DNA of 64,000 nucleotides. It comes from a virus. Of the stretch, positions 1 through 64,000 are shown piece after piece (positions within the stretch are counted from its first letter, which is position 1; each line of letters opens with the position of its first letter). The DNA lies in the IMG/VR virus record IMGVR_UViG_3300032265_001314, positions 1 to 64,000 of that record; one strand, 5' to 3'. A program made the translations under genes and the position numbers. The notes under the pieces are model-generated. The model was not told where the DNA came from, did not search any database, and saw only the letters and a list, made by a program, of their open reading frames with translations.

Positions 1-21
1 AACCCCAGTATGCCATCTCAT
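1..21 (-). CDS. 5' end of a gene running out of the window
   Basis: An ATG at position 21 on the minus strand follows AAAGGAG at a normal distance and reads MRWHTGV before the window ends. A sigma70-like promoter lies just upstream. Nothing can be said about the product. Confidence 0.5.
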
Positions 22-41
22 GTTTACTCCTTTAAGTTTTA

Positions 42-70
42 ATAGTATGACATAGATGTATCTATGTCAA
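42..70 (-). promoter_or_regulatory. Sigma70-like promoter of the first gene
   Basis: TTGACA (70-65), a 17-base spacer and TACTAT (47-42), followed by AAAGGAG and ATG. The spacer is occupied by an inverted repeat listed separately. Confidence 0.6.
48..69. promoter_or_regulatory. Perfect inverted repeat, candidate operator
   Basis: Two 10-base arms, TGACATAGAT and its exact complement, are separated by 2 bases. They lie between and partly over the -35 and -10 boxes of the promoter at 42-70. The placement is that of a repressor operator; the binding protein is not known. Confidence 0.55.
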
Positions 71-99
71 GAAAAAGATAGGGGACCTATTCCCCTATC
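71..99 (-). terminator. Intrinsic terminator after the endolysin gene
   Basis: On the minus strand GATAGGGG and CCCCTATC form an 8-bp stem with a 7-base loop, followed by TTTTTC. It lies directly downstream of the gene at 123-908. Confidence 0.7.
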
Positions 100-122
100 C
101 ATCCTTTATTTATATTATACTA

Positions 123-908
123 TTATACTCTAGTGGCTTTTCTGTAACCGAGCACTCTGCTGGCATCATAATAGGCTACGCTAACTCCCCTAGCCTGATT
201 TCCACCAAGGACAGCTACATACTTCCTGCCATCTACTTCTACTGTTTTGACGTAAAATCCTACATGTCCTGCCCATTTATTATGGCCCCTGCGGAAAACC
301 ACGACATCGCCTTCTTCGGGTCTCTTGACAGCTTGCCCCCAATTTAAGAAACTACGTGCTGCGAGACTATCGGTCCCTTTTAGGCCGAGATCGGCTAATA
401 CCGTGTTAGCCCAAGCTGCACACCAAGGTATGCGAGCAGGATCTACTTTATAACCGAAGGTGTTAGAAAGTTTATTTTCTAACACCTTGCGATCTTTCTC
501 TGCATCCATTCCAATCATAGTAGATCCTTTTTCCAGCGTTTTTGCTGAAGAATTTATTGGAATAACGTTTTCTACTAGTTCTGCTGTTGTTATATTTTCA
601 GGTGGCGCACATTCTACATCCCAAAATAAGAAATGGCACTGTTTACCACTATTTAAAGAAATCGTGCGAACCGGATCACTGTGTATCTTATTGTGATGTA
701 CAGGACCGTGTTTCTTCTTCCTATGATGTATCACAGGATGTTGATATACATGATGTTTCTTATGCTTTGTGCTATGCTTAACTACTTTTTTAGAAACAAT
801 CGTTGTTTTCTTTACTATTTCTGTTTTAATTGTATCAGCCATAGATACTGATGGCACGGCTAATAATAAAAATGTAGCAGCACCCATCATTAACAAATGT
901 TTTTTCAA
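123..908 (-). CDS. Secreted endolysin, TIGR02594/NlpC-P60-like
   Basis: Predicted peptidoglycan amidohydrolase of 261 residues. Residues 1-24 form a signal peptide (MKKHLL, then a hydrophobic run, cut near SMA-D). A Lys/His-rich linker covers roughly 35-80. The catalytic domain, about 130-258, has WCAAWANTVL with the likely nucleophile Cys, the TIGR02594 hallmark SLAARSFLNWG, and GDVVVFRRG followed by GHVGFYV with the likely catalytic His. GAGAGGAG precedes the ATG. A terminator follows. The secretion signal implies export to the periplasm without a classical holin. The His-rich linker could bind metal or wall polymer, which is inference. Confidence 0.85.
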   Translation of the reverse strand: MKKHLLMMGAATFLLLAVPSVSMADTIKTEIVKKTTIVSKKVVKHSTKHKKHHVYQHPVIHHRKKKHGPVHHNKIHSDPVRTISLNSGKQCHFLFWDVECAPPENITTAELVENVIPINSSAKTLEKGSTMIGMDAEKDRKVLENKLSNTFGYKVDPARIPWCAAWANTVLADLGLKGTDSLAARSFLNWGQAVKRPEEGDVVVFRRGHNKWAGHVGFYVKTVEVDGRKYVAVLGGNQARGVSVAYYDASRVLGYRKATRV

Positions 909-984
909 TGTAGTCTCCTCTCTACGTTGTATTATACTTAGTTTCGGAGGAGTAAGTAAAGTAATATTATTTAATAATAATGTT

Positions 985-1290
985 AAAAGTGGGGGATTCT
1001 GTTTCCACGCTCCCCCGGGCGCATTGAAATTAAGCTGCTAGAGCCATTTCATAAGTTGCAACGTTGTCGTTAGCAATTATAAGTTTTATTGCGTTAACCG
1101 AGCTTTCGCCGGACTGTCTACTTCAACCTTTATACGCCAGTCGATCCTGTTTCGACCCCATCATAAGCACATCGTTACACTCACTGTGCGGAATAAGAAC
1201 CAATCCTCTAAAGTGAGCAAAAGTTCCCGATGTGCTTATGGTGGAGTCGCCGGGTACCGCCCCCGGGTCCTGATCGTTTTATTGCTTTGC
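985..1290 (-). ncRNA. ssrA: Permuted two-piece tmRNA
   Basis: Rescues stalled ribosomes by trans-translation. On the minus strand the acceptor piece comes first: a T-arm with stem CCGGG/CCCGG (1266-1250), then CGACTCC, A and encoded CCA ending at 1239. A spacer hairpin (ATAAGCACATCG and its complement) follows. The coding piece begins near 1159 with GGGGTCG, which pairs with CGACTCC with one G-U pair. The tag frame at 1074-1030 reads ANDNVATYEMALAA then TAA. G-rich and C-rich hairpins close the 3' side near 990. The order acceptor-spacer-coding is the permuted form known in alphaproteobacteria. Outer ends are approximate. Confidence 0.93.
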
Positions 1291-1309
1291 TATCAACAAC
1301 AGTATATTA

Positions 1310-1338
1310 TTTATAACATCTGTTTATATGCTTGTCAA
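1310..1338 (-). promoter_or_regulatory. tmRNA promoter, both early and late type
   Basis: TTGACA (1338-1333), a 17-base spacer and TATAAA (1315-1310). The -10 box continues as TTATAAATA, which is also the T4-type late octamer, so this RNA may be made throughout infection. Confidence 0.7.
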
Positions 1339-1339
1339 C

Positions 1340-3295
1340 TTATATCCAGGTAGGACGCTGTATTCCATTTTTAAAATTAGCACCGTCGTCAAATGTGGTG
1401 CCAAACGGATATGGATATTTGTATTTTTGATTAGGTCCAGCAGCTACGTGTACATATCCAACGTCCCCTGAATGTTGGAAAACTAGATAAACAAATGAAT
1501 CTTTGATATATTTTACAGCCCATTGCGCTATCTCATAGTGTTTAGCTGCACTATTCCAACTTAAATCAACTGCTGCACCAAAACAATGATCACTTTTTCC
1601 ATAATCGCTGCCGCCCGGGCCTCTAAATCCGTTTACTACAGTAGCCCTACCAAAATTCTGTTCTAGTGGATCTACTGCATTTGTAGCGATATATTTTAAA
1701 CCGTCCACTATCTGATCAAGTGTAAGACCTAAATGACCTTTAGGTGGCAATTCATATCCGCCTTTGACTCCTTGTTTGGTTAATTGTCCTAGTGTCCTAC
1801 CGTTAGGAGAGATTACTAAACTATAATCTATCTGTCCATTTTTCATTACAGTTCCGCTAGGCGGAGTTTGTGGAGGGTGAGCACCTCCTCGAGGCAAATT
1901 GGTCCTTTGTGACGGTGCCGATTTCCTGCGACTAGTTATATCATTTGGTGGACTAGTGAATGGCCCTGCGTGTGGACTAATGCCCATCGCACTAGGATTA
2001 TATGTGCGAGGAGGTCTTCCGGACGAAAGTAAATTGGAAATATTTCCTGGCAATGCATTAGTTAGTTGGCTAGGAGAAAAAAGATTAGCTGTATCAAAAG
2101 ATGACAATTTTTGTGCTACACCGCTCACAGCTCCAACTACACTACCGCCGAGCGCCGACCTTACTCCACTCGCTCCTCCAGTTAATGACCCTATGCTTAG
2201 ATTAGTCGGAACTATAGATACTCTACTACCGACTACGCTACTCATTAGACTAGATAAGCTACTAAACGCAGAACTGTTAGTAGATCCAAATAAATCAACT
2301 GGTATAGTAGCGTGTGGGGTCGTAGATAGATTAACCATAGATCCAACATTTATATGTGGTACGCTTATTTTAACACTGTTTCCAGTGACAACATTTGTTA
2401 GAGCTGCACCCATCACGTTACTCAATACCATTTGTTTAGTTGTGCCACCAACATTTACAGATCCTAGAGATATTGAACTTACAGTATTTGTTAACGCAGA
2501 TGATGCTGCAGGTATTCCTCTCGAAACAGAGGATAACGCTTGCCCAGCTGCTGATCCTATAGCATTACCAGAAGCTATGTTTAATAGATTGTTTATAGGT
2601 ATAGGTGATTGCTTCAATAGTCCCGGAAGCGATCCAGATGGTAAAAGAGACTTGAATGATCCCGGCAAACTTTTCAGTGCTCCTGGTAATGCCTTGGCAC
2701 CTACTCCGTCCATTAGTCCTTCTAATGTCGATATCTTGCCGCTGGCTTCTCTGGGAATATTATATTGGATAGCTTTTTCAAATGATGAAGATCCTGTCTT
2801 GGAAGGTTTGCCACCGGCATCATTTTCATCTGTGTTGGAACCTTTTTTAGCCTGCTGCATAGCAGCTATAGCAGCCTTCCTAAGATTTGGTTCTGTCATT
2901 CCGGTACCAGCTACTGTTCCAGAGTTACCGCTTGCAGCATTTTTTAAATCAGTAGGTCGAGCTGGAGGTTGTGCGGTATATTTTACTCCAGCTACTTCTA
3001 CGGTCGTGGTTATTCCACGCTTTGCTGCTTCGGCTGTAGCTAACAGTCTAGCTGTAGTAGAGGGATCACTGATCTTTCCTACTTTGGATTCTAATATTTT
3101 TATGTTAGCGTTTGTATCACTAGCATCTTTTGTTGGATAACCCGGAACAGTCATCTGTTTGCCGTTTATAACAGCATTGACAACTACTTCGATATTTGTA
3201 GCATTTGCTAAATCGTTTGCTGCTTTTTGCGCATCTGCTACAGAGTTAAAGGTAGCTTGTGCGGTTGATCGTGAATTGGGGAGTAAACTAACCAT
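1340..3295 (-). CDS. Tail-associated protein with C-terminal peptidase M15 domain
   Basis: 651 residues from the ATG at 3295. The first 430 residues are low-complexity Ser/Gly/Leu/Asn sequence with many short hydrophobic stretches, as in phage structural proteins. The last 150 residues contain VNGFRGPGG, then SDHCFGAAVDLSW, which fits the M15 zinc site HxxxxxxxD, and GYVHVAA with the last His. This is a DD-carboxypeptidase/endopeptidase fold likely used to cut peptidoglycan during injection. A second in-frame ATG lies at 3301, but the late octamer overlaps it and places +1 on the 3295 ATG. The PAAR-like gene starts divergently 45 bases away. Confidence 0.8.
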   Translation of the reverse strand: MVSLLPNSRSTAQATFNSVADAQKAANDLANATNIEVVVNAVINGKQMTVPGYPTKDASDTNANIKILESKVGKISDPSTTARLLATAEAAKRGITTTVEVAGVKYTAQPPARPTDLKNAASGNSGTVAGTGMTEPNLRKAAIAAMQQAKKGSNTDENDAGGKPSKTGSSSFEKAIQYNIPREASGKISTLEGLMDGVGAKALPGALKSLPGSFKSLLPSGSLPGLLKQSPIPINNLLNIASGNAIGSAAGQALSSVSRGIPAASSALTNTVSSISLGSVNVGGTTKQMVLSNVMGAALTNVVTGNSVKISVPHINVGSMVNLSTTPHATIPVDLFGSTNSSAFSSLSSLMSSVVGSRVSIVPTNLSIGSLTGGASGVRSALGGSVVGAVSGVAQKLSSFDTANLFSPSQLTNALPGNISNLLSSGRPPRTYNPSAMGISPHAGPFTSPPNDITSRRKSAPSQRTNLPRGGAHPPQTPPSGTVMKNGQIDYSLVISPNGRTLGQLTKQGVKGGYELPPKGHLGLTLDQIVDGLKYIATNAVDPLEQNFGRATVVNGFRGPGGSDYGKSDHCFGAAVDLSWNSAAKHYEIAQWAVKYIKDSFVYLVFQHSGDVGYVHVAAGPNQKYKYPYPFGTTFDDGANFKNGIQRPTWI

Positions 3296-3300
3296 ACTCA

Positions 3301-3308
3301 TATTTATT
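3301..3308 (-). promoter_or_regulatory. Late promoter octamer AATAAATA
   Basis: With T4 spacing (-13 to -6) its +1 falls exactly on the ATG at 3295, giving a leaderless mRNA. Confidence 0.6.
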
Positions 3309-3321
3309 AGATGTAGTATAT

Positions 3322-3329
3322 CATAAATA
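3322..3329 (+). promoter_or_regulatory. Late promoter octamer CATAAATA
   Basis: It lies ahead of GGAGGA and the ATG at 3346. It is divergent from the octamer at 3301-3308. Confidence 0.6.
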
Positions 3330-3345
3330 CTGACGGAGGAAGATA

Positions 3346-3648
3346 ATGGGACAACTTTGGGCAGTAGTAGGGGATCCTAATTCACACGGTGGGGGAGAAT
3401 TAACATTAAGCGGCGATTCCTCTCCCGGAACAGTCTTTATCAATAATATACCTGTTATAGTAGGTACGACAGATGCAGGACCTGACGGGCTTGCTGATCC
3501 CGATGGACCACCACATGATGATCCAAAAAGCAGTTCACATAGCGCAACTGTGTTTGCTTATAATAAACCTGCACACAGGAATGGCGATACTCGTGTATGC
3601 GGTGCCACTACTGTAGTTGTAAATGAAACTACAGTTTTTGTCGGTTAA
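3346..3648 (+). CDS. PAAR-like baseplate spike tip protein
   Basis: 100 residues, rich in Gly, Asp, His and Thr. It reads like the PAAR family: VVGDPNSHGGGELT near the start, GTVFINNIPVIVGTTD in the middle, a His/Asp-rich segment, then HRNGDTRVCGATTVVV. PAAR proteins cap the membrane-piercing spike of contractile tails and bind metal through His/Cys. SD GGAGGA sits 5 bases before ATG. It is one of few plus-strand genes here and its stop overlaps the convergent neighbour by 4 bases. The partner spike gene is not in the window. Confidence 0.75.
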   Translation: MGQLWAVVGDPNSHGGGELTLSGDSSPGTVFINNIPVIVGTTDAGPDGLADPDGPPHDDPKSSSHSATVFAYNKPAHRNGDTRVCGATTVVVNETTVFVG

Positions 3649-3959
3649 AATAATTTACCCATATTTGGGCTACTTGGAGTCATTATACTAGTGACACCCT
3701 GTATATACTGACTAGCTGTTTGTTTATCAGTAGATGCTATAGCCATAACTGCGTGTTTTGGAATAGTAATTTCGCCTTTGATCTCAGCAGTAAACAGGAA
3801 AGGAGTCATTGCTACTCCTTGTCCTGTCATGCTTAATACTAGAGGTCTCGATACAGTATATCCTGTATCATCGACGGCAGATAGCTTAGAGATGATTTCT
3901 TCACCTGTTAATAATTTTAATGTGTAGATTTCACCGAAATTAAACTTTTTTACTATCAT
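3645..3959 (-). CDS. Small protein, possibly Sm-like beta-barrel
   Basis: 104 residues. The pattern FGEIYTLKLLTGEEIISKL, DDTGYTVSRPLVL, then VAMTPFLF is reminiscent of Sm/LSm-like beta-barrel proteins in T4-type phages; this is a judgement from strand pattern only. The start overlaps the glutaredoxin stop by one base (TAATG), so it is translated with glutaredoxin, NrdB and NrdA. An RNA-related role would be inference. Confidence 0.6.
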   Translation of the reverse strand: MIVKKFNFGEIYTLKLLTGEEIISKLSAVDDTGYTVSRPLVLSMTGQGVAMTPFLFTAEIKGEITIPKHAVMAIASTDKQTASQYIQGVTSIMTPSSPNMGKLF

Positions 3960-4216
3960 TAGGCAGCTAGGCTTTCTCTTAACATCTCAGGATTTGATTT
4001 CTTTAATCCATCATATCCACCTTCGACTAATAGGTATTCTCCCTTATATATCTGAGGTACCGTCTTATGACCTTTTGATTTAATAAATTCAAGGGCTCTT
4101 GGATCTTCCATTACATTAATAGTCTCGTATGTAATATCGTTTTTTTCTAACCAAGCCTTGGCACGATCGCAATAGGGACAAGCGGGCTTGCTATATAATG
4201 TGACTATATTAGGCAT
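3959..4216 (-). CDS. Glutaredoxin
   Basis: 85 residues, a complete single-domain glutaredoxin. The dithiol site is CPYC at residues 13-16 after VTLYSKPA. TVPQIY carries the cis-proline and GGYD the glutathione-binding turn. It probably reduces the phage ribonucleotide reductase, whose genes lie just upstream in the same run. The start overlaps the end of the 71-residue gene by 8 bases. Confidence 0.93.
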   Translation of the reverse strand: MPNIVTLYSKPACPYCDRAKAWLEKNDITYETINVMEDPRALEFIKSKGHKTVPQIYKGEYLLVEGGYDGLKKSNPEMLRESLAA

Positions 4217-4424
4217 CGATTGGCTCCTCCTTGTCTTCTGGCTTTGAAACAGAGTGAACTAGATCGCCCTGATGATTATATAATTCTATCTTATTAAAAT
4301 TAAACATTTCCATACTTTCAATTAGAAACACTGCTCGATCATATGATTCTACATTGATTTCATTTGTTTCTAATTCTCCATCGACTAATTGATGTGTCTT
4401 TATTACATGATGATATTCAGACAT
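4209..4424 (-). CDS. Small acidic protein in the nrd operon
   Basis: 71 residues beginning MSEYHHVIKTHQLVDGELE, with an acidic tail (KPEDKEEPIDA). The ATG at 4424 was chosen because AAAGGAG lies 7 bases upstream; the open frame extends further but without a ribosome site. No family recognised. Its place between nrdB and glutaredoxin suggests a role near nucleotide reduction. Confidence 0.65.
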   Translation of the reverse strand: MSEYHHVIKTHQLVDGELETNEINVESYDRAVFLIESMEMFNFNKIELYNHQGDLVHSVSKPEDKEEPIDA

Positions 4425-4437
4425 TTTTTTCTCCTTT

Positions 4438-5547
4438 TTATAAACTGAATCCGCTAAAGCTATTTTCATCCACGTCTTGTTTTACACCGCCGTTGATATA
4501 GCTAGTTATCTCTGTTTCTTGAGGCGCAACTTGTACTTCACTACCTGCTATCCATTTCTGCGTCCAAGGAAGTGGATTACTGCCGCCCTTGTATTTGCTA
4601 GGAAGCCCAATAGCAGTCATCCTCTTGTTTGCAATCCAGTCTACATATTCACATAGTAGTTGGTAGTTGAGACCGATCATTGATCCATCCTTAAACAGAT
4701 ATTCTGCCCATTTCTTTTCCTGTTCTACAGCATCATCGAATAGCTTGATAGCAGCTTCACGACATTCTTCTTCTATGGTTATATAGTCTGGATCGTCTTT
4801 GGGTAAAATCTTCAATAGGGTCTGCGTAGCAGCCAAGTGTATGTTTTCGTCTCTTGCGATAAACTTAATGATCTTAGCATTGCCTTCCATCTTCTTTACT
4901 TCGGCAAATGCCCAACTACAAGCAAAGCTAACATAAAAACGAACACCTTCAAGGATATTAACACTCATAAGCGCAAGCCATAATGCTTTCTTATGTTGAT
5001 AAGGTATTGGAATTAGATGAGAATGTGTTTTGCTAGCCGCACGATTGTTCATATCAATCAGTTCATCATAATACTTGCTAATATCGCCAGCGCAGTCTAC
5101 GATCTCTTGGATGTCCATCATCTCATCAAATATCTTGCTGGGATTACTATATACATTTCTTATGATATGTGTATAACTGCGGCTATGGATAGTCTCACTG
5201 AACGTCCAAGTTGTGATCCAAGTTTCTAGTTCCGGCAGGCTACAGATTGGTCCAAAGGCAGCTGTCGGAGCTCGCCCTTGTACACTGTCTAACAAGATCT
5301 GTCGTTTTAAATTTGATGTGAAAATATGCTGTTCGTGTGTGGTTAGATCTTTAAAATCTTTGGCATCGCGGAGGATATCAACTTCTTCCGGTCTCCAAAA
5401 AAATCCCAGTTGCTTTTCTGTCAGTTTATCAAACTGCTTATACTTCATAGTATCGTAGCGTTGGATACTGACTCCGCCGTCGGGATCTAAAAAAGCTAGG
5501 CTCTTTGTATGATCTGATTTCTTCTTAGCGTCAAATACTGTACTCAT
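4438..5547 (-). CDS. nrdB: Class Ia ribonucleotide reductase, small subunit
   Basis: 369 residues. It houses the diiron-tyrosyl radical needed by NrdA to reduce ribonucleotides. Visible motifs are WRPEEVDILRDAKDF, the SETIHSRSY segment with Glu, His and the radical Tyr in E-x2-H-x3-Y order, and a later EGVRFYVSFA then ARDENIHL with the second pair of iron ligands. The C-terminal tail ends VDENSFSGFSL, as expected for the R1-docking peptide. The ATG at 5547 overlaps the nrdA stop (ATGA). A TTG three codons earlier is less likely. Confidence 0.96.
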   Translation of the reverse strand: MSTVFDAKKKSDHTKSLAFLDPDGGVSIQRYDTMKYKQFDKLTEKQLGFFWRPEEVDILRDAKDFKDLTTHEQHIFTSNLKRQILLDSVQGRAPTAAFGPICSLPELETWITTWTFSETIHSRSYTHIIRNVYSNPSKIFDEMMDIQEIVDCAGDISKYYDELIDMNNRAASKTHSHLIPIPYQHKKALWLALMSVNILEGVRFYVSFACSWAFAEVKKMEGNAKIIKFIARDENIHLAATQTLLKILPKDDPDYITIEEECREAAIKLFDDAVEQEKKWAEYLFKDGSMIGLNYQLLCEYVDWIANKRMTAIGLPSKYKGGSNPLPWTQKWIAGSEVQVAPQETEITSYINGGVKQDVDENSFSGFSL

Positions 5548-7841
5548 ATTACACAACTCTCACAATCTTCTTGTGGGGGCAAATCATCCAATTGCCCTTC
5601 TTCTGCTTTATTAACATCAATCTCACCCTGCCCGTCATTGCTATTAAAATAATATAACTGTTTTCCACCTAGCTTGTAGAATTGTAAAATATGTCCTAGC
5701 ATAACACTTAATGGAATCTTTTCATCTTCGTAATGTGCTGGATTATAGCTAGTATTAACACTTATACCCTGATCAATATATTTCTGTAGAACAGCACAGA
5801 TATTAAGATATCCTTCTGGACTCTTTTGATCCCATAGCAATTCATACTTATTCTTTAATCGTCGATATTCTGGTACTACCTGCTTTAGCACACCATGCTT
5901 GCTTTGCTTTACGCTAATATGGCTACGTGGCGGTTCGATGCCGTTGGTAGCATTAGCGATTTGCGCTGAAGTTTCAGCTGGCATGATTGCCATTAGCGTA
6001 GCATTACGTATACCATATTGTTTTAGGTCATTGCGGAGCTCGTCCCACGGCATACGCTCAACATATGGTACTAACGTATCTATATGCAGGCTTCTAGTAT
6101 CGATCGGTACTATGCCCTTTGCGTATTTCGTGTCTTGCGGACGGCCACAAGGACCTTGTTCTTTTGCTAGAGTAACCGAAGCTTTAATGAGATAATAACT
6201 CATAGCTTCCATATACTCATCTAACTTCACTAGGCTGCTATTGTCGCTATATTTGAAATCATTTTTAGCTAACCAATAGGCGAGATTAATGATACCGATG
6301 CCCAGTGGGCGATGGTCCAAGGTAGCTAATCTAGCAGCCATAACAGGATAGTCTTGATAACTTAACAATGCGTCTAATCCACGCACTGCTAGTTCACAAG
6401 GTTTTTCAAAATCCTTAGGATCTTTTATATTGCCCCAGTTAACAGCGGAGAGGGTGCAGAGCGCTATGCGTCCGTCTTCGTCGAAGATGTGATTAAGCGG
6501 CCTTGTCGGTAGATCAATCTCGCAACAGAGATTGCTCTGCTTGATAGGTGCTACAGTCTCATCAAAACTACTGTGGGTGTTTGCGTTGTCCACATTCTGT
6601 AGATATATCCGTCCGGTGTCTTTTCTTTCCTGCATAAAGCTGCTGAATAGGTCAATAGCTTTCATAGTCTTCTTACGTAGTTTAGTATTCTTCTCGGCAG
6701 CTACATACAGCTGCTCAAATAACGACTGATCACTGAAAAAGGCTGTATAGAGATCAGGTACGTCATTAGGACTGAACAAAGTTATATCACCTCCTTGAAT
6801 CAAACGTTGATAGAACAGTCTATTAAACTGTACCCCATAGTCCACGTGACGTACCCTATTATCTTCAACGCCCTTATTATTTTTAAGGACGAGAAGCTCT
6901 TCTACCTCTAGATGCCAGATTGGATAATAGAGTGTCGCTGCTCCATTACGCACTCCTCCCTGGCTACAGCTACGCACTGCTGCTTGGAACATCTTGTAGA
7001 AAGGAACAACACCAGTGTGACTGGCATCTCCATTCCTGATAGGTGATCCAAGAGCTCTTATTCTACCAGCACCAATGCCAATGCCTGCCTTTTGGCTGAC
7101 ATATTTTACTATGGCGCTGGTTGTAGCATTGATTGAATCTAAGCTGTCATCAGTTTCGATCAATACACAACTACTAAACTGCTTTTGGGGACTACGTAAC
7201 CCAGCCATGATCGGCGTAGGTAAACTGATCTGATGTGTGCTGATACACTCATAATAGTCCTTGATCCACTGCATACGTGTTTCTTTAGGATAGCTATTAA
7301 ACAATGTAGCTGCTATCAATATATAACATACTTGCGGAGTCTCTAATATCTGTCCAGTAACACGGTTCTGTATTAGATACTTGCCGCGTAGCTGTTCCAT
7401 AGCTACATATGTTAACTTCATATCACGTTCGTGGTCAACAAAAGAATTAATCTTTTCCCATTCTTCTTCGCTGTACCAGCTTAAAAATTCAGATGTATAA
7501 TAACCTATTGTTACATTTTTCCTTACTAAATCTATCAGCTTATATGGTGCATATCCATCATAGACTTCTTTCCTAAGAGCATAGTTGATGAGTCTTCCGG
7601 CAACATATTGATAATTAGGTGATTCTTCTGATATCAGATCAGCTGCTGCTTTAATCAGAGTTTCTTGCACATCTTTAGTTTTGATATTATTGTAAAACTG
7701 TAATTGGCTCCGTATCTCTAATTCACTTGGACTAACTCCTGCTAATCCCTCAGTCGCCCAAAACACGACCTTATGTAGTTTCTCTAAATCTAAATCTTCC
7801 TTGCGTCCATCTCTTTTAGTGACAGTGATGCGTGAGCTCAT
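5544..7841 (-). CDS. nrdA: Class Ia ribonucleotide reductase, large subunit
   Basis: 765 residues, close to the usual length. The N-terminal ATP-cone (about 1-95) begins ITVTKRDGR. QFSSCVLIE carries the first active-site Cys, SNLCCEIDL matches the NLCxE catalytic motif, and the C-terminal CESC matches the shuttle cysteines. With NrdB and glutaredoxin it makes deoxynucleotides for phage DNA synthesis. SD GAGG precedes the ATG. A late-type octamer sits about 35 bases upstream. Confidence 0.97.
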   Translation of the reverse strand: MSSRITVTKRDGRKEDLDLEKLHKVVFWATEGLAGVSPSELEIRSQLQFYNNIKTKDVQETLIKAAADLISEESPNYQYVAGRLINYALRKEVYDGYAPYKLIDLVRKNVTIGYYTSEFLSWYSEEEWEKINSFVDHERDMKLTYVAMEQLRGKYLIQNRVTGQILETPQVCYILIAATLFNSYPKETRMQWIKDYYECISTHQISLPTPIMAGLRSPQKQFSSCVLIETDDSLDSINATTSAIVKYVSQKAGIGIGAGRIRALGSPIRNGDASHTGVVPFYKMFQAAVRSCSQGGVRNGAATLYYPIWHLEVEELLVLKNNKGVEDNRVRHVDYGVQFNRLFYQRLIQGGDITLFSPNDVPDLYTAFFSDQSLFEQLYVAAEKNTKLRKKTMKAIDLFSSFMQERKDTGRIYLQNVDNANTHSSFDETVAPIKQSNLCCEIDLPTRPLNHIFDEDGRIALCTLSAVNWGNIKDPKDFEKPCELAVRGLDALLSYQDYPVMAARLATLDHRPLGIGIINLAYWLAKNDFKYSDNSSLVKLDEYMEAMSYYLIKASVTLAKEQGPCGRPQDTKYAKGIVPIDTRSLHIDTLVPYVERMPWDELRNDLKQYGIRNATLMAIMPAETSAQIANATNGIEPPRSHISVKQSKHGVLKQVVPEYRRLKNKYELLWDQKSPEGYLNICAVLQKYIDQGISVNTSYNPAHYEDEKIPLSVMLGHILQFYKLGGKQLYYFNSNDGQGEIDVNKAEEGQLDDLPPQEDCESCVI

Positions 7842-7874
7842 TTCTTTTCCTCTTTACTTTAAAAAATCGTCGGA

Positions 7875-7882
7875 TATTTAGT
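7875..7882 (-). promoter_or_regulatory. Late promoter octamer ACTAAATA upstream of nrdA
   Basis: It sits 33 bases upstream of the nrdA ATG. Late expression of a reductase would be unusual, so an early promoter farther upstream may also exist. Confidence 0.4.
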
Positions 7883-8017
7883 GGTACTTTTTTTATAGAA
7901 TTCTAGTAGTATATTATGATTGCTACAGATGATAAATTGTGTCGTAAATCGCATCACTACGTTCCGTATAATCTATATAGTATATAACCTTTTTGAGACT
8001 ATGTCTATGAATATCTG

Positions 8018-8860
8018 TTAACTAAATCGGTCCATCATGTGGCGAAACCAATGCGGAGAACCCAGTTCCATATTGACAGATTCTAACTGTGGACCGTTGG
8101 GATCTCTAGCTAAAGTACCTTTAAACTCTTGTGTTAGTCTATCAAATTCGTGATGACCTTTGAGTTTCTCTAATATAGAATCCACGCTAGCCAGATCATT
8201 CATATTAGCAGCATTACCAAGCAGCATTTTTGCCATTTTATTTGGATCGTTAGTTAATACTTCTTTAGTAGTCCTGTCTACCAGTCCCTGTGTTGGACTA
8301 TACATCCAGTTGGGATTGACCGCTTTTGCTAATCCGGCTAGCAGTTGGTGTCTATGGGCACCTTTAAATTTGCTGCCTTCCTTACCGCCGCGCATAGCCC
8401 ACTGTTGGTACTTTGGGTCACCAGTAAACATAAAATCTGTCTGTACAAATCCCTTGCTAGCGTCACCTAATATAGGGGTGCGGAAATGCACACTATTGCC
8501 TGTCAGCTGTATCCAGCCGTCTTTCTTGGCTCCCATCATCTTGTTCTTGGCTTTGTTTAGGACATCATCTTTAGCTACACCATTCTTTAGGCACCAAGCC
8601 ATTAATAGATGCACTAGCTGTTCTTTAGATATTTCACGTTCGTCTACGCTTAGATCTAGATCTCCCGAAGTAGTCACACGACCCACAGTTCCTAACCATT
8701 TTACAGGATGCCCTGTATCGTCTAGATCTTTGGTAAAATCTAATCCTGTGATACCTTCTAACCATTTGATAGTTCCGGGTACTTCTGCCTTATCGATCCT
8801 TCTAGTAATATCGTGATCTTCACCGTCTTTGAAAATATTGCCGCCTTCTAAAAGTATCAT
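8018..8860 (-). CDS. Putative nucleotidyltransferase
   Basis: 280 residues. LGTVGRVTTSGDLDLSVD resembles the nucleotidyltransferase signature (Gly-Ser/Thr turn followed by DxD), and QTDFMFTGD could supply the third carboxylate. The rest is helical. Such proteins occur in large T4-like phages with unknown substrates. Start ATG follows a GGGGAAAG stretch and a late octamer. Not a recognised toxin; activity is inference from the motif. Confidence 0.6.
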   Translation of the reverse strand: MILLEGGNIFKDGEDHDITRRIDKAEVPGTIKWLEGITGLDFTKDLDDTGHPVKWLGTVGRVTTSGDLDLSVDEREISKEQLVHLLMAWCLKNGVAKDDVLNKAKNKMMGAKKDGWIQLTGNSVHFRTPILGDASKGFVQTDFMFTGDPKYQQWAMRGGKEGSKFKGAHRHQLLAGLAKAVNPNWMYSPTQGLVDRTTKEVLTNDPNKMAKMLLGNAANMNDLASVDSILEKLKGHHEFDRLTQEFKGTLARDPNGPQLESVNMELGSPHWFRHMMDRFS

Positions 8861-8879
8861 TAGCTTTCCCCGTAGTGAA

Positions 8880-8887
8880 TATTTATT
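8880..8887 (-). promoter_or_regulatory. Late promoter octamer AATAAATA
   Basis: It is located 20 bases ahead of the ATG at 8860 and overlaps the stop of the neighbouring gene. Confidence 0.6.
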
Positions 8888-9311
8888 AGATATCGTCTCT
8901 CATCACGTAGGATTGATTGATCCATAAGTTAGGCAATTCTTTCCTAGTCACGGCAGAATCATAGCGATAGCCTACGATATTATCGTCTATGATCAACAGA
9001 TAATAGAATCTATGTTCCTTTTTATCATTTGCTATCTGTATCTCAAAGTAACTATCTTTGAATCTATCGGTTAATTTAAGTGTATAATATATGGCCAATA
9101 TCTTGCTGAAATCGCAATACTTATTCTCGTCTATCAGTTGCCAAGCTAATGGCCAACTGTTCTGATCAAAAGGATCGCAGCTCATAGCACTGATAGGTGC
9201 TTTGTTCCAAAATTCTATAGTTGTCTTTACAGGATCAGAATCTTGCTCGAGGCTATCTCTAAATTCTCGCCAAGACTCTATCCTATCCTCAAACTTTTTA
9301 AAGAACATCAT
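8886..9311 (-). CDS. Unknown protein downstream of the tailspike
   Basis: 141 residues, rich in Trp, Tyr and Phe, without signal peptide or membrane segment. The start overlaps the tailspike stop (AAAATGATG), so it is translationally coupled to it. It could be a tail-fibre chaperone or accessory by position; no family recognised. Confidence 0.7.
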   Translation of the reverse strand: MMFFKKFEDRIESWREFRDSLEQDSDPVKTTIEFWNKAPISAMSCDPFDQNSWPLAWQLIDENKYCDFSKILAIYYTLKLTDRFKDSYFEIQIANDKKEHRFYYLLIIDDNIVGYRYDSAVTRKELPNLWINQSYVMRDDI

Positions 9312-10981
9312 TTTGTTAACGTGCGATATGTATAATTCATAGTGGCGCTACCGTTATTAAGAGGATTAGTATAGTTTATTATCATAGTATCGACTACAGT
9401 AGTACCTGGAGAAAATCCATATAGATCTATAGCGAATTTAATATTTTCTACTGAAATATCACCTGTATAACCAAAATCGTCGTGTATATGATATATAGGA
9501 GGATTAACACCATCTGTCAAGCTAGTTCCTACATTTAAAGTAATATGTAATACACCAGTCCTAATAGCTCTTCCGCCGATTGTTCCGGGAAACTTATCAA
9601 TGACATAATCTATCTCGTATGTGGCAGAATTAATCGCTGGAAAACGCATAAGAGGAACAGGAACAGTTCCTGTTTCTATTATGTCTACTTGGTAACCAAA
9701 GTCGTCGTATAACATACCAGTAGTTTCTACGTTTGGAACAAACGGATTCAATCCATACTCTGTCTGATTCTTGAGTTTCTTATTCCTCTCAAAATAATCA
9801 TCCGTGCTTTTATTATTAGAAGTAGAAAACTTAATAATAGGATATAATGCGCTAGCATAGGAATTATTGTTATTACCGACTATATAGAATTTATTGGATT
9901 TACTAATGTTACCGTACGATGAAGTCAAACTAGTTCCGGGTTTAATCCAGATACCATATCTGTCGATTTGATCAAAATAATTGTTGTTGATAGAAGCATT
10001 GAGAGATCCAGTGACTCCTCCACCTAATGTTATACCGTCAAACAACTGTGAGAATGTGCAGTTCTCAAACTGTACATAATTTGATTCTGATTCGCTATAA
10101 GCACCATAGCCTGTAGCGTTGAATATACAGAATCTAAAAAGTATATTGTTGTTGCAGAAAACAGGACTATTGCTCCTAAAATAAACACCTGACTGTGTAT
10201 CGTTTGTTAGATATGTTACTGTTACTGTCGGATCTGTACCGTTAGAGTATATGCCAACAAATTTAACATTATCGTAAACGGTAGTATCACTATTGTCAGA
10301 TAATACTATAGAGCGCGGCGTAGTGTTTTGTAATGTCATATTAGATATGGTTATAAATCTAGGCCTCTTGAGGTAATACATATTTCCAAATGCTGTATAG
10401 TTTCCGGGAGTGCTGTTTCCGTCTACTGTCCTAAAGACAACCGCACCACTAGTATCACTGCTGATCTGTTTTATTATAGTGCAATCCATACCTTCACCTG
10501 CTAGATGTGCATAGGGAGGTATCCTTAGTTCTTTTGTAATATTATAAGTTCCAGCTTCAAAATATAAGATCACTTTGCTCTGTACATTGGTTATCGAAGC
10601 TGGGTTAATGAACAGCTGATCTATAGCATTTTGTATAGCATTAGTATCGTCTACAAATCCGTCTCCCTTAGCCCCAAAAGCCCTAACACTTACAATATCA
10701 TCTAGTCTGTCTTGTAAGGTCCTTTGTGTATCAGGAACGATAGAAGTATCATTTTTCTTGTATTGATAGATAGCAGCTAATTCTAATATGTTGTCGTGTT
10801 CTGTGATTACTTTGGTATTACCGACATAAGGAGCGCCTTCAGATACTGCTCCATTTCCTATGTATAATTCTTGTGTATCTATAGCCCAAGCAAATTCGCC
10901 ACTAGCTAACTGCGGCAGCCCTGTACCGCCGCTTGCTTGACCACGCCTTATTTGGATTCTCGAGATTTGGACTACAGCCAT
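9308..10981 (-). CDS. Tailspike with pectate-lyase-like beta-helix
   Basis: 557 residues. The N-terminus (VVQISRIQIRRGQ, then LASGEFAWAIDTQELYIGNG) is the attachment module common to phage fibre proteins. From about 100, VSVRAFGAKGDGFVDDTNAIQ is the start signature of the Pectate_lyase_3 right-handed beta-helix. The following 300 residues are Asn/Thr-rich repeats with regular strands. The C-terminal 120 residues form a separate trimerisation or receptor domain. Predicted to bind or cleave host surface glycan. SD GTGGAG precedes ATG. Confidence 0.88.
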   Translation of the reverse strand: MAVVQISRIQIRRGQASGGTGLPQLASGEFAWAIDTQELYIGNGAVSEGAPYVGNTKVITEHDNILELAAIYQYKKNDTSIVPDTQRTLQDRLDDIVSVRAFGAKGDGFVDDTNAIQNAIDQLFINPASITNVQSKVILYFEAGTYNITKELRIPPYAHLAGEGMDCTIIKQISSDTSGAVVFRTVDGNSTPGNYTAFGNMYYLKRPRFITISNMTLQNTTPRSIVLSDNSDTTVYDNVKFVGIYSNGTDPTVTVTYLTNDTQSGVYFRSNSPVFCNNNILFRFCIFNATGYGAYSESESNYVQFENCTFSQLFDGITLGGGVTGSLNASINNNYFDQIDRYGIWIKPGTSLTSSYGNISKSNKFYIVGNNNNSYASALYPIIKFSTSNNKSTDDYFERNKKLKNQTEYGLNPFVPNVETTGMLYDDFGYQVDIIETGTVPVPLMRFPAINSATYEIDYVIDKFPGTIGGRAIRTGVLHITLNVGTSLTDGVNPPIYHIHDDFGYTGDISVENIKFAIDLYGFSPGTTVVDTMIINYTNPLNNGSATMNYTYRTLTK

Positions 10982-11007
10982 TATATTACTCCACGAAGTG
11001 TTTCATA

Positions 11008-11015
11008 TATTTAGT
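11008..11015 (-). promoter_or_regulatory. Late promoter octamer ACTAAATA for the tailspike
   Basis: It is 27 bases upstream of the tailspike ATG with a GTGGAG ribosome site between. Confidence 0.6.
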
Positions 11016-11032
11016 TGGTTAGATAGTATTGT

Positions 11033-12283
11033 TTAAGCTTCTATCTTATTGATAATCGCTCTCATAGATTCAGCTGTTGGAACAGCTTGTGCGCCCACTG
11101 TATTGCGATTTAGATGATTACGAGCTGTTTGGGCACCTTTTACTATATTCCCACCTAATACATTTCCAGCAGCTTTATGCTTTGCTAGCGAACTCTTTAT
11201 TACTTTTGCCACTTTGCTCTCAGTTATTTTAGGCGGAGTTTTTGTAGTTATATATTCATATAACAACTGTCCGCCATAAACAATAGCAGCAGTAGCTACT
11301 ATAGGTATACCCCAATTAAAAACAAAATTTGCTATAGATTGTATAGCTTCTTCTGTGACGTGTTCACCTATCCATTTGTTAATTTGTGTAGCAGCATCTC
11401 TAACACTGGCAAATAATCCATTATTAGAACCTGCTGTTAAATTAGTGGCAGCAGCCTGTGCTTGATCAGCAATAGTGGGTTGTTGATATCCGTAGCCCGA
11501 TGGCAACTCTGCATTATTGGCTTTATCCCATAATGCTTGTCCTTGTTGCATATCATCGTAATCAGCTTGAGTTCCTCTATCTATTGGTGGAAGAGCATCA
11601 GGTGGTCTACCGCCCGGTTTAGCTTCTGGACCGTTAATTTGTTTGGCTAAATTTCCAGGAGTTAATTTTCCAAATGCTGTACTAGTTCCTTCGATCCCAC
11701 GACGAACTGAATCAATCGCGTCTTTAGCTCGGCCTGCCCCAATAGTTCCTGTTATTGCACCAGCAGCTCCACCATACCCGGCGCCAGCAAGAGTACCTGC
11801 ACCAGGGACAACTGAACCCAATGATCCGCCAGTGGCAGCTCCTAATGCTCCGCCCATTGTAGCGCCTGCTGCTACACCCTTAGGACCGGCATCACCACCT
11901 ATCATATTTGTTATACCTGCCGAAAGGAAGTTTATAGTGTTAGCAGCAGCCTCTGGATTTTTTAATCCTAAATATCCTAGAATAGATGTTATAGGATTAA
12001 ATGCACACCAAATCATAAATGATACTGCACTTTTAACAATAAACCCAGGCACTCCTACTAACATTGAAACAGTGGCAGATGCTAGTTTCTTAATCCCACC
12101 CCATATAAAATCACCGGCTTCGCCTAATATCTTTTTAAGACCATCCCATAGAGAAGAAAGTCCAAAATCCTCCATTAACATAGATTCAGTTATTGGCTGT
12201 GTATAAACAGTAGAGAGGAGCTGAGTCTTATAACTCTGGCTCCCCTCTACTAGATTGATGTAGTGTCTTATTGGATACATCAT
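11033..12283 (-). CDS. Glycine-zipper membrane-active virion-type protein
   Basis: 416 residues. After MYPIRHYINLVEG, a hydrophobic segment lies at about 70-100. A glycine/alanine zipper (GATMGGALGAATGG and GAGYGGAAGAITG) lies at about 135-185. A single transmembrane segment lies near 325-345. The C-terminus is basic and ends EKI-type helix. Such proteins insert into membranes, for example during DNA ejection. Two adjacent ATGs (12283, 12280) follow a late octamer with almost no leader, and no ribosome site is visible. Function is inference. Confidence 0.7.
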   Translation of the reverse strand: MMYPIRHYINLVEGSQSYKTQLLSTVYTQPITESMLMEDFGLSSLWDGLKKILGEAGDFIWGGIKKLASATVSMLVGVPGFIVKSAVSFMIWCAFNPITSILGYLGLKNPEAAANTINFLSAGITNMIGGDAGPKGVAAGATMGGALGAATGGSLGSVVPGAGTLAGAGYGGAAGAITGTIGAGRAKDAIDSVRRGIEGTSTAFGKLTPGNLAKQINGPEAKPGGRPPDALPPIDRGTQADYDDMQQGQALWDKANNAELPSGYGYQQPTIADQAQAAATNLTAGSNNGLFASVRDAATQINKWIGEHVTEEAIQSIANFVFNWGIPIVATAAIVYGGQLLYEYITTKTPPKITESKVAKVIKSSLAKHKAAGNVLGGNIVKGAQTARNHLNRNTVGAQAVPTAESMRAIINKIEA

Positions 12284-12284
12284 A

Positions 12285-12292
12285 TATTTAGT
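12285..12292 (-). promoter_or_regulatory. Late promoter octamer ACTAAATA, leaderless geometry
   Basis: T4 spacing puts +1 within one base of the second ATG at 12280. Confidence 0.55.
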
Positions 12293-12965
12293 TGCTTAGA
12301 TAGTATTGTTCTACCCTCTTCCACCATTCGTTCTTCCAATGATCGTATTCGTCTGGCCATAGATCAAACTGTTGATATTGGAAATCTTGGCTACACATAA
12401 AGATATGTCCTTCACGGATATCTGTACCATGTACTTCATTGTGCGCTTCAACATAAGCTACTAGCTGTAGATAGTAATCTTCAACCCATTCCTTCTTCTT
12501 AGGCTTGTTAGTCTGCTTGTAATCCATTATGCAATGATTACCTTTATACACGCCAACTAGATCAGTAGTGCCTGCATATATCTTAGGAAAGAAAAGATTT
12601 ACTTCTTGTCCCCAAGCTTCTTCTAGATCAACTAAAGCTTTAGCTTGTATCTGTTCAGCCATTTTGCGGGCTTGTATAGAATAGGGATTCGTACCTGCGT
12701 CGGGCATAATCCCAGTTTCTATATAGACTTCAAGGAACTTGTGCATACGTGTTCCTCGCCCAGCAGCTTCGGTAGTTATCTCTTGTGCTTTTGCTTCACC
12801 AACACGCTTGCGCCATTCGATGAGATGCGTTTTGTCCTTAGTACGATCTAGGATCGTAGTAACACTGGCTACTGCATTACCGTCTGGACACTCGTATAGC
12901 CTACGTCCTTCGACTGATTTCCGTTTTATAGAAGCGTAATCAAACTTCTTTTTGATAAATGTCAT
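12288..12965 (-). CDS. PD-(D/E)XK exonuclease
   Basis: 225 residues. GRGTRMHKFLE carries the helical His/Glu, TTDLVGVYKGNHCIMDYKQ gives the catalytic Asp and D-x-K pair, and QLVAYVEAH is the QxxxY motif of RecB/Cas4/MGME1-like nucleases. Likely degrades or processes DNA during phage replication or recombination. The start overlaps the lipoprotein stop (ATGA). Confidence 0.82.
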   Translation of the reverse strand: MTFIKKKFDYASIKRKSVEGRRLYECPDGNAVASVTTILDRTKDKTHLIEWRKRVGEAKAQEITTEAAGRGTRMHKFLEVYIETGIMPDAGTNPYSIQARKMAEQIQAKALVDLEEAWGQEVNLFFPKIYAGTTDLVGVYKGNHCIMDYKQTNKPKKKEWVEDYYLQLVAYVEAHNEVHGTDIREGHIFMCSQDFQYQQFDLWPDEYDHWKNEWWKRVEQYYLSN

Positions 12966-13216
12966 TTAGTCTTTTGGCCTAGATCGTAGGGCCTAGGCGG
13001 CGGAAGTGGGATTGATTCTATCTGTCGATTAGTAGTCTCATAAGTCGGAGACGGAAGATAATTCCTGTCCTTTGGAACTTCTAAGCGAGGACGTTCTACA
13101 TAATCACCAGATATGGTTCTTTCATCTACTACTAGGACAGGAACTGTCCTAGTAGCATTAGAGCAACCTGCTACCAACGACGATAGCAATGTGCAGGCAA
13201 GTATCGACTTTTTCAT
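12962..13216 (-). CDS. Small proline-rich lipoprotein
   Basis: 84 residues from ATG 13216, which overlaps the preceding stop (ATGA). The signal peptide MKKSILACTLLSSLVAGC has a clear lipobox LVAGC; the mature part is short with a proline-rich tail (PLPPPRPYD). An outer-membrane spanin would look like this, but the neighbour is not a typical inner-membrane spanin. The frame is open further upstream but that part overlaps the neighbouring gene. Confidence 0.75.
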   Translation of the reverse strand: MKKSILACTLLSSLVAGCSNATRTVPVLVVDERTISGDYVERPRLEVPKDRNYLPSPTYETTNRQIESIPLPPPRPYDLGQKTK

Positions 13217-13506
13217 ACTGCCCGCACCAGCTTTAGATTGACATATCGCTCTTTGAGGAGTAGATAGCGCTTCTCTTCCTTTGATTGATAAAAGGCGTAA
13301 ACGCCTACTAGTGTCAATATCCATAAGAAATTCAAAGCACAGGTATAGATAGTATTCAGCAATGTGCTCGAAAACATAAAGATACCGATTGAGCTAGTCA
13401 CGATTACCAGTAAATGGAAGCAGCTAGAAAAGAAATGCTTGTAGTAGTTATTGCCGATTCCGTTATCGGATAAATCTAGTTCCAAAAGGTCCGTATCTGT
13501 ATTCAT
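13213..13506 (-). CDS. Two-helix inner-membrane protein
   Basis: 97 residues with two hydrophobic segments (about 25-48 and 55-73) and a basic C-terminal tail KEEKRYLLLKERY. SD CAGGAG precedes ATG. It is coupled to the lipoprotein gene by a 4-base overlap, so the two may act together at the envelope, possibly in lysis. Family unknown. Confidence 0.65.
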   Translation of the reverse strand: MNTDTDLLELDLSDNGIGNNYYKHFFSSCFHLLVIVTSSIGIFMFSSTLLNTIYTCALNFLWILTLVGVYAFYQSKEEKRYLLLKERYVNLKLVRAV

Positions 13507-13557
13507 ATTTTTTATGCTCCTGTTATTTTAACAGAATAACATATATTTTTACGAAAG

Positions 13558-13905
13558 TCAACCTTGACGTTTCTTAGCAGCATTCTTAGCCATTTTGGCA
13601 ATGTTAGCTTTTCTCTTGTCTGGAGTAGTAGGTGCGGCTTTCTTAGCTGCCTTAGCTTCGGTATTTAATTCTATACCTTCACCGCTATAGCTACGGACCA
13701 CGGTCTTCCACATATCGGGATCCTGATTATATATAGCATTAAAACTATTATAATCTATCTGAGGCGTACCTGAGCCCTTCATATCTGCATTTAGTTGATC
13801 CCAAGTAAACTTTGCAGGTAATCCTGCATGATTATACTTGGCTATGGTATTCCTAAACAGAAGGACGAGGTCGGTGCCTGTGCTATCGACCTCGTATATT
13901 TTCAT
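13558..13905 (-). CDS. Unknown small protein with basic tail
   Basis: 115 residues. MKIYEVDSTGTDLVLLFRNT resembles the short N-terminal leaders shared by several proteins here; the C-terminal 30 residues are Lys/Ala-rich (KRKANIAKMAKNAAKKRQG) and could bind nucleic acid. Start overlaps the stop of the large gene upstream (ATGA). Confidence 0.65.
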   Translation of the reverse strand: MKIYEVDSTGTDLVLLFRNTIAKYNHAGLPAKFTWDQLNADMKGSGTPQIDYNSFNAIYNQDPDMWKTVVRSYSGEGIELNTEAKAAKKAAPTTPDKRKANIAKMAKNAAKKRQG

Positions 13906-16112
13906 CTTCCTGAAAGGATCCTTGCGATCCTGCGTGTGCGATCAACACTCTCACGCTTTGCTCTTCCGCCTGCTGGAGTCTCTTCTTCGTCTTCTGCTGC
14001 TCCACCTGGTCCGGCAGATCCTGGAGCAGGTCCATTAGCAGTTAAAGGAGGCATACCGCCTGGTGCGCCTGGCATACCGCCTGGGCCTGCAGGCATTCCT
14101 GGCATACCGCCCATTGCTGCACCACCTTCACCGGTAATTACACCAACGATGCTGTTTAGAGCTTCACGTGCTGCCTTAACTGCTTGGAAAGCACTGTCTA
14201 GTGCTGGGCCTGCGACTTGGGTAAACTGTGCAGCTACATCGCTACCTAGCTCATCACGGATGCTATCTGCCATTTCCATTGCTGTATTAGCCTGCATCTG
14301 TGCGATATCTTCTGACCAACCAGTAAACTTATCAACCATGTCCTTGACAGCCATGATCACTTCAGCCTTGCCTTCTTCACCCTCACGTAGATAAAAACGG
14401 ATTGACTCTTTAAGCATACGGTCGACTTGTTCAGTCTTGTTCTTTTCCTTAGCTGCTGTTATAATATCACCGCGTGTAATCTTATCCTTTGGTGGATACT
14501 TAGCAGCTAGTTTCTTTTGTTTAGGAGTCATTTTCTTACCTTCCGTTGTCTCTTCTTCTATTTCCTCTTCTAGATCAAATTTTGCAGTATCTAGCTTATG
14601 TGCTGCTCTTCCAGCTAGATTGCCTCCAAGCATAGAACCGCCAACTCCGCCGAGGATACCGCCCAATTCTGGAGCGCCAAAAGCGCCGCCTACAGCAGCA
14701 CCTAATGGTTGGCCTAGGCTATACCCGCCATAACCGCCTGCTAGTCCTGCACCTAATTTTCCAAGTGAGCTTATGTTATGATCACCACCGATAGTCATCT
14801 CATCAACTGCTTGCGGAACACCATTCCTATGGCCATGATGGCTAAAATATGGTTTACCTGTTCCTTCGTGCCATAGCTTACCGCCGCACTCTTCACAATT
14901 TTGCTTATGGTGTTCACAATGCTTTAGGTTGCCCATCTTATGATGCTTGCTGTATTCCATAGCGTGATGCATAGCAAGCTCACACATTGAGTTGTCGCTT
15001 TCTGTTAGGCGTGATTTACCTATATTTGAAGTTTCACCTAATGCCCCGGGCGGAGCATCTTGATATAAACTGGGAGAACCTCCTTGTGGTACAGCAGCAG
15101 CGCCTGCAGCAGCAGCACCGCCTGGTAATAGTCCCTTGCCATAGCTTAGTGCATCACCTGCCATGCCTTTTAGGCCACTAAGTGCAGATTGTCCGACGCC
15201 TTGCAATGCTCCTAATGCTGCTGGATTATTGTAAAGATAACCAGCACCTAATCCCAATCCTGCCAATCCTGCTGCAGGTAGCAGATACTTACCAATGCCT
15301 TCGTCGATGCAGTGTGGCTCGCCACCTTCTAGCATCGGGTGGCTATGCCAGCATTCACCCATGTCACCGTGCCAAACTTGTCCGCCGCATTCAGAACAGC
15401 TCTGCTTGTGATGATGTGCTGCTTCTAGATCGCCACCATGATGATGTGTGCGATACATAATAGCATGATGCAGAGCCCTGGTTCCCATATCGGTACTTTC
15501 ACCGAGATCATCTCCTACTTTGCTACCTAATAGATAACCACCAATACCGCCGGGCCAGCCACCCATCAGCGCACCAAGTCCACCACCTAGCAAGCCGCCC
15601 CAGATACCTTCTGCGACGATGCTTTCGTTCATCTTCTTTTTCTTATCTTTTAGAGCCTTCTTCATTGGCTCTTTCTTGTTTCCGTCCTTGTCAAAATCAA
15701 GGAAATCTGGCTTAGCAGATTCATCGTACTTATTATACTTGTCACGTACCTTGTCTAGGTTTTTGCCGTCCTTACCAGCTTTGGCTAGCGCCTTCATTCC
15801 GTCCTTGCCATACTTCATCATGCCTTTAGCAGCACGACTCATTTTCTTTTCTTTGGCTTCACTAAACACTTCCTGCATACGCTTATCGAGCACATCCTTC
15901 ATTAGCTTTAGCTTGAAGAATTCTTCACTCTCAAGTGCTGAGTTGAAGTTTGCCATTTTAAATTGATTTATTTTATTTTCTATTAGTTTCGAAGCTCTAA
16001 TCAATTCCTGATCATTGAAGCTCTTGATATCAATCTTGCCACCAAATTTCTTTTGAAGAGATTCATTTAAGTGGTCTGATGAAACGTTAATACGGAAGTC
16101 GCTGGTTTTCAT
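13902..16112 (-). CDS. Large protein with two His/Cys modules and glycine zippers
   Basis: 736 residues from ATG 16112; the frame is open to 16229 but the upstream residues have no ribosome site. Order: helical region (1-130), a Ca-binding-like DFDKDGNKKE (139-148), a glycine zipper (171-200), a His/Cys module at 210-262 (HHAIMYRTHHHGG, CSECGG, WHGDMGECWHSH), a second zipper, a second module at 374-428 (HHAMEYSKHHKMG, CEECGG, LWHEG), a third zipper, then a Gly/Pro/Met-rich segment and a basic end (RTRRIARILSGR). The modules look like duplicated zinc-binding units. Probably virion-associated; function unknown. Confidence 0.75.
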   Translation of the reverse strand: MKTSDFRINVSSDHLNESLQKKFGGKIDIKSFNDQELIRASKLIENKINQFKMANFNSALESEEFFKLKLMKDVLDKRMQEVFSEAKEKKMSRAAKGMMKYGKDGMKALAKAGKDGKNLDKVRDKYNKYDESAKPDFLDFDKDGNKKEPMKKALKDKKKKMNESIVAEGIWGGLLGGGLGALMGGWPGGIGGYLLGSKVGDDLGESTDMGTRALHHAIMYRTHHHGGDLEAAHHHKQSCSECGGQVWHGDMGECWHSHPMLEGGEPHCIDEGIGKYLLPAAGLAGLGLGAGYLYNNPAALGALQGVGQSALSGLKGMAGDALSYGKGLLPGGAAAAGAAAVPQGGSPSLYQDAPPGALGETSNIGKSRLTESDNSMCELAMHHAMEYSKHHKMGNLKHCEHHKQNCEECGGKLWHEGTGKPYFSHHGHRNGVPQAVDEMTIGGDHNISSLGKLGAGLAGGYGGYSLGQPLGAAVGGAFGAPELGGILGGVGGSMLGGNLAGRAAHKLDTAKFDLEEEIEEETTEGKKMTPKQKKLAAKYPPKDKITRGDIITAAKEKNKTEQVDRMLKESIRFYLREGEEGKAEVIMAVKDMVDKFTGWSEDIAQMQANTAMEMADSIRDELGSDVAAQFTQVAGPALDSAFQAVKAAREALNSIVGVITGEGGAAMGGMPGMPAGPGGMPGAPGGMPPLTANGPAPGSAGPGGAAEDEEETPAGGRAKRESVDRTRRIARILSGR

Positions 16113-16158
16113 AGTTATAATCCTATAGATGTATGTCTTAAAGTTATTTATTCCGTAT

Positions 16159-16593
16159 TTAGAATATTTTAGAATAAGACGATTGTAGTATTTCCTTAGC
16201 GTCCTGATAAAGACTATAATCTCTATCAAATCTAAAAGACATTAAGTTCTTTTTCATTGTATCGTTATTATTTATCGCTTGCTCTAGATGATAGTTATAA
16301 ATTGTCAGATTGTTATTCATAGTAAATGCCGTGCGGTCAGCACTAACGATAGGTAATATATCAGCAGACTTGGCTTTTCTCATCATAAGTCCTGCTATAG
16401 TCATAGCAGAACTCTTGCTGTAAGTAGTATAATACGTAGTTGTATTGAGCCTGACTTCAAATTTACCCTCGACGGGCACGACGGTATAGTCACCAATCTT
16501 TATACCACTCCTTGTCAGGACTGTTTTTAGTGTCTTAGTAGTGATAGTGTTTAGCTTACGGGCTAGTTCTTTTCTCTCTAGTGACGTACTCAT
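16159..16593 (-). CDS. Unknown basic protein
   Basis: 144 residues, rich in Lys, Thr and Asn, mixed alpha/beta. SD TGAGG lies 8 bases before ATG. It overlaps the end of the next upstream gene by 38 bases. No family recognised. Confidence 0.65.
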   Translation of the reverse strand: MSTSLERKELARKLNTITTKTLKTVLTRSGIKIGDYTVVPVEGKFEVRLNTTTYYTTYSKSSAMTIAGLMMRKAKSADILPIVSADRTAFTMNNNLTIYNYHLEQAINNNDTMKKNLMSFRFDRDYSLYQDAKEILQSSYSKIF

Positions 16594-16783
16594 TTGTTGC
16601 TACCTCATGATCACTTATTTTATACAAAACATCCTTAAAGAGCAAGTTTTCTACGACCCTGCGTTCTCTTTCGTGCAAGGTCTTTAGATCTATCCTGTGT
16701 TCATTGTGGGTGTTTAAAAAATCCGTTTCTTCGTTGGTTAGCGCGATGAGGATCCTGGGTTCATATAGCTCTCTAATCCTCAT
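16556..16783 (-). CDS. Unknown small charged protein
   Basis: 75 residues starting MRIRELYEPRILIAL, rich in Glu and Arg. It starts 2 bases after the stop of its upstream neighbour. The overlap with the downstream gene lowers confidence in its exact end. No family recognised. Confidence 0.55.
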   Translation of the reverse strand: MRIRELYEPRILIALTNEETDFLNTHNEHRIDLKTLHERERRVVENLLFKDVLYKISDHEVATNEYVTREKRTSP

Positions 16784-16784
16784 C

Positions 16785-17129
16785 TTATTGTCCCTGTTGT
16801 TGACTGAGCATTTTCATCAGCTCATCTTTATCTACTGTTACGTCTTGTCCAAATTTGGCTGCGGTATCTAATACCACTTTATTGCCTTGATCCATTTTAA
16901 TCCTCACGGGACCAAACTTTGGATGGTTGATTGTTTTTCCAGCTTTTAGTTGATTATACTGCTGCTGTTGTTCTTGTTGTGGTGAAACCGCAGCACTGCT
17001 AGATCCCTTTAGCGCACCTGCTTGTGCATTAGATCCTGGTGCTTCTGTCGCGATAGCTTGTGGAGCTGCTTTAGGTTGGCTGCTAGTAGCGGCACTTAGA
17101 GTAGGCGGGCTGAATTCAAATAATCGCAT
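16785..17129 (-). CDS. Small protein with Gln-rich linker and compact C-terminal domain
   Basis: 114 residues. An Ala/Pro/Gln-rich low-complexity half (15-65, including a poly-Gln stretch) is followed by a small beta domain, KTINHPKFGPVRIKMDQGNKVVLDT. The start MRLFEF is like other late proteins in the window. SD GAGGAT precedes the ATG. Confidence 0.65.
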   Translation of the reverse strand: MRLFEFSPPTLSAATSSQPKAAPQAIATEAPGSNAQAGALKGSSSAAVSPQQEQQQQYNQLKAGKTINHPKFGPVRIKMDQGNKVVLDTAAKFGQDVTVDKDELMKMLSQQQGQ

Positions 17130-17146
17130 GGGATATCCTCACGCAA

Positions 17147-17154
17147 TATTTAGT
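17147..17154 (-). promoter_or_regulatory. Late promoter octamer ACTAAATA
   Basis: It lies 17 bases upstream of the ATG at 17129. Confidence 0.55.
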
Positions 17155-17392
17155 GTACTTTCATTAGTAGAACAATAATGGTGGAAAACAATCCGGCTAT
17201 AATAGTTCCTGTAGAACCTATTATTACCTTAGCGAGTGAACTCTTGCTTTCGTTCATACCATTAAAGATCTCGCCGACCTTCTTTTCAATATTCTCTAAT
17301 CTCTTCTCCATTGTTTCGTAGCGTTGTTGACATAACTCAACGTGGAGTGCGAGATTTTCGTGTTCTAATTGTGATGCAGGGCGTCTAGCCAT
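17150..17392 (-). CDS. Holin-like protein with C-terminal membrane segment
   Basis: 80 residues. A coiled coil (about 8-50, heptads around YETMEKRLENIEKKVGEIF) is followed by a single hydrophobic segment (58-77) and a tiny basic end. This is the layout of XhlA/holin-like or pore-associated phage proteins. SD TAGGAG precedes the ATG. A holin role is inference; other small membrane proteins in the window are alternatives. Confidence 0.6.
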   Translation of the reverse strand: MARRPASQLEHENLALHVELCQQRYETMEKRLENIEKKVGEIFNGMNESKSSLAKVIIGSTGTIIAGLFSTIIVLLMKVH

Positions 17393-17479
17393 TCGTTATT
17401 TCTCCTAGCAACTTTATTTCTCTGGTTGCTGCCTTTTTCAAAGCCTATCGAACGCCTATTAAGTGTTTGCCTACTAGTT

Positions 17480-17881
17480 TTATTTATCAATTAACATAAA
17501 CATAGTATTAGTGGGTTTTATTGCAGTCGAGAAATAATTCTGTTTGAACTTGGCAGTTTCTGTGCAGTCGGGATTAAAAGGTACGAAATCAACATCCCTT
17601 ATCATAGCGCCCACGGGGTCGTCATTTAACAAGAAGATATCATCTTGTTCTGTGCTAAATTCCCATATCCAAGTGCGTTCTCTCTTTCCGTATCCCTGTT
17701 TCGACCAGTCTATCATATCCTGTTTTGGAGGATCATCGGTGAATATATTTGCCCGCATTTCTAGTGTCTGTAGGAGAGTTTGGTAGTTATCCTGCTGTCT
17801 CTTTTTGAGGGGATCTATATGTTCTTTTTGTATTCCCGTCTTGGTGATATCGACGAGGGTTAGTACTCGGAAGTATTGCAT
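17480..17881 (-). CDS. Unknown protein, possibly virion-related
   Basis: 133 residues with evenly spread aromatic and charged residues and no signal or membrane segment. MQYFRVLTLVDIT begins within a few bases of a CTAAATTA sequence resembling the late octamer, with no ribosome site visible. Confidence 0.65.
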   Translation of the reverse strand: MQYFRVLTLVDITKTGIQKEHIDPLKKRQQDNYQTLLQTLEMRANIFTDDPPKQDMIDWSKQGYGKRERTWIWEFSTEQDDIFLLNDDPVGAMIRDVDFVPFNPDCTETAKFKQNYFSTAIKPTNTMFMLIDK

Positions 17882-17894
17882 ACATTAATTTAGC

Positions 17895-17927
17895 CAATAA
17901 AAAAGGGCAGTTATAAAAACTGCCCTT
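17895..17927 (-). terminator. Strong intrinsic terminator
   Basis: A perfect 10-bp stem AAGGGCAGTT/AACTGCCCTT with a 5-base loop is followed on the minus strand by TTTTTTATTG. It ends the transcript of the gene at 17949-18380. Confidence 0.85.
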
Positions 17928-17948
17928 AGTTTATCTATATAAAATCTA

Positions 17949-25977: not shown

Positions 25978-26211
25978 TCATTTAACTTTAGTTATACCAT
26001 ATTTGTCTATGTAGGTTTGAAAACGGCGATCGATATAATCGTCGAGATGCTTCTTAAAATCTGCTTTGGCAGGTATTAGTCGCTCTTCTCTTATTTGATT
26101 TAGCTCTTTATGATTGTGATATTTTTCTTCTTGCCACATATCATCTTGTGCATCAATCATATCCTCTAGAGATTTGAGTAGATCTTCAAGTATCTCACTG
26201 CTTGTTCTCAT
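25978..26211 (-). CDS. Small helical charged protein
   Basis: 77 residues, Glu/Lys/Asp-rich, predicted all-helical (ILEDLLKSLEDMIDAQDDMW). It starts 2 bases after the stop of its upstream neighbour. Family unknown. Confidence 0.65.
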   Translation of the reverse strand: MRTSSEILEDLLKSLEDMIDAQDDMWQEEKYHNHKELNQIREERLIPAKADFKKHLDDYIDRRFQTYIDKYGITKVK

Positions 26212-26213
26212 AG

Positions 26214-26450
26214 TTACACTTTCCTACATATCTGCTTGCCTGTAGCATCCATACGAGGAGTTATAGATCCACGAGATAGATATTGGCATCCTGTGAGATG
26301 ATCTGTAAGAACATTCATACCACTTGAATGATCTGGAAAGTCGCTATCGTCTTTAGGCTCAAAAGGTGCAGTCAGTTGCAGAGCAATGAGTATCCAAAAT
26401 ACGATCATAAACCCCGTAAATACCCTGTTGGTGGTGAAGAACTGTTTCAT
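26214..26450 (-). CDS. Small membrane-anchored protein, DUF6440-like tail
   Basis: 78 residues from ATG 26450, chosen because GGGAG lies 5 bases upstream and it overlaps the upstream stop (ATGA). One transmembrane segment (about 10-28). The C-terminus TGCQYLSRGSITPRMDATG resembles the DUF6440 pattern GxQYLxxxxxxTPRhDxxG; tentative. Confidence 0.6.
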   Translation of the reverse strand: MKQFFTTNRVFTGFMIVFWILIALQLTAPFEPKDDSDFPDHSSGMNVLTDHLTGCQYLSRGSITPRMDATGKQICRKV

Positions 26451-26743
26451 GCTATCTCCCACTTATATTCATCGATGGTCATTACGGTTTCTAAACCGTC
26501 GTATTCATCGATGCGATACTTAGTACCTGTTTCTAATTCACGGATGGAAAGTTCACCAGCCCAGTCGCTAGCCTCTGCGCCTAGTTCTTCGACAACTTGT
26601 ACAAGCAGCGGATCGTCACGACGTAATTCGCTCTCCCACCATCCCTCTGGTTCTGGTTGACCTTTGAGTTCCCAGTACCGATTAATCGCTGCTTTTGACA
26701 ATCCAAAACCACCAAAGCAGTTGTTGTATACGATCTTAGTCAT
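26447..26743 (-). CDS. Conserved phage-type protein with CFGGFGLS motif
   Basis: 98 residues. It starts MTKIVYNNCFGGFGLSKAA, a motif I recognise from phage and large-virus proteins of unknown function. It also contains WWESELRRDDPLLVQVVEELG and ends with a beta pattern (YRIDEYDGLETVMT). Soluble. Confidence 0.7.
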   Translation of the reverse strand: MTKIVYNNCFGGFGLSKAAINRYWELKGQPEPEGWWESELRRDDPLLVQVVEELGAEASDWAGELSIRELETGTKYRIDEYDGLETVMTIDEYKWEIA

Positions 26744-26746
26744 TTC

Positions 26747-27631
26747 TCACCCATTCAGTTTGAATTTAACATAATCTATTATAGCACCTGCGATATCTAT
26801 ATTGCAATATTTTTCAAATCCCTCGAAACCAGGTGCGCTATTAGCTTCACACACTTTAAAACCTTCTTGATCAAAAAGCAAGTCTATTCCTGCGATATCT
26901 AATCCTAGGCATTTTGCAGTCTCTCTGCAGAGTAAATCTAACTCATTAGTAATTTCAAATGATTCACCCGTACCGCCTCCTGTTATGTTAGCACGGAAGT
27001 CGCCCGGAGGACCAGTACGTTTCATAACACCTATAGTCTTGCCACCAACTACCCATACACGTAGATCAGTTCCAACTGCGGTATTGATAAACTCCTGCAC
27101 AATCATAGTTTTCTTGACGCCGAGATTATCTATGAGTTCCATAAGGTCCTCAAACAATTCTTTAGTTTGGCAGAGATGTACGCCTTTACCGTAACTGCCC
27201 TGTAATACTTTGACTACACATGGAAATCCTATTTCTTTTGCTACTAGGTCGCTAGAAACAGGAAACTTAACCAACATAGTTTTTGGCGTAGGTATATTGT
27301 TTTGTGCTAATATCTGGTGTGCTAAGAGCTTATCACCTACATTAGTGATAGCTTCGCTATTATTGATAGTAGGTACTGAAAACTTTTCTAGCTGTCGCAT
27401 AACAGCAGATCGAAAATAATTAGTACCAGACCCTACTCTAGTTAGCACCAACTTAGGCATGCTGATACTATCGCCTTTGTATCTAATGCTTTTAGTCCTG
27501 CTGCGGTTGACTATGATATCAAACTCATCAGGATGCATCAATCTTGCATCGATAGAATTGTTAGAGAATGTCTCTAACAACCTACGATTCTCATAGCTAT
27601 CGTTATGCTGGCTTAGTATCCAAACACTCAT
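26747..27631 (-). CDS. RimK-like ATP-grasp ligase
   Basis: 294 residues. ATP-grasp order: pre-ATP-grasp 1-95, FPCVVKVLQGSYGKGVHLC (nucleotide Lys and glycine loop), MIVQEFINTA, DLRVWVVGGKTIGVMKR, then GIDLLFDQEGFKVCEANSAPGFEG with the Mg ligands. This fits RimK-type enzymes that add glutamate or a similar amino acid to a protein or peptide end. Possible targets are host ribosomal protein S6 or a phage protein; target not shown. It overlaps the next upstream region only by 1-2 bases. Confidence 0.9.
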   Translation of the reverse strand: MSVWILSQHNDSYENRRLLETFSNNSIDARLMHPDEFDIIVNRSRTKSIRYKGDSISMPKLVLTRVGSGTNYFRSAVMRQLEKFSVPTINNSEAITNVGDKLLAHQILAQNNIPTPKTMLVKFPVSSDLVAKEIGFPCVVKVLQGSYGKGVHLCQTKELFEDLMELIDNLGVKKTMIVQEFINTAVGTDLRVWVVGGKTIGVMKRTGPPGDFRANITGGGTGESFEITNELDLLCRETAKCLGLDIAGIDLLFDQEGFKVCEANSAPGFEGFEKYCNIDIAGAIIDYVKFKLNG

Positions 27632-27632
27632 A

Positions 27633-27833
27633 TCACCAACTCTGGTAATCTGTTAGGTCTACCCAGACACCGCGGCCTTCTTGGGTTTCAATAGAAGCTT
27701 CGACAGCTAAACCGATGCCTGAGCTGTGAGAAGTAGTGATCTCAACTTCAAAGTCCTTGTCCTCTAAAGTTGAGATCCACTCCATCAGTCTCTTTAGGTC
27801 AGTAACCCTAAGTTTGACGGAGTTATTGCTCAT
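27633..27833 (-). CDS. Small paralogous protein A
   Basis: 66 residues. Shares with its neighbour at 27833-28096 the pattern L-x2-W-x2-L, then TSxxxGIGxAhxAxhE. The two arose by tandem duplication. Soluble, one helix then beta strands. TAATG coupling links them. Confidence 0.7.
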   Translation of the reverse strand: MSNNSVKLRVTDLKRLMEWISTLEDKDFEVEITTSHSSGIGLAVEASIETQEGRGVWVDLTDYQSW

Positions 27834-28096
27834 TAGTCTGCCTTTGAAACTGCTGAAGTTAGTGCAGTCTCGAGAGCCTTGAGATTCACAGTAGCGGTAG
27901 GTGGAGCAGTGAGAAGCTTAAAATAACCTTCGTCATCGTGCAACTCTACATAAGCTGTGATCGCCTGGCCAATGCCTGGCTCTGAGCTCGTACGGAACTC
28001 GATGCAGTCTGCATCATAGTTTAAACGTGTGAGCCAATCATTTAGATTAGCTAATTCTGTCTTGGTAATAACAAATCGACTGTCTACGCTCGCCAT
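27833..28096 (-). CDS. Small paralogous protein B
   Basis: 87 residues. LNDWLTRLNYDADCIEFRT and EPGIGQAITAYVELHDDEG align with the neighbour at 27633-27833; the 20-residue C-terminal helix (LKALETALTSAVSK) is extra. Family unknown. Confidence 0.7.
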   Translation of the reverse strand: MASVDSRFVITKTELANLNDWLTRLNYDADCIEFRTSSEPGIGQAITAYVELHDDEGYFKLLTAPPTATVNLKALETALTSAVSKAD

Positions 28097-28097
28097 C

Positions 28098-28331
28098 TTA
28101 TTTCTCCTTTTCTGCTAAGATTTTGACTACTTGGTACTGCTCCCAGGCATTCTTAACTGCTTGGGAATTTTCTCTCAAATGCTTTTCTTGTTCTTGCTCC
28201 TGCTTGAACTTTACTAACCAATCGAGTGATTCTCTATACATAGGAGACATACTTACGGTGAGATCTATCCCGCCATACGTTTCCATCTTTGATGCTATTA
28301 TGGCACTGTCACCATAAAAGTTTTTAATCAT
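28098..28331 (-). CDS. Small early protein with AVKxAWExY tail
   Basis: 77 residues. The C-terminal helix SQAVKNAWEQYQVVKILAE matches VPAVKKAWENYKMLLRLAA of the protein at 43734-44093. Own sigma70-like promoter, with SD AAGAGG. Family unknown. Confidence 0.7.
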   Translation of the reverse strand: MIKNFYGDSAIIASKMETYGGIDLTVSMSPMYRESLDWLVKFKQEQEQEKHLRENSQAVKNAWEQYQVVKILAEKEK

Positions 28332-28350
28332 AACTACCTCTTATTTTTTA

Positions 28351-28379
28351 ACTATACTATCTTTATTGACGTCTGTCAA
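28351..28379 (-). promoter_or_regulatory. Sigma70-like promoter
   Basis: TTGACA (28379-28374), a 17-base spacer and TATAGT (28356-28351), 20 bases before the ATG at 28331. Confidence 0.75.
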
Positions 28380-28381
28380 CA

Positions 28382-28942
28382 TTAATCCATCTTTGTAACG
28401 TTCAATGCTTTAAGTGCTTCCTGTAGCTTTACAGTCTGTAACCAGCAGTCATCGAGTGCATTATGATTGTTAGGCTTAGGGTCTCTTCCGGGAACCATGC
28501 GGAACACTGTACGGCAATCTCGTGCTTGCCAGAAATTCCAAGGCCATTTCTTACCTAGTCTACGAGCAGCAGTTTCAAGGATGATAATATCGAAGGCAGG
28601 GCCGTTTGCCCAAACCCTGTCGCATGGTCTGCAAAAATCAAAGAGGCTATCAAGAGCATCGCGAATATCCAGACGGGCAACTCCCTCACCAAATGCTTCG
28701 TGCTGTGCTTCAGGGCTTTGTTTAGCCCACCAGGCCATTGTGTCATCGTTTATCTCCGCTTCGGGATAGTCAAAGCTACCCGGGTCAATACGACAGTAAA
28801 AGTGTTCCATGTCGCGGGCGTCACGTCCACGATCGTTAGCATATGGATCAAAGCGCAGTGCGCCAATGGTGATGATTACACTATCTGGGCTAGTAGCCAG
28901 CGTTTCCAGATCGATCATTATATCACGTTCTTTTAATATCAT
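28382..28942 (-). CDS. DEDD 3'-5' exoribonuclease, Rv2179c/ExoX-like
   Basis: 186 residues from ATG 28942. RDIMIDLETLATSPDS has the first DxE, RVWANGPAFDIIILE the second Asp, and NHNALDDCWLQ the last His and Asp. This matches the RNase-T-like exoribonucleases of phages and bacteria (DUF5051 type). Likely trims RNA or ssDNA. Promoter -10 lies directly upstream so the mRNA is nearly leaderless. Confidence 0.85.
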   Translation of the reverse strand: MILKERDIMIDLETLATSPDSVIITIGALRFDPYANDRGRDARDMEHFYCRIDPGSFDYPEAEINDDTMAWWAKQSPEAQHEAFGEGVARLDIRDALDSLFDFCRPCDRVWANGPAFDIIILETAARRLGKKWPWNFWQARDCRTVFRMVPGRDPKPNNHNALDDCWLQTVKLQEALKALNVTKMD

Positions 28943-28948
28943 ACACAC

Positions 28949-28976
28949 ATAATAACATCGTGTAGATATTTGTCAA
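28949..28976 (-). promoter_or_regulatory. Sigma70-like promoter with leaderless geometry
   Basis: TTGACA (28976-28971), a 16-base spacer and TATTAT (28954-28949); the ATG at 28942 is at or next to the expected +1. Confidence 0.65.
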
Positions 28977-29081
28977 CTAGATACTGTGATTAAGTAGTCC
29001 ATAAAGCATACAAGCCGATAGTGTTACATATACGGTTATAAAGAAATATATGCTGTATGTTATAAACTTGTCCCAACTCAT
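28977..29081 (-). CDS. Tiny membrane protein
   Basis: 34 residues, MSWDKFITYSIYFFITVYVT onward, with one transmembrane segment and end NHSI. The ATG at 29081 overlaps the upstream stop (TAATG); an in-frame ATG at 29090 also exists. The stop is TAG. Family unknown. Confidence 0.55.
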   Translation of the reverse strand: MSWDKFITYSIYFFITVYVTLSACMLYGLLNHSI

Positions 29082-29653
29082 TAAAACCATAAGAATAACC
29101 CCTGTCCCATTAGAGCCAAAGCTCCTACCATAGCTCCTAATCCTGCCCAAAACATCAGCATTCCACTACTTAAAATACTAGCAGTGATTAATACTATGGC
29201 TATCTGCATTATAGATCCTGCTAGACCAATCCAAGGACTCTGACGTTTAAGATGATCTATTTCTGCATCAATAGCACTAGCTTGTGCTAGTAATTCACGT
29301 TTTCCCTCGTTGGTTTTTGGATCACTTTCGTAACGAGCGATTGCAGCTTCTAGCTCTTCTGCCTTCTTTGTATCCTTGTCTCTGATGGCGGTATCTCTAG
29401 CATATTCGGCTATATTCTGTTTAATACTCTTAGCTTGATAAAAATTGTAAACATCGTTAACATGTATAGTTTGATTCAATATTGTACTAGATATCCTTGA
29501 TCCAATGAAAGCATCTATGCTGTAGATAGCTGCGAATATACTAATTACTAGTGCAGCTCTGCTCTTTAGTTTGCTGGTAAAAGTTTGAGCTTCGGATGTG
29601 ATTTTGTCTGCATCTTTTGAAACCTGTTTAAGTAATGAGTCACCCAAAGCCAT
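29081..29653 (-). CDS. DUF4337 membrane protein
   Basis: 190 residues. A transmembrane segment near 34-52, then VNDVYNFYQAKSIKQNIAE, the DUF4337 hallmark (W/YxxYQAKSIK), a charged helical loop, and two C-terminal membrane segments (about 140-188). Family function unknown. SD AAAGGAG and a late octamer precede the ATG. Confidence 0.85.
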   Translation of the reverse strand: MALGDSLLKQVSKDADKITSEAQTFTSKLKSRAALVISIFAAIYSIDAFIGSRISSTILNQTIHVNDVYNFYQAKSIKQNIAEYARDTAIRDKDTKKAEELEAAIARYESDPKTNEGKRELLAQASAIDAEIDHLKRQSPWIGLAGSIMQIAIVLITASILSSGMLMFWAGLGAMVGALALMGQGLFLWF

Positions 29654-29674
29654 GCTTTTCTCCTTTGTTTAGTG

Positions 29675-29682
29675 TATTTAAG
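29675..29682 (-). promoter_or_regulatory. Late promoter octamer CTTAAATA
   Basis: It lies 21 bases upstream of the DUF4337 ATG with AAAGGAG between. Confidence 0.5.
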
Positions 29683-29721
29683 TGCGTATATTTTAATATA
29701 AAACTAGCAGTTAAATACCTA

Positions 29722-30003
29722 GTGGAAAGCTTTTTTAAACTAGTAGCAGATGTTGGATTTCCTATCGCCGCAGCCTGTGCGATGGGTTACTTCATCTTCT
29801 TAACAATCAAATTCATCTTAGCAGGAGTTATGGGGTCGGTTAAAGGATTAAGCGGTATCATAACCGCCCTAGATAATAGGGTCAAGACTATGAATCACGA
29901 TGTTATACGTATTGATACTCTAATGAGTAATGCTTTAGGTGTTAAGCCAGATGTAGATCGTATAGCTAGAGCAGATGGTAAAAACGATGCAAGGAGAGAC
30001 TAA
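29722..30003 (+). CDS. Membrane protein, paralogue of the 31279 gene
   Basis: 93 residues from GTG 29722. This start gives MESFFKLVADVGFPIAAAC, which aligns with MESNVADLISKYGFPIVAA of the gene at 31279; the longer open frame has no ribosome site. One transmembrane segment, then a helix with LDNRVKTMNHDVIRIDTL. Family unknown. Confidence 0.7.
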   Translation: MESFFKLVADVGFPIAAACAMGYFIFLTIKFILAGVMGSVKGLSGIITALDNRVKTMNHDVIRIDTLMSNALGVKPDVDRIARADGKNDARRD

Positions 30004-30113
30004 TGGATATGGATTTTGAAACAATCGGAAGAATTTTTGGTGCTTGTATGGTTTTGTTCGTAATCTATCTTTTAATAGAAGAACAGGTTAGAGTTCGTCG
30101 GACTAAAAATTAA
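30003..30113 (+). CDS. Tiny membrane protein
   Basis: 36 residues, MDMDFETIGRIFGACMVLFV then IYLLIEEQVRVRR, with one transmembrane segment. The start overlaps the upstream stop by one base (TAATG), strong support for a real gene. Confidence 0.65.
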   Translation: MDMDFETIGRIFGACMVLFVIYLLIEEQVRVRRTKN

Positions 30114-30168
30114 CCCTGTCTTGAATTATTTCTTGGCAAACAAAATCTAAGGCAATAAAGTAAAAAAT

Positions 30169-30336
30169 GTGGAAAAGTATAGAATCACAGAACGTTTTTT
30201 AAACAAAGGTGATCGATATTATACCATCTATCTCGGCTTAAAATTAGTCATTATAACACGCAATAAAAAAATTGTAGATGAATATAAAGAAATAAACGAG
30301 AAATTATCAGTAAAGACAGATCCTAGTTCCGTTTGA
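30169..30336 (+). CDS. Short basic protein, tentative
   Basis: 55 codons from GTG 30169, reading MEKYRITERFLNKGDRYYTI and ending KTDPSSV. Composition is protein-like, but the ribosome site is weak and the end overlaps the convergent gene by 30 bases. Confidence 0.4.
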   Translation: MEKYRITERFLNKGDRYYTIYLGLKLVIITRNKKIVDEYKEINEKLSVKTDPSSV

Positions 30337-30681
30337 GAAATCCCAACTATTAGTAGATATTTTTCTGTCTCTGCATGGACTAGCTGATTGTTTAGCGGTA
30401 CCTTGCCATAGTATTCGGTCTTCATTAGTATCTCGGAACCAATTGTTTCCATTCCAAACAAACCCGGGTTCTATCTGTCTTACTACGACCCCTATTACTT
30501 GCCAGATCTCATTTCCTTTACCGGACCAGATCTCTGTCAATGGTCCTGATTTATTAGTTGTACAATAACTACTATGGGCATAGCTTCTACCAGTCCAATC
30601 AGGAGCAGCCCAATCACAACTTTGTCCGGCCGATAAAGGCAAGCTAACTATCAAAAATAATAAAGTTAAAACATATCTCAC
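30307..30681 (-). CDS. Secreted protein of unknown function
   Basis: 124 residues. Signal peptide MRYVLTLLFLIVSLPLSAG, then a Trp/Cys-rich mature part with five or six Cys that could form disulfides. Start is GTG 30681 within one base of the +1 predicted from the octamer CCTAAATA. Family unknown. Confidence 0.7.
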   Translation of the reverse strand: MRYVLTLLFLIVSLPLSAGQSCDWAAPDWTGRSYAHSSYCTTNKSGPLTEIWSGKGNEIWQVIGVVVRQIEPGFVWNGNNWFRDTNEDRILWQGTAKQSASPCRDRKISTNSWDFSNGTRICLY

Positions 30682-30685
30682 CGTC

Positions 30686-30693
30686 TATTTAGG
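30686..30693 (-). promoter_or_regulatory. Late promoter octamer CCTAAATA
   Basis: Predicted +1 is within one base of the GTG start at 30681. Confidence 0.5.
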
Positions 30694-30741
30694 CGCAATT
30701 TGGTAATTATAATCTACTGCTTTAACTGTTCTTTTCTTATA

Positions 30742-30749
30742 TCTAAATA
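30742..30749 (+). promoter_or_regulatory. Late promoter octamer TCTAAATA
   Basis: It lies 26 bases before the GTG at 30776 with AAAGGAG between. Confidence 0.55.
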
Positions 30750-30775
30750 ATACTAGCATAAAAAGGAGAGACATC

Positions 30776-31279
30776 GTGATCCCAATGGACCCAAAAAAAG
30801 CGCAGAAGCTAGGAGAGGCATGGGGCGGAGTCATCACCGACAGTGTTTTTGGTATAGTTGATGTTGTTAAGAATGCGCCGGCACAACGGGCTGCAAATAA
30901 TCAAAAAATACAAAATAAAAATAAAATTACAGAGATTAATAATCAAATAACACGACAGAATAATCTGTTGCGCGAACAAGCAATGCGTGAAATAGCTAAA
31001 GAAGCCGAAATGGATGCGATAGCTAGAATGAGCCCTAAGCAAAGAGAAGAATATAAACAAGCAAAGTTGGCTTCTGAAAAAGCTAGAGCCAGAGCAGAAA
31101 GAGAAGCACAAGAACGTAAAGAAGAAATGGGGCAATATTTTTTAGCCTTTATATTGATATTTGTAGTAATACCGTTTATGATTTGGATAGGTTTGATTAT
31201 CTATGCTTTAGTAGATCCTATGGCATATTACTCTATGAAGAGCTGGGTGCCTTTACTTAAAACGATAGTGGGAAGATAA
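30776..31279 (+). CDS. Coiled-coil membrane protein
   Basis: 167 residues from GTG 30776 (GGAG 7 bases upstream). A long Lys/Glu/Ala/Gln-rich coiled coil (about 35-118, AKLASEKARARAEREAQERK) is followed by a transmembrane segment (120-145) and a short tail. The start overlaps nothing; the stop overlaps the next ATG (TAATG). Family unknown. Confidence 0.7.
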   Translation: MIPMDPKKAQKLGEAWGGVITDSVFGIVDVVKNAPAQRAANNQKIQNKNKITEINNQITRQNNLLREQAMREIAKEAEMDAIARMSPKQREEYKQAKLASEKARARAEREAQERKEEMGQYFLAFILIFVVIPFMIWIGLIIYALVDPMAYYSMKSWVPLLKTIVGR

Positions 31280-31692
31280 TGGAATCTAATGTAGCCGACT
31301 TAATCTCAAAATATGGTTTTCCAATCGTCGCAGCAGGCGGTATGGGATATATGATATATTATATATGGATATGGGCAACTACTGAAGTTAAACCAGTACT
31401 AAGCGAAGCTAATACTGTTCTTATCGCATTGATTGATCGTATACGTATGTTAGATAACGATCTTATTCGCCTAAATCAGAAACTAAACATCGTGCTGCAA
31501 CTACGTGGTAAAGAGATTGAAAGTGAACGCCACTTAGAAGATGTTAAGACTGCTGCTGCTGCTCAGAAACGCGAAATGGAAGCTGCCGAACAACAGCGCA
31601 AGGCTGCCGAACAATTGGCGCACCAAGCTCCGGATCCAGGCAACGCTAAGATATACATACAACCAACAGCACCTGTAAAGAATGATCAGTAA
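31279..31692 (+). CDS. Membrane protein with Gln/Ala-rich coiled coil
   Basis: 137 residues. MESNVADLISKYGFPIVAA, one transmembrane segment (about 17-35), a helix DNDLIRLNQKL and a C-terminal coiled coil (AAAAQKREMEAAEQQRKAA). Paralogue of the gene at 29722. Translationally coupled on both sides. Confidence 0.7.
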   Translation: MESNVADLISKYGFPIVAAGGMGYMIYYIWIWATTEVKPVLSEANTVLIALIDRIRMLDNDLIRLNQKLNIVLQLRGKEIESERHLEDVKTAAAAQKREMEAAEQQRKAAEQLAHQAPDPGNAKIYIQPTAPVKNDQ

Positions 31693-31816
31693 TTTTGAAA
31701 ATATATACGATATATGGATGTTTGGATATAGGTTACCTATAGACGCTGCTATTTTTCTCGGAACTATGTTTGCTTTGCTCTGCGTAGCAGCTGTCTGCCA
31801 ATCATTTAAGTTATAA
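31682..31816 (+). CDS. Tiny membrane protein
   Basis: 44 residues, MISNFENIYDIWMFGYRLPI then a hydrophobic segment (22-40). It overlaps the end of the preceding gene by 11 bases, mirroring the pair at 29722/30003. Confidence 0.6.
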   Translation: MISNFENIYDIWMFGYRLPIDAAIFLGTMFALLCVAAVCQSFKL

Positions 31817-32374
31817 TTTTAAGAAGTTTTTTACTGCTGCTACTGTGGCATCGCTTTGCAGTATCTCATAATGGTTAGCAGCTATCTCCGCAACATTACC
31901 GCAAGTCCATCCTGTCTGTACTTTAATAGGCAATACTCCGTCGTTGCTTTCATATATAAAAGGATTAAATCCTTTATTAGCTATTAAATGTAGAACAGGT
32001 AAGTGATCATAACGCATTTCGTGTATCTCTTGGACTTGCCTGCTGCTATTCGCTATCTTGCCTATGAGACTTGCTCTGCTCATATAGAGCTGTATAAGAT
32101 TTAGATCCAGACCAGCTAATGGGCTAGCGAGAGTTATAATACCTTTACATAATGTGTCTTGGCTCATATGTAAAGCGATCATACCACCCAGGCTATGTCC
32201 AATAGCAACATATGGTTCACGCATCACACCTATGCTCATAGCTAGGATATCTTCGTAAGCATTAACACGATGATCGTAATCAACGCAATGCCAATCTTTG
32301 ATTTTGGTCTTGTGCTTTAGATAGTTAAAACTGATGCTACTGCTCCAAGCACCGTGGATACCGAGTATCTTCAT
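31811..32374 (-). CDS. Alpha/beta hydrolase, lipase-like
   Basis: 187 residues. HGAWSS oxyanion region, GHSLGG nucleophile elbow, ESNDGVLP with the probable Asp, and AANHYEIL with the probable His: a full triad in order. No signal peptide, so cytoplasmic. It follows the glycosyltransferase after one amber codon and one sense codon, in the same frame. In this context a lipid-ester substrate is plausible. Confidence 0.88.
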   Translation of the reverse strand: MKILGIHGAWSSSISFNYLKHKTKIKDWHCVDYDHRVNAYEDILAMSIGVMREPYVAIGHSLGGMIALHMSQDTLCKGIITLASPLAGLDLNLIQLYMSRASLIGKIANSSRQVQEIHEMRYDHLPVLHLIANKGFNPFIYESNDGVLPIKVQTGWTCGNVAEIAANHYEILQSDATVAAVKNFLKL

Positions 32375-32377
32375 AAC

Positions 32378-33376
32378 CTATTTAATCTCCGTTAAGTTGT
32401 CTAGGAATGTCTTAGTACATATAGCCCAATCATATTTTTTACTGCTTGCTTCAACAATGGCACGATCACATTCCAGAGCATATGCTATAGCTACTTCTAA
32501 ATCATCATCCATATAACCATTGATTCCGTTCTCTACTACATCGACAGGTCCAGTGACTGGATAAGCTGCTATAGGAGTACCACAAGCTATAGATTCTAAC
32601 ATAACCACACCAAATGTATCGCTCTTGCTTGGAAAAACAAACACATCAGAATTAGCATAATATTCTGCTAGTTCTTTACCTTTCTTATATCCTGCATAGT
32701 TTACATAAGGGTACTTTTGCTTCAATTCATCTAGGTAAGGACCATCCCCGACCAGTATCTTAGTTCCCTCTATCTTTACGCTACAGAACTCGTCTAATCC
32801 TTTTTCTTTGCTAGCACGACTAACACAAAGTATTATAGGTCTTTTTACTTCTAACTTTTCTCTTAACTTACTAGTAAATAGATCTCCGTCAACTCCTCTA
32901 TTCCAAACTTCTAACCTTTGGAAGTCTCGATTGCTAAGTTCTGTTTTCATAGTGTTTGTAGTTACTAATACTTTTGTTGAAAACTTATGGAACCATCGGA
33001 CTAACCAGTAGCCCCAATCAACTGGCAACTTAAAATAGGTGTTTAGATATTCCGGAAACTTAGTATGATAGCTGGTGTTGTGTGGTATGCTACGTTTGTC
33101 TACTTTACAATACCAACGTGCAGCTAATCCTAATGTACCTTCGGTGGCTATATGTATAGCATCAGGTTTAAAGTTTTCTATCATAGGACCAACACGCCAT
33201 ATGTCTAAACTAAGCCTAACTTCAGGATAGCCTGGAGCACCTATGGTTTTAAATTGACTAGGTTCGATCACCTGTACAATGTGTCCCCAAGACTCTAACT
33301 GTTTAACTGTGGCTCTTAGTGTAGTGACCACACCATTTATATTAGCCCAAGTATCAGTTACTAGCGTTATCCTCAT
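32378..33376 (-). CDS. GT4 glycosyltransferase, Agt-like
   Basis: 332 residues. MRITLVTDTWANINGVVTTL is the GT4 N-terminus; VGDGPYLDELKQKYP and VMLESIACGTPIAAYPVTGP give the nucleotide-sugar site and EX7E-like element. Resembles the mannosyl/glycolipid synthases MgtA and SqdX and the Agt enzymes paired with PlcP. It likely adds a sugar to diacylglycerol or another lipid, by context. Start overlaps the phosphoesterase end by 23 bases. Stop is TAG. Confidence 0.85.
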   Translation of the reverse strand: MRITLVTDTWANINGVVTTLRATVKQLESWGHIVQVIEPSQFKTIGAPGYPEVRLSLDIWRVGPMIENFKPDAIHIATEGTLGLAARWYCKVDKRSIPHNTSYHTKFPEYLNTYFKLPVDWGYWLVRWFHKFSTKVLVTTNTMKTELSNRDFQRLEVWNRGVDGDLFTSKLREKLEVKRPIILCVSRASKEKGLDEFCSVKIEGTKILVGDGPYLDELKQKYPYVNYAGYKKGKELAEYYANSDVFVFPSKSDTFGVVMLESIACGTPIAAYPVTGPVDVVENGINGYMDDDLEVAIAYALECDRAIVEASSKKYDWAICTKTFLDNLTEIK

Positions 33377-34094
33377 TTCGGATTATCTCCCAAGTACCAT
33401 CATAGTTTTCTACTAGTGCCGTACAACTCTCGCACCAGTCACCACAGTTCATATATTCAATATCATTTATCTTACGTATGTTAGCGTGATGTATGTGCCC
33501 ACATACTATACCTACGCACTCTTCTGCCTTAGCATATCCACTCAGTTTATCTTCGTAGCTTCCCATAAAATTGACAGCAGATTTAACTTTGTATTTGGCC
33601 CATTGGCTCAATGACCAGTAAGGCAGTTTGAATAAACGTCTGATCTTATTAACAATAACATTAAGCCTCATACTAAAATCATAGGCTATAGTTCCAAAAT
33701 GGGCAAGCCAAGCTGCATTTTTCATTACCACATCAAATTGATCTCCGTGTATGATTAATATAGGTCTATTCTTTGTATCAATATAAATGGTCTTTTCACG
33801 TATCTCTACATTACCAAAGAACTGATCGTCAAAGTTGCGTAATACTTCGTCGTGATTACCGCTTATATAAACAACATCAGTTCCTTTACGTGCCTTACGT
33901 AATATCTTTTGTACCACATCGTTGTGTGCTTGAGGCCAATATATACTTTTACTCATAGCCCAGCAGTCTATAATATCACCTACTAGGAATAGCTTTTCAC
34001 TTTCTGTGTCTCTCAAAAAATTTAATAGCTTGTCTGCTTGGCACATCTTTGTCCCGAGATGCACATCTGATATGAAAATGCTTTTATATTTCAC
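33354..34094 (-). CDS. Metallophosphoesterase of PlcP/LpxH-like family
   Basis: 246 residues. Metal motifs SDVHLG, GDIIDCW, SGNHDE, HGDQFD and GHIHHA are all present. WPQAHNDVVQKILRKARKG and YWSLSQWAKYKVKSAVNF match the alphaproteobacterial family that includes PlcP, a manganese phospholipase C that strips phospholipid headgroups under phosphate limitation; UDP-diacylglucosamine pyrophosphatase is the alternative. Pairing with a GT4 gene favours PlcP. Confidence 0.85.
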   Translation of the reverse strand: MKYKSIFISDVHLGTKMCQADKLLNFLRDTESEKLFLVGDIIDCWAMSKSIYWPQAHNDVVQKILRKARKGTDVVYISGNHDEVLRNFDDQFFGNVEIREKTIYIDTKNRPILIIHGDQFDVVMKNAAWLAHFGTIAYDFSMRLNVIVNKIRRLFKLPYWSLSQWAKYKVKSAVNFMGSYEDKLSGYAKAEECVGIVCGHIHHANIRKINDIEYMNCGDWCESCTALVENYDGTWEIIRNEDNASN

Positions 34095-34100
34095 TTTACC

Positions 34101-36152
34101 TCACTTCGTATTTGTACGGTATACTCCATCCCACCCTTCGCCTGGTGGATTCTTAGCATATTCATCACAGCGGTCTGCCCACATATCGTAATAGCCGTCC
34201 ATCTTACCATCAAACTTTCCTTTGAGACTTAGTGCTATGCTTTTAGCAATAATAAATCTCTGAGCATTATATGCGTTCATCATAGTATTGTGTTCATTCT
34301 TAGCATTTTTATATCCAATAGGAACTTTTGAAAGCTCACCTAATACTGTGAATATATTCACACCTTCTTTTTTACCCTTGACTGCTAGACAATCTAGAGG
34401 TAGAGTAAAGTATGCATCTTTCACGTATTCGTTTGTCTTAGGACCTATTACCATTGCGACGTGATATGGCTTGCTCTGTCCTTCAAGTCTGCTCGCCAAG
34501 TTGACGCCGTCCCCGAGACAAGTATAATCGAAACGTTGGCTACTACCCATGTTACCCACAACAACAGTATCAGTGTTAATGCCCAATCCCATACCAAATG
34601 GTGGAACACCTTCAAGCGCAACTTCTCTGTTAAATTCATCTAGGCTTCCTAACATTTCCAATGCTGTCTTTACAGCATCCTTTGCGTGTTTTTCATTGCT
34701 AAGTGGAGCGTTCCAAAAAGCCATCTGTGCATCGCCGATGTACTTGTCCAGTGTTCCGTGATTCTCCAGTATCTTCTTAGTCATCGCTGTCATGTAGCGA
34801 TTCATTATCTTGGTTAATCCCTGAACATCGCTTCCGTAATGCTCACTAATAGTAGTAAACCCACGAACATCAGTAAACATGATTGATAGCTCAACTGAGT
34901 CTCCTCCCAATGCGAGCAGTTCGGGATTCTTCTGTAACCTAGCTACTAAGTCTGGGCTTAGGTAAGTTCCAAACTGTTTCTTTATCTGTTGCTTCTGAAG
35001 GAACTCGGATACGAATTTAACTCCGTAGGCATGCAGAGCGACCAAGATGATTCCAGATACAAAAATGGTTGCGTCGCATAACCATAGAGAGCTAGTAAAG
35101 AGATACTGACTAAGTAGCACACTCCCGCCGACCAATACAATAACTGAGGCAAGTCCAACATACATCCACCTTGTTAAAACTAGAAGTAAGATACCAGCAA
35201 CAACCAATGCGATAGTTTCTGCGCCTTCTGCCCATCCGGGTCTCTGGATATTTACCCCATTTATCATAGTTCCTAGCACCGCTGCCTGTAGATCTTGTGG
35301 CCATATAGCACCCTTTGCTGTTGGTACAGGATTAGCTATACCAGCTGCGGTAGTGCCTACTATAACAACAGCACCTCCTAGATCATCTGGTAAGTTTATA
35401 GCACTGTAGCTCTTGTTAGTCTGGCTCCAGTCTATCCATATGCGTCCTAGATTGTCTGTAGTTATTGCACCAAACTTAGGTATGCGCATCTTATCAACAC
35501 CGTCTTCGTTCAGTTTAATCTGCACGGTGCTATCACCTGCCATAACACGGAGAGTTTCTAGAGATAGGTTAGGATATAGCTTACCACCGCTAGTGATCAA
35601 TAAGGGTATCCTGCGATTAACACCATCTATCTCAGGTAGTGTATTGATAGTTCCTACACCGACTGCTGCTGATTCTAGCTCAGGGATGTTAGCTATGATA
35701 CCCGGATAGGGTATGATAGTATCCATATATTTTGCGTTAATGACCGCGGCACCCGGATTCTTGGGAGTGTTTTTTCCCTTGATGCTAGGCACGTTGCTGA
35801 GCAAGATGGGGTAGTTTTTCATAGTATTAGCCAATATACTATCACCGCCCATACGATCGGCTTCAGGCATCATTATGTTCCAAACGACCAAACCTGCTTT
35901 ATGTTTATAGAGATCTTCTATTATACCAGCATATACATCGCGTTTAAACGGCCACTGTCCGTACTTGTCTAGTGTAGCTTCATCTATGTTAACAGTTATT
36001 ATGTTGTTAGCTGTAGGAGCTTTATTAGTGATGAGAGTATCAAAATAGCGTAGCTTTACGCTTTCTACAAAGGTAGGGTTAGATAGTTTTATAGCCACTA
36101 CTAATAATAAAGTTATTAGAGCGGTCCAGGGGCTCAATAATATTCTTTTCAT
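34101..36152 (-). CDS. CHASE2-class III adenylate cyclase
   Basis: 683 residues: an N-terminal membrane anchor, an extracytoplasmic CHASE2 sensor (about 30-305), three membrane segments (about 312-378) and a class III cyclase (about 415-600). Metal Asp428 and Asp474, Lys470, Thr544, Asn551 and Arg555 are present, the class IIIb pattern, which favours cAMP. A free catalytic cyclase in a phage is notable. Late octamer puts +1 exactly on the ATG. A FecR-type gene lies two genes upstream, as CHASE2 cyclases often sit beside FecR. Confidence 0.94.
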   Translation of the reverse strand: MKRILLSPWTALITLLLVVAIKLSNPTFVESVKLRYFDTLITNKAPTANNIITVNIDEATLDKYGQWPFKRDVYAGIIEDLYKHKAGLVVWNIMMPEADRMGGDSILANTMKNYPILLSNVPSIKGKNTPKNPGAAVINAKYMDTIIPYPGIIANIPELESAAVGVGTINTLPEIDGVNRRIPLLITSGGKLYPNLSLETLRVMAGDSTVQIKLNEDGVDKMRIPKFGAITTDNLGRIWIDWSQTNKSYSAINLPDDLGGAVVIVGTTAAGIANPVPTAKGAIWPQDLQAAVLGTMINGVNIQRPGWAEGAETIALVVAGILLLVLTRWMYVGLASVIVLVGGSVLLSQYLFTSSLWLCDATIFVSGIILVALHAYGVKFVSEFLQKQQIKKQFGTYLSPDLVARLQKNPELLALGGDSVELSIMFTDVRGFTTISEHYGSDVQGLTKIMNRYMTAMTKKILENHGTLDKYIGDAQMAFWNAPLSNEKHAKDAVKTALEMLGSLDEFNREVALEGVPPFGMGLGINTDTVVVGNMGSSQRFDYTCLGDGVNLASRLEGQSKPYHVAMVIGPKTNEYVKDAYFTLPLDCLAVKGKKEGVNIFTVLGELSKVPIGYKNAKNEHNTMMNAYNAQRFIIAKSIALSLKGKFDGKMDGYYDMWADRCDEYAKNPPGEGWDGVYRTNTK

Positions 36153-36157
36153 ACCAC

Positions 36158-36165
36158 TATTTAGT
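36158..36165 (-). promoter_or_regulatory. Late promoter octamer ACTAAATA, leaderless
   Basis: Predicted +1 is the A of the cyclase ATG at 36152. Confidence 0.55.
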
Positions 36166-36697
36166 GTTTGGTATAACTGTAACCACTACAAGGTGGTGTT
36201 AGGCATTGGATGCTTAATGATGCTGCATCAGGCACGGTAGCACTATCCTGTATTACATTTGCAGTTATGTTATTGCCACTTAGGCTGAGATGGAAAGATT
36301 TGTTAGCAGCTCCAGTCTGTGTGATATTAGCAGTGTTATTACTAGTAGGTATATTGGGATCTAAGTTTATTGCTGCATTATAACTGCCAGTACCTGTTTG
36401 TGTTATGTTTAGTGTATTATTGCTGTTGCTATTTGTAACAGGATATGTAAGCGGAGCATTTGGTCCGGTAGGTAAATTGGGTGGGACACCAATAAATGCT
36501 GTATTATTTCCGGTACCCTCTTGTGTTATAGTGACAGCATTATTATCGCCTTTGTTAAGCACGATAGCAGAACTATTAGTAGTATTGATTTGATCTATAG
36601 CGATGCTATTATTGTTACCGATCTGATCGATATAGACAGTATTTTGTGCATACGCATTTGATATCATTGTCAGTAGTATCACTATTGTATATCTCAT
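36161..36697 (-). CDS. Secreted curlin-repeat protein 2
   Basis: 178 residues. Signal peptide to about 17 (SNAYA-Q), then repeats of the N-x-hydrophobic-x-hydrophobic-x-Q-x-G type (NTVYIDQIGNNNS, NAVTITQEGTGNN, NTLNITQTGTGSYN, NTANITQTGAANKS). These are curlin/CsgA-like amyloid repeats. Expected to be secreted through CsgG and to polymerise on the cell surface. Confidence 0.85.
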   Translation of the reverse strand: MRYTIVILLTMISNAYAQNTVYIDQIGNNNSIAIDQINTTNSSAIVLNKGDNNAVTITQEGTGNNTAFIGVPPNLPTGPNAPLTYPVTNSNSNNTLNITQTGTGSYNAAINLDPNIPTSNNTANITQTGAANKSFHLSLSGNNITANVIQDSATVPDAASLSIQCLTPPCSGYSYTKH

Positions 36698-36700
36698 TTT

Positions 36701-37819
36701 TTACTTACTTTGATTTATGGTTATCTTGGTTCCATTTTGGTTATTAACATTCTGCACTATCGTCACTCCATCTTGTACGAGAGTGAGGGTGCTGGGAGAA
36801 TCCTTATCTAGATTCACAGAAGCAACGTGTCCAGGAGCGATCCTATATAGAGTCAGATTAGTATCTACGAGCATATACTTTAATCCTGCTGCTTTATTAG
36901 GCGGGTACTTAGGCAACATCGTATTGAATGAACTAAGTTGATCGTCTAATAACTGGCTGTTTAATAAATCTAGCATATTTATTAAGAAGCTAGAGTTGTC
37001 CAAATAAGCCATATCTAGCATACTCTGTTGTGTAACGAATGCATCGTCTAGCATACCTGCTGTGTCTAAGAATTTTTGATCTAGGAAATTGATATCCAGT
37101 GCATTTTTATTATTATCTGCTCCTTTTGCTACTTGCTTTACCTGTTTAGGAGGAGTAACAATTAATAGGTTATTGATCTGATCGGGATTGAGATCTAATA
37201 TAACAGGTTTACTGGGTTTGCTTTCTCTGCTAGCCACTGTAGTAGATTGAAAAGCTTTGTTGAGTATTATCGTGCCCATACCCGTGTTTACACTAATCTC
37301 TCCGACCTTACAGTCTTTTTCTATATCTTTAAACCCAGTAGGGCAGCTTGGAAGAAGTATGGCTAAGGTCCTGCCTAGCTCATCTACCGTGAGAGTAAAG
37401 TCTGTCCCACGAACACCGATAGTCGCGCTAGGTGTATCTATCTTTATGCTTTCAGGAGTATGTTTGGCTATCTGACCGCTAGCAAAACGGGCAGTTCCCA
37501 TCGCTACTTTCATACCAAGCTTACCAGCATCGCTTGTGGTATCATCGTAGACAAAACTATCTATTAAGAGTCTGCTCTGTTCGGTTATCTCTACTAGGCT
37601 ATCATCTTTAAAAGTTATCCTAGTTTTGCTTTTAGCTGTAACGATAGTATCGTCCATTTCAACTTCTGTATTGATATTAGTCGGGGTGCTCTTCTTGTCT
37701 CTCTGTAGTTCAGTGAGACCTGTTTGCTCTGTGATTTTACCTACAGATGTTGCTAAAGACTCAGTTTCCGCTATGAACAGAAATAGTATTGTTAGAGCCG
37801 TTGCTCTTAATTTGTACAT
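36701..37819 (-). CDS. Periplasmic FecR-domain protein
   Basis: 372 residues. Signal peptide to about 24. FecR domain (about 25-165): VEMDDTIVTAKSKTRITFKDD, then IDTPSATIGVRGTDFTL, the FecR hallmark. The rest is Asp/Asn/Leu-rich (ILDLNPDQINNLLIV). In bacteria such proteins pair with CHASE2 cyclases. It overlaps the end of the upstream curlin gene by 59 bases, unusually long; the signal peptide supports this start. Confidence 0.86.
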   Translation of the reverse strand: MYKLRATALTILFLFIAETESLATSVGKITEQTGLTELQRDKKSTPTNINTEVEMDDTIVTAKSKTRITFKDDSLVEITEQSRLLIDSFVYDDTTSDAGKLGMKVAMGTARFASGQIAKHTPESIKIDTPSATIGVRGTDFTLTVDELGRTLAILLPSCPTGFKDIEKDCKVGEISVNTGMGTIILNKAFQSTTVASRESKPSKPVILDLNPDQINNLLIVTPPKQVKQVAKGADNNKNALDINFLDQKFLDTAGMLDDAFVTQQSMLDMAYLDNSSFLINMLDLLNSQLLDDQLSSFNTMLPKYPPNKAAGLKYMLVDTNLTLYRIAPGHVASVNLDKDSPSTLTLVQDGVTIVQNVNNQNGTKITINQSK

Positions 37820-38447
37820 TGCTGTCTACCGATCCCGATTGGACTACACCTATCGTGTTAGTACTACCTGTAACACTTACACTTGCTACAAATCCGTTGG
37901 CACCAGCTGGACCATCTTGGCTTATATTAACGGCGTTGTACCCACCCACTATGCTGATATTGCTAACCGCACCTAAGAGATTATTGCTAGTATTATTGAT
38001 AAGGGTGCTGTTGTGATCACCCTGTATAGTTGTGCTGCTTTTGCTTTTTGCACCAGTAGTAGTATTAATAGAGTTGTTTCCACCTTCTGCATTGGCGACT
38101 ATGATAGCATCAGTACAGGAAGATCCAGCACCGCCGCCTGCACCTGTTCCGCAGTTTACAGTTACAGTATTAACACTACCGTTTACGTTTGAAGTTAGGC
38201 TAGCGCCATCGCCTTGTATAGTAAAGTCACCTACGTTTCCACTGCCTATCTGTGAGATATTAATGATTTGGTTGTTACCGTGGAACACATTGTTTTTGAG
38301 TTCTGTACCAGCAGCATTGTTTGAGCCCGATTGCGTAATCGTGATCGTGCTGTTGCTTCCATTTTGATCCATATAGACGCTGTTCACGGTTTGAGCGAAA
38401 GCGTTTGTAGATAAGAAAATTAATGCTGCTGCTACTAGGTATTTCAT
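37761..38447 (-). CDS. Secreted curlin-repeat protein 1
   Basis: 228 residues. Signal peptide to about 18 (NAFA-Q). Repeats include NSVYMDQNGSNS, STITITQSGSNNA, QIINISQIGSGN, NAVNISQDGPAG and NTIGVVQSGSVD. Gly/Asn/Ser-rich with a Cys pair in the middle (NCGTG, SSCTD). A CsgA/CsgB-like amyloid subunit. Overlaps the CsgG stop (ATGA). Confidence 0.87.
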   Translation of the reverse strand: MKYLVAAALIFLSTNAFAQTVNSVYMDQNGSNSTITITQSGSNNAAGTELKNNVFHGNNQIINISQIGSGNVGDFTIQGDGASLTSNVNGSVNTVTVNCGTGAGGGAGSSCTDAIIVANAEGGNNSINTTTGAKSKSSTTIQGDHNSTLINNTSNNLLGAVSNISIVGGYNAVNISQDGPAGANGFVASVSVTGSTNTIGVVQSGSVDSNVQIKSNGSNNTISVHSGN

Positions 38448-39304
38448 TTTTTAGCTCCGTCGGGCTTAGTACTCTTAGGGACGGCAAATGCCCATAATTT
38501 TTTCGCCGCGCCCTGTTTTATCAGATCTGCTACAGCTTCTTCAGTAGCAAGACGAACAGCATAGGTACTCTGTTCGTTCATGTTGTAACCAGACTCAAGC
38601 TGTATGCTCATTGTGTTCTGATCAATAAACTTCATCACGTTTCCGCTCACGCCTGCACTAAGTATGGTTTTAGTAGCACCTGAAGTAACTAATACTTCAC
38701 CAGTGGATACGCTTATTAATCGCATAACAACAGTAACCACGTCTGTCCTATACTGTGCAGAAGCACCGATACCAAGCATAGCAGCTCCAGCGCCACCGGA
38801 AGCTATATTACTATCGTATCCAATTATGCCACCTTCGATCATAACACCCGCGACTAGTAGGGGGCTAAGTGGTTTAGCTTCTTTACCTTCGTAAGTTTCA
38901 CGTTGGCTACGTATAAGCTGTCTTTCTTTAACTAGGTTGTCTAATCCTACCCTTTCAATAACTTGGAACCATTTTCCCTTGCCAGCGTCCTGTAGTGCTT
39001 TGATAAGGAATACTTCAGCACCTTGTGTTACTGCGCTGCTCAATACGGCTACAGTGTCGTTTGGTTTCCTCTGCCCTGTCTTGTCACTAAAATTATAAAC
39101 TGCGATAGTTATAGGATCTCCTGCTAATGCAGGAATATCTGCTAGCGGACTTCGTCGAAGCTTTGTTATAGGTTGGGCAGTTGGTGAAGGGACTCCACTA
39201 TCGTTATCATTTATAGTATCAGCGATCCTGTCTAAGGTCTTGTTGCTGACACACCCTGCTAATAGCATCGCTACCAACGGTATCAAGAGGAAAGATTTTT
39301 TCAT
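38444..39304 (-). CDS. csgG: Curli secretion channel CsgG
   Basis: 286 residues. Lipoprotein signal MKKSFLLIPLVAMLLAGC. AVYNFSDKTGQRKPND, then LIKALQDAGKGKWFQVIERVGLDNLVKERQLIRSQRE, is the CsgG signature; the membrane hairpins follow (DVVTVVMRLISVSTGEVLVT). It forms an outer-membrane nonamer that exports curlins. Coupled with CsgF by one base (TAATG). Confidence 0.95.
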   Translation of the reverse strand: MKKSFLLIPLVAMLLAGCVSNKTLDRIADTINDNDSGVPSPTAQPITKLRRSPLADIPALAGDPITIAVYNFSDKTGQRKPNDTVAVLSSAVTQGAEVFLIKALQDAGKGKWFQVIERVGLDNLVKERQLIRSQRETYEGKEAKPLSPLLVAGVMIEGGIIGYDSNIASGGAGAAMLGIGASAQYRTDVVTVVMRLISVSTGEVLVTSGATKTILSAGVSGNVMKFIDQNTMSIQLESGYNMNEQSTYAVRLATEEAVADLIKQGAAKKLWAFAVPKSTKPDGAKK

Positions 39305-39759
39305 TAGAATTTAAATCCTCCCATCGGAACTGATAGATTTGTTTGATTACCGCTTTGATCTGTTATGGTAAGATTAATAGTATTAGTAGACAGATCCTGC
39401 ACCCAACTAATAGTGCTACCTTGGAAATCCATAGATCCTGATGTACTAGTTCCGCTAAACATAGCATTGCTTAACTGCAAACTCAGCTGTGCATATATGC
39501 GAGATTCTAAGTTGTTGAGAAACTTCTGTAGGTTGGTATTTTGCAATGCGGCTTTAACAGCGTCTGCATCGGCTTTGCGCTGCGCATCACGGGCCTGCTG
39601 TCGAGTATACTCTTCGTTCTCAATCGTGAGCACTTGTGATCCCCAACCTATGCCAGAAAATGTTGGATTCTTAAACTGGAATACCATTTCACTAGAAAAC
39701 GCAGGTGCAGGAGAAATAAACACAAGGCAGGCTATTATATATGAATAGTATTTGACCAT
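39304..39759 (-). CDS. csgF: Curli assembly factor CsgF
   Basis: 151 residues. Signal peptide to about 23, then VFQFKNPTFSGIGWGSQVL, the CsgF segment that enters the CsgG channel, a helical region with many Ala/Gln, and a beta end (SVPMGGFKF). In curli systems CsgF caps CsgG and guides nucleation. SD GAGGAG. First gene of the nine-gene block. Confidence 0.93.
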   Translation of the reverse strand: MVKYYSYIIACLVFISPAPAFSSEMVFQFKNPTFSGIGWGSQVLTIENEEYTRQQARDAQRKADADAVKAALQNTNLQKFLNNLESRIYAQLSLQLSNAMFSGTSTSGSMDFQGSTISWVQDLSTNTINLTITDQSGNQTNLSVPMGGFKF

Positions 39760-39792
39760 AACAACTCCTCTGTTATTTAAACATTATACACG

Positions 39793-39800
39793 TATTTAAT
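39793..39800 (-). promoter_or_regulatory. Late promoter octamer ATTAAATA for the curli block
   Basis: It lies 33 bases upstream of the CsgF ATG with GAGGAG between. A TATAAT also occurs close by, so an early promoter cannot be excluded. Confidence 0.5.
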
Positions 39801-39815
39801 CAGATAATATAATGA

Positions 39816-41117
39816 TTAGGATGCTTTACAGACGAATTCCTCAAACTTTCCGTTGGGAGGGAGTGGCCATTCCTTTTCATAACGTGTAACCGTATAGGTA
39901 AATGCATCACCTAGTGCCTTACGAGCGATAGCTATTAGAGCTTCTCTCTGTGTCTCCGTTATAGGATCGTCTGTTACTATCTTATATTCGATCATTTCTC
40001 TGCTGTGCTGTATGACCTGATACTTGCGTATGATAAAGTCTAGCTCGTCAAAGTTATACATACCAACCATGGGCCAATAGCGCCTACCATCCGGCTGTAT
40101 GATTAGATTGCGTTCTCTACCTACTACACGCTTTAGTGTTAGCAATCCTCTACCACAACTGCATTCCGGTCCACGTTCAGCATAGTCGCCTATAGAATAG
40201 CGTATCATTGGACTAGCATAATTGTGTAGATCAGTAACTACTACCCTGCCAATAGACCCCGCTGTGACTGGAGCACCTCGATCGTCTACAACTTCTACTA
40301 CGAGATTTTGATCCATAGTATGATAGAGATCGCTGTCTGGGCATTTAGCTGCGATAGAACCCATCTCTTGGCTGCTATATGAATCTTCGATATCTAATCC
40401 AAATAGCTGCTTAGTCCTAACTCTGAGGCTATCGCTAACAGTCTCGCCTATAGTTTTGATATGTTTAAGTTTGAACTGGGGAATATCCTTCTCCCATATA
40501 TCTAGCAGGGCCTTTAGATTGTTGGGATATACGATGAGGATGTTAGGATTAAAGCCGCGCAATAGCCTATCTTGTTCTTTGATATCAGTCCATATATTGA
40601 TAGACAGCATAGGTCCAGTTTCGTGCATTAGCGCATAAGGAGCACCCCAGTTAGATATTTCTTTATTTTCATGGTGTCCTGCTCGTATAGAAGCTAACCT
40701 TGACTTAAAGTCTCTCTTGTGCCAAAGTATCTCTTGATAGTTGAATGCGTAGAAGAACTGTGCTACTGTATCTGTAGCTTTGATTACTACAGGTTCGCCT
40801 GTTGACCCTGAGGTCTTGACTACGCCCGGCTTGCCGTGATCCTTTGGTACTTCTCTAGCAAAGAAACTTTCACCTGCCGATTGTATATCTCTACGAGAAA
40901 GCAAAGGTAGGGCAGTGATATTATCTACCGATATACCTTTAGGCTGTAATCCGGACACTCTTATGCGTTCTAGGAACCATTCACTGTTCTTCACGTGATG
41001 ATTTACTAATGACTTGAGCTTTACGGTCTGTATATCCCTAAGAGCCTTGGGAGTATACCACTGAAGCTGTGATAGAGTAGCCGTTAATGTCTTGAGTGCT
41101 TCTATCTTACTTGCCAT
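39816..41117 (-). CDS. Adenylate-forming enzyme, PaaK/CapK-like
   Basis: 433 residues. VVKTSGSTGEPVVIK is the AMP-binding P-loop; DSYSSQEMGSIAAKC the core ATP motif; RYSIGDYAE and GRERNLIIQPDGRRYWP match the phenylacetate-CoA ligase/CapK family. The end GKFEEFVCK keeps the terminal Lys. Likely activates a carboxylic acid as an adenylate; substrate unknown. Confidence 0.88.
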   Translation of the reverse strand: MASKIEALKTLTATLSQLQWYTPKALRDIQTVKLKSLVNHHVKNSEWFLERIRVSGLQPKGISVDNITALPLLSRRDIQSAGESFFAREVPKDHGKPGVVKTSGSTGEPVVIKATDTVAQFFYAFNYQEILWHKRDFKSRLASIRAGHHENKEISNWGAPYALMHETGPMLSINIWTDIKEQDRLLRGFNPNILIVYPNNLKALLDIWEKDIPQFKLKHIKTIGETVSDSLRVRTKQLFGLDIEDSYSSQEMGSIAAKCPDSDLYHTMDQNLVVEVVDDRGAPVTAGSIGRVVVTDLHNYASPMIRYSIGDYAERGPECSCGRGLLTLKRVVGRERNLIIQPDGRRYWPMVGMYNFDELDFIIRKYQVIQHSREMIEYKIVTDDPITETQREALIAIARKALGDAFTYTVTRYEKEWPLPPNGKFEEFVCKAS

Positions 41118-41877
41118 CTTTTTTCCAAACTATGATAGGGCAAGTGTCTGCTAGATCATATCCTGTAGTTTCTACAAAATCTGCAATATCAAATACACAC
41201 ACCCACTGCTGCCTGTCTGGCACAAAAGTCACTGTGTCTATGTTTTCATATAGATCTATCGTATTGATATCATCTATATTCCATCCCGTGCTCATGGCAA
41301 CATATTTTCGATCCAGTGCTATCTCATTAAATAGATCTCTAACTTTTGCTAGCTCAACTGGTCCGTTATTTTTTGCTGCTATATAATAGACCATCTTCCA
41401 TTTGAATCCGTTCCATCCTAACCCAGTGCGGGCTTGTAGGTCGTATTTTAATTCTTCTATCGTAACTGGTATCCTTGGGCGTTCAAACACACGCTGTATC
41501 AATCGACCATTTGGTTTTAACCAAAGCTTACACTTGTTTGCAAAGTTAACCATATTGTCTAATTTACCTAACAGTCCCAAAGCACCGTCACTTATGATAT
41601 TTCCAAACTGTCCTGGAGACCAAGTCATTGTTTTCCAATCAGCTAGAATGGCTTTTTTGGATTCGGTATCTCCGGGCCAAACAGTATCTATCATGTGTTG
41701 ATTAACATCTACTGCTAGCAGGTTATCAAATAGCGGATGGAATTCCGGTGTTACACCTAGCAATAGAGTCTCACCCGTAACACAGAGATCTCGCATCTGC
41801 TGTGCTACTTGAGTAGTAGGACGCAATGGTGGTGCTAGTCTATTCCAGCTAGCACTATGCTTGGGTAATGGATTCAT
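41107..41877 (-). CDS. SAM-dependent methyltransferase-like protein
   Basis: 256 residues. TLLLGVTPEFHPLFDNLLAVDVNQHMIDTV has the glycine-poor motif I and acidic end of beta 2; ILADWKTMTWSPGQFGNIISDGAL is the later part of the Rossmann fold. Class I methyltransferase, possibly degenerate in motif I. Overlaps both neighbours. Confidence 0.75.
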   Translation of the reverse strand: MNPLPKHSASWNRLAPPLRPTTQVAQQMRDLCVTGETLLLGVTPEFHPLFDNLLAVDVNQHMIDTVWPGDTESKKAILADWKTMTWSPGQFGNIISDGALGLLGKLDNMVNFANKCKLWLKPNGRLIQRVFERPRIPVTIEELKYDLQARTGLGWNGFKWKMVYYIAAKNNGPVELAKVRDLFNEIALDRKYVAMSTGWNIDDINTIDLYENIDTVTFVPDRQQWVCVFDIADFVETTGYDLADTCPIIVWKKDGK

Positions 41878-42466
41878 TTTGTTTCCCTAATAGATAGTTA
41901 AGAACCATTCCATATAGTGGAACGATGATCGCCGATGCAAATATCAGCTTGCCAAGCACACCGTTAGTGGCTACTTCAAACCAATGCTCTGCCATAAATG
42001 CGTTTGCACTTCCAATAAATGCTGCTGCGAAGAACAAGTATGTTGATAGCGCCATCATAACATTGCCACTAATTAATGGAGCGATCCACCACTGTGTATA
42101 CTTTTCGCGTAGAAACTGGAATACATATACATCTAGTAACTGTGCTACAATGTAGCTAAATCCACTAGCAAGGGCTACTCGTACAGCGACCGATTCCGGA
42201 GCACCACTAGCCATTATAACTAGTATGCTAGCGAGGATACCTGGGATAAAACTTACTGCCACTACTAGCCTAGCCGTGTTCTTGCCTATCAATCTTACCG
42301 TTAGATCAGTTAGCAAGAATACCAATGGGTAGACTAACGTACTGTAGGCAATCGGACTATCAAACACCGTAAATTTGAAGTTAACTAAAAAGTTGCTAAA
42401 TGCAATCACTGCTGTATGTAATAGCATTAATCGTAATAAAATATTCTTATCTATGTTGTTAAACAT
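41855..42466 (-). CDS. YhhQ/VUT-type transporter
   Basis: 203 residues with about six membrane segments. YPLVFLLTDLTVRLIGKNTAR and FSYIVAQLLDVYVFQFLRE match the DUF165/VUT family, whose best known member YhhQ imports queuosine precursors. A phage copy could feed a tRNA or DNA 7-deazaguanine modification; no synthesis enzymes are visible here. Stop is TAG, followed in frame by two more TAG codons. Confidence 0.88.
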   Translation of the reverse strand: MFNNIDKNILLRLMLLHTAVIAFSNFLVNFKFTVFDSPIAYSTLVYPLVFLLTDLTVRLIGKNTARLVVAVSFIPGILASILVIMASGAPESVAVRVALASGFSYIVAQLLDVYVFQFLREKYTQWWIAPLISGNVMMALSTYLFFAAAFIGSANAFMAEHWFEVATNGVLGKLIFASAIIVPLYGMVLNYLLGKQNESITQA

Positions 42467-43338
42467 TAAATGGTTCCTTTCGCATTATCGTCTCGCCATT
42501 CCATTATTTCTTTGTGCTCGCTATCTATTAGCTCGCTATAGCTCATTGGTTTAGCTTTGCTATCACGCACGAATGCTAATAGAAATCTCTTGCCGAAACC
42601 GTAATGTTCTGGATATTCTTTCTTAAGCGTATTGTATCCTCGTATATCTTCCTTGTAACCCAAACGATTCATTATAATCTTGAGTGCGCCCATGCTGGGT
42701 AAGATCCCTAGTATGTTGCTGACTGCTTCGTGATTGTCATGATGCATCATCTTACCATTATCATTGTAGCTAACAAATGGGTAACCGTATTCAACACCGA
42801 GCATTAGCTTATGTAAGCTCTCATATGATTCTTCTCCCTTTAGTTTTCCTATCTCATTAATCAAAGGTAATAAAAAAGGGATAGGTGGATGTATGCTTTC
42901 GATCACTATAGTATTAGCACAAGTTGCCATAGCAGTTAGGACAGGAAGGAAATTGGTGATAGCGTGTAGCACTCCACCAATGATTATATAATCGTATTCT
43001 TCCAAATTGTTCTCAAGGAAGGTTTCACAGCTATCTGTTACGATATCCCAGTTATCTAAGTACCCATAATATTTGGTGAGATTTTGATCAGCGATAGCTG
43101 CCAATGGTTTGCTTATTTCCACACCTACATATTTCTTAGCTCCGTTGCTTAAAGCATATGCTCCAAATGCTCCTAGACAGCAACCTAAATCCAGCACTGA
43201 TTTATCTTTTAAAAACTGTGGGGGTATCCAAGCTTCATATCTTGCTAGCTGCGTTTCTGCAGTGAATTCCCGTTCGATAGCTTGATCAGTGCGTGGATCT
43301 CTAGTGATAAAGTCTGTCTGTGTTTCAAATATGTTCAA
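42466..43338 (-). CDS. Class I SAM-dependent methyltransferase
   Basis: 290 residues. VLDLGCCLGAFGAYALSNGAKKYVGVEI is a clear motif I and II; NNLEEYDYIIIGGVLHAI is motif IV region. Start is TTG 43338; an in-frame TAA lies two codons earlier and no other start is near. It overlaps the glycosylase stop by 14 bases. Substrate unknown. Confidence 0.88.
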   Translation of the reverse strand: MNIFETQTDFITRDPRTDQAIEREFTAETQLARYEAWIPPQFLKDKSVLDLGCCLGAFGAYALSNGAKKYVGVEISKPLAAIADQNLTKYYGYLDNWDIVTDSCETFLENNLEEYDYIIIGGVLHAITNFLPVLTAMATCANTIVIESIHPPIPFLLPLINEIGKLKGEESYESLHKLMLGVEYGYPFVSYNDNGKMMHHDNHEAVSNILGILPSMGALKIIMNRLGYKEDIRGYNTLKKEYPEHYGFGKRFLLAFVRDSKAKPMSYSELIDSEHKEIMEWRDDNAKGTI

Positions 43339-43741
43339 TGTTTATCTCTTCTTTCAAATAGCGTATGAGTTCCTTATCTGTGGGCTGTACTGAATAGTTT
43401 TGTTTAAAGAAGATCTCATAGCTATCGCTGCCATACTTACCGATACCGTAGAGGTCAGCAGCATTATTTCTATCCCAAGTTAAGAAATCTTGTGTCATCC
43501 TACGCAAACGTTTTTCGCGCACATTAACCATACCCAATGGTCTGATTACATCCTTAACAACATCTGGATCTGCGAGAAAATAGAAATGCATCTCCGTGGG
43601 CCAACGGGAAAGGAATTCCGGTAGCACAGTTTTTACAGGCTTCCGGCCCGTTTGGTTGAGCATAATTACACCAACCATATGCTGCCAAGCCCCATTGATC
43701 TGTTGCTGTACCATAAGATCATCGCGTAAAGGTTTAATCAA
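43325..43741 (-). CDS. HhH-GPD DNA glycosylase, MBD4-like
   Basis: 138 residues. GVIMLNQTGRKPVKTVLPEFLSRWP and GIGKYGSDSYEIF are hallmarks of the MBD4/Nth group, with the catalytic Asp in the GxDSY segment. No iron-sulfur Cys. MBD4 removes T or U opposite G at damaged methylated sites. In this context the enzyme may protect a phage genome carrying modified cytosine, which is inference. Confidence 0.85.
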   Translation of the reverse strand: MIKPLRDDLMVQQQINGAWQHMVGVIMLNQTGRKPVKTVLPEFLSRWPTEMHFYFLADPDVVKDVIRPLGMVNVREKRLRRMTQDFLTWDRNNAADLYGIGKYGSDSYEIFFKQNYSVQPTDKELIRYLKEEINIEHI

Positions 43742-44093
43742 GTGTGCGGCCCTCTGCTGCTAGACGTAGTAACATCTTATAGTTTTCCCAAGCTTTCTTT
43801 ACTGCTGGAACATTCTTACGAGTCCAATCTTCGTGCTCTCGCATCTCACGATAATCTCCTGGATCTCGACAATACTCTCGGAAGTGTTTCATATCTGTAT
43901 TCAACCTATCGAGATTGCTTTCAGTTATTTCGATAGTATACAGCCTTTCACTGTGATACTTTTCCATTTGCATTGCTTCCACAGCAGTCATGTCTATCCG
44001 ATATGATAACGGCAAACGCATCACAGGAGCTCGGCGGTGGCTATCTACGATCCTCAGTTGATAGTGATTATATAAGTCGTCCATATCATTCAT
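43734..44093 (-). CDS. Unknown protein with AVKxAWExY tail
   Basis: 119 residues. The C-terminal VPAVKKAWENYKMLLRLAA matches the tail of the protein at 28098. Rich in Arg, Tyr and Met. Overlaps both neighbours by 4-8 bases. Confidence 0.7.
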   Translation of the reverse strand: MNDMDDLYNHYQLRIVDSHRRAPVMRLPLSYRIDMTAVEAMQMEKYHSERLYTIEITESNLDRLNTDMKHFREYCRDPGDYREMREHEDWTRKNVPAVKKAWENYKMLLRLAAEGRTLD

Positions 44094-44311
44094 TTAGGCA
44101 CTCTATATCCAGTTTGAACGTTTTCGTCGTCGTATACTCTGGGACAGACATCTCCCCAGCGCAATAAAAATTCAGTAAGCAACGGACCTTTAGGCATCCA
44201 AAACCTAGTCCTGTTGATGTGTGATTCTCGATTGATATTGTTTTCTCTCAACCAAGTAAGTACTTCTACGAAATGTTCATCTCTAGAATATACAGCAAAC
44301 TGTCTGAACAT
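44090..44311 (-). CDS. LLRW-family small protein
   Basis: 73 residues with FVEVLTWLRENN and, later, PLLTEFLLRWGDV, the FLLRW segment shared with several small proteins at 46.9-54.5 kb. Stop ATGA overlaps the next start. Confidence 0.7.
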   Translation of the reverse strand: MFRQFAVYSRDEHFVEVLTWLRENNINRESHINRTRFWMPKGPLLTEFLLRWGDVCPRVYDDENVQTGYRVPK

Positions 44312-44312
44312 T

Positions 44313-44540
44313 TCATTCTTTATCCTTCCGCCATTCTGGATCTATCTTGCGTATCACATCGTGTATCTTCTTAGGACTAACACTAGCATATCTGTTGCCG
44401 TTAGTGCAAGCAATGACATCATATTTTTCTGTCAAAGATTTTACTTCTTTAACAAACTCGCGCAGCTGTTCGATCTCTGTGTTAGCATTATCTAACTTAG
44501 CCTGTGTGCTACACGCTTCGTTAAGCCAGTAATTGTCCAT
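44313..44540 (-). CDS. Unknown small coiled-coil protein
   Basis: 75 residues from ATG 44540, chosen because GTGGAG precedes it and it follows directly on the phosphoesterase stop. A short coiled coil (AKLDNANTEIEQLREFVKEV) then SPKKIHDVIRKIDPEWRK. Confidence 0.65.
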   Translation of the reverse strand: MDNYWLNEACSTQAKLDNANTEIEQLREFVKEVKSLTEKYDVIACTNGNRYASVSPKKIHDVIRKIDPEWRKDKE

Positions 44541-44541
44541 T

Positions 44542-45363
44542 TTATATCTCCACAATAAGGTTAGGATTAAATCCATTCGTCTCTCCTGGATATCCTCTAG
44601 GGTTACAAACGATACGGGTGTCGCCGATCATATAGTCCCAACAGTCGTGTACGTGTCCGTGGACCCATAATTTGATCTGAGGATGATCAACAATATACTC
44701 ATCAAGTCTATTAACAAATGCGTGATTCATTACATCTTGATTCTTGTACTTTGGATGTATGCTGCTATGTGATGGAGCGTGATGCCCAAGCACTACCACT
44801 TTGCCGTCCCAGCCGCGCACACCTTCCTTAATAAATTCTACTGCATATCTATTAGCTTTAACTGTATCGATAGGCCGCAGCTTATGATAGACCCCGCTGT
44901 TCTCGATAGTGATAGCACGGTAGTCAGTCATCATAAATCTAACACCCTCCATCGTCAATGGATCGGCATTGTTAATATCAGTCCATAGGCTAGTGCCAAT
45001 GATACGGGTATCACCTATATTGAGCCAAGTGTTATCCATCATAGTGATGTTTGGCCAAGGCTCAAGCGCATCCCTTAATCTTTCGGCTGTGTTATTCCAT
45101 CTACCGTGATAGTATTCGTGATTACCCATGATATAATAGACAGTATCAAACTCTAAGCTGATATGATTGAAAAACTCGCGATAACGTTCGGCATCTTTAG
45201 CATAGAATCCATTGTTAGGTAACCCATATGTTGCTGGATTTTTATAAAGATGATCTACCACGCAGATATCGCCAGCGAGCACAAGTGCATCTGCTCCAGC
45301 ATTAACGATTGTAGGCGGATCGCGGAATTCTAGATGTAAATCACTAATTATCTGCAGTTTCAT
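44542..45363 (-). CDS. Calcineurin-like metallophosphoesterase
   Basis: 273 residues. Motifs ISDLHLEF, LAGDICV, MGNHEYY, LGHHAPS and VHGHVHD give the full dinuclear metal site. Soluble. Similar enzymes are common in large phages with unknown substrate. Overlaps the upstream gene by 4 bases. Confidence 0.9.
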   Translation of the reverse strand: MKLQIISDLHLEFRDPPTIVNAGADALVLAGDICVVDHLYKNPATYGLPNNGFYAKDAERYREFFNHISLEFDTVYYIMGNHEYYHGRWNNTAERLRDALEPWPNITMMDNTWLNIGDTRIIGTSLWTDINNADPLTMEGVRFMMTDYRAITIENSGVYHKLRPIDTVKANRYAVEFIKEGVRGWDGKVVVLGHHAPSHSSIHPKYKNQDVMNHAFVNRLDEYIVDHPQIKLWVHGHVHDCWDYMIGDTRIVCNPRGYPGETNGFNPNLIVEI

Positions 45364-45647
45364 TTCTTTTTCCTCGGATTCCGATAGTATCCATAGTAGA
45401 TTTTTTTTAGTTTTTCAAGCTCAGGATGATCATGTATCCACTGCCCTGTATGAGGCGCAAACTTTTCTCGGAAGAAATCATCTAACAGCTCGTTATCGGT
45501 ACTTATCTGTACGTTGATAGCTTCAGCTAGAGAATCGAAATCACCATCACTTATAATGCTATCGTTTTCAAATTCATACGCATACGCCGCAACAGAAAGA
45601 CGGATCCTGTTGCGGCGCTCTACTTCAATAGGAGATCCCCACATCAA
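45360..45647 (-). CDS. Conserved small phage-type protein
   Basis: 95 residues. RIRLSVAAYAYEFENDSIIS then DGDFDSLAEAIN resembles a phage family of unknown function; part of the pattern recalls the start of NAD-dependent DNA ligases (Tyr and SDxxFD), but no catalytic lysine is present. Confidence 0.65.
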   Translation of the reverse strand: MMWGSPIEVERRNRIRLSVAAYAYEFENDSIISDGDFDSLAEAINVQISTDNELLDDFFREKFAPHTGQWIHDHPELEKLKKIYYGYYRNPRKKK

Positions 45648-46129
45648 AAATCTCCAGGTGCAACCTGCAGAACACGAACACCTGCCTCACGAACGGCATC
45701 CACAACCTGCTTGCGATCATCTACCCACAGCCAAGGCCAACCCCAATCACATTGGATATCGTGCAGCAGCTCAACCTTAACGATTGAGTCTTTGCGGTTG
45801 TCCTTCTCCGCTCTCATGTACAGATCATCGTAGTAGACATTGTTATCCTTCAGCCACTTCTCAGTGACTGCACGGGTCTCGCTACCACGTCCACTGCACA
45901 GAATGATACGGGTCGTGCCCTCAGCTTCAAACTGATTCAGCATCCATAAGATATCCTCATAGACAGTATCCAGATGCATTGCAGCATTCCAAGCAGCCCA
46001 GTTTTTAGGTTTGCTTGCGACCCAGTGGCGACGATGGTCTACGTTAGCTAACGTGCCATCGATATCAAATACGATTACCTTACCTACAAACATTGGTGGT
46101 TTCATTGAGGAGTTGCTGCGCTGCATCAT
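45644..46129 (-). CDS. HAD phosphatase, Pnkp 3'-phosphatase-like
   Basis: 161 residues. VIVFDIDGTLANVDHR is HAD motif I, IILCSGRGSE motif II, and WLWVDDRKQVVDAV the last motif. This matches the phosphatase half of T4 polynucleotide kinase. The kinase half is a separate gene at 51523. The first ATG is used here; ATGs at 46105 and 46093 are alternatives. Confidence 0.85.
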   Translation of the reverse strand: MMQRSNSSMKPPMFVGKVIVFDIDGTLANVDHRRHWVASKPKNWAAWNAAMHLDTVYEDILWMLNQFEAEGTTRIILCSGRGSETRAVTEKWLKDNNVYYDDLYMRAEKDNRKDSIVKVELLHDIQCDWGWPWLWVDDRKQVVDAVREAGVRVLQVAPGDF

Positions 46130-46331
46130 AGGTGAGATAGTATTCCATTAGTGTTTCTATAGCAGCAACCCAGCGGCGATCAGCAGTTAAATCTTCAGAT
46201 TCAAAAGGTTTAATATCATCCCCTTTGGCTTCTAAAGCTGCTATCTCGCTTTTCAACCCTCGCCAATCCTGGATAAGGATATCACGGAATAGTGCTTCGG
46301 CTGTTTCGTTTTCAATCGTTATATTAAACAT
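46080..46331 (-). CDS. Unknown small acidic protein
   Basis: 83 residues, mostly helical, with DIKPFESEDLTADRRWVAAIETLMEYYL, a pattern I associate with a widespread phage family of unknown role. It overlaps the phosphatase start by about 50 bases. Confidence 0.65.
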   Translation of the reverse strand: MFNITIENETAEALFRDILIQDWRGLKSEIAALEAKGDDIKPFESEDLTADRRWVAAIETLMEYYLTYDAAQQLLNETTNVCR

Positions 46332-46342
46332 TCCATCCTCTA

Positions 46343-46675
46343 TTAGTTTATAACCCCGTACAGATCTACTGCTATGTTAGTAGTCCAAAATTCTATCTTT
46401 AAAGCCTGACCCTCGTGATGATAGCCACTTAGGCTCAACATCATAGTGATCTCTTTCCAAACCTTATCACGCTGTTCACGATCATCAAATTCCATATGGA
46501 AATGTATCTTGCGTAATGTACCACCATACTCATAAGACTTAAAGTTTGGTGGTGTGTTCCAAGAACCCCAACGCGGCAGCTGCCTTGTTTTAGCTTTGGC
46601 TTTGTCTAAACCGTGTTTGATGAGGATAGAATTAACTATCTTCCTCAGCTTTTTGGTGCTCAGAGGTTGGGACAC
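46343..46675 (-). CDS. Unknown small protein
   Basis: 110 residues, basic N-terminal half, then a beta pattern (RKIHFHMEFDDREQRDKV). Overlaps its upstream neighbour by 16 bases. No family recognised. Confidence 0.65.
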   Translation of the reverse strand: MSQPLSTKKLRKIVNSILIKHGLDKAKAKTRQLPRWGSWNTPPNFKSYEYGGTLRKIHFHMEFDDREQRDKVWKEITMMLSLSGYHHEGQALKIEFWTTNIAVDLYGVIN

Positions 46676-46890
46676 TTGATGCCTATGTTTTCTAGCATGG
46701 TTTTAGCTAACGCACAACCACTGTTTTTTACATCTTTTTCTTTAAGATCCTGATGATCCATCACAGTTTTAGTGGTCAAATCTGTTAGCAATCGAACGAG
46801 AGCATCATCATTCCAATCTTCTACCCAATTGCGCTTTGTCCAACTGTAAGTGTACTTGTAGCTGTAGTTCCAAGGTTGTTCGTTATCCAT
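46660..46890 (-). CDS. Unknown small aromatic-rich protein
   Basis: 76 residues from ATG 46890, chosen because AAGGAG lies 7 bases upstream; the open frame runs further back over the promoter. Rich in Trp/Tyr at the start (NYSYKYTYSWTKRNW). Confidence 0.7.
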   Translation of the reverse strand: MDNEQPWNYSYKYTYSWTKRNWVEDWNDDALVRLLTDLTTKTVMDHQDLKEKDVKNSGCALAKTMLENIGIKCPNL

Positions 46891-46915
46891 GATTGCTCTC
46901 CTTACTTTATAATAT

Positions 46916-46943
46916 ATTATAACATAAAACAGAGGATTGTCAA
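46916..46943 (-). promoter_or_regulatory. Sigma70-like promoter, consensus
   Basis: TTGACA (46943-46938), a 16-base spacer and TATAAT (46921-46916), both perfect, ahead of the gene at 46660-46890. Confidence 0.8.
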
Positions 46944-47164
46944 GCGATAATGCCACTCCATCTAAGCAAGAACAATAATTTTATATTTTCATTAGGGAAT
47001 TGGAAGAAGTATTCTTGTCCTCTGCGCAACACATTCCAATCTTTATAATATTTCAATCCTTGATCTTCCATCCAGGAATGTATATAGGGAATAGGATGCA
47101 GCTGTTCAAATCCGGTTTCATAGTAGAGCCACTTTTGATCTGCTTTTAGTTCTACCCAATCCAT
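46940..47164 (-). CDS. LLRW-family small protein
   Basis: 74 residues with IPYIHSWMEDQG and NENIKLLFLLRWS near the end. Overlaps the membrane protein stop by 13 bases. The motif is followed by only four residues. Confidence 0.7.
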   Translation of the reverse strand: MDWVELKADQKWLYYETGFEQLHPIPYIHSWMEDQGLKYYKDWNVLRRGQEYFFQFPNENIKLLFLLRWSGIIA

Positions 47165-47451
47165 TGCAACAATACCTTTATAAATCCCACGCTATCCATG
47201 CTGGCTATCATTAAAAACGTAGCCAACATACCAAAACTATCTCTGCTATAAGCACACCAAGCATAGGCCAATGTACCACCGATCCAAAGCGGATAAAGAA
47301 GCAAGAAAGGTAAGTTAGGTACTGTGCTGTTAACTATAATTGCACAAACTAAACTATCTACCCAACAGAGCGTTTCCACTACGAATCTAACAGGATGGCT
47401 GCGCCAGTCCTGTTTAATCCATTCCCATATTTCTCTGATAGGTTCTATCAT
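47152..47451 (-). CDS. Membrane protein with about three helices
   Basis: 99 residues from ATG 47451, which overlaps the upstream stop (ATGA) and has GAGG at a good distance. Hydrophobic segments at about 25-45, 47-65 and 70-90. Stop is TAG. Family unknown. Confidence 0.7.
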   Translation of the reverse strand: MIEPIREIWEWIKQDWRSHPVRFVVETLCWVDSLVCAIIVNSTVPNLPFLLLYPLWIGGTLAYAWCAYSRDSFGMLATFLMIASMDSVGFIKVLLQWIG

Positions 47452-47669
47452 TTGTACCTCAATAAAAACATGGTCTTGTATTTTTCTTCCCAAAAATCGA
47501 GATAGTAACCACTGCCCCATGTTGGGCTTTTAGATCGAACAACGAATCCAAGTTTAGTTCGTTGCACCCTAGGAATCATGATAGTGATTCCGTATTGTTC
47601 GATTAGTTTATGCCTTAAATCGTTCCATTGATCGTCATTTAATTCGATAGGTGGTAGACTCATAACCAT
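47448..47669 (-). CDS. LLRW-family small protein
   Basis: 73 residues ending MFLLRYK; the RY replaces RW. The codons TTG AGG TAC AAA give a GAGG ribosome site for the next gene, whose ATG overlaps the stop. Confidence 0.7.
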   Translation of the reverse strand: MVMSLPPIELNDDQWNDLRHKLIEQYGITIMIPRVQRTKLGFVVRSKSPTWGSGYYLDFWEEKYKTMFLLRYK

Positions 47670-47869
47670 TTCAGCGCAAATATAACAGCTGCCTTCTTAT
47701 CATAAATCCGTATCCAAACATCGTCATCTAGAGAATATAGATCCCATAGCTGTGGTTCGTCCGTTGGAGGGTTAGGTAGTTCCTTCTCTAGCCAATCGGC
47801 TGCTTCTCGGGCTTTGATTATTCCTTCCATCCCCTCACCCATCTTATAATCAACATAAGTTTCAGTCAC
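47660..47869 (-). CDS. LLRW-family small protein, divergent end
   Basis: 69 residues from GTG 47869, coupled to the upstream TGA (GTGA). AREAADWLEKEL then DKKAAVIFALKWL: the last residues match FLLRW loosely. Confidence 0.65.
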   Translation of the reverse strand: MTETYVDYKMGEGMEGIIKAREAADWLEKELPNPPTDEPQLWDLYSLDDDVWIRIYDKKAAVIFALKWL

Positions 47870-48111
47870 GACCACCTCAGGAGGAATAGGCTCGCAGTCT
47901 TTTCATCAGGAAGCTCAACCCAAGTCTCGTGAACATTACAGTCGTGCTGCCAGCACCATTCAACAAAATCGTCGTCGTCTTCTAGCTTGCGATTGACTAG
48001 GTGATCAGATGTAGTACGCTCCCAGAAGAACGTGCGGATGGCTGGACTGTATTCCCATTTGCGTTTCATCAAATGTTTCCTCTTGACCCATTTCTCGTAT
48101 ATTAATTTCAC
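47866..48111 (-). CDS. LLRW-family small protein
   Basis: 81 residues from GTG 48111 (GTGA overlap). FVEWCWQHDCNVHETWVEL and DEKTASLFLLRWS. The codons for LRWS encode GAGGTGG, a ribosome site for the next gene. Confidence 0.7.
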   Translation of the reverse strand: MKLIYEKWVKRKHLMKRKWEYSPAIRTFFWERTTSDHLVNRKLEDDDDFVEWCWQHDCNVHETWVELPDEKTASLFLLRWS

Positions 48112-48353
48112 GACCACCTCAGCAGAAATAGAGACATCTCTTTTTCATTCTTAAAACGGAACTCACTAAAACTCATGCGCTTACCACAGCTATTAGCTTT
48201 ACACCATTCCTGTACAGTTTTCATCTGTAGTTCAGTCGGAGTATGGAATATGTTTTCATTATATTCAGTATCTTTGGCTTTTAGCCAATAGCGGTCGCCT
48301 ACACGTTCCCACAATACCTTCTTGGTAGGCATGGGCTGTACATAGTTAATCAT
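48108..48353 (-). CDS. LLRW-family small protein
   Basis: 81 residues. TVQEWCKANSCGKRMSFSEF and NEKEMSLFLLRWS; the closest relative of its downstream neighbour. The end codons again supply GAGGTGG for the next start. Confidence 0.7.
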   Translation of the reverse strand: MINYVQPMPTKKVLWERVGDRYWLKAKDTEYNENIFHTPTELQMKTVQEWCKANSCGKRMSFSEFRFKNEKEMSLFLLRWS

Positions 48354-49120
48354 TATGCATCATCCTTGTGTCTACGGAAGGTCCATTTGTCAAACCCGTG
48401 TTTGGCTATCTTAACAACATCGTTGGTGATCTCTACCATTGGATTAGGATTGCAGGGAATCACACCTCCAACAAACATACTGATCTCTTGGAACAGAGTG
48501 TAGGGATCGATCGCTTTAGGGAAGCCGTAATCCTTGAGAGACTTGCCGTTTTCTGCAGAGTTGCATTGCCACATTATAGGATTTCTCCTATAGTAGCCTC
48601 GATCTCTGCGCTCGCACCAAACTGCTGTAACTACCCTGTTATCAATCAACCATTCTAGCTGTTGTGCTGTAGCTGCTATAGGGATAAAGAAGGTTTTAAG
48701 ATCGGGAAATATATCTTTCTCCGTCTCTAACTTCTCCCACTTGTATCTTTTAGAAGAAGGCTTAGCTACTTCTCTATCAAACCCTGCTAGCCAGGCAACA
48801 AAGTCATCATAGCGCCAGAATACGTTAAGTATCTCACTACCAAACTCTTTTACTACACGTATTCCGCCATAGTGTTTTCCTGCTACATAGATGCTGATAG
48901 GCAACAGCACCAAAACAGTCATACCTAATGCAGGATCTTTATACTTAAGAGTGTTGTTGTCACTCCAAGATTTGCCTTTAATGATGCTATGGGGATAGCC
49001 CGCATAAAGCGGACAATCTCTGTCAGAGATCTCTTTGTGCTCACGCACAAAGACAACTTCGCTATCTTGCCCATATGCTAGGGCAGAATCATAATAATCG
49101 TGCCCACCTATGATACGCAT
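48353..49120 (-). CDS. Conserved large-phage protein of unknown function
   Basis: 255 residues. MRIIGGHDYYDSALAYGQD at the start and YTLFQEISMFVGGVIPCNPN, MVEITNDVVKIAKHGFDKW at the end are patterns I recognise from large phages. Soluble. Overlaps both neighbours by 1 base. Confidence 0.75.
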   Translation of the reverse strand: MRIIGGHDYYDSALAYGQDSEVVFVREHKEISDRDCPLYAGYPHSIIKGKSWSDNNTLKYKDPALGMTVLVLLPISIYVAGKHYGGIRVVKEFGSEILNVFWRYDDFVAWLAGFDREVAKPSSKRYKWEKLETEKDIFPDLKTFFIPIAATAQQLEWLIDNRVVTAVWCERRDRGYYRRNPIMWQCNSAENGKSLKDYGFPKAIDPYTLFQEISMFVGGVIPCNPNPMVEITNDVVKIAKHGFDKWTFRRHKDDA

Positions 49121-50361
49121 TAGCTATCTCCATCAAACTGATAATTCCAATGTGCTCCTTCCCAAAGGCCGCGCACACTATCTATCCTAGTCTGTGTTCC
49201 GCAGTTCTTCTTGATAGCATCGATGATCATATTGCGGGTATTCTTACCATCAAACTTACCAAAGATAAACTGCGGAGCGAAAGGATCCTGGTCCTTGATA
49301 GTAGGCATCCACTGTAGGGCATAGGTCTTGCGATCCAATCCGGCATTCTGTACCATCAACCAATACTTATCGTACTTGTCAACACTGCTAGCGATACCTC
49401 CCCAGAACTCAGATTCAAAAGCTTCTAGACGCTTGCGATCGTCATCTAGCATAAAGCTCTTGATATCATCGATACCTGCAGAAGTTATCATTTCAACCAC
49501 ATTCTTCTCTTGGCTCAGATGATCCTTAGTCTTATGGATGCGAAGGTACCATTCGCCTTTGACCTTGAGCATATGCCCATCGTCAAAGCGCACGATCCAT
49601 CCTTCGATTCCTTGTGAGGAACGAGTTTCATCCATTAGTAAAGCCAAGTCCTCCGAATCACCATCGTATGCCTTGACTACGTCGATGCCAAACTGATCTC
49701 CCAAAGCACACATTTCACCGTAGCTCTTATATTCTCCAGTGACAGTGTGACGCAGAGCGATGAGAACCAGACGATCCTCAGGATAATCAATCACGATACG
49801 CTGCTTGCGGCTGCACCATTCAAATACAGGAGTTATACCTAGTGTCATGACAAACATAGCAAATCGAGCATAATCGGGATTGCGAGCCACAAATTCCTCT
49901 GCACCCATACCTACATCAGTAAGACCCATCTTGGTGCCCCAACGCACATATCCACCCGATATGATACCATCAGGTCCTGTGGTAGTACCTACAATCACAG
50001 GAGTGATCATAGATCCATCAAGCTTCTCAAGCACGACGTGAGGTTGTGAAAAATCGATCTTGCTGAACTGCGTCTCATCACGCTCGTTCACATTGAAAAA
50101 CTTGTGCAGGCGGCGGCTCATTATAGTGCCATCCTTGTTAAACAATAGACCACGACACTCACGACGGATGGCGTTACGCTCTGCGATCAGATCGTGCTCA
50201 AGTTCGGGAGATTCATCTACAGGCGGAAAGGTATCAGCCATTGCGACCATGTAGTTAACCACATAGCCCCATTCACGCTCTGCGATGATGAACTCATCAC
50301 ACCCCTCGATAGCAGGACGCACATCATCTAGATGCTGTATAGACGGAAACTGATAACGCAT
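49120..50361 (-). CDS. RNA ligase, T4 Rnl1-like
   Basis: 413 residues. VVLEKLDGSMITPV holds the adenylated Lys of motif I (KxDGS), EGWIVRFDDG is motif IV and MLKVKGEWYLRIH motif V. Joins RNA 5'-phosphate and 3'-OH ends; in T4 it repairs tRNA cut by host anticodon nucleases. Own strong early promoter and SD AGGAG. Confidence 0.88.
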   Translation of the reverse strand: MRYQFPSIQHLDDVRPAIEGCDEFIIAEREWGYVVNYMVAMADTFPPVDESPELEHDLIAERNAIRRECRGLLFNKDGTIMSRRLHKFFNVNERDETQFSKIDFSQPHVVLEKLDGSMITPVIVGTTTGPDGIISGGYVRWGTKMGLTDVGMGAEEFVARNPDYARFAMFVMTLGITPVFEWCSRKQRIVIDYPEDRLVLIALRHTVTGEYKSYGEMCALGDQFGIDVVKAYDGDSEDLALLMDETRSSQGIEGWIVRFDDGHMLKVKGEWYLRIHKTKDHLSQEKNVVEMITSAGIDDIKSFMLDDDRKRLEAFESEFWGGIASSVDKYDKYWLMVQNAGLDRKTYALQWMPTIKDQDPFAPQFIFGKFDGKNTRNMIIDAIKKNCGTQTRIDSVRGLWEGAHWNYQFDGDS

Positions 50362-50381
50362 TTTGCTCTCCTATTTTTATT

Positions 50382-50409
50382 ATTATAGCAGATTTTGTGC
50401 GCAAGTCAA
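50382..50409 (-). promoter_or_regulatory. Sigma70-like promoter of the RNA ligase
   Basis: TTGACT (50409-50404), a 16-base spacer and TATAAT (50387-50382). Confidence 0.78.
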
Positions 50410-50414
50410 GCTGA

Positions 50415-51464
50415 TCAAAACGCATTAAAATAATTAAACTCTGGAACCCTTTCGCGGGTTAGCTTGATAAATCCGTTTTCAAAACTAAACATAAACACTC
50501 CGCTATTGCTGTCAATGTTCTTGAGATCATTCGGACTAACACGGATAGTCTGCCAGTTTTCGTCGCCGGCTTCGTCAGTTCCATCTACGTAGTCAAACAT
50601 TAAATTGCCTGTCAGCGGATTTCCGTGCCAATTCTCTTCAACCTTAACAGGAAGATTATCCTTGATCATTTCCACCTTGTAGTTGATCTTGTTACTGTGC
50701 TCTGGCTTAGCATTAAGCATACGCATAGATTCTTGAGGAGTTTCGTTGTAGCGGTTCATTTCTTCAACTAGAGCCTTGAGCATATCAAAATTGAAAGCAT
50801 CGTATAGTGTAGAGATCTTGCAGATACTATCAATATGTGTCTTGTTATTGAGATTATCTTCACAATACTCACGGATAAACTCAACAGCTAGTCCTTTAAA
50901 GTCTAGCATATAGAAGATGCGTCCTGGACGATTGCGCATATGGCTGTCAATGCGCCACTTGTCGTTACAAGTAAGCACGAACAGCTTCTTGCTAGGAAAC
51001 ACACCATCCAACAGCGTTAGGATGCTTTCCTGTTCGCTGGAATCGTATACCTTCTCAAACTCATCAAACAGCACGATGCAGGGCTGCTCGATGCTCTGGA
51101 TCAGCTTGTTAAAGGCATCGCCCTTCCATGCTGAGTTAATGAGGATCGTTGGATAGCCCTTTTCGGCTCCGCGCATACTAAGTGTCTTGGCCAGTAGCGT
51201 CTTGCCGCTGCCTTTCTCTCCGTTTAGCAACACACCTGTGCTAGCAGTGCGAGAATCAAAGGTATTCAAGATTCGATCTGCATTGCGTCCGGTATCTCCG
51301 TAGAGCTTGCCTTTGTATTCAAAATCACCAGTCTGTTCCAAGAATAGGTTGCCAAACATATCCTGCTTGATAATGTAATTGCCCGGAGGCAGCAGCTTGT
51401 GTAGGTCAAGGGCTGCTTCATCGGACACGCGGAATGTATTACCATTACGTAGGAAGTAAGTCAC
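50415..51464 (-). CDS. AAA+ ATPase
   Basis: 349 residues. LLNGEKGSGKTLLAKTL is Walker A, PCIVLFDEFEKVYD Walker B, VLTCND sensor 1 and RNRPGRIFYMLDF the arginine-finger region. Classic AAA+ order. Start is GTG 51464 with AAGGA upstream. It may be a chaperone or remodeller for replication; target unknown. Confidence 0.88.
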   Translation of the reverse strand: MTYFLRNGNTFRVSDEAALDLHKLLPPGNYIIKQDMFGNLFLEQTGDFEYKGKLYGDTGRNADRILNTFDSRTASTGVLLNGEKGSGKTLLAKTLSMRGAEKGYPTILINSAWKGDAFNKLIQSIEQPCIVLFDEFEKVYDSSEQESILTLLDGVFPSKKLFVLTCNDKWRIDSHMRNRPGRIFYMLDFKGLAVEFIREYCEDNLNNKTHIDSICKISTLYDAFNFDMLKALVEEMNRYNETPQESMRMLNAKPEHSNKINYKVEMIKDNLPVKVEENWHGNPLTGNLMFDYVDGTDEAGDENWQTIRVSPNDLKNIDSNSGVFMFSFENGFIKLTRERVPEFNYFNAF

Positions 51465-51497
51465 TGTATGATCCTTCTGTTTTTTCAGTGTTATGAT

Positions 51498-51526
51498 AAT
51501 ATAGCAGAGTTGTTTTATTGTGTCAA
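51498..51526 (-). promoter_or_regulatory. Sigma70-like promoter of the AAA+ gene
   Basis: TTGACA (51526-51521), a 17-base spacer and TATATT (51503-51498). Confidence 0.75.
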
Positions 51527-51981
51527 GCGGTAATTATCTCGTCAAAGCCCTCATCGTATGAAGGCTCTTCCAAACTGCGGATCATGCCGTTGAGCACGTT
51601 CCACGGGATGCTCTTGCCTGGACGGCTATCTAAACGCCGCTGATGCTCATCCCACTCTGGAGTAGGAAAGAACACTGCAATCTTCTCGTAGTCCTTTGGA
51701 ACTGACTGTAGCTTGCCAGCACGACTCTTCTTAGAGATATTAGTCTGATCTAGTATCACATCCTGTCCTGCCGCAAAAGCGATTTTCATTTCTTGCTGCA
51801 CGGCTGCGGTAGCAATCTTAATCATATCAGCAAACTCAGCGTTATATGAGGTTCCGTTCTCTTCTGCTCGCTTTTCAATATGATAATCGCTGCTTACGAT
51901 TAGTTCACCATTTTGGTAATGCTTGAGCCAAGTGCTCTTACCTGCGCCCGGCACACCTATTAACATATAAAACTTAGGCAT
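51523..51981 (-). CDS. Polynucleotide kinase, kinase domain only
   Basis: 152 residues. YMLIGVPGAGKSTWLKHYQ is the P-loop; VSSDYHIEKR and VILDQTNISKKSRAG match the 5'-kinase half of T4 Pnkp. With the separate phosphatase gene (45644) and RNA ligase (49120) it forms a split RNA repair set. Own early promoter and AGGAG. Confidence 0.9.
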   Translation of the reverse strand: MPKFYMLIGVPGAGKSTWLKHYQNGELIVSSDYHIEKRAEENGTSYNAEFADMIKIATAAVQQEMKIAFAAGQDVILDQTNISKKSRAGKLQSVPKDYEKIAVFFPTPEWDEHQRRLDSRPGKSIPWNVLNGMIRSLEEPSYDEGFDEIITA

Positions 51982-52001
51982 TTTTAATCTCCTGTTATTC
52001 T

Positions 52002-52029
52002 ATTATACATAATACAAGAGATTTGTCAA
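52002..52029 (-). promoter_or_regulatory. Sigma70-like promoter of the kinase
   Basis: TTGACA (52029-52024), a 16-base spacer and TATAAT (52007-52002), both consensus. Confidence 0.8.
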
Positions 52030-52033
52030 GTAA

Positions 52034-52369
52034 TTAAACCAATGCTTCAGGAAATTTCAATTTATAAAAAGTCAGATCTTTACCTTCTAATGTAGCTGTA
52101 ATCCGTATGCGTGTCTGCATTGTATGTGGTTCTCGGATGCAAAAGAACTCAGGTTGATCTAGTGCGTGTTCCATTATAAATTTACCTGCTTCGGTCTGCT
52201 GCCATTTATATATTGGTTCGGCAGCCGTAACATAAGGATCATCGCTATATTCATCCATACAAAAAGAAGATACAACGATAGTATATGTTTCGCATACTTT
52301 ATCATCTTTCATAAAATATCGTTTGCCTAATTTAGGGTAGTCCATCTTAGCAAGATGAGCGATTGCCAT
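52034..52369 (-). CDS. Unknown small early protein
   Basis: 111 residues, mixed alpha/beta, with SD GGCGGAG before ATG. It overlaps the 3' end of its upstream neighbour by 43 bases. No family recognised. Confidence 0.65.
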   Translation of the reverse strand: MAIAHLAKMDYPKLGKRYFMKDDKVCETYTIVVSSFCMDEYSDDPYVTAAEPIYKWQQTEAGKFIMEHALDQPEFFCIREPHTMQTRIRITATLEGKDLTFYKLKFPEALV

Positions 52370-52551
52370 TTCTTATCTCCGCCGCGAATCTCCCAGTAGG
52401 GATCGCCATTGTTAAACCTAAGGATATACATACAGTCAGGACAGTGCTTATCCATCCATTCTCTAAATGCTTTGTCTTCTTCTTGAGTTTTAGTACGACC
52501 TATCATATACCATCGGCCTTCGCCGGGATGCAATTGGTTCCTAAACTTCAT
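52327..52551 (-). CDS. LLRW-family small protein
   Basis: 74 residues. KAFREWMDKHCPDCMYILRF and DKKWQSLILLRWT near the end. The promoter -10 lies about 7 bases before the ATG, so the mRNA is nearly leaderless. Stop is TAG. Confidence 0.7.
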   Translation of the reverse strand: MKFRNQLHPGEGRWYMIGRTKTQEEDKAFREWMDKHCPDCMYILRFNNGDPYWEIRGGDKKWQSLILLRWTTLN

Positions 52552-52557
52552 ACTCTT

Positions 52558-52586
52558 ATTATAGAGATTAGCCTGTCAGATGTCAA
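52558..52586 (-). promoter_or_regulatory. Sigma70-like promoter, leaderless geometry
   Basis: TTGACA (52586-52581), a 17-base spacer and TATAAT (52563-52558); the ATG at 52551 is at the expected +1. Confidence 0.75.
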
Positions 52587-54190
52587 TCAGTAAATCCACC
52601 GTGATAAGGATTGTAAACATAATTGTTAGCCTGTGTCATTAATGCACGACTATTCAACCAATCGTTATCAGTTGTAGTAGTGTTGACTACACCCTTCTTG
52701 CTATTAGCAGTCACCCAAGTTAACATCTGTGCAGGAGTAGTTTCCGGATGGCGTGCTAGATGCAAAGCGCATATTCCAGTAACCTGTGGAGTAGCCATAC
52801 TGGTTCCGCTTATCTTGCAGGCTTTGAATGTGTTCTGTGCTTGTGTACCGAAATCATATGCGAATGGACTGAAAGTACTTAGAGCGCTAGTTGAGCTAGT
52901 TATATAGGTTCCTGGACTTATGATATCAACACCCGGTCCACGCTCGCTATAGGTAGCTAGCTGCTCTTTGAGCACGTTCTGTACAGTGATGGTAGCATAG
53001 TCGCCGGCTGCTACATCTATAGTTCCCCTTGGACTAGAACCCCGATGATAATATGTAGCGACTCCCGGAGGATTGACTCCATAGACGTTGCTCTTATAGA
53101 AATTACCGTAATCTGGGCCTGTAGATAAATCTACCTTATGGCTATAGTTTCCTGCTGCCGCGATATATATGATGCCTGCTGCCATGCCCTGTTGTATCTG
53201 TGTATCTATACTTGGTACACGGAATCCATGCTCTGGACCGACTTGTCCGTAAGCTGATTGATAGCTAACCTTAGTAGAATAGTTATGTGCTGAACCTCTA
53301 TAGGTAATGTTAGTGATTACCTTAGCATTTAGGTTTGCTGGATTGCCGCTATAATACCAAGCAAATCCCCAGCTCATATTAACGATAGTTGGACGCTTGC
53401 GTCCAGTAGCGGGATCGTTTGGTTTAGCCAGATGCCAGTAGCGTATGAGATCAAATGCTGTGCCTATACCGTTAGTAAAGCTCTTAGTACCATTGGCAGT
53501 ATTATCGAATATCCTCATACTGTAGATCTTAGCACCCTTGGCGTAACCATAAGTCTTACCTGCTGCTATGCCTGTTACGTGGGTACCGTGTTCACCTTCG
53601 CCTTGTATGCTGAGATCATAAAACCCCACAGGCATTGGAGTAGTTGGAGTAGGGCTAGTAGTATACCAATTGATCTGTTGCACCCTGCTATTGCCCTGGC
53701 TATCTAGGAATTCGGGATGGTTGGGTTGTATACCATCATCCATTATCACTATGTCAACACCGCTGCCGTCTTCGTCATAAGCATACGTAGCACCTGGACT
53801 AGCTTCAGGTGCTGCTAATCCCGTGCGCCTCAGGCCCCAATTGACATTATAAACATCTGGATTAGTTGATGTGCGAGTAAAGGTTCCGTGCGTGTTATTG
53901 TAAGCTGTAGGAGTTTCTGTAGCATTGAGCATTTTTCCGTAAGTAGTAAAATGCTTAGCCATCTCTCTGAGAGGATTGAGATGTACGTGCTGGACTCTTG
54001 GATCGTTTGCTAATGCTGCTGCTTCGTGATCTTCGAGATAGTAATGTGTCATTACTTCGTTTAGTTCTCGAGGATCAGCAACTTCGACTATCCTATTAGG
54101 AACATTAGGCTTGTTTGTTGCTGTTGTTAAATCAGCGTGTAGGCTATCAATACTAGCTTCATCTGGTGCTACTACTACGAACTCTCTCAT
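52583..54190 (-). CDS. Subtilase (S8) protease
   Basis: 535 residues. VDIVIMDDGIQPNHPEF (Asp), GEHGTHVTGIAAG (His), AAAGN oxyanion and SGTSMATPQVTGI (Ser) form the full triad. An N-terminal 90-residue region could be a propeptide; no signal peptide. Possibly a virion or late-stage protease. A late octamer and AGGAG precede the ATG. Confidence 0.94.
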   Translation of the reverse strand: MREFVVVAPDEASIDSLHADLTTATNKPNVPNRIVEVADPRELNEVMTHYYLEDHEAAALANDPRVQHVHLNPLREMAKHFTTYGKMLNATETPTAYNNTHGTFTRTSTNPDVYNVNWGLRRTGLAAPEASPGATYAYDEDGSGVDIVIMDDGIQPNHPEFLDSQGNSRVQQINWYTTSPTPTTPMPVGFYDLSIQGEGEHGTHVTGIAAGKTYGYAKGAKIYSMRIFDNTANGTKSFTNGIGTAFDLIRYWHLAKPNDPATGRKRPTIVNMSWGFAWYYSGNPANLNAKVITNITYRGSAHNYSTKVSYQSAYGQVGPEHGFRVPSIDTQIQQGMAAGIIYIAAAGNYSHKVDLSTGPDYGNFYKSNVYGVNPPGVATYYHRGSSPRGTIDVAAGDYATITVQNVLKEQLATYSERGPGVDIISPGTYITSSTSALSTFSPFAYDFGTQAQNTFKACKISGTSMATPQVTGICALHLARHPETTPAQMLTWVTANSKKGVVNTTTTDNDWLNSRALMTQANNYVYNPYHGGFTD

Positions 54191-54211
54191 GGTTTAAATC
54201 TCCTGCTGGAG

Positions 54212-54219
54212 TATTTATG
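54212..54219 (-). promoter_or_regulatory. Late promoter octamer CATAAATA for the subtilase
   Basis: It lies 21 bases upstream of the ATG at 54190 with CAGGAG between. Confidence 0.6.
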
Positions 54220-54532
54220 CCCACTTCAGCTGAAACCACGCTAGCTCTACATCGCTTTTTAGATAGATACGCATCTGATGATTGTCTGTATCCCAAGCCC
54301 ACTTATCATTTATACAGGAATTAGTATCAAAATACATTCCTAACTCAACTGTAGGTCCATATGTCTCCCAACACCATTGCCTAACCTTGCTAAAAGCTTC
54401 TGCTTTTTCTTGCCAAGTAGGTTTAGGGATAGATATTCCATATTTAAGGACATATTTCTCAGGTTCCACGATGTAATTAAACCAAGTATATCCATTATAT
54501 CGCCTATCCAATTTCTTTGCTTTGAACTTCAT
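54215..54532 (-). CDS. LLRW-family protein, longer member
   Basis: 105 residues. KVRQWCWETYGPTVELGMYF and, at the end, SDVELAWFQLKWA, similar in layout to the FLLRW proteins. Overlaps the phosphoesterase stop by 4 bases. Confidence 0.65.
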   Translation of the reverse strand: MKFKAKKLDRRYNGYTWFNYIVEPEKYVLKYGISIPKPTWQEKAEAFSKVRQWCWETYGPTVELGMYFDTNSCINDKWAWDTDNHQMRIYLKSDVELAWFQLKWA

Positions 54533-55029
54533 CTAGGTACTAGTTCCTCTATAGCCTTTGGTGTATAGTCTTGCACTTCAACAGAGCAGTTGATATAACG
54601 CTCTCCTGGACTAGGGTTCTGATGGATATGCCCGTGTAGGTTGTACTGTACCTTGAACATCCCACTCTCGTGGATAGGAACGTGTGTTAGAACACAATTA
54701 AACTCCGGAAACATACGCCACATCAAGACCTTCTGGAAGTTGACCTGTATGTAAGATGCTTTACCATTGTCGTGATTGCCTAAGATCAAACGCTTGCGCC
54801 CCTTGAGTCTGGGCAAGACCTTATGCCCGTGCTCAAAGTAAACGTCACCGAGGTGATAGACGATATCGCTATCACCTACTACACTGTTCCAACGTTCTAC
54901 CATATGCTCATCCATCTCTTCAACAGATGCGAACTGTGGCCGGATAAGCTCGCCACTAGTACTGTCAGTGAACTTTAGTATGTTACTATGACCAAAGTGT
55001 GTATCGCTCACTATGAATATATTACTCAT
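54529..55029 (-). CDS. Phage metallophosphoesterase
   Basis: 166 residues. IVSDTHFGHSNI, HLGDVYF, LGNHDNG, LTHVPIH and LHGHIHQ are the calcineurin-like motifs. Short family common in tailed phages, substrate unknown. Overlaps the next gene by 8 bases. Confidence 0.9.
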   Translation of the reverse strand: MSNIFIVSDTHFGHSNILKFTDSTSGELIRPQFASVEEMDEHMVERWNSVVGDSDIVYHLGDVYFEHGHKVLPRLKGRKRLILGNHDNGKASYIQVNFQKVLMWRMFPEFNCVLTHVPIHESGMFKVQYNLHGHIHQNPSPGERYINCSVEVQDYTPKAIEELVPR

Positions 55030-55255
55030 CTTCGTCCTCTATAGTTAGAGTGGCATTCCTTAAACGATAACCACGATCTATCCAGCGATTAACTTTTAAG
55101 CTATCCCATTCTGTAGTTTGCATATGTCGTAACCATGCCTCGGTGGGAGTTTGACTAAAGGATCTGTATGACATAGCCGGGATAACTAGTTCCTTTTTGT
55201 CCCAAGGAGAGGCCGGAGGTACCACGACATACCCGTTGATAGAATATGTTGTCAC
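55022..55255 (-). CDS. Unknown small protein
   Basis: 77 residues from GTG 55255 (GTGA overlap with the upstream stop); the first GTG at 55258 is an alternative. Contains PTEAWLRHMQTTEWDSLK and an acidic end. No family recognised. Confidence 0.6.
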   Translation of the reverse strand: MTTYSINGYVVVPPASPWDKKELVIPAMSYRSFSQTPTEAWLRHMQTTEWDSLKVNRWIDRGYRLRNATLTIEDEDE

Positions 55256-55542
55256 CACTCTGGTCCAGTTGTTTTATCTGTGCGTTGATAGATGTAACTG
55301 AAGTCTACGCCATAAGCAGGCACTACCATCAAACGCTCTGGCATACCGTTAGCATCAGTCTCACCTAGTCCACTGTGGATGAAATATGTGCCTGGAAACT
55401 TCTCAGCATCCAACCGACGCAGCATCATCGTCTGTAGATCACACTTCTTCTGGAGTCGTTCGATCTCTTCGATAGCTTTGCCGATGGCCGGATCCATTAA
55501 GAATGAATAAGCATCTTTTAGGTAGGTTAGTGTGTCTGTCAT
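55252..55542 (-). CDS. Unknown small protein
   Basis: 96 residues from ATG 55542, overlapping the upstream stop (ATGA); the longer frame would need TTG. Helical start (TLTYLKDAYSFLMD), then MLRRLDAEKFPGTYFIHSG. No family recognised. Confidence 0.65.
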   Translation of the reverse strand: MTDTLTYLKDAYSFLMDPAIGKAIEEIERLQKKCDLQTMMLRRLDAEKFPGTYFIHSGLGETDANGMPERLMVVPAYGVDFSYIYQRTDKTTGPEW

Positions 55543-55871
55543 CGATTCATAGTTCCTAGTTTGCAAGACAAATTACCTTCCGAGTGTCGGCCATTATCAA
55601 AGTCAGTGACATAATAACCACGACCATTATTGAGATTAACAACCATTGTTAGGTTACCGTGTGATCCAATGTGTGTAATGATTCCTAAGTCATTTTCTTT
55701 CTTAGAAAACATAGCTTCGGGTGTGCTGTTATCATAAGAAATAAAACCATTGCCGTCGTGCAAGATATATTCGATACGATCACCGTATTGGCTAGTGCAT
55801 TTGCCAGTAGCCCACACTTCTGCGGCTGCTGGTGTTGATATCAATGATACCAATATCAATAGTTTCTTCAT
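55539..55871 (-). CDS. Small secreted protein
   Basis: 110 residues. Signal peptide MKKLLILVSLISTPAAAE, then a compact beta-type domain with two Cys (GKCTSQYG, LSCKLG). Periplasmic. Overlaps the TilS stop by 4 bases. Family unknown. Confidence 0.7.
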   Translation of the reverse strand: MKKLLILVSLISTPAAAEVWATGKCTSQYGDRIEYILHDGNGFISYDNSTPEAMFSKKENDLGIITHIGSHGNLTMVVNLNNGRGYYVTDFDNGRHSEGNLSCKLGTMNR

Positions 55872-56479
55872 AGTTCTTCTCCTTGGGTCAGCATAGACTT
55901 CTTAACTACCTTGTGTAGACCAGGATTGACCTTCAACATATTAGGTACTAAGAACAAACGGATGAAAGTGCGAGTAAACTTGGTGTTGGGATCGCTGTTG
56001 CTTGGATCTTCTAACCAAGGTACATCGTGCTGTGTAGCCCATTTAACTAGCTCTTCCTTTCGATTCAATCTAAAAGGACGGATTACATTGCTATGTCTAT
56101 AGGGTATTGGTCTAGGATGTTCTCCATTGCAAGCTGTAAATGCCCATTGCTCAACACAATCATCTAGATGATGTGACATCACGATCTGCTGTTCTTGCGA
56201 CTTAAAAAACGCATAGCGTTCGTCACGCCAATACTCTTCCCAGCTCTTGTTTTTGGGCTTTTGGGATTGTAGGAAATGTATATCATAAGGGAGCTGGTGT
56301 TTATGACAATAGTCAACAACTAGAGACATGGCTTCGTTGCCGTATGCTGTGCCGTGGTTGACATGATATACACGAACCTTGTGCCTACGCCGTAGAAAAT
56401 CGAGAGCTGCCATGCTATCAACCCCTCCACTTACTGCTACGCCTACTTCTTGCGGGATAGTGCCTTGTACTTTGATCAT
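55868..56479 (-). CDS. tilS: tRNA(Ile)-lysidine synthase core domain
   Basis: 203 residues. VAVSGGVDSMAAL is the PP-loop; MSHHLDDCVEQW and WLEDPSNSDPNTKFTRTFIR are TilS motifs. TilS converts the CAU wobble base to lysidine so the tRNA reads AUA. Only the N-terminal catalytic domain is present; the C-terminal parts of cellular TilS are missing, so the target could be a phage tRNA. Confidence 0.85.
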   Translation of the reverse strand: MIKVQGTIPQEVGVAVSGGVDSMAALDFLRRRHKVRVYHVNHGTAYGNEAMSLVVDYCHKHQLPYDIHFLQSQKPKNKSWEEYWRDERYAFFKSQEQQIVMSHHLDDCVEQWAFTACNGEHPRPIPYRHSNVIRPFRLNRKEELVKWATQHDVPWLEDPSNSDPNTKFTRTFIRLFLVPNMLKVNPGLHKVVKKSMLTQGEEL

Positions 56480-56500
56480 TATCTCACCTTATTATATTAT

Positions 56501-56529
56501 ATATTAACATAAAAAATTTAATGCGTCAA
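56501..56529 (-). promoter_or_regulatory. Sigma70-like promoter of tilS
   Basis: TTGACG (56529-56524), a 17-base spacer and TAATAT (56506-56501). Confidence 0.7.
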
Positions 56530-56535
56530 GTGGTA

Positions 56536-56543
56536 TATAAATA
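56536..56543 (+). promoter_or_regulatory. Late promoter octamer TATAAATA, leaderless
   Basis: Exact T4 consensus. +1 lies within one base of the ATG at 56548. Confidence 0.6.
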
Positions 56544-56547
56544 TCAA

Positions 56548-57609
56548 ATGCAAAACAAGTTCTGTAGAGTGTTATCTAACGCATTAAGTTTCAGGGTACC
56601 GGGAGATACAGGAAAATTATCCTTTAATCCCTGTTGTCTATATGATGATTACATCGAATTCAATTATGAAAATTTTAAGGATGAAAGACTCAAATATACA
56701 ACTGCTACTGATTTCCTCCCAGGTTGTAGTAAATGTAAATTGAAAGAAATTACGCACGGAAGCAGTATGAGAACAGATGCTTTTGAACGTATACCCGGAG
56801 ATATCGGTAATGACATCTATAAATTAGAAGTAGTATTAGATACTACCTGCAATGCTGCTTGTATACAATGTGGACCTATACAAAGTTCTCTATGGAGGAA
56901 AGAATTAAAACTACTTGATTTTCCGGAATCTAATGTCAAAAAAGAATTAGATAGATTGAAAGTATTAATCGATATAGATAAAGTAAAAGATTTTCATTTT
57001 TGGGGAGGAGAACCATTAGCAACCAATACACACTTAGATATGATAAGAGAAATAAAAGATCCTAGCACAGTGACACTGAGATATGCTACTAATGGCAGTA
57101 TCTTTCCAGATGAAGAGCTATGGAATCTTTACTCTAAGTTCCATAAGGTAACTTTTAATATCAGCATAGACGGTATAGGTGATCAGTTCCACTATATGAG
57201 ATGGCCATTAGAATGGAAAAAAGTATCTAAGAATCTTCTTAGGTTTAAGAATGAATGCTCTGACAACACCCGATTGTTTATAAATTACTGTGTGGTTCCG
57301 CTGAACAGCTTTTACGTTTTAGAAATGGAAGAATGGTTAGATGCGAATGCTAAGATATCGCATAATAATAAACCTATAGAATTAAGCTACATACGAGGAG
57401 AAGGTACTCTAAATATTTCAAACACACCGATGGCTCTTAGAGAAAAGGTTTGGTCAACCCTAGGAGAAAATCATACAGTAAGTAATATATTAAGAGAAGT
57501 TCCAGTCAATGATCATAGACATATGGTTAACTATCTAGATCATTGGGATAAGGTCAGGAAGTTAGAATGGCGATCGATATTTCCAGAAGTTGGAAAATTT
57601 TATGATTGA
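56548..57609 (+). CDS. Twitch-type radical SAM protein A
   Basis: 353 residues from ATG 56548, where MQNKFCRVLSNALSF aligns with MKNTFCVFLSNQYNF of the paralogue at 61079; the frame is open 9 codons further but overlaps the promoter. Cys-rich start (NPCC, CSKCK), CNAACIQCGP radical SAM core, WGGEPLATN and SIDGIGDQFHYMRWPLEW. Substrate unknown. Confidence 0.88.
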   Translation: MQNKFCRVLSNALSFRVPGDTGKLSFNPCCLYDDYIEFNYENFKDERLKYTTATDFLPGCSKCKLKEITHGSSMRTDAFERIPGDIGNDIYKLEVVLDTTCNAACIQCGPIQSSLWRKELKLLDFPESNVKKELDRLKVLIDIDKVKDFHFWGGEPLATNTHLDMIREIKDPSTVTLRYATNGSIFPDEELWNLYSKFHKVTFNISIDGIGDQFHYMRWPLEWKKVSKNLLRFKNECSDNTRLFINYCVVPLNSFYVLEMEEWLDANAKISHNNKPIELSYIRGEGTLNISNTPMALREKVWSTLGENHTVSNILREVPVNDHRHMVNYLDHWDKVRKLEWRSIFPEVGKFYD

Positions 57610-57611
57610 AC

Positions 57612-58736
57612 TTACAGTTTATAAAATCTCGTTGTGCTTATGCTTTTGAAACCTTTGGCTATGTTGCCACCTATTAAAGATCTCTCATTAATGTTTTTTC
57701 CTAGATAGTCTATCATTTCTATATATTTTCCTTTGTTCCTCTCATCTATATTTTCCCAAAACCAAGATTCTTTTTCTCTTATCAGCTTAACACCTCCCTT
57801 TTTAGTTTGGAATATAGGGTGTGTATGTGAGGGGTATATGATAGGATGAAGCACATCTCTAAAATTCTCTATATGAGAACTTCTTATCTTTGATAACATA
57901 GTCCTAGTATAAACATCTAATTGTGCTACTCGCTTTACTTCTTGGGCTTGTTTGACAACGATCTCTGGCAGATCGGGAGTCCAATAAAAGAATTCAGTAT
58001 CATACGATCCCTGCATATTCTTCCTAGTAAACTCAGGCATGGGTTGATGATAGGCATTACTATCAGTAAAGAAACTGTAATAATCAGTTCCGTCAAAATG
58101 AACTAACGGCTTGTCTACTCCTAGTATATGAGCTACCTTTTTACCTTTATCTACTAGTTCCTGAGTGTCGCGATCATTGTAATATGCCGACTTGCATACC
58201 ATCCTGACATTTGGCTCTAGACCTAGAGATATATCTTCTGGAGTTTGTGCCTTATTGACGATATCAAATGTAGGTGTTGAGATATCAACAAACCTTATCT
58301 TGGTATTTGGATGTAATAGATTTTTATATTTCTGTAGATGCGGCACTGCTTCGAAATCAATTTCTCCATATTGATTCCTGGGATCTCTGTCAGTACCGTT
58401 TAGATTCTTTCTGTCTAATCCAGGCACACTCATAGATATCTCGTCTAGGAATATATCATTATCAATAAAACTATGCAATACGTTTGTGCTATCAGCACCG
58501 CCGCTAAATTGTAAGAGGAGATAATCATATTTCTCTCTCAGCTGTTTAGCCCGCAACCTGTATAATTCCTTTAAGGGAACCTCGATAGGTACGGTCCAAT
58601 CTATAGCACCATATAATTTATCATTAAATATCCATTCTAGACTGTATCCAGTACGTTTCTCTTCTAGCATAGCTTCGATAGTATTATGGAATCTACGGAA
58701 ACCAGTTTGATAATATCCTATTTTTTCGTTAATCAT
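57612..58736 (-). CDS. PP-loop ATP pyrophosphatase-type protein
   Basis: 374 residues. LLLQFSGGADSTNVLHSF is the SGGxDS loop of the adenine nucleotide alpha-hydrolase (asparagine-synthase-like) fold. The rest includes HFDGTDYYSFFTDSNAY. Likely activates a carboxyl or carbonyl group with ATP. Overlaps its neighbour by 4 bases; convergent with radical SAM A. Confidence 0.82.
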   Translation of the reverse strand: MINEKIGYYQTGFRRFHNTIEAMLEEKRTGYSLEWIFNDKLYGAIDWTVPIEVPLKELYRLRAKQLREKYDYLLLQFSGGADSTNVLHSFIDNDIFLDEISMSVPGLDRKNLNGTDRDPRNQYGEIDFEAVPHLQKYKNLLHPNTKIRFVDISTPTFDIVNKAQTPEDISLGLEPNVRMVCKSAYYNDRDTQELVDKGKKVAHILGVDKPLVHFDGTDYYSFFTDSNAYHQPMPEFTRKNMQGSYDTEFFYWTPDLPEIVVKQAQEVKRVAQLDVYTRTMLSKIRSSHIENFRDVLHPIIYPSHTHPIFQTKKGGVKLIREKESWFWENIDERNKGKYIEMIDYLGKNINERSLIGGNIAKGFKSISTTRFYKL

Positions 58737-59959
58737 TTGTCCTCAATCTTTTGAAGTGTTTCTGCAAATCTAGTTTCTGCTCTAGATATATAAAAATCAT
58801 ACAGATTTTTCTTAGCAAAAGCTAAATTATAATCAAACCTGTGCCTGCTATTAATCCATAATTGTTTTGTTCTTTCAACGTCTGTTAACAATAAAAGATT
58901 ATCAGTTATCGCTTTATACATACGATCTATGGGGTTTTTTATTAAATCATAGCTGTGATCTATTATATCATCAAATACGTCTATACCTATGTCTCTTAGG
59001 AATTTAACAGATCCATTGCTAGAAATCATTATTGGAAAGTTGTATGCGTAGATGCTGTTCAGCGTTTTTTCAGTTATGTTAAAAGCAGGTTCGGTATACG
59101 AAGTCTCGCCTATCAATTCAACAAATGATTGCTTATAATATGCAGACAAGCTGTTCTTAAAATTACTCACATTATCATTGTGTGATAATCCGTATATATC
59201 TTTACTATCATTTATAAAAAGTTTACTGCGTTTGAATCTCTTAAATCCATTCTCAAATAAATCTCTTATTTCTGTTTGATCCTCAGTAAATTGCCAATTT
59301 GTTGTTTTAAGTAGATTTTTAATCTCTTTTTGGAACATACAAGATATCATTCCATTTTTCTCTAATCTTAATCCATATAGTAGAGAAACCAACATAGCCC
59401 TCGGATGTCTTAATCCTCTGTTCAAACAGACAAAGCTGTATGGGCTATTCATATCTTTTTCTGTTATGGGATCTAATGCTTTATATTCTAGCATCTGATT
59501 TGTTATATCGCCACCCCACGGAATTATATGTAGATTGGGATAGTCATCGTAGTATTGTTCGATATTTTCTAGACTCGTAAAGAAAATAAATTGTTTATCA
59601 TCAAACATTTTAAAAAGATATCCTAAATTTTTTGCCATATCAGGAATCTTATCAACCCAAGGATTAAACTGTGACGAAGTTAAATGATCTTTGATTCCAA
59701 CCATCACTAAATCATTTTTAATTTCATTTAAAATTTGATTTCGAAATTCCATTTCAGGATGCTCAATAATATGTTGATTGTATCTTTCTTGACCATATTC
59801 GTCTATATCATACCAATTATTGGGTTCGTAATGAATAAAATTAGGATTAAGTATTGCACTCCAAATATATAATTTATCGTGTGGAATCTTTATTTGACTA
59901 GCAAATTTAAGAAATAACCTCATGGTAAAATTGTCATTTGGTGGTCGATGTACAAACAT
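58733..59959 (-). CDS. Glycosyltransferase-like protein of marine-phage type
   Basis: 408 residues, Asn/Asp/Phe-rich. The C-terminal segment SYTEPAFNITEKTLNSIYAY, FLRDIGIDVFDDIIDHSYD resembles a family found in marine phages and some bacteria, sometimes annotated as glycosyltransferase. No DxD motif could be assigned with confidence. Confidence 0.6.
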   Translation of the reverse strand: MFVHRPPNDNFTMRLFLKFASQIKIPHDKLYIWSAILNPNFIHYEPNNWYDIDEYGQERYNQHIIEHPEMEFRNQILNEIKNDLVMVGIKDHLTSSQFNPWVDKIPDMAKNLGYLFKMFDDKQFIFFTSLENIEQYYDDYPNLHIIPWGGDITNQMLEYKALDPITEKDMNSPYSFVCLNRGLRHPRAMLVSLLYGLRLEKNGMISCMFQKEIKNLLKTTNWQFTEDQTEIRDLFENGFKRFKRSKLFINDSKDIYGLSHNDNVSNFKNSLSAYYKQSFVELIGETSYTEPAFNITEKTLNSIYAYNFPIMISSNGSVKFLRDIGIDVFDDIIDHSYDLIKNPIDRMYKAITDNLLLLTDVERTKQLWINSRHRFDYNLAFAKKNLYDFYISRAETRFAETLQKIEDK

Positions 59960-59969
59960 TAATAGTGCT

Positions 59970-60224
59970 TCACCCAGGATTTTGATTTATATAATCATTT
60001 ACCTCTTCGTCTAATCGATCAAAACAAGAAGTGGCAAAATGTCCAATAATAATTGCCGATGGAATGAGTATTGATTTATCTTCTAATCCTAAAGACCATA
60101 GTATATAATATACAGAAAAGATGAATGGAATTTTGTGAAAGATAAAAATACCTATAAGCCATAATAAGAAATTTGGTTTAGTATCAGCATCCGCTCTCTT
60201 CTGTATCTTTTTTTCTTTTTCCAT
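59970..60224 (-). CDS. Small membrane protein
   Basis: 84 residues, basic start (MEKEKKIQKRAD), two hydrophobic segments (about 19-38 and 50-68) and acidic end. It overlaps the end of its upstream neighbour by 41 bases, lowering confidence in the exact start. Confidence 0.6.
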   Translation of the reverse strand: MEKEKKIQKRADADTKPNFLLWLIGIFIFHKIPFIFSVYYILWSLGLEDKSILIPSAIIIGHFATSCFDRLDEEVNDYINQNPG

Positions 60225-60537
60225 ATTTGATAAGCTCCGTTAATTTCTTATTGCGATAGTCTTGCTCTGCTCTAGCGATTTTTTTATCATCCACTAAACG
60301 AAGCATTGAAAAGTACTCTTTGGCTTTGGACCAACCCAAAAGGAAACTTCTTAGCTCTTCTGCTGTACCGCGGGCTAATTCTATATTGCGTGTGTATACA
60401 GGTAAGGAATCATCTTTTGCTATCAATGCTAATGAGGGTGTACCAAATACTTCACTAGACTGTAGCTCAAAACCTTGATGGAGACAGAATGTTTCGAGCT
60501 CTTTTAAAACCCGGTAGTGGACGGCTGTAGTAGTCAT
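60184..60537 (-). CDS. Unknown small early protein
   Basis: 117 residues. LRSFLLGWSKAKEYFSMLRL has a FLLxW element but inside the protein, so membership in the LLRW family is unclear. Basic C-terminus. Early promoter and GAGGAG precede ATG. Confidence 0.7.
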   Translation of the reverse strand: MTTTAVHYRVLKELETFCLHQGFELQSSEVFGTPSLALIAKDDSLPVYTRNIELARGTAEELRSFLLGWSKAKEYFSMLRLVDDKKIARAEQDYRNKKLTELIKYGKRKKDTEESGC

Positions 60538-60560
60538 ACTAGTGCTCCTCTGTATTATTT

Positions 60561-60588
60561 AATATAACACATTACTAAATAGTGTCAA
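60561..60588 (-). promoter_or_regulatory. Sigma70-like promoter
   Basis: TTGACA (60588-60583), a 16-base spacer and TATATT (60566-60561). The -35 overlaps the stop of the tiny gene upstream. Confidence 0.75.
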
Positions 60589-60683
60589 TACAAATAAGGG
60601 ATAAGGCATAGCATAATACCCACTGTAACTGCCATCCAGTTGATGGCCAATAGCACGAATAGAGTCTTTATAAAATTTATCAT
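60585..60683 (-). CDS. Tiny membrane protein
   Basis: 32 residues, MINFIKTLFVLLAINWMAVT then VGIMLCLIPYLY, almost all hydrophobic. The promoter -10 lies 7 bases ahead of the ATG. Missed by length cut-offs but well placed behind its own promoter. Confidence 0.6.
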   Translation of the reverse strand: MINFIKTLFVLLAINWMAVTVGIMLCLIPYLY

Positions 60684-60689
60684 ATTTTA

Positions 60690-60718
60690 GTTATAACACT
60701 AATCAGATCAGCAGTCAA
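60690..60718 (-). promoter_or_regulatory. Sigma70-like promoter, leaderless geometry
   Basis: TTGACT (60718-60713), a 17-base spacer and TATAAC (60695-60690), ahead of the ATG at 60683. Confidence 0.65.
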
Positions 60719-60739
60719 GCAAAAGACCCCGCTGTAGTA

Positions 60740-61060
60740 TTATCTAGATCCCGACACTTTAGAATTGGCAGCAACGGCACCTTGATAAATCCTTTGCGCT
60801 TTTGACATCAGCTTGTCGGTTAGTGTTGGTGGTTTATATTCTGGATCAGTTAGCTGTTGGACGAACGCATTTCCGAATGTAGCAAGAGGATTTGGAGTCT
60901 TGGGGTCGTCTACATCATCAGGACTATTTGGATTCTTCAGAGGTTTTTTATTTTGGTAGCGAGAGTTATATTTGTCCACGGCACGTTGCAGATAAGCGGC
61001 TTTATGCAGCTTATCTGGATCAATATCGTAATACTCTTCTGTAAACTCTTTAGCTCTCAT
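60740..61060 (-). CDS. Unknown late small protein
   Basis: 106 residues. MRAKEFTEEYYDIDPDKLHK, a Pro/Asn/Asp-rich middle (KNPNSPDDVDDPKTPNP) and a helix. The N-terminus is of the MRxxEF kind seen in other late proteins here. Possibly virion-associated. Confidence 0.65.
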   Translation of the reverse strand: MRAKEFTEEYYDIDPDKLHKAAYLQRAVDKYNSRYQNKKPLKNPNSPDDVDDPKTPNPLATFGNAFVQQLTDPEYKPPTLTDKLMSKAQRIYQGAVAANSKVSGSR

Positions 61061-61065
61061 AGCTG

Positions 61066-61073
61066 TATTTATC
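61066..61073 (-). promoter_or_regulatory. Late promoter octamer GATAAATA, leaderless
   Basis: Predicted +1 is the A of the ATG at 61060. Confidence 0.55.
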
Positions 61074-61078
61074 CTGCT

Positions 61079-62167
61079 TTAAATTTTAAAGTGTTCTACT
61101 ATCTCTGGGAATATCTTCTTCCAGTCCAGCTTACGGGCTGCATCGTGATATTCTATATACTGCATAAATTTAGCATATTCCGTTGGATCAAATTTATCCA
61201 TTAATCTCGATTCATAAGATTCAATTCCATATTTTTCTATTATCGCTTGCTGTAGTGTAGGAGGAATGCATCTTAGATTCATTATTCCAGTCGCCGCATG
61301 ACCTTTCTTAAACCAAAATTTAGGTTTTACAGAAGGTATATCTTTTAGGAAATCGCAAACCCATTCGTTATATTCTTTTATATAGAATATATTAAATGGA
61401 TTCACTGTGAAACTGATACTGAAATTTTTGTTATCAGTTTTTAAATTTGTAAATTTCCATAAATTTTCCTTTACTTGATTCCATTGGAGAGGCCATCTTA
61501 TATAATTAAAATGATCACCTGTACCATCTATACTAAAATTTATTTTGATGCCTTTGAAAGAAAGCAAAAGATCCAGGGTAGGTTGATCAGGAAATATACT
61601 ACCATTAGTGATATAATTTATTATTATATCTTGTGGGTTCTTGATGTTCTTAAGTATCTCTGTATGTGTATTAGTCTTGAAAGGTTCTCCACCAAAGAAA
61701 TTTATAATTTTAACTTTATCAAAATCAATGAGATCATTGATAGCAGCAATAGCATTGGTCAAATTAACACGAGGCGGGGCCGCTGTTAAACCACCCAAGG
61801 TCTTTTGATTATACTCTCGCCAAGTAGTACTTGTCCAAGGGCCACACATTATACAAGCTGCATTACAAGTATCATCTATCTGTATTTCTATTTTAGTAGG
61901 ATCTCCAGATTGGATATCAGGATCATTAAATTCAACAAGATCAAATCCTTTTTGCCTTGGAGATATAATACCTTTCTTTTCGACATTATAACAGTAAGAA
62001 CACTCAGGTATCCAATCAGTTACTTCAGCTAGCCGAGCCTTTTGCTCTTGTACAGCCTGTTTATCAAACACGCTAATATCTGTGTTTTTAATCCAACAGC
62101 ATGATTTGACCTTATCAAAGTTGAAGTTGTATTGATTGGATAAAAAGACGCAAAAAGTATTTTTCAT
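61079..62167 (-). CDS. Twitch-type radical SAM protein B
   Basis: 362 residues, paralogue of the plus-strand gene at 56548 along its whole length: CNAACIMCGPWTSTTW core, FFGGEPFKTNTHTEIL, SIDGTGDHFNYIRWPLQW. N-terminal Cys (SCCW, CSYCYN) may bind an auxiliary cluster. Leaderless late start. The two enzymes probably act on related substrates. Confidence 0.88.
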   Translation of the reverse strand: MKNTFCVFLSNQYNFNFDKVKSCCWIKNTDISVFDKQAVQEQKARLAEVTDWIPECSYCYNVEKKGIISPRQKGFDLVEFNDPDIQSGDPTKIEIQIDDTCNAACIMCGPWTSTTWREYNQKTLGGLTAAPPRVNLTNAIAAINDLIDFDKVKIINFFGGEPFKTNTHTEILKNIKNPQDIIINYITNGSIFPDQPTLDLLLSFKGIKINFSIDGTGDHFNYIRWPLQWNQVKENLWKFTNLKTDNKNFSISFTVNPFNIFYIKEYNEWVCDFLKDIPSVKPKFWFKKGHAATGIMNLRCIPPTLQQAIIEKYGIESYESRLMDKFDPTEYAKFMQYIEYHDAARKLDWKKIFPEIVEHFKI

Positions 62168-62172
62168 ACGGA

Positions 62173-62180
62173 TATTTATT
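62173..62180 (-). promoter_or_regulatory. Late promoter octamer AATAAATA, leaderless
   Basis: Predicted +1 is exactly the A of the ATG at 62167. Confidence 0.55.
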
Positions 62181-62188
62181 GATAAAAA

Positions 62189-62265
62189 TGGCGACCTCGG
62201 AGCGATTCGAACGCCCGACCCAGGGAGTAGAAATCCCTTGCTCTATCCTGCTGAGCTACGAGGCC
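62189..62265 (-). tRNA. tRNA-Arg (UCU)
   Basis: 77 bases with encoded CCA. Acceptor GGCCTCG/CGAGGTC, D stem GCTC/GAGC, anticodon arm AGGGA-TTTCTAC-TCCCT, T-arm GGGCG-TTCGAAT-CGCTC, discriminator G. UCU reads AGA/AGG, frequent in this AT-rich genome. Confidence 0.95.
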
Positions 62266-62297
62266 ATAATATAATAATAACTAATAAATTAAAAATG

Positions 62298-62873
62298 TCA
62301 ATGGAAATTGAAAAGATAATTTACTCTACTTTTTGCCATATTTTTAAGTTTTTTCATTCCACCAGCAGAGATTCTAAATTGCCAAGAATCATCTCTATCA
62401 ATTATTCGTTCTAGATTTCCAAAAATAGATCCCTTGATATAAGTTGATCTATTTCCTGCTTTGTACTGCTGCCTTATTTTTTCGTAAGCATCTTCGAATT
62501 TTTGTTGGATAAAAGGGTCAGAAAAATCATATATCTCAGTATTTGTAACTACAGCAAAATCATCATTATAATCAATATGATATTGTGTTTGTAATTTTTG
62601 ATACAAATGCGTATCTCTGTAAGCTAAACTAATTAATTCCTCTCCATGGATAACACCTACCGTATGGGGACTTGTTGATCCGTTCTTTCTAGATTTGATT
62701 TCGACTTTGAGTGCCGGTATATCAACCCCTTTTCCGTTTGATATTCCAAAACCTTTATTCCTCATTTCTTTTTCAAAATAGCGACCATTATTACCATTAG
62801 ATTGAGAATAGGGGACTTGGTCGCCTACATTTATTGCATTCCTAAGTTTTTTTAGTTTGATTTTTGTGCTCAT
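62298..62873 (-). CDS. PD-(D/E)XK restriction-like endonuclease
   Basis: 191 residues. NGRYFEKEMRNKGFG gives a helical Glu, GKGVDIPALKVEIKSRK the Asp and ExK pair; resembles MvaI/BcnI-type nucleases. No companion methylase adjacent. SD GGAG precedes ATG; both an early promoter and a TATAAATA lie in the leader. Confidence 0.72.
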   Translation of the reverse strand: MSTKIKLKKLRNAINVGDQVPYSQSNGNNGRYFEKEMRNKGFGISNGKGVDIPALKVEIKSRKNGSTSPHTVGVIHGEELISLAYRDTHLYQKLQTQYHIDYNDDFAVVTNTEIYDFSDPFIQQKFEDAYEKIRQQYKAGNRSTYIKGSIFGNLERIIDRDDSWQFRISAGGMKKLKNMAKSRVNYLFNFH

Positions 62874-62911
62874 TTATAATACTCCGTAGGTATTTTTTAA
62901 TAATAGCATAT

Positions 62912-62919
62912 TATTTATA
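62912..62919 (-). promoter_or_regulatory. Late promoter octamer TATAAATA
   Basis: Exact consensus, about 40 bases ahead of the ATG at 62873. Confidence 0.5.
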
Positions 62920-62972
62920 TTGCTCAAATCTTTTTATTATCGCGGAGTAGACCCCGCTGTGGCTTATTCTAT

Positions 62973-63000
62973 AAGATAGCATCTATCGTGCTAATGTCAA
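62973..63000 (-). promoter_or_regulatory. Sigma70-like promoter upstream of the nuclease
   Basis: TTGACA (63000-62995), a 16-base spacer and TATCTT (62978-62973). A 100-base leader with a GC-rich hairpin follows. Confidence 0.6.
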
Positions 63001-63845
63001 GCTTTTTTCATTTTAACAGCAGGACTCTTAGCAACAGGTGCTGTTACTGGAGCCGGAGGTGCTAGGACTATCTTATATCCGCGTGGGAAGTCAATACCCC
63101 AGCTTCTCATTTCTCTTATCTCAGCCTTCACACCTTCTATATCCTTCGCCGAGATCTCCCACTCAACATTACCTCTATCCATTATATAGAAAATCTGTTC
63201 ACCTGGTTTAGGTTTCTCTGTAGGTAACGGTAAACTTGGTTTGGTATATTTCTCTTTTGTTGCTACGCCTGCAGGTGGAGTTAGTGCTACAGGTTTCGCG
63301 CGACCTACTATCCTCACATTCTCAGGACGGAAACTAATATAACTTAGCTGGCCTTTGTTTTCAACTGCATTCTTATAAACAAATCCATCTATCCCCATCT
63401 TTTCTAATAGATTGATAAATTCACCTATGAATTCTTCTGGACGCATCCATTCTCGCCAATAACCCCTGATGGCATTATTAGCAAACCAATCTAGTGTCCT
63501 CTCATTTTTTTGATATCGATAAGCTGTTGCCCTAGGATCTTTCTTTATGTCCTTTATCCAACTAGCTATCTTTATCATATTTCCTGTGCTGGGATCCTGT
63601 TGATCCACATAGTCTTTAACTGTCACTGGATTGTTTATACCTAGATCTAGTTTATATAGGTAGCCTGTAGTGATACCTTTAAAGCGTGGATCTTCTGCTG
63701 TTAGATAATCTAATCGCTCTTTTGCTGCTTGCTCAGATCCAAAATGGCTGAAAGGTTTAAACTTGCCAATACGTGGGCGGAAACTGCCGTGGAAAGCTGC
63801 TACTTCATCTAATACTGATTCGGATATGATCTCATGGAATTTCAT
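62997..63845 (-). CDS. ADP-ribosyltransferase-like protein
   Basis: 282 residues. AAFHGSFRPRIGKFKPFSHFGSEQAAKER, then LYKLDLGINNPVTVKDYV and GIDGFVYKNAVENKGQLSYISFRPENVRI, follow the order of the ART fold in phage polyvalent proteins (His/Gly strand, hydrophobic core strand, end strand with Glu). The C-terminal third is a Pro/Lys-rich linker and small domain. It could modify host proteins after injection as T4 Alt does; catalytic Glu not certain. Confidence 0.72.
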   Translation of the reverse strand: MKFHEIISESVLDEVAAFHGSFRPRIGKFKPFSHFGSEQAAKERLDYLTAEDPRFKGITTGYLYKLDLGINNPVTVKDYVDQQDPSTGNMIKIASWIKDIKKDPRATAYRYQKNERTLDWFANNAIRGYWREWMRPEEFIGEFINLLEKMGIDGFVYKNAVENKGQLSYISFRPENVRIVGRAKPVALTPPAGVATKEKYTKPSLPLPTEKPKPGEQIFYIMDRGNVEWEISAKDIEGVKAEIREMRSWGIDFPRGYKIVLAPPAPVTAPVAKSPAVKMKKA

Positions 63846-63849
63846 ACAG

Positions 63850-63857
63850 TATTTATA
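63850..63857 (-). promoter_or_regulatory. Late promoter octamer TATAAATA, leaderless
   Basis: Exact consensus; +1 within one base of the ATG at 63845. Confidence 0.6.
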
Positions 63858-63870
63858 GTTGGTGTTTTAA

Positions 63871-64000
63871 TTAGCGATATAGTTTATTATAGACCTCGAC
63901 TATAGATCTCCGTATATCTTCGATATTGTTAGGCATAGTAGTTTTTACATAATCTCTAGGTGGTATGAGTCCCAGAGATTCATAGGAAACTACTAAATCA
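63871..64000 (-). CDS. 3' end of a gene entering from the right edge
   Basis: The last 42 codons read DLVVSYESLGLIPPRDYVKT and end IVEVYNKLYR then TAA. No family can be assigned from this part. Confidence 0.55.
   Translation of the reverse strand, partial: DLVVSYESLGLIPPRDYVKTTMPNNIEDIRRSIVEVYNKLYR

Follow-up and report, generated by a model that had tools for sequence, protein, structure and literature searches.

Curli modules, or type VIII secretion systems, are already known in pelagiphages and in the methylophage Melnitz (HTVC008M, MZ577097). In the two cultured representatives, HTVC008M and Melnitz, the genes follow the order csgF, csgG, curlin, fecR, curlin and CHASE2 cyclase, and sections of PMC7029224, PMC9004378 and PMC9599517 deal with the module and its FecR and cyclase genes, with CsgE being missing, and with superinfection and aggregation. 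A second described system is bacterial, since the PlcP-Agt pair is presented in passages of PMC4796936 as a phosphorus-starvation pathway of marine bacteria, and is described from marine and soil bacteria in parts of PMC4796936 and PMC8231724. The locus considered here lies in a window of 64,000 nucleotides taken from a 91-kb viral record (IMGVR_UViG_3300032265_001314), in which a phage-encoded pair that resembles PlcP-Agt is joined to a curli module.

The block and its curli half

The first-pass annotation had described nine genes packed head to tail on the minus strand between 31811 and 39759, and the ORF list of the window, the family matches and the spacing bear this out: all nine ORFs are present (Table 1), and successive genes from csgF to the lipase-like gene are separated by -1, -4, -59, 3, 8, 6, -23 and 3 bases. 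Matches above curated Pfam cut-offs were obtained for CsgF, CsgG, Curlin_rpt (twice), FecR, CHASE2, Guanylate_cyc, Metallophos, the GT4 domains and Abhydrolase_6. The upstream border of the block is not clear, because a gene resembling AMP ligase, likewise on the minus strand (39816-41117), stops 56 bases before csgF, and promoter and terminator scans did not rise above shuffled sequence (50 versus a mean of 45.2, and 10 versus 8.7).

Table 1. Features of the block and of the linked small membrane proteins, in window coordinates
Feature	Position	Strand	Basis
CsgF-like pore partner	39304..39759	-	PF10614 60.2 bits; phrog_35372
CsgG-like outer-membrane secretion pore	38444..39304	-	PF03783 159.6 bits; lipobox LLAGC by eye
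Curlin-repeat protein 1, probable exported amyloid subunit	37761..38447	-	PF07012 25.7 bits; motif count
FecR-domain protein	36701..37819	-	PF04773 43.9 bits; phrog_37870 E 2.5e-88; signal-peptide-like N-terminus by eye
Curlin-repeat protein 2	36161..36697	-	PF07012 41.1 bits, 1.7e-10; motif count
CHASE2 class III cyclase	34101..36152	-	PF05226 124.4, PF00211 65.6 bits; phrog_35576 767.6 bits
PlcP-like metallophosphoesterase (phospholipase C of lipid remodelling)	33354..34094	-	Metallophos; likeness to bacterial plcP-type genes
Agt/GTcp-like diacylglycerol glycosyltransferase (GT4)	32378..33376	-	GTcp residues; position next to plcP
Small alpha/beta serine hydrolase, possible lipase	31811..32374	-	Abhydrolase_6 28.3 bits vs cut-off 26.3
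Second small membrane protein	31279..31692	+	phrog_18771; 49% to HTVC008M stretch 7208-7459
Small membrane protein, module-linked, divergent	29635..30003	+	phrog_18771; 51% to HTVC008M stretch 6897-7178

The first six genes of the block are those of the known phage module, in the same order, and the likeness extends to relatives of the small membrane proteins upstream of csgF and to CsgE, which was not found. The further claim, that a phage system so composed was undescribed, does not hold for these six genes. HTVC008M and Melnitz give no match to PlcP, GT4 or the lipase, and no PlcP-like partner of the module appears in the sections of PMC7029224, PMC9004378 and PMC9599517 reached by the terms phospholipid, lipid, phosphoesterase and glycosyltransferase, for which reason the inclusion of the lipid genes in the block is taken as a real observation.

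An export system for curlin-like proteins is supported by sequence. CsgG and CsgF together with curlin-repeat substrates, all above their cut-offs, fit a type VIII (curli) secretion system, and the CsgG-like protein matches E. coli CsgG structures at E 7e-44. The two curlin-repeat proteins contain 3 and 4 QxG motifs, against means of 0.18 and 0.06 in 2000 shuffles of each protein (as high in 1/2000 and 0/2000), and match the NCBIfam CsgA/CsgB models weakly, below cut-off. An AlphaFold2 model of the first shows regular beta-strand repeats (mean pLDDT 83.5), and its comparison with the PDB returned nothing at E <= 0.001. CsgE had been reported missing from the block, and PF10627, which was detected in E. 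coli as a control, is indeed absent from nine of nine records, namely the 91-kb window record and eight others, the record ends being open. Phage modules usually have no CsgE according to part of PMC9599517, and its lack is therefore filed as a phage variant of the curli system. The CHASE2 cyclase, whose predicted product is cAMP, is also matched in its cyclase domain by PADLOC PycC models. Its motifs FTDVRG, DKYIGD and VNLASRL were located, and these we take to hold the metal aspartates and the adenine-type lysine. The divergent small membrane protein or a paralogue is present at 42 of 59 csgG loci, and the HTVC008M stretch that it resembles sits upstream of csgF.

The phage origin of the block is supported by a sister record of 116 kb, which is largely collinear with the window record, has matches to terminase, tail sheath and helicase, and retains the block as a single unbroken 84% match. 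A chimera with host DNA, which would have undermined the first-pass interpretation, is ruled out on this ground. In the window record, no match to Gp23 or to the phrog_2 terminase was obtained with searches that took chosen subsets of 31 and 21 records, and this record may be a fragment. Amber recoding, raised by a CTA-anticodon tRNA, is unsupported, since among 61 ORFs of at least about 150 aa 8 terminate in TAG. Apart from the module, the window record has little in common with HTVC008M: among ORFs longer than about 100 aa, matches were limited to the module genes, both small membrane proteins, two RNR genes and a single exonuclease match. With so few matching ORFs beyond the module, common descent of the two is disfavoured and transfer of the module is likelier.

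The lipid genes and their bacterial counterparts

The phosphoesterase is 49-58% identical to bacterial plcP-type genes, most of which have Agt adjoining (best 80 of 589 loci). Its residues D10, H12, D40, N80, H81, H116, H200 and H202, presumably the metal-binding residues of the calcineurin-like fold, are invariant across 25 sequences. In the neighbouring GT4, the catalytic residues are conserved: of the 15 positions at which the characterised GTcp of SAR11 has been mutated (given in part of PMC8231724), the protein is identical at 14, the exception being T162, replaced by N. Among the best 80 of 589 bacterial plcP loci, a relative of this GT4 lies next to plcP, downstream, in 58, and GT4 is the sole block gene found within 4 kb of plcP (E <= 1e-4), so that the union of curli and lipid genes looks phage-specific. 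The phosphoesterase and GT4 thus look, by sequence, like the PlcP-Agt pair that turns phospholipids into glycolipids, with the same pair, the same order and the glycosyltransferase residues kept. The identities of the enzymes are well supported, and we infer from them a corresponding activity, with surface change or phosphate salvage as its possible purpose. Within the literature collection searched, no paper on a phage PlcP-Agt was found, and the lipid half beside the curli half appears to be new.

The third gene of this half has the weakest family match of the block. The motifs GHSLGG and NDGVLP are invariant and NHYE is conserved in four sequences, and may hold a Ser-Asp-His triad of an alpha/beta hydrolase; the structural model (mean pLDDT 63.4) gave weak lipase/esterase matches with rmsd of 5-12 A. 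Relatives of this gene adjoin module genes at three further loci (L203, L204, L317), and the lipase is a recurrent partner of the module.

Recurrence in other phages

The first-pass proposal would have been refuted by absence of the block from related phages; instead, much of the block is found again in other phage records. Records with both csgG and plcP number 12, and in 10 of them plcP lies inside or beside the curli module: plcP-GT4 is found within it in G080, G095, G096, G025, G030 and G063, plcP alone was seen within it in G062, and the pair lies beside it in the window record, the sister record and G020. A distance of about 19.5 kb separates PlcP and csgG in G044 and in G017, where the PlcP frame is broken. 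PlcP was not found in 41 of the 50 csgG records searched, many of which are fragments, this search having skipped 8 of 57 csgG loci on short contigs. In a sample chosen by RNR (34 of 80 RNR contigs, of about 20 kb or more), curli and PlcP co-occur with a p of 0.029, which is nominal only and becomes about 0.10 when G095 and G096 are counted as a single phage. By RNR, the closest relatives are G065 and G067, which align to the window record around RNR only, and thus give no information on presence or absence. Since the collection scans used exact peptide patterns, their counts are lower bounds.

Of the viral plcP loci, 44 in all, 34 have a GT4 relative within 500 bases, the gaps running from -20 to 226 bases. 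No curli gene is visible around most of these pairs, some of them in phages that look T4-like, which indicates that the lipid unit does not depend on the curli unit. The PlcP and GT4 trees were quick ones with SH-aLRT support only, the AU test post-dating the first tree. The curli-linked PlcPs do not form a single clade. Part of the viral rows stand beside Pelagibacteraceae in the PlcP tree, whereas in the GT4 tree, which held at most 45 bacterial rows, a starred branch (95) has 45 such rows to one side, the two trees allowing different numbers of host-to-phage transfers. Fewer separate placements are needed in the GT4 tree than in the PlcP tree, and label changes may also be losses. Duplicates and rows below 80% of query length were dropped, and from the second PlcP tree L010, L051 and alternate bacterial rows were left out as well; L313-L315 are in no tree, and L012 was scored as curli-linked though its 4.8 kb shows only cyclase and small membrane genes.

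A proposed role and its alternatives

On balance, we lean towards reading the block as a cassette, carried by phages, that joins two units and would remodel the host envelope. With enzyme activity, expression and its timing assumed, the CsgG-CsgF outer-membrane pore of the first unit, the known phage module, would export the two curlin-repeat proteins, and the FecR-domain protein and CHASE2 cyclase would probably convert a periplasmic signal into cAMP. In the second unit, PlcP would strip the phosphate head group from host phosphatidylglycerol or phosphatidylethanolamine, the Agt-like GT4 would add hexose or glucuronic acid to the diacylglycerol, and the small serine hydrolase may trim acyl chains or lysolipids. 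The infected host would acquire a glycolipid-rich, phosphate-poor membrane and surface amyloid, changing phage receptors and freeing phosphorus. The earlier suggestion of curlin-like export with lipid change is thus supported at the level of predicted function. As to the benefit, a superinfection block would rank first and phosphate salvage second. Phage attachment can respond to altered membrane lipids according to part of PMC9938194, and is proposed to do so in a passage of PMC9804370. Against the cassette reading count the csgG records without PlcP, the many plcP-GT4 pairs with no curli gene nearby, the distance in G017 and G044, the nominal p of the co-occurrence and the fewer placements of the GT4 tree, as well as that clumping of Melnitz-infected cells was not seen by the authors (in a section of PMC9004378) and that HTVC008M and Melnitz give no match to the lipid genes. 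More tentatively, the cassette may be mobile among large phages, the viral PlcP-Agt swapping phospholipids for glycolipids during amyloid export under a CHASE2-cyclase sensor; if so, viruses would here be seen for the first time to encode a membrane lipid-remodelling pathway of this kind, with copies hidden as lpxH. Should the enzymes work as predicted, phages would alter host membrane lipid classes during infection, which would bear on their phosphorus source in phosphorus-poor water and on the purpose of the puzzling phage curli modules.

That the lipid unit serves phosphate salvage only, passing phospholipid phosphorus to phage DNA synthesis beside an incidental curli neighbourhood, is unlikely. 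The role of PlcP-Agt in phosphorus starvation (the part of PMC4796936 already cited) speaks for it. So do the cultured Pelagibacter phage Mosig EXVC030M (MT647606), whose PlcP-like gene (48% identity across 98% of the query) adjoins a putative phosphate transporter gene, and two loci (L013, L205) whose plcP-GT4 pair follows genes resembling, by eye, T4-type clamp, clamp-loader and RegA genes, with no curli; Mosig is absent among the records matched by CsgG or by GT4. Its host, Pelagibacter HTCC1062, is reported in parts of PMC4796936 and PMC8231724 to be without plcP while having an Agt homologue. However, plcP-GT4 sits inside the curli module in distant phages, and the head group released by PlcP needs another phosphatase.

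It is rather improbable that cargo genes simply gather here, as at a hot spot, with curli and lipid genes hitch-hiking and serving no joint function. The content of the FecR-cyclase gap does differ between phages (RimK-like, HATPase-like and large secreted ORFs), and the surroundings of the curli operon are termed hypervariable in a passage of PMC7029224, but the 10 of 12 records described above and the lack of a single clade of curli-linked PlcPs argue otherwise, and the extra ORFs of the gap often look envelope-related. Very improbable is a lysis-timing CsgG-CsgF pore, with the lipid genes weakening the membrane at lysis, which was put forward for Melnitz in part of PMC9004378 as regards the pore and fits the weak holin match of the second small membrane protein (phrog_4898, E 2.7e-4); against it, two curlin-repeat substrates are encoded, and PlcP-Agt would retain bilayer lipid by re-glycosylating diacylglycerol, judging from part of PMC8231724.

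An LpxH acting on lipid A is hardly credible and was dropped, even though the Mosig and S-SRM01 relatives carry this annotation and the solved-structure matches of the phosphoesterase are LpxH only (best E 2.2e-5), because the NCBIfam LpxH models score below half of their cut-offs (53.1 bits versus 134; 40.8 versus 190.35), much as they do for three plcP-type genes of bacteria, and the adjoining GT4 retains the diacylglycerol-transferase residues. By sequence, the phosphoesterase is closer to plcP-type genes than to LpxH. This suggests that some viral lpxH annotations denote lipid-remodelling genes, the Mosig gene, annotated as UDP-2,3-diacylglucosamine hydrolase, being one case. An lpxH, known by annotation alone, is also listed in a Lake Baikal viral transcript table within PMC9611531.

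Layout of the block and phage origin of the record

The nine open reading frames were found where the first-pass annotation had placed them, in the order csgF, csgG, curlin 1, FecR, curlin 2, CHASE2 cyclase, plcP, GT4 and a small hydrolase (the 'lipase'). All named domains scored over the Pfam cut-offs, the hydrolase being the weakest match, and the head-to-tail packing was confirmed, with gaps between successive genes of -1, -4, -59, 3, 8, 6, -23 and 3 bases. CsgE was not detected: its family gave no match in the window record or in eight other records, the ends of the records being open. The four genes directly upstream encode an AMP-ligase-like protein, two methyltransferase-like proteins and a Vut_1-family transporter; they are kept at 74-84% in the sister viral record G001 and may share one transcript with the block.

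It had been considered that a chimera with host DNA would undermine this arrangement. However, the window belongs to a viral record of 91,271 bases with which G001 (115,969 bases) is collinear from about 14 kb on, in pieces of 73-89% nucleotide identity that cover 51,836 of those 91,271 bases; the window record has no long match at about 56.5-64.5 kb. The block and its upstream neighbours form one unbroken 84% match, and the nine block proteins are 84-97% identical to their counterparts. In G001, matches were also obtained to a DnaB-like helicase and, among phage proteins, to the tail tube, tail sheath and large terminase subunit. These results speak strongly against a chimera. The window record gave no match to the Gp23 capsid or to the phrog_2 terminase. 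Despite the presence of a tRNA with a CTA anticodon, TAG is still the stop codon in 8 of the 61 ORFs that reach about 150 aa.

Positions of features in the window or in comparison loci
Feature	Record	Coordinates	Remark
tmRNA	window	939-1335	
tRNA, CTA anticodon	window	24179-24250	called tRNA-Pyl by ARAGORN
RimK-like ATP-grasp gene	window	26747-27631	near block
RimK-like ATP-grasp gene	L313	4939-5823	within module
Relative of RimK-like genes	L109	16373-17254	within module; by similarity cluster
Small membrane protein	window	29635-30003	
Small membrane protein	window	31279-31692	
Nine-gene block	window	31811-39759	minus strand
Unbroken G001 match	window	31817-43558	
Four upstream genes	window	39816-43338	same strand as block
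Locus of the Mosig PlcP relative	L009 (MT647606)	93031-94866	
plcP-GT4 with T4-type genes	L013	1479-5588	
plcP-GT4 with T4-type genes	L205	236-3694	

The curli half as a known phage module

The first-pass annotation knew of no phage system of this makeup, which fails for the curli half (the first six genes): the Pelagibacter phage HTVC008M, whose FecR-type gene and second curlin are annotated as hypothetical, and the Methylophilales phage Melnitz carry these six genes in identical order. According to PMC9599517, the module occurs in podo- and myophages, lacks CsgE, and encodes FecR and an adenylate cyclase together with curlin repeats and a 'histidine kinase'; an Alphaproteobacterial origin and transfer between phage families are proposed there. 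CsgG was matched in 7 of 50,697 phage records, one of them a 1.5-kb fragment, and a narrow scan found it in 57 viral contigs. What appears to be new is the lipid half (PlcP-like phosphoesterase, GT4 and hydrolase) beside the curli genes.

Two paralogous small membrane proteins of the window both match phrog_18771 as well as HTVC008M stretches immediately upstream of csgF, and 42 of 59 csgG loci hold a relative of one or both; they belong with the curli module. They may be the 'histidine kinase' reported in PMC9599517, although, having 122 and 137 residues and no Pfam match, they are unlike kinases.

The lipid half and its joining to the curli module

Genes in the best 80 of 589 bacterial loci, including Pelagibacteraceae, Bradyrhizobium and Rhizobium, share 49-58% identity with the phosphoesterase. 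In 58 of these 80, the gene is followed downstream by a GT4 related to that of the window, at 38-47% identity; the one exception is a stretch of 58 residues, matching at 52%, at the end of a contig. An identity as the lipid A hydrolase LpxH was rejected, the score falling far below the LpxH cut-off, as with three bacterial plcP-type genes. Additionally, of the mutated residues of the SAR11 glycosyltransferase GTcp named in PMC8231724, 14 of 15 are kept in the window GT4 and 15 of 15 in a Pelagibacteraceae enzyme (L114). PMC4796936 links plcP and agt to the exchange of phospholipids for MGDG and GADG. Given the bacterial gene order, the low LpxH scores and the GTcp residues, the two genes very probably constitute a PlcP-Agt unit. 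In the hydrolase, a GHSLGG motif is present, and its structure model is of the alpha/beta hydrolase type, though with low confidence.

A relative of GT4 lies no more than 500 bases downstream of plcP in 34 of the 44 viral loci; 8 have none in that interval, and 2 end too early. The Gp23 capsid was detected in 7 of 31 chosen records. These 7 include four with plcP (G003, G005, G013 and G015), GT4 being present in G005 and G013, and also G025 (288,815 bases), which combines capsid, curli, plcP, GT4 and cyclase. In the cultured pelagiphage Mosig, the PlcP relative is annotated as a lipid A hydrolase, and a gene for a putative phosphate ABC transporter lies divergently beside it. At two loci (L013, L205), plcP-GT4 directly follows genes resembling, by eye, the T4-type sliding clamp, clamp loader and RegA.

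PlcP occurred in 9 of the 50 records of a csgG-based set. In 34 records picked by ribonucleotide reductase alone, 5 had PlcP, 6 had CsgG and 3 had both (Fisher one-sided p 0.029), a value that rises to about 0.10 by our own arithmetic when G095 and G096, which look like one phage, are counted once. All three show the order csgF-csgG-curlin-FecR-curlin-plcP-GT4-cyclase, partly with other genes interposed. Better evidence for the link than co-occurrence is gene position: PlcP lies within or adjoining the module in 10 of the 12 records holding both genes (the window record, G001, G020, G025, G030, G062, G063, G080, G095 and G096). In G017 and G044 the distance is about 19.5 kb. Several of these records are near copies of one another, and they make about eight groups. 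The curli-linked PlcPs are not one clade: starred branches of the tree force at least 3 label changes, and the AU test gave p 0.0067. Such a scatter would fit joining on more than one occasion, or else movement with replacement. Module genes have a lipase relative beside them in L203 and L204; in L317, a weaker one (27%) comes after the cyclase, and in G069, without a CsgG match, one lies about 2 kb from plcP-GT4. In the 80 bacterial plcP loci (best 80 of 589) and their flanks of at most 4 kb in either direction, GT4 was the only further block gene to match at E <= 1e-4.

Possible roles in infection

Most likely, the cassette alters the host envelope during infection: CsgG-CsgF would export amyloid-type proteins, and the PlcP-Agt pair would turn host phospholipid into glycolipid. 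An effect on superinfection is plausible by analogy, because reduced phage binding is reported for a Ruegeria mutant without aminolipid (PMC9938194) and, in Pseudomonas, lipid renovation was proposed to influence phage binding (PMC9804370). Superinfection defence is also one idea offered for the module in PMC9599517, and PMC9004378 proposes a lysis role, clumping being not observed there. The main rival is phosphate salvage as the explanation of the lipid genes; it and envelope change may both be true. The literature searched, which covered few subscription journals and no bioRxiv preprints, yielded no account of a PlcP-Agt pathway in phages.

In many other phages, the slot that curlin 2 occupies in the window, after FecR and ahead of the cyclase, holds a large ORF whose start resembles a signal peptide (630-1445 aa in L057, L064, L065, L066, L068, L074, L077 and L089). 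The 1445-aa ORF had no Pfam match, and one similarity cluster of 28 loci joins such ORFs with curlin-like proteins. Several of the large ORFs end in an aromatic residue, as outer-membrane barrels do, and, with this barrel likeness read by eye, they give a further pointer to surface change.
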